Source: Clostridiaceae bacterium (GTDB taxonomy: Bacteria > Bacillota > Clostridia > Saccharofermentanales > UBA5734). Taken from it: DNA of 32,779 nt. The notes below the pieces were generated by a model. It ran no database searches. It was given only the letters and a program-made list of their open reading frames with translations, and was not told the DNA's origin. Within the stretch, counting starts at the first letter, position 1, and each line of letters begins with the position of its first letter. The DNA lies in assembly GCA_012520975.1 (NCBI GenBank), contig JAAYNF010000044.1, positions 1 to 32,779 of the forward strand. The letters are read 5' to 3'. This document shows positions 1 to 32,779 of the stretch, piece after piece. A program made the translations under genes and the position numbers.

Positions 1-8
1 ATCTTCGT

Positions 9-1247
9 TTGCCATCGAGTTTTCATGTCGAAAAAAGAACGGCTCTGAAAACCGCCCTCGGCGACAACCATGTGGCCTTACTGGCTGCCGGCCGTCCGCC
101 CCACCGAACAGCCGATGCCAATTATCCGTTCTTTGCCAACCGCAATTTCTTTTATCTGACCGGTGTCGAACAGGAATCGGCATTGCTGTTGTTGTCACGC
201 CGCAACGGCCAAGATCGGGATATTCTTTTTATTCCGCCGGCCGACCCGTTGATTGAACGCTGGCAAGGCAAGCGCCTGACCATAGCCGAGGCCACAGCTG
301 GCTCCGGCCTTCAGGAAATTGGATTTACTTCGTCCCTTGACGGTATTCTGTCCGACCTTTTAGACGGAATGGAGGACCATCTGTTTGTGGACCGTCAGGC
401 TTCGGATAAACAAAGTGCGGATGTGCTGGAGTTGCTGGCACGTCTTTTGCCGGGTGTTGATGCCAAGGATTTGACCCCTGATCTGACTCGGCTGCGCATG
501 ATCAAATCTCCTGCCGAAATCGAAATGATGCGTCACGCCATTCAGCTGACCGGTCGAGGGATAGAAGCCGTCATGGCCATGTTGCGGCCCGGACGAATGG
601 AATATGAACTGTGGAGCGCGTTTCAAAACCAATTGGCGATGGAGGGCTGCTTGGAACCGGCTTTTCCCTCCATCATCGCCGCCGGTGAAAATGCGCTGTG
701 TCTGCATTACATGAATCCCCGCAGCCGGGTTGTTGACGGGGATCTGGTGCAGATCGATGTGGGCGCCATTGTTGGCGGCCTTTGTGCGGATATCTCGCGG
801 GCCTATCCGGCCAACGGCAAGTTTTCCGAAAGGCAACGGGCTATTTACAAGCTGGTTCGCGCCTGCCAGGAAACGGCTTTCGCCGCGATCAAGCCGGGGA
901 TCAAGCTGGGCGATATCAATGAACGTTGCAAAGAAACCGCGCGCCTGGGGCTTGTTGACTTGGGGCTCCTTGCCGAAGATGGCAATGTCGGAGATTACTA
1001 CTGGCATAATGTTTCCCATCATCTGGGTATGGACGTGCATGATGTGGCCGACCGGGACGCGCCCTTGCAATCGGGCATGGTGCTGACGGTTGAGCCGGGT
1101 GTTTATGTTCCGGAATGGAAGATCGGGCTAAGGATTGAGGACGATGTCCTCGTGACCGAAGAGAGTTGCGCAATCCTTTCTCAGGATATTATCCGTGAGC
1201 CGGAGGAGATCGAAGCGGCTTTACAAAATATGTCCCGATCGTTATAA
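9..1247 (+). CDS. pepP: Xaa-Pro aminopeptidase (M24 family), 5' end uncertain
   Basis: Metallopeptidase of the aminopeptidase P/prolidase (M24B) family, which removes the N-terminal residue before proline in cytoplasmic peptides. The N-terminal third (ALGDNHVALLAAG, then NRNFFYLTG) matches the creatinase-like N-domain. The C-terminal pita-bread domain has the expected dinuclear metal ligands: Asp in QIDVGAIVGG and CADISRAYP, His in SHHLGMDVHD, Glu in VEPGVY and LRIEDD. The length of about 412 aa is normal. The frame is open from the window edge; TTG at 9 is the first possible start and no ribosome site is visible, so the true start may lie upstream. The stop codon overlaps the -10 box of the thiT promoter. 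It is transcribed in the same direction as thiT but separated from it by that promoter and the riboswitch. Family assignment is secure; the exact peptide specificity is inferred. Confidence 0.9.
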   Translation: MPSSFHVEKRTALKTALGDNHVALLAAGRPPHRTADANYPFFANRNFFYLTGVEQESALLLLSRRNGQDRDILFIPPADPLIERWQGKRLTIAEATAGSGLQEIGFTSSLDGILSDLLDGMEDHLFVDRQASDKQSADVLELLARLLPGVDAKDLTPDLTRLRMIKSPAEIEMMRHAIQLTGRGIEAVMAMLRPGRMEYELWSAFQNQLAMEGCLEPAFPSIIAAGENALCLHYMNPRSRVVDGDLVQIDVGAIVGGLCADISRAYPANGKFSERQRAIYKLVRACQETAFAAIKPGIKLGDINERCKETARLGLVDLGLLAEDGNVGDYYWHNVSHHLGMDVHDVADRDAPLQSGMVLTVEPGVYVPEWKIGLRIEDDVLVTEESCAILSQDIIREPEEIEAALQNMSRSL

Positions 1248-1248
1248 T
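1220..1248 (+). promoter_or_regulatory. sigma-A-type promoter of the thiT riboswitch transcript
   Basis: TTTACA (1220-1225), a 17-bp spacer and TATAAT (1243-1248). The expected transcription start near 1255 falls at the first strand of the TPP riboswitch P1 helix. The -10 box overlaps the stop codon of the upstream peptidase gene. Confidence 0.75.
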
Positions 1249-1251
1249 AAA

Positions 1252-1350
1252 GATCGTTCAAGAGGGGAGCTGACAGCAAGTCGGCTGAGAGGGCGCCTAC
1301 CGGTGCCGACCCTATAACCTGAACCGGATAATGCCGGCGTAGGGACGATA
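1252..1350 (+). promoter_or_regulatory. TPP (THI-box) riboswitch
   Basis: Carries the conserved thi-box elements: GCTGAGAGG at 1284-1292, then ACCTGAACCGGATAATGCC and GCGTAGGGA near 1317-1345. A P1 helix can form between 1253-1259 and 1343-1349 (seven pairs, one G-U). Known function of this RNA class is binding thiamine pyrophosphate. The thiamine transporter gene lies directly downstream, so excess TPP would switch off thiamine uptake. Confidence 0.95.
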
Positions 1351-1364
1351 TGAAGCTTGTTGTG

Positions 1365-1404
1365 AGCTTTCCGGTGGTCCTTGCCGACTGCCGGGAAGCT
1401 TTTT
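1365..1404 (+). terminator. riboswitch-controlled intrinsic terminator
   Basis: A 10-bp stem (1365-1374 with 1391-1400, one G-U pair) is followed by five T (1400-1404), just downstream of the TPP aptamer and upstream of the thiT start. AAGCT at 1353-1357 can pair instead with AGCTT at 1365-1369, which would break the terminator, so it is a candidate anti-terminator arm. This gives a plausible transcription-termination expression platform. Confidence 0.75.
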
Positions 1405-1457
1405 ACATACCCGACCAAAAAGTTTCCCGGAAACAAAAACTTTTGGAGGGAACTATT

Positions 1458-2069
1458 GTGACTAAGACCAATTCGTCGCGTATATCTACACGAAATCCGT
1501 TTGAGACCATCCTGGCGACCGCCAGCGGCGGCATGGCGGTTGCGTTATCTACGATTCTTTCCTTGTATACGCTCTACCGTATGCCTCAGGGTGGATCAAT
1601 CACCCCGGCTTCCATGTTGCCGATTGTGTTTTACGCCATTGCTTTCGGCCCGTTTTGGGGCACGATGGCGGGGATTGTCCATGGTCTGCTGCAGTTTGTT
1701 TTGGCGCCTTTTACCGCGCACTGGGCTTCGATTGTGCTGGACTATCCGTTGGCTTTCGGCTGTCTTGGCGTGGCCGGCCTGTTTGCCGCCAGCAGCGATC
1801 TGCGCACCGGACAGAAAAACATATTCCGTCGTTTAAGCCTGATCAGCCTGCCTCGCTTAATTGCCGCCATCTGGGTCGCCATGGGCGGGCGTACCGTCTG
1901 TCATCTGTTGTCCGGTGTTGTTTTCTACCGTTCCAATATTTTGGAAGCCGGCATGAATCCCTGGGTTTATTCCCTTGTCTATAATGGCACATATATGTTG
2001 CCGGAAGCCATTATCACCACGGTCCTGCTGGTTCCTCTCGCTGTTTTGTTCCGCTCTCGCCGGACATAG
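1458..2069 (+). CDS. thiT: ThiT, thiamine-specific ECF transporter S-component
   Basis: Membrane substrate-binding component of an energy-coupling-factor importer; it binds thiamine and needs the shared EcfAA'T module, which is not in this window. About six hydrophobic segments are visible. Family signatures are present: [35 protein letters not shown] and the C-terminal [13 protein letters not shown]. The GTG start at 1458 is chosen because GGAGGG sits at 1445-1450 and the family N-terminus follows; an in-frame ATG at 1350 lies inside the riboswitch/terminator leader and is not used. The product is 203 aa, usual for ThiT. A second weak hairpin (CCAAAAAG near 1417 with CTTTTGG near 1439) touches the ribosome site. 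Its TPP riboswitch independently supports the assignment. Confidence 0.93.
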
Positions 2070-2080
2070 CCCGATCATTC

Positions 2081-2110
2081 TTGACAGCAAGGGCCTTTTC
2101 TACATAGAAT
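2081..2110 (+). promoter_or_regulatory. promoter upstream of guaB
   Basis: TTGACA (2081-2086), an 18-bp spacer and TAGAAT (2105-2110). It gives a leader of about 150 nt before the guaB start codon. Confidence 0.65.
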
Positions 2111-2146
2111 ATCTTGAAAGGTTTACAAAAAGGCCGATGCGGCGAG

Positions 2147-2188
2147 GAGCCGGCAGTTGTGTTATCATGAGTGGAAGATTGCCGGCTC
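2147..2188 (+). other. hairpin in the guaB 5' leader
   Basis: A perfect 9-bp stem (2147-2155 GAGCCGGCA with 2180-2188) encloses a 24-nt loop. It sits in the roughly 150-nt leader between the promoter and guaB. There is no T-run after it. It does not match the purine riboswitch consensus or other riboswitch classes I know. Function unknown. Confidence 0.5.
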
Positions 2189-2265
2189 GGATGCTTAATG
2201 TATCCATCGAAGCTGTCCTGCCGATTCGACGCCGGGACAGATCCTTGATTTCGGGAGGAAAGGTG

Positions 2266-3774
2266 ATGGCCATGATTTTTGAACAAGAATCCCGTACGTT
2301 CAGCGAGTATCTGCTGGTACCCAATCTGACCCCCCGGGACTGTACGCCGGATGCCGTTGATCTGTCAACCGCAATTGTTCGCTATCGCAAGGGCTCTGCC
2401 GAAAGTCGTCTGCGCATCAACGTTCCGGTGGTCTCGGCGATCATGCAATCGGTTTCGGATGCCGGGATGGCCATTGCGCTGGCTCGCTGCGGCGGACTGT
2501 CTTTCATTTACGGCTCGCAACCCATCGCCGGTCAGGCGGAGATGGTGCTCAAAGCCAAAAAATACAAGGCCGGTTTTGTGGTCAGTGATTCCAACGTAGC
2601 CCCGGACGCGACATTGGCCGATATTTTGGCGATTAAACAAAAAACCGGTCATTCAACGATCGCCGTGACCGACGATGGCACCGCCGGGGGTAAGCTGGTC
2701 GGTCTGGTGACCAGCCGTGATTACCGGATCAGTCGTGTTCCGACCGCCACCCGGGTTCGAGAATTCATGACGCCCTTCGACCATCTGGTTTATGCTCGTG
2801 AAGGCATCACGCTCAGCGAAGCCAATGATATCATCTGGGATAATAAAATCAATCAGCTGCCCATCATCAATGAGAACGGGCAGTTGGTCGCCTTGGTTTT
2901 CCGCAAGGATTACGATGAACACAAAGAGAACCCCATGGAATTGCTTGATCGCGATAAACGGCTTATCGTTGGTGCCGGAATCAACACCCGTGATTACCAA
3001 GAACGCGTGCCGGCTCTGCTGGCCGCCGGTGCGGATATTCTGTGCATCGACTCTTCGGACGGTTTCAGCGAATGGCAATACGACACGCTGCAATGGATCC
3101 GCCGGCAATATGGCGATCGGGTTCTGGTCGGAGCCGGCAATGTCGTCGATGGGGAAGGCTTTCGCTACTTGGCCGACGCGGGGGCCGATTTTGTTAAGGT
3201 TGGCATCGGCGGCGGCTCGATCTGCATCACCCGTGAGCAAAAGGGTATCGGTTGCGGCCAAGCATCGGCGGTTCAGGCTGTGGCCGCGGCCCGGGACGAG
3301 TATTTTCTGGAAACCGGTGTGTATGTGCCGATTTGTTCGGATGGCGGCATTGTTCATGATTACCATATGACACTGGCTCTGGCAATGGGGGCCGACTTCA
3401 TTATGCTGGGTCGCTATTTTGCCCGATTTGACGAAAGTCCGACCCGCAAACTTTTGGTCAACGGGGTATATGTTAAAGAGTACTGGGGCGAAGGATCCAA
3501 CCGTGCTCGCAACTGGCAGCGCTACGACTCCGGCAGCGAGGGCGGACAGATGGCTTTTGAGGAAGGTGTCGATTCTTATGTTCCTTACGCCGGTAAATTG
3601 AAGGATAACCTCGACATATCGATGGCCAAAATCCGATCGACCATGTGCGCCTGCGGCGCCAGAACCATTCCGGAACTGCAGGAAAAAGCCCGCCTTGTTG
3701 TGGTCTCGGCGACCAGCATTGTCGAGGGCGGCGCCCACGACGTGATCCAAAAAGAAAGTGAGCGCCGGAGCTGA
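2266..3774 (+). CDS. guaB: IMP dehydrogenase, Tritrichomonas foetus-like type
   Basis: Oxidises IMP to XMP with NAD+, the committed step of GMP synthesis. The 502-aa product has the TIM-barrel N-terminal part, two CBS domains (about residues 100-220), and the catalytic loop [15 protein letters not shown] with the active-site Cys at residue 320. The mobile flap has Arg-Tyr at 419-420 (ARNWQRYD), followed by [15 protein letters not shown]. The [13 protein letters not shown] loop and the flap closely resemble the T. foetus enzyme (about 503 aa, catalytic Cys319 by memory) rather than the common bacterial GPGSICTTR type. ATG at 2266 is chosen because GGGAGGA lies 6-12 nt upstream; upstream in-frame codons have no family similarity. 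It has its own promoter and leader and is followed 51 nt later by greA. Confidence 0.93.
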
Positions 3775-3825
3775 TCCGGTGTGGTTGTATCGACCGGTTT
3801 GCCAAAACCGAAAGGAGAAAAGAAG

Positions 3826-4308
3826 ATGGCCGCAAAGGTTTACGAAATGACCTATGAAGGGGTAAAAAAACTGCAGGATGAGTTGGAACGCCGCAAAACA
3901 GAGGTTGCTGCCGATATCGCCGAACGATTGAAGGAAGCACGCAGCCTCGGAGATTTGGCGGAAAATTCCGAATATGATGATGCCAAAAACGCCCAAGCCG
4001 AAAATGAGCGCCGCATCATGGAAATCGAAAGCATCTTGAAAAATGCCCAAGTGATTGACGAGGACAATATCAGCAAGACCAAGGTTACCCTCGGCGCCCT
4101 GGTTAAAATCCGTGATGAGGAAACCCTCGAAGAGCAAGAGTATGTTCTGGTCGGCAACAAAGAAGAGGATATCTTCAACAATCGGATTTCCAGCGAATCC
4201 CCGGTGGGTGCCGCCATCATCGGCAGGAAAAAAGGAGAGATTGTTGATGTCCGCGCGCCGGCGGGTATTTTGCGCTACAAAATCCTCAAGATTTCCAAGC
4301 CGAACTGA
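3826..4308 (+). CDS. greA: transcription elongation factor GreA
   Basis: Binds the RNA polymerase secondary channel and stimulates cleavage of backtracked transcripts. The product is 160 aa, the usual length. The N-terminal coiled coil contains the family core LEERKT-like LERRKTEVAADIAERLKEARSLG (given here only as the region around residues 20-45), then GDLAENSEYDDAKNAQ with the acidic tip residues. The C-terminal FKBP-like domain follows (VLVGNKEEDIFNNRISSESPVG). ATG at 3826 has AAAGGAGAA just upstream; an in-frame GTG at 3781 has no ribosome site and adds non-family residues. A small hairpin (CGGTTT 3795-3800 with AAACCG 3805-3810) precedes the gene. It is 18 nt from lysS, a common Firmicute pairing that suggests cotranscription. 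Confidence 0.95.
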   Translation: MAAKVYEMTYEGVKKLQDELERRKTEVAADIAERLKEARSLGDLAENSEYDDAKNAQAENERRIMEIESILKNAQVIDEDNISKTKVTLGALVKIRDEETLEEQEYVLVGNKEEDIFNNRISSESPVGAAIIGRKKGEIVDVRAPAGILRYKILKISKPN

Positions 4309-4326
4309 GCTGAGAGGGGACGGGAC

Positions 4327-5862
4327 ATGATGGAAGTTAAGGGCCGGCCTGATCCGGTCTGCCCTGCCGAAACCGATGAACAACCGGCTGAGCAGGAAAT
4401 CAATGAGCAGATGCGCATTCGGCTGACCAAACTGGAGGGCTTGGTCGGCCAAGGCGAGGATCCCTTTGAACAGGTTGAATTTCCGGTGACCTGCTACAGT
4501 TGCGACATCCTGAATGATTTTGCCGCTCTGGAAGGGCAGCCGGTGGCGGTTGCCGGCCGACTGATGAGCAAACGAGGCATGGGCAAAGTCAGTTTTTGTG
4601 ACCTTCAGGATCAATGTGGCAGAATCCAGCTTTTTACCAAAATCGACGCCCTCGGCGCAGACCGTTATGCCGAGTGGCAGCGACTGGATATCGGCGATCT
4701 GGTTGGGATTAAAGGCACGGTTTTTCGGACTCAGCGAGGGGAAATTTCCGTAAAAACCAGCGGTTATGTTCTGCTGGCCAAGGCTTTGCGTCCGTTGCCG
4801 GAAAAATATCACGGGCTCAGAGACACCGAGACCCGTTATCGTCAGCGTTATCTGGATCTGATCATGAATCCGGACGTCAAAGATACTTTTGAAAAACGAA
4901 GCTTGATTATTCGCACCCTCCGCCAGGAGCTGGATGCCAGTGGTTTTATCGAGGTGGAAACACCGATCCTGCATCAAATTCCCGGTGGTGCCGCCGCCCG
5001 GCCTTTTGTCACACATCACAATGCGCTGGACATGGATCTTTTTCTCCGCATTGCTCCCGAGTTGTACCTCAAACAATTGATTGTCGGCGGCTTTGAACGG
5101 GTTTATGAGATCGGCCGGCAATTCCGAAACGAGGGACTTTCCATCAAGCACAATCCGGAATTCACCTTGCTGGAGCTGTACCAAGCTTATACCGATTACA
5201 AAGGCATGATGATCTTGACCGAGCAACTGATCGCTCGCACGGCCCTAGAGGTTCAGGGCACGACCCAAATTGAATATCAGGGCAAAGAGATCGATCTGAC
5301 GCCGCCGTTCCGTCGTTTGTCGATGACCGAGGCCATTTTGCAATATACCGGCATCGATTTTGATCAAGTCCAAACAGATGAGGCAGCCGGTGAACTGGCT
5401 CGGGCCAGAGAGCTGGAAGATTATCGGCCGGTCATGAAGCGGGGCGACGTCATGAATCTCTTTTTTGAGACCTATTGCGAGAAAAACCTGCTGCAGCCAA
5501 CATTCATCCATGATTATCCGATCGAAGTGTCCCCTTTGACCAAGAAAAAACCCGATCGGCCGGATTTGACCGAGCGGTTTGAATTGTTTATCGATGGCCG
5601 CGAATACGCCAATGCTTATTCCGAACTCAATGACCCGCTTGATCAGCGGGAGCGCTTCGCCGCCCAGTTGGAAAAACGCTTGGCCGGCGATGATGAAGCC
5701 AATCTGTTGGATGAAGACTTCTGTGTGGCTTTGGAGTACGGCATGCCGCCGACCGGAGGCATGGGCATGGGCATTGATCGGCTGGTTATGTTGTTGACCG
5801 ATTCAGCGTCCATTCGAGATGTTTTGCTGTTCCCGACGATGAAACCGCTGCGGCCATCATGA
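4327..5862 (+). CDS. lysS: lysyl-tRNA synthetase, class II
   Basis: Charges tRNA-Lys with lysine. The 511-aa product has an N-terminal OB-fold anticodon-binding domain (about residues 70-165: [29 protein letters not shown]) and a class II catalytic core. Motif 1 is FIEVETPIL, motif 2 is [12 protein letters not shown] followed by HNPEFT, and motif 3 is [14 protein letters not shown]. The sequence [16 protein letters not shown] is typical of bacterial LysS. There is a 40-45-residue acidic extension before the OB-fold. Two adjacent ATG codons (4327, 4330) are possible starts, with GAGAGGGGAC upstream. It follows greA closely, and the next gene begins 15 nt after its stop. Confidence 0.96.
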
Positions 5863-5877
5863 TGATTGTCGGGAGGT

Positions 5878-6873
5878 ATGGATTTGCTTTCACGTGAAGA
5901 GTGCTTGGCCATTCTCGAATTATCCCCGGATGCGGATCAGTATAAGATTGAAAATCGCTATACCATGTTGGTCAAGCGCTACCGCGGTCTGACCGATTCC
6001 GTCAGTCGGGAAAAAATGGAAAAAATCTCGCTGGCCTACAATATTCTCACCGGTCGTTATGTTGAACCAGAGCCCCAAGACCCGCGTCTTGAGACCATGG
6101 TTTTCGGCAAAAGCCGCCGCCAATGGCGCAATATCTGGCATTATAGCCGCATACCGTTCCTGTTGGGCTTGGTCGGCGCGATCATTCTCGGCTACTTTCT
6201 TTATACGATAATCACCAACAAGCCGCCGGATTTTCAGATCGCTTTTGTCGGGAATTTCGGTCGTTACGGTAATGTGGAAAAAAATGTCGAGGACTATATT
6301 ATTGAGATGTTTCCCGATTTTGAATCGGTCGAGGTGCTCACTTTGCCGATGGATCTTAGCTCGATTGACGATCCGCAAACCGCCGAGACCGAGGATACGA
6401 TCCCGACTGCTGACGGTAATTTATATAATTATATGATGAAGATGCTGACCATGATCGCGGGTGATTCCTATGAGATCTTTGTCTGCGATCGGCTGGTTTT
6501 TGACCGATATGCCCGGGAAGGAGCCTTTGACGACATCACCGAATTATATGCTTCCTGGCGATCGGAACTGCCGGATCAAGTCAAGCCGCTGCGCCGTCGA
6601 ATTGATGTCGAGAACGATGAAAGACCGATTGCTATCGATCCGGCCGACAACTTCGACTTGAGCCTGCCGATCTTGGGGTTGGATGTCACTGCGCTGAACC
6701 TGACCCCGGGGCTGGGCATCTACGGCGATACCCAGATTCTGACGATCGGCATTCGCGCCAGCGCCCGGGAAGAGGCCGTGCAATTTTTGAAAAACTGGAT
6801 GCTTGATTCCGCCCGTATGCACGAGCGACAGGCCGAACATGAGACCGCCATGGCCGCCGAAAGCGCTGATTAA
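5878..6873 (+). CDS. membrane protein with degenerate J-domain-like N-terminus
   Basis: Unknown function. Residues 1-60 resemble helices I-III of a DnaJ domain (CLAILELSPDADQYKIENRYTML, then a helix like ISLAYNILTG), but the HPD tripeptide needed to stimulate DnaK is replaced by RGL, so it is not a working canonical J-domain. One membrane segment follows (IPFLLGLVGAIILGYFLYTII, about residues 95-115). The C-terminal part of about 210 aa would lie outside the cell; its pattern EIFVCDRLVFDRYAREGAFDDIT recalls helices of solute-binding proteins, which is only a weak resemblance. ATG at 5878 lies just 1-2 nt after GGGAGGT, too close for an ideal ribosome site; TTG at 5884 has better spacing and may be the real start. 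The 3' end overlaps the convergent pseudouridine synthase gene by 4 nt. Confidence 0.65.
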   Translation: MDLLSREECLAILELSPDADQYKIENRYTMLVKRYRGLTDSVSREKMEKISLAYNILTGRYVEPEPQDPRLETMVFGKSRRQWRNIWHYSRIPFLLGLVGAIILGYFLYTIITNKPPDFQIAFVGNFGRYGNVEKNVEDYIIEMFPDFESVEVLTLPMDLSSIDDPQTAETEDTIPTADGNLYNYMMKMLTMIAGDSYEIFVCDRLVFDRYAREGAFDDITELYASWRSELPDQVKPLRRRIDVENDERPIAIDPADNFDLSLPILGLDVTALNLTPGLGIYGDTQILTIGIRASAREEAVQFLKNWMLDSARMHERQAEHETAMAAESAD

Positions 6874-7595
6874 GGCCGGTCCAATCTGACCCAATCGTAC
6901 AATTGATCCGCTTCCCCTGCCGTCAACTCACGACAGGCTCCGGGGGGCAGCTGATGATCCAGAACAAGAGGCCCGATCGACTGTCTGTGCAGCGTCTTGA
7001 CCTCGCGTCCTGTCGCCAGAATCATGCGTTTGACTTGGTGGAATTTCCCCTCATGGATGGTTAGCAAAACCTGATTTTCCCCTTGGATTTCCAATTCGGC
7101 CGGACGACAGATCGTTCCGTCCGCCAATCGAATACCCTTCTGGAAATGCTCGATATCCGCCGACATAAAAGGGGGCCCTGCGAAGGTGATCCGATAGGTT
7201 TTGCCGACCTGCCACCGCGGGCTGGTCAGCCGGTGCCCCAACGTACCGTCATTGGTCAGCAACAGCAAGCCGGTGGTGTCAAGATCCAGCCGACCCACCG
7301 GAAAAAGCCTCGCCGCTTGATAGCGGTCGGGGATTAATTCGGCAATCGTTGGTTGCCGTGGATCATCCATGGCGGTGATCACGCTGGTTGGTTTGTGCAG
7401 CATGATGTGAATCCGGCTTTTCAGCCGGACCGGTATATCATTTAAGCTGACCGCCGAGCGTTGTTTTTCATCAAGTCGCGTTTGCGGTTCGCGACATACT
7501 TCGCCATCCAGCTTGACTTGGCCTTTGCGAATCATGGCCTTGACTTCTGTGCGCGTACCCAGGCCGGCATTGGCTAAAAATCGATCCAAGCGCAT
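6870..7595 (-). CDS. RsuA/RluB-family rRNA pseudouridine synthase
   Basis: Isomerises a specific uridine in rRNA to pseudouridine. The 241-aa protein starts with an S4 RNA-binding domain (MRLDRFLANAGLGTRTEVKAM, residues 1-60). The catalytic domain carries the signature GRLDLDTTGLLLLTNDG with the catalytic Asp in RLD, and FHQVKRMILATGREV near residue 190 as in RsuA/RluB/E/F. The size is closest to RsuA (16S U516), but the exact target cannot be read from sequence. AGAGGT precedes the ATG. It has its own promoter, sharing -35 sequence with the divergent smr promoter, and its end overlaps the convergent gene by 4 nt. Confidence 0.88.
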   Translation of the reverse strand: MRLDRFLANAGLGTRTEVKAMIRKGQVKLDGEVCREPQTRLDEKQRSAVSLNDIPVRLKSRIHIMLHKPTSVITAMDDPRQPTIAELIPDRYQAARLFPVGRLDLDTTGLLLLTNDGTLGHRLTSPRWQVGKTYRITFAGPPFMSADIEHFQKGIRLADGTICRPAELEIQGENQVLLTIHEGKFHQVKRMILATGREVKTLHRQSIGPLVLDHQLPPGACRELTAGEADQLYDWVRLDRP

Positions 7596-7616
7596 ATTGA
7601 TCTACCTCTTGACAGC

Positions 7617-7645
7617 ATTATAGAACTTAAAAGCTCGTTTGTCAG
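7617..7645 (-). promoter_or_regulatory. promoter of the pseudouridine synthase gene
   Basis: On the minus strand: CTGACA (7645-7640), a 17-bp spacer and TATAAT (7622-7617), about 22 nt before the ATG. Its -35 box overlaps that of the divergent smr promoter. Confidence 0.7.
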
Positions 7646-7668
7646 TCGGTCGTCGGGCGTGGTACAAT
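7639..7668 (+). promoter_or_regulatory. promoter of the smr gene
   Basis: TTGTCA (7639-7644), an 18-bp spacer and TACAAT (7663-7668), with a TGG extended -10 element at 7660-7662. Its -35 box overlaps the -35 box of the minus-strand promoter on the opposite strand, so polymerase binding at the two promoters should be mutually exclusive. Confidence 0.7.
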
Positions 7669-7702
7669 AATTTCGCGTGGATCGATGAGGAGATGTGGTC
7701 AT

Positions 7703-8047
7703 GTGGCCGTGAGATTGATCAACATAGAACATGGCTATCCCAAGGTGGAAGAGGCCATCAAGAAATTAAAATTTGAGCTGTCCACCTTGCGCCGGACCAA
7801 GGTCAGGACGGTCAAGGTCATTCATGGTTACGGCTCCAGCGGTACCGGCGGCAGCATCCGTCAAGCGACCCGTCGATATTTAAGCGAACAGCAGCAGTCC
7901 GGCAGGATCAAGGCCTTTTGCGCCGGCGAAAGTTTCGGCCCCTTTGAAGCGACCGGTCGTAAAATGCTGGAACTGGATCCCGGTCTGCGCAAAGACCCTG
8001 ATTGGGATCGACAAAATGATGGCATTACCATCGTTCTGCTTCGTTAA
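7703..8047 (+). CDS. Smr-domain protein
   Basis: Small standalone Smr (small MutS-related) protein of about 114 aa. Smr domains act as nucleases or nucleic-acid-binding modules. The conserved features are the N-terminal LINIEHGYPKVEEAI (in place of the usual LDLHG-type motif), then VKVIHGYGSSGTGGSIRQATRRYL with the HGxG loop, and a C-terminal GITIVLL strand. The acidic residue of the LDLHG motif is not obvious here, so nuclease activity is uncertain. GTG at 7703 is preferred because GAGGAG (7687-7692) sits 10 nt upstream and MAVRLINIE is a natural start; the in-frame ATG at 7685 overlaps that ribosome site. Transcribed from its own promoter. Confidence 0.75.
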   Translation: MAVRLINIEHGYPKVEEAIKKLKFELSTLRRTKVRTVKVIHGYGSSGTGGSIRQATRRYLSEQQQSGRIKAFCAGESFGPFEATGRKMLELDPGLRKDPDWDRQNDGITIVLLR

Positions 8048-8064
8048 TGATCGAAAAGCAAAAT

Positions 8065-8096
8065 GCCGACATCTAAAATGTCGGCTGTGGTACAAT
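8065..8096 (+). promoter_or_regulatory. hairpin plus extended -10 promoter before the UDG gene
   Basis: A perfect 8-bp inverted repeat (8065-8072 GCCGACAT with 8078-8085, 5-nt loop) ends 2 bp before a TGGTACAAT extended -10 element (8088-8096). No T-run follows on the plus strand; on the minus strand the hairpin is followed by ATTTTGCTTTT. It may be an operator over the -35 region, or an end-of-transcript hairpin for smr. Confidence 0.5.
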
Positions 8097-8139
8097 GGAT
8101 TTTGTCGATTACACCAGCAATTGAAGGAGAACCGTTGAC

Positions 8140-8793
8140 ATGTCCGTCAATCCGACCGGAGAACAGCCCGCCGCCGCACCGCAGTCTTTCGCGGCGGCTT
8201 TTCTTCAGTTTGAGCAAGATTGCCAAAGTTGTCGTAACTGTCCGCTGGGGGAAACACGCCGTCAGGCCGTTGTTTGGCGCGGTGCGAGGCAGGCTCGCCT
8301 GATGTTGATCGGTGAGGGTCCGGGAGCCGAAGAAGACCAGCGCGGACTGCCCTTTGTTGGCGCGGCCGGCCGTTTGCTCGACCTCTTGCTGACCGCAAAC
8401 GGGCTGTTGCCCGATACCTTTCATATCTGCAATATCGTCAAATGCCGTCCTCCCGGAAATCGCGTTCCGACCCCGGAGGAGGCCAAGGCCTGCAAGCCGC
8501 TCCTGGCCCGCCAGTTTCTTCTGGTTCGGCCGAAAGTAATTGTTCTTTTAGGAGCCACGGCTTACAAATATTTCACCGGCAACAACGATGCGATCAGCAA
8601 GGTGCGCGGAAAGTGGATTGAGCGGCGCGGGTCGCTGATTATGCCAACCTTCCACCCCGCCTATATTTTGCGGAACAATAACGAGCGCATCCGGCTTTGG
8701 GAAGACATCACCCAAGTTCGGTGTAAAATGGAAGAACTGGGCTATTTAAGTCCGCTTGTTTATCAGCCGGAAATGCCGTCGGGTCGTTCCTGA
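8140..8793 (+). CDS. family 4-type uracil-DNA glycosylase
   Basis: Removes uracil from DNA in base-excision repair. The 217-aa protein has the family 4 pattern: [4Fe-4S] cysteines at C28/C31 (CQSC, with C34 close by) and in CNIVKCRPPG and AKACKPLL, motif 1 GEGPGAEEDQRGLPFVG for uracil and water positioning, and the C-terminal motif TFHPAYILR. The length is in the usual range for the thermostable Fe-S UDG family. ATG at 8140 has GAAGGAGAA upstream with about 9-nt spacing. The VanZ-like gene follows 17 nt later and is probably cotranscribed. Confidence 0.92.
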   Translation: MSVNPTGEQPAAAPQSFAAAFLQFEQDCQSCRNCPLGETRRQAVVWRGARQARLMLIGEGPGAEEDQRGLPFVGAAGRLLDLLLTANGLLPDTFHICNIVKCRPPGNRVPTPEEAKACKPLLARQFLLVRPKVIVLLGATAYKYFTGNNDAISKVRGKWIERRGSLIMPTFHPAYILRNNNERIRLWEDITQVRCKMEELGYLSPLVYQPEMPSGRS

Positions 8794-8810
8794 GAAAGAG
8801 TGGAAGCAAC

Positions 8811-9326
8811 ATGTATTTGGAGAACAATCGCCGTCGTAGACCGGCCGTCGGGCCGATCATCAGCTGGATTTTGGTTGTCCTTTGGATGGCCGTCATCTTC
8901 TTTTTATCCGCACAGGACGGCACGCAATCCGGAAGTTTGAGCGGCAGCATCGCCGCAGTCCTTTATCCGCTTCTATCGGGCCGACAGGATCCGGAAGGAC
9001 AGTTGGCTTTTGAGAGCGTTCTGCGGACCTTGGCTCATGGTGGCATTTACTTTATATTGGCTTTGCTGGTCTGCCTGGCTCTTGTCAAGAGTCGGGTGCG
9101 CGACATCGGCAGTATGGTTGTTACTTTTCTGATTTGTGCCGTCTATGCCGCATCGGATGAAATCCATCAGGCATATGTTCCGGGGCGGGCCAGCGAATGG
9201 GTAGATTTTTTGGTTGACATGGCAGGTGTAATCATCGGAATTGTTTTGTTCCATGTGATCAGTGCTCTGCGCTATCTTAACCGCCAACGCAAGGCAGCGA
9301 ATACGTCGGAATATCTGAAGATTTGA
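8811..9326 (+). CDS. VanZ-like membrane protein
   Basis: Small integral membrane protein of 171 aa with four predicted membrane segments. It carries the VanZ family signatures FFLSAQ after the first segment, RTLAHGGIYFILALL, and SDEIHQAYVPGRASEWVDFLVDMAG. VanZ is linked to teicoplanin resistance in enterococci, but most chromosomal homologues have no defined role, and there are no other van genes here. The start is ATG at 8811 after AAGAGTGGAAG, a weak ribosome site. Downstream to the first LysR gene there is a 106-bp gap in which I see only a short GTGG-CCAC hairpin and no clear promoter. Confidence 0.85.
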   Translation: MYLENNRRRRPAVGPIISWILVVLWMAVIFFLSAQDGTQSGSLSGSIAAVLYPLLSGRQDPEGQLAFESVLRTLAHGGIYFILALLVCLALVKSRVRDIGSMVVTFLICAVYAASDEIHQAYVPGRASEWVDFLVDMAGVIIGIVLFHVISALRYLNRQRKAANTSEYLKI

Positions 9327-9432
9327 GATTCGGCCGGGAATTGATGACTCCTTGGCTGTCGTCGCGAAACATCATGGTGGCTGCACCCACTATCAATTTG
9401 TCCTTCGGCTGTGGAAAGGGGGATCGTATCCG

Positions 9433-10368
9433 ATGACCACAACTCAAATGGCATATTTTTTAGCGTTGGTGGAAAAGCTCAGTTTTACGGCTGTTGCGGA
9501 ACTTTTTTATGTCACACAACCCACCTTGTCCCGACAGATTATGAATCTGGAAGCCGAGCTGGAAACGCAGCTCTTTGTCCGCAAAAGCAATACCGTGACG
9601 GTCACCGCTGCCGGAATGGCACTGTACGACGGTTTAAAACCTCTTTATAGGCAATTAACCCGGCTGATCGACTCGGTAAAGAGATACGAGGAGTTGCAGC
9701 GACAAACCTTTACCATTGGCATTGCAGAAGAATTGCTACTTGATGATCCCGTCCAGCTTGCTATCGGTATGTTCAGTGGAAAGCACCCGGAAGTCAATGT
9801 CAGCATTATTCGCACTTCCTATGCCAAACTGCAGCGTGGTTTGCTGGATGGGACCATCAGCGTGGCCAATACGATCACCAGTAGCTTTGATATGGAAGGC
9901 GGAAAGTTTGAGTTTCTCAAAATAGCGCTTGAGGGAATTTATTTGGCCTGTCCCAAAGAACTGGGTGCTGCCTTGCCAAATCCGATCCCGCTGGAGCAAT
10001 TCATTGAAGTACTGCGTCGCAACAAGCTGCTGCTGGGTGCAGTTGATGATTTTGGCGAGCGCGAGACCGTTCCTCTGGCTGTGTTCTACGAAGCCTTCGG
10101 CCTTCTTGATTTTGCGCCGGACATTCAGATCTACGGCTCTCCGCTGTCCATTCAGTCGCAGGTTGCCGCGGGGCTGGGCATTTCTCTTTCTAATGCGTCC
10201 CACCTTTTTGCAATCGACCCTAAAACATCATTGCTCAAAATTGATGTTCCGCCCAAACGCGGCACCAGTTATGAAAAAGGATTGGTATTTGCCGCGGAAA
10301 ATCAATCTTCTCTCCTCCGGAACTTTCTTGAACTGGTGCAGGAAAATATGGACAAAACGGCCTCTTGA
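9433..10368 (+). CDS. LysR-type transcriptional regulator 1
   Basis: DNA-binding regulator of 311 aa. The N-terminal winged helix-turn-helix is clear (TQMAYFLALVEKLSFTAVAE, then VTQPTLSRQIMNLEAEL), followed by a LysR substrate-binding domain from about residue 90. ATG at 9433 is the family start, with AAAGGGGGA about 9 nt upstream; the open frame continues upstream without similarity. The effector and targets are unknown. It is the first of three consecutive LysR genes on the same strand, which differ strongly outside the HTH. Confidence 0.88.
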   Translation: MTTTQMAYFLALVEKLSFTAVAELFYVTQPTLSRQIMNLEAELETQLFVRKSNTVTVTAAGMALYDGLKPLYRQLTRLIDSVKRYEELQRQTFTIGIAEELLLDDPVQLAIGMFSGKHPEVNVSIIRTSYAKLQRGLLDGTISVANTITSSFDMEGGKFEFLKIALEGIYLACPKELGAALPNPIPLEQFIEVLRRNKLLLGAVDDFGERETVPLAVFYEAFGLLDFAPDIQIYGSPLSIQSQVAAGLGISLSNASHLFAIDPKTSLLKIDVPPKRGTSYEKGLVFAAENQSSLLRNFLELVQENMDKTAS

Positions 10369-10383
10369 GGTCCTTTTTTGTCC
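10350..10383 (+). terminator. possible terminator after LysR 1
   Basis: Outer arms GGACAAAA (10350-10357) and TTTTGTCC (10376-10383) pair perfectly, with an inner GGCCTC/GAGG(T)CC helix and a run of six T (10374-10379). The inner loop is tight and the hairpin overlaps the end of the gene, so termination may be partial. Confidence 0.35.
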
Positions 10384-10431
10384 TTTCCCTTCAAAGCACA
10401 GCGTTTTCACAACAAAAATGCAGGAGGCGTT

Positions 10432-11307
10432 ATGAATCAGCTGGGTATTTTATGTTTTACATCCGTTGCCCGAACCCGAAGTTTTTCCGCAACAGCTCGT
10501 GAGCTTCGGATCTCTCAGCAAGCGGTGAGCAAGCACATTCGAACTTTGGAAGAAAAATTGGGTTTTCCTTTGTTTCTCCGTAGTTATCAGACCGTTCACC
10601 TGACCAAAGGCGGAGAACGGATGCTGGTTTATTTTGAGCAACAAGAACAGCTTTTGAATGAGGTTCAGGAGCATTTCCGTTCCAATCGGAATCCCTCGCT
10701 CCTTCGCATTGCCTGGTCTCAATGGCTTGGTGCGCCGGCTTGGTTTCGGCAGATCATTGTGGATTTCGGAACGGCACATCCTTCCGTCCGTCTTGCAATT
10801 TACGACCTAAACGCAGAGGAAATAAGCACCGCATTGCAAAATGAAGAGGTTGATATTCTTCTTACCACGCAGTATGCCGCCGATTACCTCCCTGTTCTCT
10901 GGAACAGGACCCCGATAGGAAGAGAGCCGATTTTTCTACTTGGAAGCAAGTATGTCGATTACGATTTTGACGACTGCTCTCCATTTCCGTTTTTTGCCAC
11001 CTATGCGGGAGAATTCAGCGAGCAGGGCGTGCTGGATCGGGTCCAAAAGGAGTGTGAACGTTTCAATATTAATCCTAAAAGTATCGAGATCTGTCCCAAC
11101 ATGGGTTCCGTTTGTCTGAATGTCCTGTCCCGATGCGGCCTTGCATTGGGTCTTCGTATCCCGCCCCTTGTCCACTCCAATGAATTTATCCTTCATCCCA
11201 CCGGCCGGTATGCCTCGGTGGTCCTTTGCCGTCCTCTCCATCAGAAACGAGAAGATGCCGTCCTTTTTGAGCAATTCCTTTTCAATCGATTGGAGGTGGC
11301 ACAATGA
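10432..11307 (+). CDS. LysR-type transcriptional regulator 2
   Basis: Regulator of 291 aa. The HTH covers LGILCFTSVARTRSFSATAREL and ISQQAVSKHIRTLEEKLGF, with FLRSYQTVHLTKGGERML completing the DNA-binding domain. The effector domain is divergent from typical LysR sensors. ATG at 10432 follows GCAGGAGG with good spacing. Its last four bases overlap the start of LysR 3 (ATGA), so the two are very likely cotranscribed and translationally coupled. Targets unknown. Confidence 0.87.
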   Translation: MNQLGILCFTSVARTRSFSATARELRISQQAVSKHIRTLEEKLGFPLFLRSYQTVHLTKGGERMLVYFEQQEQLLNEVQEHFRSNRNPSLLRIAWSQWLGAPAWFRQIIVDFGTAHPSVRLAIYDLNAEEISTALQNEEVDILLTTQYAADYLPVLWNRTPIGREPIFLLGSKYVDYDFDDCSPFPFFATYAGEFSEQGVLDRVQKECERFNINPKSIEICPNMGSVCLNVLSRCGLALGLRIPPLVHSNEFILHPTGRYASVVLCRPLHQKREDAVLFEQFLFNRLEVAQ

Positions 11308-12206
11308 CATTCCCACAGATCGATTGTTTCCTGGCTGTGCTTAAACACGGCAGCATTGCCGGTGCTGCCAGAACGCTTTTTCTTTCGCCTCAGGTTGTAA
11401 GTCAGCACATTGCCCGGCTGGAAAAAGAATTGTCGGTTCGTTTGTTTTCCCGCAGCAGAACAGGTATGGAGCTCACGGCTCAAGGCCAAGACTTTTACGA
11501 ATTTGTCGTCCGTTGGATCGGGTTGCACAACCGCACATTAAAATCGATTCACGAGGTCTACGACAGCCTTCCTCGGTGTTTCAACATCGGCGTGTCGGAA
11601 TATATCGATTCTGTCGGTGCCATCAGCGGCGGTATTGTTGACTTTTCCCACAAGCGCGACGCTACCGACATCCGGTGTACGCAGAAAGACAATCAAGGTC
11701 TGCTGGTCGATATTTTTTCGGGCAAGCTGGATACGGCTTTGGTGTGCGGCGATCAAATCGCCCCCTATGCCGACTTGAGCATCGAGCCGGTTGCCAAGGA
11801 AGATCTTCGTCTCTACATTTCCGGGGTCACGGATCTTCCCGATGATCTGCAGTTGGATTCCCCTGAGCTTCAGGCGGTTTTCCGTTCCCTTCCCCATGTC
11901 AATACGCCTTATGGACAATGGAGCGCACAGGGCTGGGCCGAAATTTCCAGAAGAGTGAATACCTTCCTAGGCATTTCCCCTTACTCCTACTACTCCGTTC
12001 CGAATTTCCGTTCGGTCCTTGCCTGTATCCGCACGATCCCCTGTACTATTGTTTGCGATGCACGTTTTGGCTATCTGCGTGAGGAAGATGGCATTTACAA
12101 CATTCCTCTGGATGCAGACTTCGATCTTTGTTGCATCTGGCTGAAGACCAACGAAAATCCATTGGTTCAGGAATTCATTGAGCACATGAAATGGTACTAT
12201 AGCTAG
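11304..12206 (+). CDS. LysR-type transcriptional regulator 3
   Basis: Regulator of 300 aa with HTH residues QIDCFLAVLKHGSIAGAART and LSPQVVSQHIARLEKELSV, then LFSRSRTGMELTAQG. The sensor domain is diverged. GGAGGTGG lies a few nt before the ATG within the end of LysR 2. After its stop, 174 bp separate it from ferritin; there I see an imperfect GCAG/CTGC hairpin without a T-run, a TTTAAG/CTTAAA inverted repeat near 12321-12348, and no convincing promoter. Confidence 0.87.
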   Translation: MTFPQIDCFLAVLKHGSIAGAARTLFLSPQVVSQHIARLEKELSVRLFSRSRTGMELTAQGQDFYEFVVRWIGLHNRTLKSIHEVYDSLPRCFNIGVSEYIDSVGAISGGIVDFSHKRDATDIRCTQKDNQGLLVDIFSGKLDTALVCGDQIAPYADLSIEPVAKEDLRLYISGVTDLPDDLQLDSPELQAVFRSLPHVNTPYGQWSAQGWAEISRRVNTFLGISPYSYYSVPNFRSVLACIRTIPCTIVCDARFGYLREEDGIYNIPLDADFDLCCIWLKTNENPLVQEFIEHMKWYYS

Positions 12207-12380
12207 TGCCATGGCCCTTTGCAGTTCTTGGCGTCAAGCTGCGAAAAAACTTTAGGTAACGCAGGTGACAAAAAATCTAAGGCTTGTCATTTATACTGAA
12301 AGTACATTAGTTCATAACTTTAAGTGAAAGAATGTTGCTTTTGCTTAAACAAAAAGAAATTATAGGGGAGGGACCTGTTA

Positions 12381-12899
12381 ATGATGAATGAGAAGGTCAA
12401 CAAGGCTTTTAATGAGCAGATGAATCGGGAGTTCTACTCGGCGTATTTGTACCTCGGCATGTCGGAGTGGTTAAGTCGCAATGCCTGGACAAACAGTGCG
12501 TCTTGGATGGTGGAACAATATCGTGAGGAAATTGCTCATGCCGAAGGCCTTATGCGGTGGATTCAAAGATGCGATGGAGAAGTTGAGTTTTATGCCATAG
12601 GCGCTGTGCATACAAACTATGACTCGCTCTTGGATGTATTCGAAAAAGCACTGGCGCACGAACAATTTGTTACTAAAAGCATACATGGGCTCGTCAAGTT
12701 AACGCAAGAGAATGAAGACAGAGCCAGCGAACTTTTCCTAGACTGGTATGTGATGGAGCAGGTCGAGGAAGAAGAAGTGGCGCGGGAAAATATTGACAAC
12801 ATTAAACTTGCCGGCGACGACAGGAAGGCCCTCATTGATTTCGATAAATCCATGGCCGGCCGTACCTTTACTCCTCCCGCCATTCCTTATTTGGAGTAA
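12381..12899 (+). CDS. ftnA: bacterial non-haem ferritin
   Basis: Forms a hollow 24-mer that oxidises Fe(II) and stores iron. The 172-aa protein keeps the ferroxidase centre in the same register as E. coli FtnA: E17, E50, H53 and E94, with Q127 and E130 of the third iron site, counting from ATG 12381. The four-helix bundle is complete. GGGGAGGGACC precedes tandem ATG codons (12381, 12384). An intrinsic terminator follows, so this is probably a single-gene unit. No clear Fur or PerR box was found upstream. Confidence 0.94.
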   Translation: MMNEKVNKAFNEQMNREFYSAYLYLGMSEWLSRNAWTNSASWMVEQYREEIAHAEGLMRWIQRCDGEVEFYAIGAVHTNYDSLLDVFEKALAHEQFVTKSIHGLVKLTQENEDRASELFLDWYVMEQVEEEEVARENIDNIKLAGDDRKALIDFDKSMAGRTFTPPAIPYLE

Positions 12900-12936
12900 A
12901 AACAATTCGTCGGCTAGCGACACCAACACACTGCCC

Positions 12937-12966
12937 AAAGGAGCTCTTTGTAAGGGCTCCTTTTTT
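12937..12966 (+). terminator. intrinsic terminator of ferritin
   Basis: AAAGGAGC (12937-12944) pairs with GCTCCTTT (12956-12963), with a T-run at 12961-12966. It ends 6 bp before the opposing terminator of tRNA-Gln. Confidence 0.85.
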
Positions 12967-12972
12967 CATGCT

Positions 12973-13013
12973 AAAAAAAACAACCGCCGATACGGGAAAT
13001 CATATCGACGGCT
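12973..13013 (-). terminator. intrinsic terminator of tRNA-Gln
   Basis: On the minus strand a 10-bp stem (13013-13004 with 12991-12982, two G-U pairs) is followed by eight T (12980-12973). It lies 11 nt after the tRNA CCA end. Confidence 0.8.
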
Positions 13014-13023
13014 GCATGCATCG

Positions 13024-13097
13024 TGGCTGCCGGACTAGGATTTGAACCCAGACAGACTGATCCAGAGTCAGTAGTGCTACCCTTACACAATCCGGCA
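13024..13097 (-). tRNA. tRNA-Gln, anticodon CUG
   Basis: A complete cloverleaf can be folded: a 7-bp acceptor stem TGCCGGA/TCCGGCA, D-arm GTG/CAC with GG in the loop, anticodon stem ACTGA/TCAGT with loop CTCTGGA (anticodon CUG, reads CAG), T-arm CTGGG/CCTAG with loop TTCAAAT, discriminator G73 and an encoded CCA end. U1-A72 and G73 are typical of glutamine tRNAs. It has its own promoter and terminator and no adjacent tRNA. Confidence 0.95.
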
Positions 13098-13134
13098 TCA
13101 ATATGTTCGCTGCAAGGTTTGATCAGCAGATGGA

Positions 13135-13163
13135 AATATATCATAAAGCCAAGCCCTTTGCAA
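13135..13163 (-). promoter_or_regulatory. promoter of tRNA-Gln
   Basis: On the minus strand: TTGCAA (13163-13158), a 17-bp spacer and TATATT (13140-13135), about 38 bp before the mature tRNA 5' end. It lies in the gap between the MaoC-like gene and the tRNA. Confidence 0.65.
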
Positions 13164-13205
13164 GCGCACAGCCGTATTCCGCTTGAGTGCCGTTCTGTTT
13201 TCTTC

Positions 13206-14645
13206 TTACTTACAAATTGAGGGTAGTTCAATTTTCGCAGCGCCGGTGAGCCAGATGCGGTCCTCAATGTCCACGTTCCAGAATGTTATCTCGATCAGGA
13301 ATCTGTCTTCCTGCACATATTTGTCGGTGATGCGAGCCTTGGTCCGGGCCAGATCGGTGGTCAGACCGTGGATGGGAATCGTCGAGGTCTCCATGCCGGG
13401 AACCTTGCGGGCGACATTGCGAAACGTGGGGGCGGCCGGAACCGGCTTGCCCAGTGCCGTATGAACGTCAGGTGTCATGATGGACCACTCGCAGCTGCGG
13501 ACGAAGCCATGGTAGCCCACATAATTCATGATGTGACCCAGTGCGATGTCACGGCCCATAAAATTAATCAGAGCTGAACGCTCATTGGCGGTCTTATGGA
13601 TATCGGTGGTACTGATTCCGCCGGCGCTTTCTTCCGGTTTCTCATCGGGGGGAGCCAGAAAGAAGGGTTTGATTCCGTCGGGAGCTTCAGGCACATCATA
13701 AGAGGGATTGCCGGTGGTGTAGATGCCGGTGGCCTCGTCCCGGATCATTTTGGCGAACAGCTCGTCGTTGACAAACTCTTTTTTCAGCTTACGACAGCCG
13801 CCCACGCCTTGACCATAGGGTTTGGTGGGGCAAACGCCGGCAAAGACAGGCCCGAACATGCCATCGGGGATTTCGGTGCCGACCACGACGTTCTCCCAAT
13901 ACAGGGGTTCATCTCCCCGGAGAATTTCGTTCTTGGCGATCTCCCGGAAGAGGGCATAATCCTCATCGGTATAAGGACGGAAAGGGCGGGAAAACCAATC
14001 AGGATCTTCCCACATATCGCCGAAACCGAACTCGGCCCTGGGCTTAGGAAGCCGATCGTTTTTGTAGACTTTCAGGCTCTCCATTGTAGTATAGCAAACC
14101 TTGTTGACCACCTCTCCCTTTTGGTTATAGACAGTGCCGAAGTCCTGTTGATGGAGGTGACGGTAGATTGAGCCGCCGGAGGGGGTGAGATCGGTAATGA
14201 TGCTCTTGTCCCGGATCATATACAGGGTATCGCCGGGATAGACCGGCCGCATACTCTCCACGCGGTGATAAATCTGGGAAACCAGCAGCGTATCCCGGGC
14301 TTCCGGCGGGGTCGGCATGGTAAAAACGTCATCGCAGGAGGACAAGCCGATCATGGCAAAGATGTCTTCATAGCCGTGTGCTTTGGCCACTTTGCTGTCC
14401 AGCATCAGAGCATACTCGGGAGCATACTTCTCGGTGCAGTACCGCATAAAATCACCGGAGGGTGTAAGGGTGGCGCCCAGCTTAACCGGAGGAATCTTTC
14501 CGGAAACGATGTCCGCGCCGGTGACCTCAGTGCTGTTGATTTCGGAGATCATGGAAAAGTATTTCGCCATGGCCTCTTTAGCGGCGTCGTGGTACACGCC
14601 CGGATACTGGATGATAAAATCATCGGGGTTGTAATATCTTCCCAT
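13206..14645 (-). CDS. MaoC/hotdog-like acyl dehydratase family protein, unknown substrate
   Basis: A 479-aa protein that appears to contain two hotdog-like regions. Features suggesting the MaoC/hydratase superfamily are GDFMRYCTEKYAPEYALMLD (about residues 65-85), HRVESMRPVYPGDTLYM (a typical hotdog strand, about residues 125-140), and a C-terminal half with RDIALGHIMNYVGYHGFV and a final FLIEITFWNVDIEDRIWLTGAA resembling the end of a MaoC domain. A clear D-x4-H catalytic dyad was not pinned down, so the reaction is uncertain. ATG at 14645 is preferred because AAAAGGAGCT lies just upstream; the frame stays open 36 nt further. It is divergent from the TRAP transporter operon, with a 24-bp inverted repeat between them, suggesting joint control and that it acts on the imported acid or its CoA ester. 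This is inference. Confidence 0.6.
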   Translation of the reverse strand: MGRYYNPDDFIIQYPGVYHDAAKEAMAKYFSMISEINSTEVTGADIVSGKIPPVKLGATLTPSGDFMRYCTEKYAPEYALMLDSKVAKAHGYEDIFAMIGLSSCDDVFTMPTPPEARDTLLVSQIYHRVESMRPVYPGDTLYMIRDKSIITDLTPSGGSIYRHLHQQDFGTVYNQKGEVVNKVCYTTMESLKVYKNDRLPKPRAEFGFGDMWEDPDWFSRPFRPYTDEDYALFREIAKNEILRGDEPLYWENVVVGTEIPDGMFGPVFAGVCPTKPYGQGVGGCRKLKKEFVNDELFAKMIRDEATGIYTTGNPSYDVPEAPDGIKPFFLAPPDEKPEESAGGISTTDIHKTANERSALINFMGRDIALGHIMNYVGYHGFVRSCEWSIMTPDVHTALGKPVPAAPTFRNVARKVPGMETSTIPIHGLTTDLARTKARITDKYVQEDRFLIEITFWNVDIEDRIWLTGAAKIELPSICK

Positions 14646-14690
14646 GGGATAGCTCCTTTTTATTAAGTAGGTGTCTGCCACGCTGTTGTA

Positions 14691-14719
14691 ATTTTATTCT
14701 GTTTGTTAGGAGGGTTAAA
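14691..14719 (-). promoter_or_regulatory. candidate promoter of the MaoC-like gene
   Basis: On the minus strand: TTTAAC (14719-14714), a 17-bp spacer and TAAAAT (14696-14691). The -35 box directly abuts the left arm of the 24-bp inverted repeat. Confidence 0.5.
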
Positions 14720-14786
14720 GTCCAATTGATAAACCGTATCTGCGCATTCCAAATCCGAATTTGCAGATACGGTTTATCAATTGGAC
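14720..14786. repeat. 24-bp perfect inverted repeat between divergent units
   Basis: Arms 14720-14743 and 14763-14786 are perfect reverse complements over 24 bp, with a 19-bp centre that itself holds an ATTC/GAAT pair. Each arm contains its own dyad GATA-N5-TATC (14728-14740 and 14766-14778, centres 38 bp apart). No T-run follows on either strand, so a simple terminator is unlikely. It lies just upstream of the MaoC-like promoter and about 100 bp before dctQ. Confidence 0.9.
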
Positions 14787-14884
14787 AAATTGCAGCAAAG
14801 GTTTCATGATTAAAGTGGCACCCGTTCGTAATGCTGCAAGCTGTGAGCGCATTTACCGTTTAATATCCAGAGGAGAACCTGTCC

Positions 14885-15466
14885 ATGGAAAAAGAGGGCA
14901 AAGCTCCAAAACCCGCATTGATTCGATTCGATAACGGTATATTCAACACGATGAAGTGGATTTCGTATATTTCTGCAGCGTGCCTGCTGGTGATCACACT
15001 GTTGTCTACTGCAGATGTAATGACATCCAAGCTTTTTAGCCGTAGCATTACCAATGCTACGGATATCGTCACATATCTGAATATCCCCGTGGTATTTCTT
15101 ACTGCTGCATACGTGCAGCTGGAACGTGGGCATACCCATATCGATTTGATTTACAAGCATTTTCCCATGTGGGGACAAAAGATCATACATACTGTTGGCA
15201 ATATTCTAGGCGTTGGACTTTCGGCTTTTATCGGTTATCGTGCCGTGCTGTCCACGATTCAGAAGTTTCAGATTGTGGAAAAAAGTTCTTCTTCCGCATC
15301 TGCCTTTATCGTCTGGCCTTTTGCGGCCTTGATTGCCTTGGGCTTTCTGCTGATGGCGGTGGCGTTCCTGTGGAGCCTGGTGCGTGAGTTTGTGCTGCCG
15401 CCTCGCGCGAAGTTTGATCCTGTGGCCGCCTCTGATGACATATTCGGAGAGGAGGGGAAAGCATGA
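14885..15466 (+). CDS. dctQ: TRAP transporter small permease (DctQ)
   Basis: Small membrane subunit of a tripartite ATP-independent periplasmic (TRAP) transporter, which uses an ion gradient to import organic acids. 193 aa with four hydrophobic segments starting near residue 25 (MKWISYISAACLLVITLLST); it has the DctQ-type ADVMTSKLF and VFLTAAYVQLERGHTHIDLI region. AGAGGAGAACC precedes ATG 14885. It overlaps dctM by 4 nt (ATGA). The upstream region holds the 24-bp inverted repeat; a poor TTGGAC-18-CATGAT pair is the only promoter candidate I see. Confidence 0.88.
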   Translation: MEKEGKAPKPALIRFDNGIFNTMKWISYISAACLLVITLLSTADVMTSKLFSRSITNATDIVTYLNIPVVFLTAAYVQLERGHTHIDLIYKHFPMWGQKIIHTVGNILGVGLSAFIGYRAVLSTIQKFQIVEKSSSSASAFIVWPFAALIALGFLLMAVAFLWSLVREFVLPPRAKFDPVAASDDIFGEEGKA

Positions 15467-16779
15467 CGCCTGATATGGTCACCGGTCTTCTGGTTTTTGC
15501 CGGGATGATCATCATGGTTTTGCTGGGCGTTCCCATCTTTTTGTCGATGCTGGCCGGCTCTTTTGTGGGCTTCATTGCCATCGGCGGCATCAAGATGATG
15601 ATCGTTCAGTTTACCACCGCGCCATTTTCCCTGGGTGCAAACTATACATATGCGGTCCTGCCCCTGTTCATGCTGGTTGGCTCGCTGGCCAGTGTAACGG
15701 GAATAGCACAGGGTGCCTTTGATGCCATGCACAAGTGGCTGGGACGTATCCGTGGCGGTATGCTGTACACTGTGGTGGGTGCCAACGCCCTGTTCGGTGC
15801 CTGCTCCGGCATCTCTGTGGCCGGAAATGTGGTATTCAGCCGATTGGCTGTTCCGGAGCTGGAGCGTCAGGGCTACGATCGCAGCCTGTCCTACGGTACG
15901 GTGACCGGAGCCGGTGTTCTGTCCTCCTTGATTCCTCCCAGCATTCCCATCATCATATGGTGCTTGGTCACAAATATGTCCATCGGCAATACGTTGATGT
16001 ATGGTCTCAGCGCCGGATTGATGATGGTGGTCCTGCTGTGCCTGTTTATCTTTTTTTATACTCTGGTTCGACCCGGCAAGGTGCCCGGCACAAAGAATAT
16101 GCCCAAGGTTTCCTTTATGGATAAGGTCAAGTCACTGCGGTATGTGATTCCCATCCTGCTGGTGTTCGCCCTTATTATCGGCGGTGCCGTTTGGGGTTGG
16201 TTCCCCGCTACCGTGGGCGGTGCCGTCGCCGTTTTCGCGCTGCTGATTTATGCCATCATCAAACGAGTTCCCGCAAAACAGATCGGACATTGCATCTGGG
16301 ATGCCGCCGTCATGAACGCAGGTATGTTTCCGATTATCATGGCCGGCACCATCTTCAGTCGCTTCATTTCTCTGACCGGTCTGGCTGACGGCATGGCCGA
16401 CCTCATCGCAGGTCTTGATCTGCATCCCATGCTGGTGTTCACACTGGTCATCATTTTCTACATCATTTGCGGCTGTGTGATGGATATTCCTTCCATTATC
16501 ATCATTACGGTTCCCGTATTCTTTCCCCTGCTCACAGGAATGGGCTTTAACCCGTATGTCCTGTGCGTTGCGCTGGTGTTTATGTGCGATGTGGCCGGCA
16601 TGACTCCTCCCATCGGCATGAATGTATTTGCCGTGGCCAACGCCCTGAGAGTTCCTCCCATGGATATCTTCAGGGGCTGTGTACCATTTTTCATTCTGGA
16701 CGTCATCTGTGTGTACATTATGGCGATTTTCCCCCAAATCGTGGAATTCCTGCCCAAATTGATGGGGGTAGGTTCGTAA
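15463..16779 (+). CDS. dctM: TRAP transporter large permease (DctM)
   Basis: Transport-catalysing membrane subunit of 438 aa with about twelve membrane segments. It shows DctM family blocks: FLSMLAGSFVGF, YAVLPLFMLVGSLASVTGIAQ, GANALFGACSGISVAGNVVF, IPPSIPIIIW and the C-terminal AGMTPPIGMNVFAVAN. The SGISVA-type loop, where most homologues have SGS.A, belongs to the scaffold around the ion and substrate sites. It is translationally coupled to dctQ. The binding-protein gene follows 28 nt later after AAGGAGG. Confidence 0.93.
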   Translation: MTPDMVTGLLVFAGMIIMVLLGVPIFLSMLAGSFVGFIAIGGIKMMIVQFTTAPFSLGANYTYAVLPLFMLVGSLASVTGIAQGAFDAMHKWLGRIRGGMLYTVVGANALFGACSGISVAGNVVFSRLAVPELERQGYDRSLSYGTVTGAGVLSSLIPPSIPIIIWCLVTNMSIGNTLMYGLSAGLMMVVLLCLFIFFYTLVRPGKVPGTKNMPKVSFMDKVKSLRYVIPILLVFALIIGGAVWGWFPATVGGAVAVFALLIYAIIKRVPAKQIGHCIWDAAVMNAGMFPIIMAGTIFSRFISLTGLADGMADLIAGLDLHPMLVFTLVIIFYIICGCVMDIPSIIIITVPVFFPLLTGMGFNPYVLCVALVFMCDVAGMTPPIGMNVFAVANALRVPPMDIFRGCVPFFILDVICVYIMAIFPQIVEFLPKLMGVGS

Positions 16780-16807
16780 AATTCAAATTTTTAAGGAGGA
16801 TGCAAAT

Positions 16808-17932
16808 ATGAGAAAAATCCTTGCAATACTTTTGGCGCTGCTGATGGTTTTTGCCGTGGCTGCCTGTGGCAATGGCTCCGGAAGTGACCCTTCTGTTCCC
16901 GGCAAGCCCAGCACCACTGCTCCCAAAAGCTCCGAAACAGAAAGCCCCGGCCCCGGCACCGAAGGCCCCGCCTACGACACCGTTAAGCTGATGTTTGCCA
17001 CCACTTACAATGAGCTTGAAACCAGCGGCAAGATCATTGTCTTCTTCACGAACTACATCACTGAGAAGTCCGGCGGTGCCGTCACCTTTGACATCAAGTG
17101 GGGAGGCACGGTGGCCGGAACCGGTGAAGAGCTGAGCTTCCTGCAGGCCGGCGCCTTTGACATGAGCGTTCTCGGCCAATCTCAGTACAGCGCGGTGTTT
17201 CCTCTGCTGAACTTTCCCGGCCAAACCGATGAGAGCCAGGAGAAATGCGTGAACTATTTCAGGCACATCGTGTATGAGAATGATGCGACGGCGTCCCTGA
17301 TTCAGGCTCAGATCGAAGCTCAGGGCGTTAAGATGTTGGGCTTTATGGGCAACGGCGGCAACGCTTTTGCTGCCAAGAAAGAACTCTCCACCCTGGACGA
17401 ATTGAACAAATATAAACTGGGCATCGGCATGAACCATTCTGCCTTTGAGCGTCTGGGCTTTTCTGTTCAGGCTTTGATGCCGTGGGATACTTATGACGGC
17501 CTGTCCAAGGGAGTGGTCGACGTGACATTTATGGCCCTGGCTCCTATGGTTGCCCTGAAATGGCATGAGGTGGCTCCCTATTTTGTCTCCGCCAATGTGT
17601 ATTCTTCCGGCAACTACTTTACCATCAGTCTGGAGCGCTGGAACAGCTTCAGTGCTGATACGAAGGCTCTGTTTGAAGAAGCCATGGCCGCCGCGACCGA
17701 CCACAGCCTGCAGCTGGTGGCCGAAGGGATGGCCGGCGCCGAGGCTGCTCTTACCGCTGCCGGCGGAAAGCTGATGAGCCTGAACGAGGCTGATACTCAG
17801 GCCCTCTTCGAAGTACTGTGGGATGCCGCTGTCGCCGACGGCCGTGCCTTGGCTAAGAGCGGCAATTGCGTGGAGGAAATGGAGACCATTCTGAATGCTT
17901 GCGCTGACTACCTCAAGCTCCCTTTGAATTAA
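16808..17932 (+). CDS. dctP: TRAP transporter solute-binding lipoprotein (DctP)
   Basis: Extracytoplasmic substrate-binding protein of 374 aa that delivers a ligand to DctQM. It has a lipoprotein signal (MRKILAILLALLMVF, lipobox AVAAC with Cys20) and then a Ser/Pro/Gly-rich linker to about residue 55, as in Gram-positive tethered binding proteins. The mature domain has the DctP pattern SGKIIVFFTNYITEKSGG, GTGEELSFLQAGAFDM and YDGLSKGVVDVTFM. The conserved Arg of the LKIRxP-type motif, which binds the ligand carboxylate in most DctP proteins, appears to be Gly here (YKLGIGMN). AAGGAGGATGC precedes the ATG. A strong terminator follows. Confidence 0.9.
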   Translation: MRKILAILLALLMVFAVAACGNGSGSDPSVPGKPSTTAPKSSETESPGPGTEGPAYDTVKLMFATTYNELETSGKIIVFFTNYITEKSGGAVTFDIKWGGTVAGTGEELSFLQAGAFDMSVLGQSQYSAVFPLLNFPGQTDESQEKCVNYFRHIVYENDATASLIQAQIEAQGVKMLGFMGNGGNAFAAKKELSTLDELNKYKLGIGMNHSAFERLGFSVQALMPWDTYDGLSKGVVDVTFMALAPMVALKWHEVAPYFVSANVYSSGNYFTISLERWNSFSADTKALFEEAMAAATDHSLQLVAEGMAGAEAALTAAGGKLMSLNEADTQALFEVLWDAAVADGRALAKSGNCVEEMETILNACADYLKLPLN

Positions 17933-17956
17933 AACACAAACCCTGCGAAAGCACGT

Positions 17957-18002
17957 AGGGCTGTCTCAAAACACGGTTTTGTGTGGCGAGACAGCCCTTT
18001 TT
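17957..18002 (+). terminator. intrinsic terminator of the dctQMP operon
   Basis: An 11-bp perfect stem (17957-17967 with 17988-17998), with an inner ACAC/GTGT pairing and five T (17998-18002). It lies between dctP and the convergent GDPD gene. Confidence 0.9.
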
Positions 18003-18052
18003 GGCTCATTTACCTCAAGATATATGTCGTAAGCAATTGCGACATCATTCGG

Positions 18053-18784
18053 TCATTGAAATCTACCGCGCCATTTTGCGAATACATCCGGCCGGTTCGT
18101 AATAATGCTCGTTACTCCTTGCGCACAGCACGCCTGCATTTCCTTTTCATCGTCTACCGTCCAAACATTGACGTCGATTCCTGCTTTTTGCAGGCAAGCT
18201 GCGCATTTTTCCCCGTCCGATGTTTGTAAAAAAGAGGCATGCGGGTGGTATGCGGTTGCTTGAAGCGCGAGGCAATAGTTTTTCGGGCAACAAATCCACG
18301 CATATGTCAACACGCCGATTTTGGCGTCGGCGTTTATTTTTTTGATTCGTCTGAGCGTGAAGTGATTGAACGAAGAGTACAAAACGCGCGATTCAAGCCC
18401 GTATTGCGACACGAGCCGTAGCACCTTTTCCTCAATGCCGGGATAAGGATTGGGACTGGTTTTCAGCTCGATATTTGTTAAAAATTGTGGTACGGTCCGG
18501 GCAAACCGCAAATATTCTTCCAAAGTAGGTACCGTATGATCTATATGTGTGCCGACACATATGTTTTGCAATTCTTTTGTTGTTACGGTTTCGATGTTGC
18601 GATCAATTCCCGCGGTGCGAAGCAGCGATTCGTCGTGGAGAATGACCGGCACTCCGTCTTGCGACAAGTGCACGTCGAGTTCAACGCCCTGTGCGCCCGC
18701 CTTCACTGCTTCGCGAAATGCTTCCATCGTGTTTTCGGGATATTTTGCGCTAAATCCCCTGTGCGCGTAACAAACCGGCATCAT
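18053..18784 (-). CDS. glycerophosphodiester phosphodiesterase (GDPD family)
   Basis: Hydrolyses glycerophosphodiesters to glycerol-3-phosphate and an alcohol. The 243-aa cytoplasmic TIM-barrel has the catalytic HRG motif (AHRGFSAKYPENT), the metal site ELDVHLSQDGVPVILHDESLLRT, NIELKTSPN, and a C-terminal NVWTVDDEKEMQACCAQGVTSIITNRPD. There is no signal peptide. The ATG overlaps the stop of the upstream rhodanese gene (ATGA), with a second ATG 3 nt later, so the two genes are cotranscribed. The sequence is rich in cysteine for this family (WICCPKNYC, CAACL, ACC). Confidence 0.92.
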   Translation of the reverse strand: MMPVCYAHRGFSAKYPENTMEAFREAVKAGAQGVELDVHLSQDGVPVILHDESLLRTAGIDRNIETVTTKELQNICVGTHIDHTVPTLEEYLRFARTVPQFLTNIELKTSPNPYPGIEEKVLRLVSQYGLESRVLYSSFNHFTLRRIKKINADAKIGVLTYAWICCPKNYCLALQATAYHPHASFLQTSDGEKCAACLQKAGIDVNVWTVDDEKEMQACCAQGVTSIITNRPDVFAKWRGRFQ

Positions 18785-19416
18785 TCAGCTCCACCCTTTT
18801 CTAAATCGCCTTTGTAATCGGAGATACCGCCCAAATCGAAAATGACCCTGTATCCTAAATCCTGAAGGACTTTAGCGGCTGTGGCCGAGCGGCGTCCGCT
18901 CCGGCAATAAAGCAAGAGCGTGCTGTCCTGATCCGGTATGCTGTCCACAATATCATTGATCTGATCTACAGGGATATTGATGCTCTCCGGCACGTGGCCC
19001 GCTTCAAATTCCTCTACGGTTCTCACATCGATCAAATAGGTTTTTTCCGGCCTGATCTGCAGCAGCTGATGGGCCAGGCCAAAGCCGGCCAAATAAGTCT
19101 TGCTCTCACCCGAGAGTTTCTCCGAGGCAACAATAACTGCTTGTGGCGGAAAAGACTCCATGAGCTGATCAAAGGCCAAAGCCATGACATCTCCGACCTG
19201 AATATCTTGCGGACTGTCAAAGCGGGCAACCAAGGGCAGATGAAGGTTTTCTTTGGTTTCTTCGGTGGTTTTTACGATGACAAACAAATCGTTGCCAAGA
19301 TGGATGGCTTCAAAAGGCAGCGTGGACGGACTTAAGGGCTTCCGGCAGCCGGGTAGGGCAAGACCCAAAACCATCGCGATAATTAACAGAAAACCGAAGA
19401 CTTTTACTTTTTTCAT
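18781..19416 (-). CDS. rhodanese-domain lipoprotein
   Basis: Surface-anchored protein of 211 aa. A lipoprotein signal (KVFGFLLIIAMVLGLA, lipobox LPGC, Cys24) precedes an unassigned region of about 90 residues (ending in the QLMESFPPQAVIVASE area) and a C-terminal rhodanese domain: YLIDVRTVEEFEAGHVPESINIP and the active-site loop LLYCRSGRRSATAA with the sulfur-carrying Cys. Rhodaneses transfer sulfane sulfur; the physiological acceptor is unknown. ATG at 19416 has GAGGAGGCGG upstream. It overlaps the GDPD gene by 4 nt and is divergent from fbp. Confidence 0.88.
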   Translation of the reverse strand: MKKVKVFGFLLIIAMVLGLALPGCRKPLSPSTLPFEAIHLGNDLFVIVKTTEETKENLHLPLVARFDSPQDIQVGDVMALAFDQLMESFPPQAVIVASEKLSGESKTYLAGFGLAHQLLQIRPEKTYLIDVRTVEEFEAGHVPESINIPVDQINDIVDSIPDQDSTLLLYCRSGRRSATAAKVLQDLGYRVIFDLGGISDYKGDLEKGGAE

Positions 19417-19452
19417 ACAGAGCCGCCTCCTCACCTGTGTCCACCTCCGCAT

Positions 19453-19481
19453 TTGTAAAAGCATACCGGCGATGTTAGAAT
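19453..19481 (+). promoter_or_regulatory. candidate promoter of fbp
   Basis: TTGTAA (19453-19458), a 17-bp spacer and TAGAAT (19476-19481), giving a leader of about 35 nt. Confidence 0.55.
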
Positions 19482-19498
19482 ACACCTATCCTAATTTG

Positions 19499-19510
19499 TA
19501 TCATATGATA
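19499..19510. promoter_or_regulatory. 12-bp palindrome TATCATATGATA before fbp
   Basis: A perfect palindrome just upstream of the fbp ribosome site. It also covers a possible minus-strand -10 (TATGAT, 19505-19500, with TTGCAT 18 bp upstream) for the divergent rhodanese gene. It may be an operator serving both directions; unproven. Confidence 0.4.
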
Positions 19511-19523
19511 AGGGAGGCCTGTT

Positions 19524-21479
19524 ATGCAATATCAGAAATACCTCCGTTTGCTGGCAAAGGAATATCCGACGGCGCGTCTGGCGCGTGGCGAGATCATCCG
19601 TCTTGCCGCTCTGCGCGAGCTACCGAAAGGAACCGAGTATTTTTTCTCGGATCTGCACGGTGAGGCAGGCGCTTTTATTCATTTGCTGCGCAGCGCATCG
19701 GGCAATATCCGGACAAAAATCCGTGAACTCTACCAAAACACCTTGACCGAGGAGTCGCAAAACCGGCTGGCCAACCTGATCTACGACCCACCGCGCATTC
19801 TTCAGATCATGCGGAAAAGTGATCGTCTGACGCAGGAGTGGATTCGGATTACGATCACCCGCCTGACAAGTCTGTTGCAGTATATTTCGTCAAAATATCC
19901 GCAGGCGATCGTCCGCGAGCATATGCCGGCGGAATACGTTAATGTTCTCTATGAGCTGCTTTATTCGAGCGCGGAAGGGCAGAGCAAGCACGATTATGTC
20001 AATACAATCGTCCAGTTTGTGATCGACACCGATGCGAGCGAAGACTTCATTGCTGCGATTTGCGGAATGATACAAAGGATCTGCGTCAACAATTTGCACA
20101 TTATCGGTGACATTTATGACCGCGGTCCTGGCCCGCACCGGATCATGGAAGAGCTGATTGATTTTGACCGGGTCGATATTCAATGGGGCAATCACGATGT
20201 GGTCTGGATGGGCGCCGCAAGCGGCAGCCTCGCCTGCATGGCGAATGTGCTGCGCGTCGGAATCAGCTACAATACTTTTGACTGCTTAGAGGAGGGTTAT
20301 GGCATCAATTTACGCCAGCTCTCGACGTTCGCCGCCGAAGTTTACGGAGATGACCCATGTGAGCGTTTCATGCCGAAGCTGCTGGACGAAAATATCTATT
20401 CCTTTGTCGATGAACAACTCACCGCCAAGATGCATAAGGCGATCTCGATCATTCAATTCAAGCTGGAAGGCCAACTGCTGGACCGCAATCCCGAGTTCGC
20501 GATGGACGACCGCAATGTGCTCAAAAAAGTCGACTTTGAAAAGGGCGTTTATGTTGTCGACGGCGTCGAACATCCGATGCTGGACACAAACTTTCCAACG
20601 GTCGATCCGAAAGACCCTCTCCGCCTGACCGACGCGGAGCAAGAGCTGATGCACGCCATCGACGCTTCCTTCCGTCACAGTGAACCCCTTCAGCGGCACA
20701 TCAACTTTTTCTACTCCCACGGCGGAACGTACAAGATCGTCAATGGGAACCTGCTGTTTCATGGTTGCATCCCGATGTCGGAGGATGGCGAGTTCCAGGA
20801 GTGCATAATCAACGGCCGCGCATACGCCGGAAAAGCGCTTCTTGACCAGATCAACCTGATCACGCAACGTGCTTTTTTCTCGGCGACAGAGAGCGAGCAG
20901 CCTTCGTACGCCGCCGATTTCATGTGGTATCTCTGGTGCGGTCCGCGCTCGCCGATGTTCGGAAAAAGCAAGATGGCGACGTTTGAGGGTTTCTTTGTCG
21001 ACAACAAAGAGCTGCGAAAAGAAAAAATGAACGATTACTATCGCCTCAGCGAAGACCAAGGGATTTGCGACAAGATTTTCCGGGAATTCGGCATGGATCC
21101 GGATATTTCCCACATCATCAACGGACACGTACCGGTCAAGATCAAAGACGGTGAAACACCCGTCAAGGCGAACGGCAAACTCTTCGTGATCGATGGCGGA
21201 ATTTCCAAGGCCTATCAGCCGAGGACCGGAATCGCCGGCTACACGATGATTTTCAACTCCCATCATCTCGCTCTCGCCGAGCACACCAGCTTTGATCAGA
21301 TCGAAAACGACGATGGCAGCTACACGCCGAAAATACAAATTGTTGTGCCGATGCCACGACGCTTAAAGATTGCGGACATCGATCTCGGCGATGAACTTGA
21401 AGAAAAGATAAATGATCTTCGCGCGCTGATCGACGCATACCGTAACGGTGTGCTCAAGGAGCGGATTACCGACAGCTGA
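19524..21479 (+). CDS. fbp: fructose-1,6-bisphosphatase class III
   Basis: Gluconeogenic enzyme that dephosphorylates fructose-1,6-bisphosphate. The 651-aa length and sequence fit the Firmicute class III enzyme. The metallophosphoesterase motifs are present: FFSDLHGEAGAF (about residue 41), GDIYDRGPGPHR (about 195), WGNHDVVWMGA (about 221), and later the INGHVPVK and FVIDGGISKAYQPRTGIAGYT regions. ATG at 19524 follows AAGGGAGGCC. It is divergent from the rhodanese/GDPD pair and stands alone before a possible terminator. Confidence 0.96.
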   Translation: MQYQKYLRLLAKEYPTARLARGEIIRLAALRELPKGTEYFFSDLHGEAGAFIHLLRSASGNIRTKIRELYQNTLTEESQNRLANLIYDPPRILQIMRKSDRLTQEWIRITITRLTSLLQYISSKYPQAIVREHMPAEYVNVLYELLYSSAEGQSKHDYVNTIVQFVIDTDASEDFIAAICGMIQRICVNNLHIIGDIYDRGPGPHRIMEELIDFDRVDIQWGNHDVVWMGAASGSLACMANVLRVGISYNTFDCLEEGYGINLRQLSTFAAEVYGDDPCERFMPKLLDENIYSFVDEQLTAKMHKAISIIQFKLEGQLLDRNPEFAMDDRNVLKKVDFEKGVYVVDGVEHPMLDTNFPTVDPKDPLRLTDAEQELMHAIDASFRHSEPLQRHINFFYSHGGTYKIVNGNLLFHGCIPMSEDGEFQECIINGRAYAGKALLDQINLITQRAFFSATESEQPSYAADFMWYLWCGPRSPMFGKSKMATFEGFFVDNKELRKEKMNDYYRLSEDQGICDKIFREFGMDPDISHIINGHVPVKIKDGETPVKANGKLFVIDGGISKAYQPRTGIAGYTMIFNSHHLALAEHTSFDQIENDDGSYTPKIQIVVPMPRRLKIADIDLGDELEEKINDLRALIDAYRNGVLKERITDS

Positions 21480-21530
21480 TCCACATCCTTTTCCAAGCGG
21501 CCCATTCCGGCTTATGCATTCAAACGTCGT

Positions 21531-21569
21531 GGCCGGAAGGTTTTAGTATGTCCGGAAACCGGCCGTTTT
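21531..21569 (+). terminator. possible terminator of fbp
   Basis: GGCCGG (21531-21536) pairs with CCGGCC (21559-21564), followed by GTTTT. The 22-nt loop also contains an AAGGTTTT/AAACC-type pairing. Moderate support. Confidence 0.45.
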
Positions 21570-21610
21570 CTACTGTTTCGCAGGAAAAAGATGTAATGTG
21601 TGCGGAATTA

Positions 21611-21638
21611 TTGACATATGCCGGAAATGGTGTATAAT
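21611..21638 (+). promoter_or_regulatory. consensus promoter of the DUF5320/ORP-like operon
   Basis: TTGACA (21611-21616), a 16-bp spacer and TATAAT (21633-21638), the best match to consensus in the window. The expected start is near 21645. Confidence 0.85.
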
Positions 21639-21660
21639 GAGAGTAAATGGCATATGTCAA
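21611..21660. repeat. 12-bp inverted repeat framing the promoter
   Basis: TTGACATATGCC (21611-21622) and its exact reverse complement (21649-21660), 26 bp apart. The left arm contains the -35 box and the right arm lies over the first transcribed bases. As the left arm is not transcribed, this is a DNA-level site and not an RNA hairpin, which suggests a pair of repressor sites. Confidence 0.8.
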
Positions 21661-21682
21661 CAATTTAAAGGAGGTGAACAGT

Positions 21683-21973
21683 ATGCCAAGAATGGATGGA
21701 ACCGGCCCAACGGGTGCAGGACCAATGACCGGAAGAGGTTTGGGACGTTGCACCGGTGCTGATCCGGCAATGTACGGATATGGCCGCGGAATGGGAAGAG
21801 GTCGTGGGTTTGCCTGCGGACGCGGATTCGGCAGGGGTTTCGGACGCGGATTTGGCAGGGGTTTTGCGTTTGACCAGGCCTCCTCCAAAACACAAAAAGA
21901 GCTGCTCAATGAACAGAGAACCTTTTTGCAAAATCAACTCGAAGCGATTGACAAGCAATTAGAGGATCTATAA
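21683..21973 (+). CDS. DUF5320 glycine/arginine-rich small protein
   Basis: A 96-aa protein of the DUF5320 family, of unknown function. It begins with the typical MPRMDGTGPTGAGPMTGRGLGRC, followed by a Gly/Arg/Phe-rich stretch (GRGFGRG repeated) and a C-terminal helix (TQKELLNEQRTFLQNQLEAIDKQ) likely to form a coiled coil. Such proteins are regularly encoded beside NifX/ORP-type proteins and MinD-like ATPases in anaerobes. ATG at 21683 follows AAAGGAGGTG; the frame is open 36 nt upstream but without a ribosome site. It is the first gene of the operon. Confidence 0.85.
   Translation: MPRMDGTGPTGAGPMTGRGLGRCTGADPAMYGYGRGMGRGRGFACGRGFGRGFGRGFGRGFAFDQASSKTQKELLNEQRTFLQNQLEAIDKQLEDL
21818..21865 (+). 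repeat. two tandem 24-bp repeats inside DUF5320
   Basis: Copies at 21818-21841 and 21842-21865 differ at two positions (C/T at the 12th and 24th base). They encode repeats of the Gly-Arg-Gly-Phe type and could change number by slippage. Confidence 0.8.
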
Positions 21974-21985
21974 TGGACGTCAGGG

Positions 21986-22009
21986 ATAACCGGAGGACGC
22001 TCTGGTTAT
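21986..22009 (+). other. intercistronic hairpin between DUF5320 and DUF134
   Basis: A 10-bp stem (21986-21995 with 22000-22009, one G-U) with a GACG tetraloop, 27 nt before the proposed DUF134 start. Only a weak T-run follows. It may be a partial terminator or an RNA-stability element that keeps the first gene more abundant. Confidence 0.55.
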
Positions 22010-22036
22010 TTCCGACCGGAATGGAGTTGATGAGTT

Positions 22037-22429
22037 ATAGCCAGACCGAGAAAGTGGAGAAACGTTTGTTGTTTACCTGAAAACAATAGGTTCGGGCCTC
22101 TTGATTCGCCTGCCGACATGGAAAACCATGTAAAAATGACCGTGGATGAGTATGAAACCATCAGACTTATCGATTTAGAGGGCCTTACCCAAGAAGCGTG
22201 CGCCCAACAAATGGAAGTTGCTCGCAGTACCGTTCAAGGCATTTATATCAAGGCAAGGGAGAAGCTGGCAGAAGCTTTAGTGAATGGCAAGATGTTGCTG
22301 ATTGAGGGCGGACCATACCGCCTTTGCGAAGGCTTGGAAAACGATCGCGGCCGTGGCTGCCACAGGCATGGACGTGGCAGATGCCCCACCGATGGTGCGG
22401 GTCGTCGAAGAGGCCGTCGAAGAGGTTGA
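22037..22429 (+). CDS. DUF134 (HTH) protein, apparent ATA start codon
   Basis: Predicted DNA-binding protein of 130 aa, DUF134 family (sigma-70 region 4-like HTH). The family N-terminus ARPRKWRNVCCLPENNRFG is read in frame immediately after ATA at 22037, then the HTH MTVDEYETIRLIDLEGLTQE and MEVARSTVQGIYIKAREKL, and EALVNGKMLLIEGG. An in-frame TGA at 22031 allows only GTT or ATA as the first codons, so ATA is the likely start; GGAG at 22024-22027 sits 9 nt upstream. ATG at 22118 would remove the conserved N-terminus. The C-terminus is a Gly/Arg/His-rich tail (RGRGCHRHGRGRC). Probably regulates this operon; inferred from repeated neighbourhood. Confidence 0.8.
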   Translation: MARPRKWRNVCCLPENNRFGPLDSPADMENHVKMTVDEYETIRLIDLEGLTQEACAQQMEVARSTVQGIYIKAREKLAEALVNGKMLLIEGGPYRLCEGLENDRGRGCHRHGRGRCPTDGAGRRRGRRRG

Positions 22430-22486
22430 TTGTGCATTGAAAATTGTCGAGAATGATCGAAATAAAAACCGAAACGGAGGATTCGT

Positions 22487-22855
22487 ATGATAATAGCAAT
22501 TCCGGTAGACCAGAAAACCTTGGAGTCGAATGTGTATATGTCCTTTGGGCGCGCTCCCTATTTCCTTATTTATGATGTCGAAACCAAAGAAAGTACTTTT
22601 ATCGATAACAGCGCGGCTGCAAGCACAGGAGGCGCGGGCATTAAAGCCGCGCAAACGATCGTGGACAACAAAGCCGCTGCATTGCTCACCCCTCGCTTGG
22701 GCGCCAACGCCGCCGGCGTTCTGAAATCTGCCGAAATCAAAATTTATAAAACCACGGCCGCTTCGGCCAAAGACAATATTGATGCTTTTGTTGCCGGCAA
22801 ACTTTCTTTGCTGGATGAAATTCATGCCGGATTTCGCGAGCGCGGGAGCAACTAG
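22487..22855 (+). CDS. NifX/NifB-like (orange protein type) metal-cofactor protein 1
   Basis: A 122-aa cytoplasmic protein of the dinitrogenase iron-molybdenum cofactor family (NifX/NafY/NifB C-terminal fold). It has MIIAIPVDQKTLESNVYMSFGRAPYFLIYDVETKE followed by STGGAGIKAAQTIVDNKAAALLTPRLGANAAGVL. Relatives include the Desulfovibrio orange protein that carries a Mo-Cu cluster, and nitrogenase cofactor carriers. No nif structural genes are present, so a nitrogenase role is unlikely. CGGAGG lies before the ATG. It is followed immediately by the first ATPase, whose start lies 1 nt after its stop. Confidence 0.85.
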   Translation: MIIAIPVDQKTLESNVYMSFGRAPYFLIYDVETKESTFIDNSAAASTGGAGIKAAQTIVDNKAAALLTPRLGANAAGVLKSAEIKIYKTTAASAKDNIDAFVAGKLSLLDEIHAGFRERGSN

Positions 22856-22856
22856 T

Positions 22857-23717
22857 ATGCGAATAGCCGTGCTAAGCGGCAAGGGCGGAACAGGAAAAAC
22901 GCTGGTAACGGTGAATTTGGCGGCTGTATCGCAAGAATCCGTATACATGGACTGCGATGTTGAAGAGCCGAATGGGCACTTATTTTTTAAACCCGAAGGC
23001 GTTCTGGTGGAGGAGGTATCCGTAAAGGTTCCGGAAGTGAAAGATGAATTATGCAACGGATGCCGTAAATGTGTTGATTTTTGCAATTTCAATGCCCTTG
23101 CCTATGTTCAAAACAAGCTGATTGTCTTTGATGAAGTTTGCCATTCTTGCGGCGGCTGTATTTTGGTCTGTCCTGAAAAGGCGCTGACCGAAAAAGAAAG
23201 AGCCATCGGTCAAATCCAAAAGGGTGTTTCGGACCAAGTATCGATATACACAGGGATATTAAATACCGGTGAGGCATCGGGGGTTCCCATTGTCAAAAGG
23301 CTGTTGGCCGAAGAAAGCCCGGAGATCACGAAACCGATTTTCATCGACTGTCCGCCGGGGAGCGCCTGCATCACAATGGAAAGCATCAAGGATGCGGACT
23401 ATTGCATATTGGTAGCCGAACCGACATTGTTCGGTGTTCATAATCTCAACATGGTGTACGAACTGGTCAGATTATTGGACAGACCTTTCGGCGTGGTTCT
23501 CAACAAATGTTTGGACGGGGAAAATCCGGCAGAGAAATTTTGTCTGGAAAAAAACATTAAAATATTGGGACGCATTCCCTTTGAAAATGAACTCGGGATA
23601 CTGAATTCAGATGCGGAGATTGTCGCGAACAAAAACAGTCGATACCGGGAAATGTTTGATTCTCTGCTCAGCACAGTGATCAAGGAGGTGTCCTATGCAG
23701 CAACTCCTGATTCTTAG
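22857..23717 (+). CDS. MinD/Mrp-type ATPase with ferredoxin insert 1
   Basis: P-loop ATPase of 286 aa with a deviant Walker A (LSGKGGTGKT) at its very start and the MDCDVEEPNGHLF motif after it. A two-cluster ferredoxin insert follows: CNGCRKCVDFCNFNAL and CHSCGGCILVCPEKAL, about residues 62-110. The switch/Walker B region is IFIDCPPGSACITMESI. These ATPases pair with ORP/NifX proteins and are thought to help build or move metal clusters. ATG 22857 has GGGAG 8 nt upstream. Its end overlaps the second ATPase by 23 nt, so expression is coupled and the two proteins may form a heterodimer. Confidence 0.9.
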   Translation: MRIAVLSGKGGTGKTLVTVNLAAVSQESVYMDCDVEEPNGHLFFKPEGVLVEEVSVKVPEVKDELCNGCRKCVDFCNFNALAYVQNKLIVFDEVCHSCGGCILVCPEKALTEKERAIGQIQKGVSDQVSIYTGILNTGEASGVPIVKRLLAEESPEITKPIFIDCPPGSACITMESIKDADYCILVAEPTLFGVHNLNMVYELVRLLDRPFGVVLNKCLDGENPAEKFCLEKNIKILGRIPFENELGILNSDAEIVANKNSRYREMFDSLLSTVIKEVSYAATPDS

Positions 23718-24573
23718 CGGTAAAGGCGGCACCGGGAAAACCACGATCGCAAGTGCGTTTATCAAGCTTTCCGGCGCCAAGGCCTACGCGGACTGCGATG
23801 TGGATGCCCCGAACCTGCATCTCATTACCGGATGGGATGTTGAACCGGAAAAAAAAGACTATTACGGGCTGCCAAAAGCAGAAATAAATCCGGATTTGTG
23901 TGCCGAATGTGATCGGTGCAGGCAAAACTGCCGATTTGATGCCATTTTAATAGACGAAACATATAGAGTGGATCCTTTTGCGTGTGAAGGCTGCTCGGTT
24001 TGCGAGTATGTCTGTCCTGCGGAGGCCATCACAATGGTTCCGGCAGTGGCGGGGGAACTGATGTTGTATTCAGACGCGGAAAAAATATTTTCAACAGCAC
24101 AGCTTAAAATGGGAAGCGGAACCTCCGGGTTGCTTGTCACCGAGGTGAAAAAGCAAATGAAGTCGGCGGCGACAGCCGATGCCAAACTGGCTGTTATTGA
24201 TGGATCTCCCGGAATAGGTTGTCCTGTGATTGCCTCCCTGAGCGGTGTGGATATGGTTTTGATTGTTGCGGAGCCCTCCATATCCGGTATCAGCGACATG
24301 GAGCGCATTATCGATACAGCAGCAAAGTTCGGAATAAAGACAGCGATCTGCATCAACAAATACGATACCAATATTAAAAACACAGAGAAGATCAAGGGGT
24401 TTTGTGAAAAACAAAACCTACCCTTTGTGGGTAGCATACCCTTTGACTCCGATGCAGTTAAGGCGATTAACAACGGCCAAACCATCGTGGACATCGATTG
24501 CGCATCGGGAACGGCGGTCAGGAAAATTTATCTCGAGACAATGAATCTGCTCTTTGAAAAGGATCGGCTGTAA
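23695..24573 (+). CDS. MinD/Mrp-type ATPase with ferredoxin insert 2
   Basis: Paralogue of the preceding gene, 292 aa. It shows Walker A LSGKGGTGKTTIA, ADCDVDAPNLHLI, the ferredoxin insert CAECDRCRQNCRFDAI and CEGCSVCEYVCPAEAI (about residues 68-115), and VIDGSPGIGCPVIASL. In the known Desulfovibrio orp locus two such ATPases are encoded side by side and contact ORP. AAGGAGG lies before the ATG within the end of the first ATPase gene. Confidence 0.9.
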   Translation: MQQLLILSGKGGTGKTTIASAFIKLSGAKAYADCDVDAPNLHLITGWDVEPEKKDYYGLPKAEINPDLCAECDRCRQNCRFDAILIDETYRVDPFACEGCSVCEYVCPAEAITMVPAVAGELMLYSDAEKIFSTAQLKMGSGTSGLLVTEVKKQMKSAATADAKLAVIDGSPGIGCPVIASLSGVDMVLIVAEPSISGISDMERIIDTAAKFGIKTAICINKYDTNIKNTEKIKGFCEKQNLPFVGSIPFDSDAVKAINNGQTIVDIDCASGTAVRKIYLETMNLLFEKDRL

Positions 24574-24619
24574 AAAAGTCAGGTTCCGGTAAAATCAAAA
24601 AAATGGGAGGAAAACTAAA

Positions 24620-24964
24620 GTGATCAAAATTGCTGTGGCAAGCGATAACGGAATGGTGGCGGAACACTTTGGACATTGCGAGGGATTCGAGGTTTTTGAT
24701 GTCGAAAACAAGCAAATCGTCAAGAGTGAAACCGTTGCCAATCCCGGGCATCGACCGGGGTTTTTACCGAACTTTCTTGCCGATCGCGGGGTCAATGTCA
24801 TCATCAGCGGTGGAATGGGTCCCGGGGCGGTCGAGATTTTTAACCAAAGAAACATTGAGGTTATTATAGGAGCAAAAGGCAATGCCGAAGAAGCGGCGGA
24901 AGCGTATTTGCAAGGCACCCTTCGATCTTCCGGTTCGGTTTGTCGTGAACATCAGCATCCGTAA
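24620..24964 (+). CDS. NifX/NifB-like (orange protein type) metal-cofactor protein 2
   Basis: A 114-aa protein of the same family as the one at 22487 and closer to the classical sequence: MIKIAVASDNGMVAEHFGHCEGFEVFDVE, then NPGHRPGFLPNFLADRGVNVIISGGMGPGA. It ends in CREHQHP, which could bind metal. It uses a GTG start after GGGAGGAAAA. It is the last gene of the ORP-like operon. Two family members flanking two ATPases suggest a scaffold/carrier pair. Confidence 0.88.
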   Translation: MIKIAVASDNGMVAEHFGHCEGFEVFDVENKQIVKSETVANPGHRPGFLPNFLADRGVNVIISGGMGPGAVEIFNQRNIEVIIGAKGNAEEAAEAYLQGTLRSSGSVCREHQHP

Positions 24965-25017
24965 TGGGCGCAATAAATAAATAAAACTTGGCATGCTTCG
25001 GCCATGCGTTACACGGA

Positions 25018-25041
25018 CAGCACCCTTCTTAAAGGGTGTTG
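25018..25041 (+). other. hairpin between ORP-like and Mo-enzyme operons
   Basis: A 10-bp stem (25018-25027 with 25032-25041, one G-U) and a CTTA loop, without a strong T-run. Another small hairpin (GCATG/CATGC) lies near 24991-25007. It probably marks the end of the upstream transcript. Confidence 0.45.
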
Positions 25042-25067
25042 TGTAAGTTGTGATTAATTGCTAAACT
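25039..25067 (+). promoter_or_regulatory. candidate promoter of the Mo-enzyme operon
   Basis: TTGTGT (25039-25044), a 17-bp spacer and TAAACT (25062-25067), each 4 of 6 to consensus. The leader would be about 110 nt and would contain the small open frame at 25102. Confidence 0.4.
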
Positions 25068-25101
25068 TGGAACAGAACCCAAATATCACCCTAACAACAT
25101 A

Positions 25102-25182
25102 TTGATTCGCGTGTCTGCACTGAAAGACAATGCAGTGGTGCTGGATACTGCGCTGCTGTCAATGAAAACGGAGGGTATCTGA
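25102..25182 (+). CDS. possible 26-aa leader ORF or gene remnant
   Basis: The frame is open from 25054 to TGA at 25180-25182, whose last base is the A of the next gene's ATG (TGATG). From TTG 25102 it would encode IRVSALKDNAVVLDTALLSM-like sequence with ordinary codon use. No ribosome site is visible. It may be a translationally coupling leader, the tail of a decayed gene, or chance. Confidence 0.25.
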   Translation: MIRVSALKDNAVVLDTALLSMKTEGI

Positions 25183-27857
25183 TGCAAGAACAAGTTGCCA
25201 AAATGAAGGACATGCTCGATCCGGCCACGATGGATGATCTGGACTTGGTATTGTCCGGGCCGGAAAGCTTTGCGCCTCTGACCGAATCCGATGTCGAAAC
25301 GGACCACGAGGTGCAAAAGATCAATACCTGCTGTCGAGCCTGTATTTCCAACTGCGGTGTCATTGCTCATGTTCGCAATGGACGGGTCATCAAGCTGGAG
25401 GGCAACCCGGAGGACCGGATGAGCAAGGGCGCCATGTGCGCCAAGGGCTTGGCCGGCATTCAGGCTCTTTACCACCCCAACCGCAACAAATACCCCATGC
25501 AGCGGGTGGGTGAACGTGGCGAAAACAAATGGAAGCGAATTTCCTGGGAAGAGGCCATTGACATTATCGCCCGAAAACTCATGGAAACCCGAGAAAAATA
25601 TGGCGCCGAAACCGTATTCTGCTCCACCGGCGGCGGCGGTAACCCGGAAATCTGGAGCATCGCCCGCTTTTGCAATATTTTTGGTACGCCCAATTGGTTT
25701 GAGCCGGGCTGCGCCCAGTGTTATCTGCCCCGCGTGCTGGCAACCGCGATGATGTACGGCGGCGATGACTCCAGCATTGCCGACTCCAACGCATTGGAGA
25801 TTTATTTCCCGGAAGACACGGAAATGCAATCGCTGGTGCTCTGGGGTACCGATCCGTCCTATTCCTGCACCGCCAGCGGCGGCGCGGCGGTGGTCGACCT
25901 GCGGGCCAAAGGGGTCAAAACCGTGGTGATTGATCCACGCCTGACGCCGGACGCGGCCAAGGCCGACGTCTGGCTGCCGGTTCGCCCGGGAAGCGACGTG
26001 GCACTGATGCTGACCTGGATCCGCTACATTCTGGACAATCGGCTTTATGATGCTGATTTTGTTCTGCGCTGGACCAACCTGCCCTACCTTGTCAATACCG
26101 AGACCAACATGCTGCTCAGGGCCGAAACCAGCAACGATCCGTCCATTCCGGATACTTTCATGGTGCTGGATGCCCGGACCGGTTCGCCCAGGCCGCTGCC
26201 TTATCCTTGGGATGACAATTTGGAACCGATTCTGGACGGCGTTTGTCACATTGATGGTGTCGAATATAAAACCGGTTACCGTCTGCTCAAAGAGCGCGTT
26301 GACCCCTATACCCTCGAAAAAGGTGCTGAACTTTGCTGGCTCGAACCCGACCGCATCGAACAAGGCATCCGTATGTTTACCGACAATCAGCCGGGAGGAC
26401 TGGCCCTTGGTGTTGCCACCGATCAAACACCCAATTCGATTCAGGCCGCCATGGCCGCCAACATCATCGATCTGCTGATGGGCAATGTTGAGCGACCCGG
26501 AGCGCTGATGCAGCGTTTCCGCAAAAGCGGTGTTTTCGATATGCCCAACTATCCGGTACCGATCGCCGCCGGCCGTCTGCCTGACGAGCAGCTGAAAAAA
26601 CGGCTGGGCGGTATCGAACACAAGGGTCTGCATATCTGGTACGCCGGCCATGCCACCAGCATCTTTGATGCTGTTTTGACCGGCGAGCCTTATAAGCCTA
26701 GGATCTGGATCGACCGCTCCGGCAACAAGATGGGTGCGGTTGCCGACAGTCATAAGGTCAAAAAGGTCATTGACGAGCTGGATTTTATTGTCCATATGTA
26801 TATGTATCCCACCTCATTTTCAGCCTACGCCGACATCCTGCTTCCGACAACCGAGTGGCTGGAAACCGATATGATGGTGGAAACCTGCAACACCCTTTGC
26901 GCCCGACAGGCGGTGACACATTTGTGGGAAACCATGGATGAAACCGAGATCTGGTCCCGTTTGGCCAAGCGTTGCGGCGAGTTGGGCCATGAAGCCTGCC
27001 GTTTGGCCTTTGATGCCGAACACATGGGTAAAGATCTGCCTTACTGGGATTCGGTCACCGAATTGTGGGATCATTTTCTTGGTCGAATCGACCTTACATG
27101 GGAGCAGCTCAAGCAAAACACGCCGTATGAGTATATGCCCAAAGATGAATGGAAAACATATTACATTTACCGGCAGCCGGATCCTCAGACCAATTTGCCG
27201 GTGGGATTCAATACTCCGTCGAAAAAGATCGAGCTTTATCTGGAAAGCATGATTACGCTGGGCCGGACGGGACTGCCCTTCAGTGCCTGTGAATTGGAGC
27301 CGGCTACTCAGGATTACGACCCGTTGCCATATTTCCTCGAGCCCTCGGAGAGCCCCTTGGCCGACAGTGAACTGGCCAAGTCGTTTCCGCTGGTTATGAC
27401 CAATGGCCGGGTACCGTTGTATCATCACACCACGTTGCGGAATGTTCCTTGGATGCGCGAGCTCTACCCGGTTCCGGAACTATTGATCCACCCGACCGAT
27501 GCGGAAAAATATGCCGTCGAACACGGCGACTGGGTCTGGATCGAATCCCTGCGCGGCAAAATCAGGGCCTTGGCCAGCCTGACCCAAGGGATCATGCCCG
27601 GCGTCGTCTTTATGGAGCGATTCTGGAATCCGGAGACGCTGGACAGCAAAACCCATGGTTGGCAGGAAATGAATGTCAACGTTCTGACCAAAGCCGATGC
27701 TCCGTTTAATGATGTTGTCGGAACCTACACGTTGCGGGGCATTCTGGTCAAGATTTATAAGGCCGATGGCCCGCCGGAAGGGATCTGGCAAAATCCGGAG
27801 GATTTCCGGGTCTGGCTGCCGGAACCGGCTGATCCGACAAAGGAGGTCCGTTTATGA
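25182..27857 (+). CDS. molybdopterin oxidoreductase catalytic subunit (DMSO reductase family)
   Basis: An 891-aa Mo/W-bis-MGD enzyme. A [4Fe-4S] domain lies at residues 51-86 (C51-x2-C54-x3-C58-x27-C86). Cofactor-binding signatures follow: LWGTDPSYS, VVIDPRLTPDAAKADVWLPVRPGSDVALMLT, and the C-terminal molydopterin domain with MTNGRVPLYHHTTLRN. Cys177 or Cys180 (FEPGCAQCYLPR) is the candidate Mo ligand. There is no Tat or other signal peptide, so it is cytoplasmic. C-terminal blocks such as YHHTTLRNVPWMRELYPVPE recall catechol dehydroxylase- and transhydroxylase-like clades more than thiosulfate or nitrate reductases, but that is a memory-based impression. It is first in an operon with an Fe-S subunit, chaperone and AsrAB-like proteins. 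Substrate unknown. Confidence 0.9.
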   Translation: MQEQVAKMKDMLDPATMDDLDLVLSGPESFAPLTESDVETDHEVQKINTCCRACISNCGVIAHVRNGRVIKLEGNPEDRMSKGAMCAKGLAGIQALYHPNRNKYPMQRVGERGENKWKRISWEEAIDIIARKLMETREKYGAETVFCSTGGGGNPEIWSIARFCNIFGTPNWFEPGCAQCYLPRVLATAMMYGGDDSSIADSNALEIYFPEDTEMQSLVLWGTDPSYSCTASGGAAVVDLRAKGVKTVVIDPRLTPDAAKADVWLPVRPGSDVALMLTWIRYILDNRLYDADFVLRWTNLPYLVNTETNMLLRAETSNDPSIPDTFMVLDARTGSPRPLPYPWDDNLEPILDGVCHIDGVEYKTGYRLLKERVDPYTLEKGAELCWLEPDRIEQGIRMFTDNQPGGLALGVATDQTPNSIQAAMAANIIDLLMGNVERPGALMQRFRKSGVFDMPNYPVPIAAGRLPDEQLKKRLGGIEHKGLHIWYAGHATSIFDAVLTGEPYKPRIWIDRSGNKMGAVADSHKVKKVIDELDFIVHMYMYPTSFSAYADILLPTTEWLETDMMVETCNTLCARQAVTHLWETMDETEIWSRLAKRCGELGHEACRLAFDAEHMGKDLPYWDSVTELWDHFLGRIDLTWEQLKQNTPYEYMPKDEWKTYYIYRQPDPQTNLPVGFNTPSKKIELYLESMITLGRTGLPFSACELEPATQDYDPLPYFLEPSESPLADSELAKSFPLVMTNGRVPLYHHTTLRNVPWMRELYPVPELLIHPTDAEKYAVEHGDWVWIESLRGKIRALASLTQGIMPGVVFMERFWNPETLDSKTHGWQEMNVNVLTKADAPFNDVVGTYTLRGILVKIYKADGPPEGIWQNPEDFRVWLPEPADPTKEVRL

Positions 27858-28483
27858 GACAGAATGTTCAGAATATCATGGTGATCGATCTCGACCGTTG
27901 CATCGGCTGTATGGCCTGCCAGGTTGCCTGCAAGTTGGAAAATGAAGTGGCCCTTGGCACCGATCGGATCAAGGTGCTGACCATCGGTCCCACCGGAACC
28001 TATCCTGATCTGCAGATGTATTTCCTGCCCGTTATGTGCCAGCAGTGCGAAGAACCGCCCTGTGTGGCGGTCTGTCCGACCGGCGCCAGCTACCAACGCA
28101 CCGAAGCCGGCGACATCCAGATCGACAGGGACATCTGCATTGGCTGCCAAAGTTGCTATCGGGCCTGCCCCTACACATTGAACATCCCTAATAACGAATT
28201 GCGCGTTATGGACAAATGCAATCAATGCGCCCATCTGCAGGAAATCGGCGAGAAGCCTGCCTGTGTGAAAAATTGTCCCGGACGCGCCATGTTTTTTGGT
28301 GACGTCCATGATCCGAATAGCGACGTGTCCCGGATACTGCGCGAAACCGATCCTGCTCACGTTCATACATTGCCGGATTCCGGCAATCGTCCCATGACGC
28401 GCTATATCTTGCGCAAAGACGACTGGATCGAGATCATGCCCCAAGAGGTTCCTGAACCGGTTAACCGGAGACGACAACGATGA
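27854..28483 (+). CDS. four-cluster ferredoxin subunit (DmsB/NrfC type)
   Basis: Electron-transfer subunit of 209 aa with 16 cysteines in four [4Fe-4S] motifs: CIGCMACQVAC, CQQCEEPPCVAVC, CIGCQSCYRAC, and CNQCAHLQEIGEKPACVKNC. It overlaps the catalytic subunit gene by 4 nt (ATGA) and the chaperone gene by 4 nt, so it is part of the Mo enzyme. Normally this subunit passes electrons to or from a membrane NrfD/DmsC protein; none is encoded here. No signal peptide. Confidence 0.92.
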   Translation: MRQNVQNIMVIDLDRCIGCMACQVACKLENEVALGTDRIKVLTIGPTGTYPDLQMYFLPVMCQQCEEPPCVAVCPTGASYQRTEAGDIQIDRDICIGCQSCYRACPYTLNIPNNELRVMDKCNQCAHLQEIGEKPACVKNCPGRAMFFGDVHDPNSDVSRILRETDPAHVHTLPDSGNRPMTRYILRKDDWIEIMPQEVPEPVNRRRQR

Positions 28484-29175
28484 ATATGCAAGACCCGCAA
28501 CAAAGCTGGCTGAGAAGCCGGCAAATCATGTATCGCCTGATGAGCCGTCTGTATTGGCGCGAGGTCGACCAAACCCTGTTGGCCGGCTTGAAAAAAATGC
28601 CGATCCCGGCAGACTGCGCCGACCATGATCTGCAGGTCGGCTGGAACCTGTTCGGAGAAGCCGTTGCCGGTTTGGGGGATGAATGCCTGGAGGAGCTTGC
28701 CGTTGATTTTGCCGTTACCTTTTTGGGTGCCGGAACCGCCAAGCCGACTTTGATGGCTCTGCCCTTTGCCTCCGTATATACCAGCATCAAGCGAATGTTG
28801 ATGCAAGATGCCCGCGATAGAGCCGTTGCGGTTTATCGGAGCAAGGGTCTGCAGGTCGGATCCCATCTGGCCGGTCTGCCCGAAGACCATCTGGCCGTTT
28901 TGCTGGACTTTATGGCGTTTTTGTGTGGGACAAACGAAACAACCGCACCCGAAGACGTCCGGCTGCAATCGGCGCTACAGGAACAACAGACATTTCTGGA
29001 GCAGCATCTGCTTAATTGGATCGGATTGTTCTGCGAAGATGTTGCAAAGCTGGGCAAAACACCGTTCTACCGTGCTGTCGCAGGTTTAACCGAGGCCTAT
29101 TTGCAATTTGACGCCCGGCAGATCCAAGAGCTGCGGCAACCGGAAGCAATTTGTGCAGTATCGACTGCGAGATGA
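28480..29175 (+). CDS. TorD/DmsD-type molybdoenzyme chaperone
   Basis: An all-helical chaperone of 231 aa that binds an immature Mo subunit and aids cofactor insertion. It has the weak but typical TorD pattern: YRLMSRLYWREVDQTLL at the start, ELAVDFAVTFLGAG (family E..DF...F.G) in the middle, then LPFASVYTS and a DHLAVLLDFMAFL helix. Its position after the catalytic and Fe-S genes strongly supports this. As the Mo subunit has no Tat signal, the role is maturation only, not export proofreading. Confidence 0.82.
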   Translation: MNMQDPQQSWLRSRQIMYRLMSRLYWREVDQTLLAGLKKMPIPADCADHDLQVGWNLFGEAVAGLGDECLEELAVDFAVTFLGAGTAKPTLMALPFASVYTSIKRMLMQDARDRAVAVYRSKGLQVGSHLAGLPEDHLAVLLDFMAFLCGTNETTAPEDVRLQSALQEQQTFLEQHLLNWIGLFCEDVAKLGKTPFYRAVAGLTEAYLQFDARQIQELRQPEAICAVSTAR

Positions 29176-29188
29176 GGAGGTTTCATTT

Positions 29189-30241
29189 ATGGGGTACCGT
29201 GTAAGCTATGAACAAGCCGATGGATTGCTGAAAACCTGGCAAGAACAATACCGGGTTTACGCGCCGAAGCGCTTTGCCGGACGGGGCTGGAGGCCGGGTA
29301 CCGATATGATTCGATATGGCGAAATTCAATCCTTTCGAGATGTTGCCTATACCGAACAGTCTCATTTTTCGCCCAAGGATGTTGTGGCGCCGATCATGCA
29401 GACCATGTTGTCTTTCACAGCCGATGAGGTAAAGGTCAGCAGTATCGACGACAAGGGGATTCTGCTTTTGGCTCGACCGTGCGACATCCACGGCATTCAA
29501 CGGCTGGACAAAATTTTTCTTGAAAATGGCGGTCAGGCTGATTTCTATTACCAACGCTACCGCGAAAAAATCAAAATCATCATGATTGAGTGTCGTGAAG
29601 GTTGGGAACACTGTTTTTGCGTGTCAATGGGCGCCAATCGGACCGATGCGTACAGCATGGCTGTTCGTTTTGACCCTGATGGTTTGCTCTTTGAGGTTCG
29701 GGATGAAGATTTTGTCGATTCTTTTGCTGGTCTGCCGACAGTAGATTTTACTCCGGAATTTGTCAGTCAGGACAAAAATCCGGTGCAATTGCCTGTCATA
29801 ACAGGTCTGGAACAACTAAAAGCCGCCTATGATTTGCCCATGTGGGCGGAATACGACGACCAGTGCATCAGTTGCGGCAGTTGCAACACCGTGTGCACGA
29901 CCTGCAGTTGCTTTGACACGATCGACGTCATTTTCAGCGAAACCAGCCGGGACGGTGAGCGCCGCCGCGTCTGGTCATCCTGCATGCTGGAAAGCTTTAG
30001 CACCATGGCCGGGGGGCATGCGGTTCGCAAAACACCGGGCGAGCGCATGCGGTTCAAGGTTCTGCACAAGGTCCATGATTATCGAGCGCGTTTTGGCGGC
30101 GATGAGCATATGTGTATCGGTTGTGGTCGTTGCGACATCCGCTGTCCGGAGGACATATCTTTTATTGATGCCGTCAACCGGTTGAGCGCAGCGATGGCCG
30201 ACCAAGCCTCGGTTGCCGCCGACACAAAGGAGGGAAATTAA
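29189..30241 (+). CDS. asrA: AsrA-like Fe-S subunit (anaerobic sulfite reductase A family)
   Basis: A 350-aa iron-sulfur protein similar in length and layout to AsrA of anaerobic sulfite reductase and the beta subunit of Pyrococcus soluble hydrogenases. The N-terminal domain has ARPCDIHGIQRLDKIFL and ECREGWEHCFCVSMG. The C-terminal part has CISCGSCNTVCTTCSCFD and CIGCGRCDIRCPEDISF, two [4Fe-4S] motifs. In those systems it bridges the AsrB-type flavoprotein and the catalytic subunit. ATG at 29189 follows GAGGAGG; upstream in-frame codons overlap torD and are not family-like. It lies 13 nt after torD and 2 nt before the AsrB-like gene. asrC, the sirohaem subunit, is absent. Confidence 0.88.
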   Translation: MGYRVSYEQADGLLKTWQEQYRVYAPKRFAGRGWRPGTDMIRYGEIQSFRDVAYTEQSHFSPKDVVAPIMQTMLSFTADEVKVSSIDDKGILLLARPCDIHGIQRLDKIFLENGGQADFYYQRYREKIKIIMIECREGWEHCFCVSMGANRTDAYSMAVRFDPDGLLFEVRDEDFVDSFAGLPTVDFTPEFVSQDKNPVQLPVITGLEQLKAAYDLPMWAEYDDQCISCGSCNTVCTTCSCFDTIDVIFSETSRDGERRRVWSSCMLESFSTMAGGHAVRKTPGERMRFKVLHKVHDYRARFGGDEHMCIGCGRCDIRCPEDISFIDAVNRLSAAMADQASVAADTKEGN

Positions 30242-30243
30242 CG

Positions 30244-31032
30244 ATGGAGAACATCATGCTGCCGTCAAGCGCAAAAATACTTGACATCATTCATGAGACC
30301 ACAGCGGAATATACTTTCCGCGTTGCCTACGACCAACCGATCCGCCATGGCCAGTTTTTCCAGCTTTCCATCCCTAAAGTGGGCGAAGCGCCCATCTCGG
30401 TCAGCGCCAAAGGGGATGGCTGGATCGAATTTACCATTCGCAAGGTCGGACGGTTGACCGAGGGGCTTTTCGGCCTGCAACCCGGTCATACGATCTTTTT
30501 GCGCGGGCCGTACGGCAATTATTTCCCGCTCGAATCCTTTGACAACAAGGCGCTGGTGGTCATTGCCGGCGGAACCGGGATGGCCGCGGTCAGGAGTCTG
30601 CTCAGACACTATGCCGACAACCGAGCCGACATCCGGGATGTCTATCTGATTGCGGGATTCAAAGATATCAACAGCGTGCTTTTCACCCAGGACCTCCAGC
30701 GGTTCCGGGAAACCTTCAATACCATTGCCACGTTGGATCATATGACCGTTCCGGGTTTTTCCACCGGACTGGTCACCGAACACATTCCCTCTATTCCCTT
30801 TGCCGAGCTTGGGGAGTACAATGTCGTGATCGTCGGACCGCCCCTCATGATGCGTTTTGCCTCGGAGGCCTGTATCCAAAATGGAGCCGATCCTGACAAC
30901 ATGTGGCTGTCTTTTGAGCGCAAAATGTCCTGTGCGGTAGGCAAATGCGGCCATTGCAAGATCAATGAAACCTATGTCTGCCTGGAGGGACCTATTTTTC
31001 GTTATACCCAAGCCCAAGAGCTGCTTGACTAG
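30244..31032 (+). CDS. asrB: AsrB-like FAD/NAD(P)H oxidoreductase subunit
   Basis: A 262-aa ferredoxin-NAD(P)+ reductase-fold protein. It has an FAD domain (GHTIFLRGPYGNYFPLE), a nucleotide-binding domain (LVVIAGGTGMAAVRSLLRHY, VVIVGPPLMMRF), and the C-terminal [2Fe-2S] loop CAVGKCGHCKINETYVC as in AsrB, HydG and PyrK. It would take electrons from NADH or NADPH and pass them to the AsrA-like subunit. AAGGAGGG precedes the ATG at 30244. It is the last gene of the operon; the convergent apbE stop is only 3 bp away and no terminator lies between them. Confidence 0.9.
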   Translation: MENIMLPSSAKILDIIHETTAEYTFRVAYDQPIRHGQFFQLSIPKVGEAPISVSAKGDGWIEFTIRKVGRLTEGLFGLQPGHTIFLRGPYGNYFPLESFDNKALVVIAGGTGMAAVRSLLRHYADNRADIRDVYLIAGFKDINSVLFTQDLQRFRETFNTIATLDHMTVPGFSTGLVTEHIPSIPFAELGEYNVVIVGPPLMMRFASEACIQNGADPDNMWLSFERKMSCAVGKCGHCKINETYVCLEGPIFRYTQAQELLD

Positions 31033-31035
31033 TTA

Positions 31036-32097
31036 TTACTTTGCCGGATCGGATCTCAAAGTGTTCAATCCGGGGCTCTCGAGCAACGAGCCGTCCGGCA
31101 GGCACCAGAGGGCTTCGGTTTGCTCAAATGACTCCAGCAGCCCGAGGCCTGTTTCATACGGAAGACAGAACAACGCCGTGGATAGCACGTCGGCCAGACC
31201 GGCGTCGGGTGTGACAACCGTGACCGAAAGGTAATTGTTTTCCGGGAACAAGGTATCGACATCGATAATGTGGTGGTAGCGCCGGCCGTTTGCCTCATAG
31301 TATCGCTCGTAGCTTCCGCTGGTGGCCACCGAAAGGTCGTGGATGTTCAAGACCGCCAGAAAACCGTTGTCCGGGTCAACGGGATTTTCAATGCCGGCCC
31401 GCCAAGATTCCGGCTTCCGGCTCCGATAACCGATGGCGCGCACATTTCCGCCAACCGATATCAGCAAATGCTTGCCGCCGCGTTTTTCGGCTGCTTGGGC
31501 GGCTTGCTCGACAGCATAGCCTTTGGCAATGGCGCCCACGTCAAGGGACATCGCCGGATCACGAAGCTCAACGGTGTTGTTTCCAGGGTCGACGATCAAA
31601 TCCGAAATGTTGGTGTGACGATCGGCCTCCTTGAGGATTGCCGGTTCCGGAACCTGAGCTGTGGCCGGGTCGGCTAGGGCGGCCGTTCGATGGTTGTGCC
31701 AAATTTTTAGAACCGAACCCATGGCGACGTTAACCCTGCCTTGGGTTTTTTCATGCATTTCCAAAGAAAAAAGCAGCAGATCAATGATTTTTCGATCGAC
31801 CGGAACCGGACCCTGACCGGCTTTGTCATTAACATCCTTGAGGTTGGTTAATCCGGGATAGCTGTTGTAGATATCAAACAGTTGATGGTACATTTCCAAA
31901 TCGTTTTTGATGTGCCGGATCTGTTCTTCAAAGTCGGCACGACTTTCGGCATAGCCGACCATCTGGGTCAGCGTGTCAAAAAGGCCGATAAACTCAGCCT
32001 CATATCTGACCGGCTCGGCAGGCGTGCACGCTGAGCCGGCAAGAACCAGCAGGCAAACCGAAATCCAAAGCAGGCTTTTTTGACATTTCATCAACAT
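31036..32097 (-). CDS. apbE: ApbE, FAD:protein FMN transferase lipoprotein
   Basis: Surface enzyme that attaches FMN to a Thr/Ser of target proteins in a Mg-dependent reaction. The 353-aa product has a signal (LLWISVCLLVLAGSAC, a lenient lipobox with Cys24) and the ApbE core: FDTLTQMVGY, MGSVLKIWHNH, MSLDVGAIAKGYAVEQA, LLISVGGNVRAIG, DLSVATSGSYERYY, HHIIDVDTLFPENN. The usual HIIDPxTG motif is altered to HIIDVDTLFP. The start may be 32097 or the ATG at 32091. No FMN-binding-domain protein (RnfG, NqrC type) is encoded in the window, so the target is elsewhere or in the flanks. Confidence 0.93.
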   Translation of the reverse strand: MLMKCQKSLLWISVCLLVLAGSACTPAEPVRYEAEFIGLFDTLTQMVGYAESRADFEEQIRHIKNDLEMYHQLFDIYNSYPGLTNLKDVNDKAGQGPVPVDRKIIDLLLFSLEMHEKTQGRVNVAMGSVLKIWHNHRTAALADPATAQVPEPAILKEADRHTNISDLIVDPGNNTVELRDPAMSLDVGAIAKGYAVEQAAQAAEKRGGKHLLISVGGNVRAIGYRSRKPESWRAGIENPVDPDNGFLAVLNIHDLSVATSGSYERYYEANGRRYHHIIDVDTLFPENNYLSVTVVTPDAGLADVLSTALFCLPYETGLGLLESFEQTEALWCLPDGSLLESPGLNTLRSDPAK

Positions 32098-32163
32098 ATA
32101 TTACTTTCCATCTCTCGTATTTTACCATATGTTCGAGCCGACCGGCAGAGCCCATGCTACTTT

Positions 32164-32193
32164 TTGTCAAAAACATGATAGAAGTAGTATAAT
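32164..32193 (+). promoter_or_regulatory. promoter of the flavodoxin-like gene
   Basis: TTGTCA (32164-32169), an 18-bp spacer and TATAAT (32188-32193). The -10 lies inside the left arm of the 18-bp palindrome. Confidence 0.7.
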
Positions 32194-32224
32194 ATCATTG
32201 ATCGCAGATCAATGATATTATACT
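32186..32224. repeat. 18-bp perfect inverted repeat over the -10 and start site
   Basis: Arms 32186-32203 and 32207-32224 are exact reverse complements with a 3-bp centre (GCA). The left arm contains TATAAT and the expected transcription start falls near the centre, so only the right arm would be transcribed. The site ends 1 bp before the ribosome site. It fits an operator that would block RNA polymerase. Confidence 0.9.
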
Positions 32225-32238
32225 TGGAGGGAAGCTTT

Positions 32239-32779
32239 GTGAGTAAGAAGATAGTTGCTTTCAGTTGCGGCAGACGTGGTGGAAATACCGAAATCTACGT
32301 TAAGACGGCCTTGCTGGCAGCCAGCAAAATGGGAATCAAGTGTGAACTGATCCGTTTGAACGAGTGTAATCTGATTCCCTGTAAAAACTGTCTGCGCGGT
32401 CCTTGTTACGCCAAGGGTCCTAGCGCCTGTATTCTCAAAGATGACGGCGCTTGGCTGGCGGATAAGTTTTTAGAGAGCGATGGTTATATTTTGGGCGCGC
32501 CGGTCTGGTCACTGTCGCCGACAGGTATCGTGACCGTTTTTCGTGATCGGGTTTTCGGTCCCAAAATGGACCTGGCCGCCTGGGAGATGAACGGGATTCC
32601 GGATTGGGCCAATGGCCGCAATCTGCAGCGGCCGGGAGCGCTTATTTCAGTGGGCGGCGCTTTGACGGAGAACTGGACCAGTCTTGGTTTGGCTACACTT
32701 TATACAACGACATTCTCGACGCAGACCAATGTTGTTGATCATATGAACGTCTATCAAGTTGCGGACTATGGCGAGGCAC
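32239..32779 (+). CDS. flavodoxin-fold (iron-sulfur flavoprotein-like) reductase, 3' end cut by window
   Basis: The first 180 codons of an NADPH-dependent FMN reductase/flavodoxin-like protein. The FMN-binding N-terminus reads KKIVAFSCGRRGGNTEIYVK. It is followed by a cysteine cluster IPCKNCLRGPCYAKGPSAC (C-x2-C-x4-C-x7-C), similar to but not identical with the compact motif of iron-sulfur flavoproteins, and GYILGAPVWSLSPTGIVTVFRDRV. The start is GTG at 32239 with GGAGG 8 nt upstream. The end of the gene is outside the window. Probably an electron carrier or quinone/nitro-reductase; physiological role unknown. Confidence 0.82.
   Translation, partial: MSKKIVAFSCGRRGGNTEIYVKTALLAASKMGIKCELIRLNECNLIPCKNCLRGPCYAKGPSACILKDDGAWLADKFLESDGYILGAPVWSLSPTGIVTVFRDRVFGPKMDLAAWEMNGIPDWANGRNLQRPGALISVGGALTENWTSLGLATLYTTTFSTQTNVVDHMNVYQVADYGEA

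Follow-up and report, generated by a model that had tools for sequence, protein, structure and literature searches.

Between positions 25182 and 31032 of the window (the whole 32,779-nucleotide stretch of DNA that was analysed), an ORF check defines five tightly packed genes on the + strand: they encode a Mo subunit, an Fe-S subunit, a TorD-like protein, AsrA and AsrB (Table 1). The source is a gut- and digester-type bacterium. Genes 1 and 2, and likewise genes 2 and 3, overlap by 4 nt (ATGA), and the remaining gaps measure 13 and 2 nt. The mechanical ORF for asrA begins at 29108; we place its start at the ATG at 29189, downstream of the Shine-Dalgarno sequence GAGGAGG. A hairpin upstream of the operon, near 25017-25042 (ACAGCACCCTTCTTAAAGGGTGTTGT), seems to mark where the preceding unit ends, although its appearance is no proof of this. 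Promoter and terminator scans gave results at chance level, and no Moco riboswitch was found upstream of the operon. An earlier note on this DNA had described overlapping or packed genes for a signal-less Mo subunit, a 16-Cys Fe-S protein, TorD and AsrA- and AsrB-like proteins; all of these ORFs and family assignments were verified.

Table 1. Features of the operon, in window coordinates
Feature	Position	Strand	Details
Mo (bis-MGD type) catalytic subunit	25182..27857	+	891 aa
Degenerate, non-exported Tat-type leader, residues 1-41, KMKDMLDPATMDDLDLVLSG	25182..25304	+	leader alignment; pLDDT
Four-cluster Fe-S subunit (DmsB/NrfC/TtrB-like)	27854..28483	+	209 aa, exactly 16 Cys
TorD/NarJ-type chaperone	28480..29175	+	231 aa; Nitrate_red_del 8e-26
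AsrA-type Fe-S electron-transfer subunit	29189..30241	+	350 aa; TIGR02910 above cut-off
AsrB-type FAD/NAD(P)/[2Fe-2S] subunit	30244..31032	+	262 aa; TIGR02911 above cut-off

The Mo subunit combines the Pfam domains PF04879, PF00384 and PF01568 with an N-terminal [4Fe-4S] motif formed by C51, C54, C58 and C86. Its predicted metal ligand is Cys180, which aligns with Cys141 of acetylene hydratase (AH) and Cys173 of PsrA; a Cys at this AH ligand position is invariant among the homologues. As judged from sequence, the MopB domains and the bis-MGD ligand residue mark a catalytic subunit of the DMSO reductase family, which presumably carries the cofactor itself. The AF2 model has a mean pLDDT of 88.1 and a pTM of 0.90. 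By sequence and by fold, the nearest PDB entry is AH (2e7z) and the second nearest is polysulfide reductase; ethylbenzene dehydrogenase (2ivf) also matches in both respects. Phylogenetically, the Mo family is sister to AH plus its paralogues (100/99), and PsrA, DmsA, NapA and FdhF fall outside this combined group (100/99); the 891-aa protein lies outside the thiosulfate, polysulfide and formate clades, membership of which the earlier note had named as grounds for refutation. Asp13 of AH, which we take to be catalytic and to lie next to the [4Fe-4S] cluster, is replaced at the equivalent position by Ile in 75 of 81 homologues and by Thr in 6 of 81. Most of the hydrophobic ring of AH is likewise not retained in the Mo subunit.

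Against the Mo subunit, none of the NCBIfam equivalog models reaches its cut-off. The best family is PhsA, at 278 bits compared with a cut-off of 694; given this score, and the position of PsrA outside the clade, we rejected an identity as thiosulfate or polysulfide reductase (PhsA/PsrA). Pyrogallol-phloroglucinol transhydroxylase was also rejected: with the family profile of the Mo subunit, pyrogallol hydroxytransferase (large subunit) comes up only as a remote hit, at 1e-7. Related genomes do carry true transhydroxylase orthologues, as separate proteins (L197, for example, scores 1734 bits against 4v4c), and the genome of the window has none. The C-terminal sequence had earlier been read as a hint of kinship with catechol dehydroxylases or transhydroxylases; the former is compatible with a place beside AH, whereas the latter is not supported.

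Both downstream proteins pass the equivalog cut-offs for sulfite reductase subunits: AsrA scores 411 bits with TIGR02910 (cut-off 323), and AsrB 329 bits with TIGR02911 (cut-off 289). AsrB contains DHODB_Fe-S_bind and NAD_binding_1 domains, and the PDB relatives of AsrA and AsrB are, respectively, the beta (9nez_B) and gamma (9nez_C) subunits of P. furiosus sulfhydrogenase I (SHI). The operon was said to lack NrfD/DmsC and asrC, and it does so; moreover, no AsrC above cut-off is encoded in the assembly (best match 42 bits, cut-off 324), NrfD is absent from the entire assembly, and NiFe large and small subunits are absent from both operon and window. In phylogenetic terms, the Mo-linked AsrB nests within AsrB proteins of genomes in which AsrC lies directly downstream (true AsrABC).

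A search for the same five-gene order, proposed in the earlier note, showed that it recurs: the Mo, Fe-S, TorD, AsrA and AsrB set is present at 50 of the 80 homologous loci and occurs in Clostridia and in lactobacilli, which argues against a merely accidental joining of AsrAB to the Mo gene. Cultured carriers are E. oxidoreducens, Parasporobacterium and Loigolactobacillus. In 27 of the 50 other AsrAB loci a single protein combines TorD with AsrA; these fusions physically link the Mo-enzyme chaperone to the NAD(P)H module. Relatives with a Mo-FeS-NrfD arrangement, in which an NrfD anchor accompanies a true Tat signal, occur in Sporomusa, Sutterella, Parasutterella, Deferribacteres and Acidobacteriota. 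AsrAB and NrfD are mutually exclusive: no locus has both. In the main rooted Mo tree (83 rows, leader columns removed) the AsrAB forms are one derived clade (SH-aLRT 99), and the NrfD forms are paraphyletic outside it; a smaller, careful tree gives the AsrAB clade a support of 86/97. Two loci (L046 and L066) have Mo, Fe-S and TorD genes and space downstream, yet are without AsrAB; four (L025, L039, L041, L089) are partial matches only, and some of these lie at a contig end or have a broken frame; in L050 TorD was not detected beside the other members of the set. Viral contigs yielded no relative, plasmids gave only matches of 27-28% identity, and phages only DmsA-type fragments and one 22% match.

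Another distinguishing feature of the AsrAB forms is the leader of the Mo subunit. In NrfD-linked relatives it reads RRxFLKATAVTG; in the alignment this motif is degenerate in AsrAB-type proteins (e.g., KKDFLSATNITG), and the earliest AsrAB branch (L049/L052/L061) retains NKKDFLSATNITGITSAL, compared with NRRQFLKATAVTGIATAL in Sporomusa. The twin arginines are present in 17 of 17 NrfD loci and absent from 49 of 50 AsrAB loci; the exception (L053) retains RR without a hydrophobic core. RR is also present at two loci in which NrfD was not detected (L073 and L098). Residues 1-41 of the Mo subunit are disordered in the AF2 model (pLDDT <50). TatC is encoded in 8 of 8 NrfD-type genomes and is absent from 18 of the 19 AsrAB-type genomes tested, the one carrier being L061; the window's own genome has no TatC.

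We consider it probable, as regards architecture and electron routing rather than substrate, that the product of the operon is an NAD(P)H-linked Mo reductase of the cytoplasm. The earlier note had argued for a cytoplasmic Mo enzyme dependent on NAD(P)H, a claim supported by the finding that AsrAB occupy the place that NrfD holds in relatives, in an order that recurs in many genomes. Hydride from NAD(P)H would be passed to FAD in AsrB and onward to its [2Fe-2S] cluster; electrons would then move through the [4Fe-4S] clusters of AsrA and the four of the DmsB-like subunit, enter the Mo subunit at its N-terminal [4Fe-4S] cluster and reach the bis-MGD site, the place of substrate reduction. The TorD-like chaperone may bind the degenerate leader, in a quality control of cofactor loading and not for export. 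We envisage an ancestor that was Tat-exported, anchored by NrfD and supplied with electrons from quinol; in a single origin, a clostridial lineage without Tat would have lost the twin arginines and the anchor and gained AsrAB, one half of an AsrABC sulfite reductase. Among open-licence PMC papers we found no description of AsrAB-linked molybdoenzymes.

As for the reaction, the likeliest single class is the reductive dehydroxylation of a phenolic or polyhydroxylated aromatic compound, as a fermentative electron sink; we put this somewhat short of an even chance. Aromatic dehydroxylase is a plausible but unproven identity. No gene that would point to a substrate is conserved next to the operon. 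LysR-type regulators lie near it in 17 loci, Moco biosynthesis genes adjoin it in a minority, an OYE-type Fe-S flavoenzyme is close by in a few, and a vinylphenol reductase occurs in the vicinity at a single Loigolactobacillus locus; these neighbours hint at phenolics and are suggestive, too sparse for a decision. In P. paucivorans the operon is ~10 kb away from genes for a transhydroxylase, a UbiX-like flavoprotein and a transporter, a closeness for which the Moco genes between them can account. It is possible, and we suggest it tentatively, that a clade of gut clostridia and lactobacilli, most of them without Tat, possesses an NAD(P)H-driven Mo enzyme that dehydroxylates phenolics in the cytoplasm and was made by one exchange of anchor for AsrAB that turned a respiratory reaction into a fermentative electron sink.

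A serious possibility, if less than probable, is that the enzyme, soluble and NAD(P)H-linked as above, acts on a non-aromatic substrate, as a reductase of sulfur, a sulfoxide, an N-oxide or a selenium or arsenic oxyanion. Gut bacteria encounter such acceptors, AsrAB derive from a sulfur-oxyanion reductase, PhsA is the best, if sub-cut-off, NCBIfam family, and polysulfide reductase ranks second by sequence and fold; against this, no equivalog reaches its cut-off, and PsrA, DmsA, NapA and FdhF branch outside the group shared with AH. We think it unlikely that the system runs in reverse and oxidises its substrate with water, as a dehydrogenase or hydroxylase coupled to NAD(P)+. The family does have oxidising members, such as ethylbenzene dehydrogenase, and the AsrAB homologues of P. 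furiosus SHI function reversibly; nevertheless, respiring gut and sediment bacteria have sister forms linked to NrfD and quinone, and these, together with the AsrABC origin, suggest electron flow toward the Mo site. The idea that AsrAB are co-transcribed here but serve an AsrC sulfite reductase or NiFe hydrogenase encoded elsewhere draws on their equivalog scores and sulfhydrogenase relatives, but it is nearly refuted by the lack of any AsrC above cut-off in the genome, the linkage kept in 50 loci, the TorD-AsrA fusions and the exclusion of NrfD. Least credible of all is a non-redox, AH-like enzyme in which the redox subunits merely hold the metal reduced: AH is the closest solved structure, yet neither its Asp13 nor the greater part of its hydrophobic ring is kept, and a complete NAD(P)H chain is encoded.

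If the cytoplasmic NAD(P)H-linked Mo reductase is as we propose, a change of electron-input module can turn a membrane-linked, exported respiratory molybdoenzyme into a soluble NAD(P)H enzyme; the sister forms and a leader in an intermediate state can still be seen. Annotations derived from the AsrA/AsrB equivalog models, like the models themselves, will call sulfite reduction where the proteins most likely feed a molybdoenzyme. The operon in cultured species is a concrete target for unassigned gut and rumen reductions.

The operon can be compared with several known systems. It resembles the Salmonella-type AsrABC sulfite reductase in its AsrA and AsrB; it differs in that a Mo enzyme, and not AsrC, is the partner. 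The NrfD-type relatives share a Mo subunit (51-69% identical), the same Fe-S subunit and a TorD-like chaperone, but their NrfD anchor and genuine Tat signal give way, in the AsrAB clade, to AsrAB and a degenerate leader. With its 16 Cys, the Fe-S subunit follows the four-cluster design of DmsABC/PsrABC, whereas the membrane anchor of that plan (NrfD/DmsC) is replaced by AsrAB. AH of Pelobacter acetylenicus is the nearest solved structure and nearest characterised branch and shares the Cys metal ligand; in contrast, the operon's subunit has Ile for Asp13 and 891 rather than about 730 aa, and is encoded with redox partners. AH has been reported as the closest relative of catechol dehydroxylases such as Dadh, Hcdh and Cadh of Eggerthella/Gordonibacter (PMC7028382), and those of E. 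lenta comprise Mo and 4Fe-4S subunits, an anchor and a Tat signal, with a chaperone (PMC7028382, PMC11887054). By these reported descriptions, the E. lenta enzymes resemble the NrfD sister type, whereas our operon is without Tat signal or anchor and has an NAD(P)H module. According to PMC10609526 and to Ize et al. 2009 (cited in PMC4464133), NarG of the membrane nitrate reductase, a Mo enzyme that is not exported, has a remnant Tat leader to which NarJ binds; the operon adds a further case of such a leader with a NarJ/TorD-type chaperone, although NarG has kept the anchor that AsrAB replace here. Finally, the beta and gamma subunits of P. furiosus SHI (9nez) are a homologous electron-transfer pair that likewise feeds a soluble enzyme: in SHI that enzyme is a NiFe hydrogenase, and in our operon it would be a Mo enzyme.

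The five-gene set claimed at 25182-31032 in the earlier note was borne out: all five open reading frames were found, uninterrupted, on the forward strand. Family scans identified three molybdopterin domains in the molybdenum (Mo) subunit, which reaches cut-off with no NCBIfam model, and placed the chaperone in the TorD/NarJ family. The Fe-S protein contains 16 cysteines, and AsrA and AsrB score 411 and 329 bits against TIGR02910 and TIGR02911 (cut-offs 323 and 289). The claim that NrfD and AsrC companions are lacking also holds genome-wide: the window's assembly (2.0 Mb, completeness 96%) contains no NrfD, no AsrC above cut-off and no TatC. It encodes one MoeA and only two molybdopterin oxidoreductases in total, the second of which lies near PsrA in the tree with weak support (locus L018).

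Features of the operon, its surroundings and related loci, with Mo-subunit leaders
Feature	Position	Strand	Remark
Mo subunit gene	25182-27857	+	ATGA overlap with Fe-S gene
Fe-S gene / chaperone gene		+	ATGA overlap between the two
AsrA gene	start 29189	+	13 nt past chaperone gene; GAGGAGG in front
AsrB gene		+	start 2 nt past AsrA
Second molybdopterin oxidoreductase, same genome	L018 (G000:C171) 4162-6815	-	714 aa; own Fe-S partner
Nitro_FeMo-Co/ATPase cluster, 5' of operon	22118-24964		two NifX/NafY-like proteins flank two MinD/Mrp-type ATPases that carry ferredoxin inserts; DUF134 and DUF5320 proteins immediately precede
ApbE-type FAD:protein FMN transferase	31036-32097	-	lipoprotein-like; convergent with asrB
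LysR-type regulators	9352-12206		three, consecutive, one strand
TRAP transporter DctQ-DctM-DctP	14885-17932		carboxylate or aromatic acid import possible
TPP riboswitch (RF00059)	1253-2069		ahead of YuaJ/ThiT thiamine transporter; ordinary
Homologues of the clade	L046 3887-8385; L066 5558-7191		Mo, FeS, TorD; no AsrAB or NrfD nearby
Tandem AsrB pair after AsrA	L051 9250-10989; L054; L055		three related MAGs
Sporomusa NrfD-type loci	L057 12900-15549; L059; L067		Tat-type ferredoxin and multi-4Fe-4S proteins following TorD
Leader, Sporomusa			NRRQFLKATAVTGIATALGGS
Leader, Clostridiaceae BL-3			NKKDFLSATNITGITSALNGS
Leader, E. oxidoreducens			NMDFLAATTVIGLDEAVG
Leader, window			KMKDMLDPATMDDLDLVLSG

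A sister species carries the operon (96% identity in the Mo subunit), which is absent from the other close relatives searched; it stays rare in larger samples, the class sample adding two genomes and the phylum sample one full-length relative. A scan of one genome per species across bacteria and archaea gave 112 confirmed relatives. Hosts of the best 80, with habitats taken in part from record titles, are clostridia of rumen, gut, termite gut and digester, E. oxidoreducens DSM 3217, Parasporobacterium paucivorans, Clostridiaceae BL-3, Loigolactobacillus, Agrilactobacillus, Sporomusa, Sutterellaceae, Deferribacterota, Acidobacteriota and others. The gene order proposed for a search in other genomes recurs: among these best 80 of 112, AsrA and AsrB immediately follow Mo-FeS-(TorD) in 50 loci. 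NrfD (Pfam NrfD/DmsC) takes their place in 17; no locus has both. L067 was assigned to the NrfD type by hand from spacing and Sporomusa kin, the automatic count having missed it because of a second homologue on the locus. TorD and AsrA form a single protein in 27 of the 50 AsrAB loci, with both Pfam domains in one chain, and the predicted P. paucivorans fusion (mean pLDDT only 74) matches the beta subunit of P. furiosus sulfhydrogenase I and NarJ-family chaperones. Mutual exclusion and fusion together argue strongly, at the level of gene content, for a link between the Mo subunit and AsrAB.

Comparison with characterised clades, as the earlier note had suggested, groups the Mo subunit with acetylene hydratase (AH). 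In a careful tree, which has long branches and partial AH and PsrA sequences rebuilt from printed alignments, the Mo family is a single clade (100/100), joined at 100/99 to a sister group made up of AH plus paralogues found in Sporomusa, in Acidobacteriota and in two more genomes of Bacillota. Outside this grouping lie PsrA, DmsA, NapA and FdhF. A tree made by a quick method, with leader columns removed and rooted on the AH-group paralogues, unites 51 AsrAB rows (SH-aLRT 99), and NrfD forms diverge earlier. This topology makes a Tat signal with NrfD the likelier ancestral state, and a single exchange of NrfD for AsrAB the likelier course; the TorD-AsrA fusion requires three changes.

In the AsrB tree, Mo-linked AsrB forms a 100/100 clade with two further proteins, those of L124 and L125 (in L125, AsrC follows after 24 nt), nested within AsrB of genomes in which AsrC directly follows. 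From this nesting we infer that the module is derived from AsrABC and not from hydrogenases or PyrK. The TIGR02910/TIGR02911 equivalogs label the NAD(P)H module (29189-31032; loci L022-L101) sulfite reductase, although the genome lacks AsrC; AsrAB by themselves are not a safe basis for annotating sulfite reduction. Judging from homologous parts, electrons would pass from NAD(P)H through FAD and [2Fe-2S] in AsrB, [4Fe-4S] in AsrA and four clusters in the Fe-S subunit to [4Fe-4S] and Mo. The open-licence PMC literature searched yielded no account of a Mo enzyme combined with AsrAB.

A Tat signal (RRxFLKATAVTG...) opens the Mo subunit in 17/17 NrfD-linked cases. The arginine pair is absent in 49 of 50 AsrAB-linked subunits (Fisher p about 5e-15, shared descent ignored), and the rest of the leader stays in register in many of them; in the AF2 model of the window's subunit, residues 1-41 are disordered. 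TatC was found in 8/8 NrfD-type genomes and is absent in 18 of 19 AsrAB-type genomes, including several isolates and BL-3 (a 3.1-Mb contig). Genes may go undetected in an individual incomplete MAG, which is a lesser concern where isolates agree. The one AsrAB-type genome with TatC, C. lacusfryxellense, falls in the AsrAB group that branches off first. With TatC missing and the arginine pair lost, Tat export of the Mo enzyme would hardly be feasible in TatC-less AsrAB-type hosts. NarG/NarJ provides a precedent for a remnant Tat leader on a non-exported Mo enzyme (PMC10609526; Ize et al. 2009, as cited in PMC4464133).

Foldseek ranks AH first and polysulfide reductase second for the Mo subunit model. 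Cys180 occupies the position of the metal ligand in both AH (Cys141) and polysulfide reductase (Cys173) and does not vary across 81 sequences. In all 81 the AH Asp13 position is Ile or Thr; the hydrophobic pocket residues of AH are mostly altered in the family alignment. As to the reaction, we tentatively favour phenolic dehydroxylation, for which the clues are circumstantial. E. oxidoreducens and P. paucivorans are known for gallate/pyrogallol and methoxylated aromatics, and both encode pyrogallol hydroxytransferases. About 10 kb upstream of the P. paucivorans operon, one such hydroxytransferase is grouped with Moco genes, a transporter and a UbiX-like flavoprotein. In 17 loci LysR-type genes border the operon or sit close by, and a few loci have OYE-type flavoenzymes in its vicinity. 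The window's own genome offers no comparable substrate clue. Another oxo-reduction is a credible, somewhat less probable alternative; oxidation is improbable.

Catechol dehydroxylases are reported to be closest to AH, and those of E. lenta bear a Tat signal and are accompanied by a 4Fe-4S partner as well as a membrane anchor (PMC7028382); a chaperone and ferredoxin are described as their accessory proteins (PMC11887054). Likened by published description, they share the plan of the NrfD sister type, and the extra ferredoxin and 4Fe-4S genes of Sporomusa loci L057, L059 and L067 resemble the accessory genes described for Dadh.
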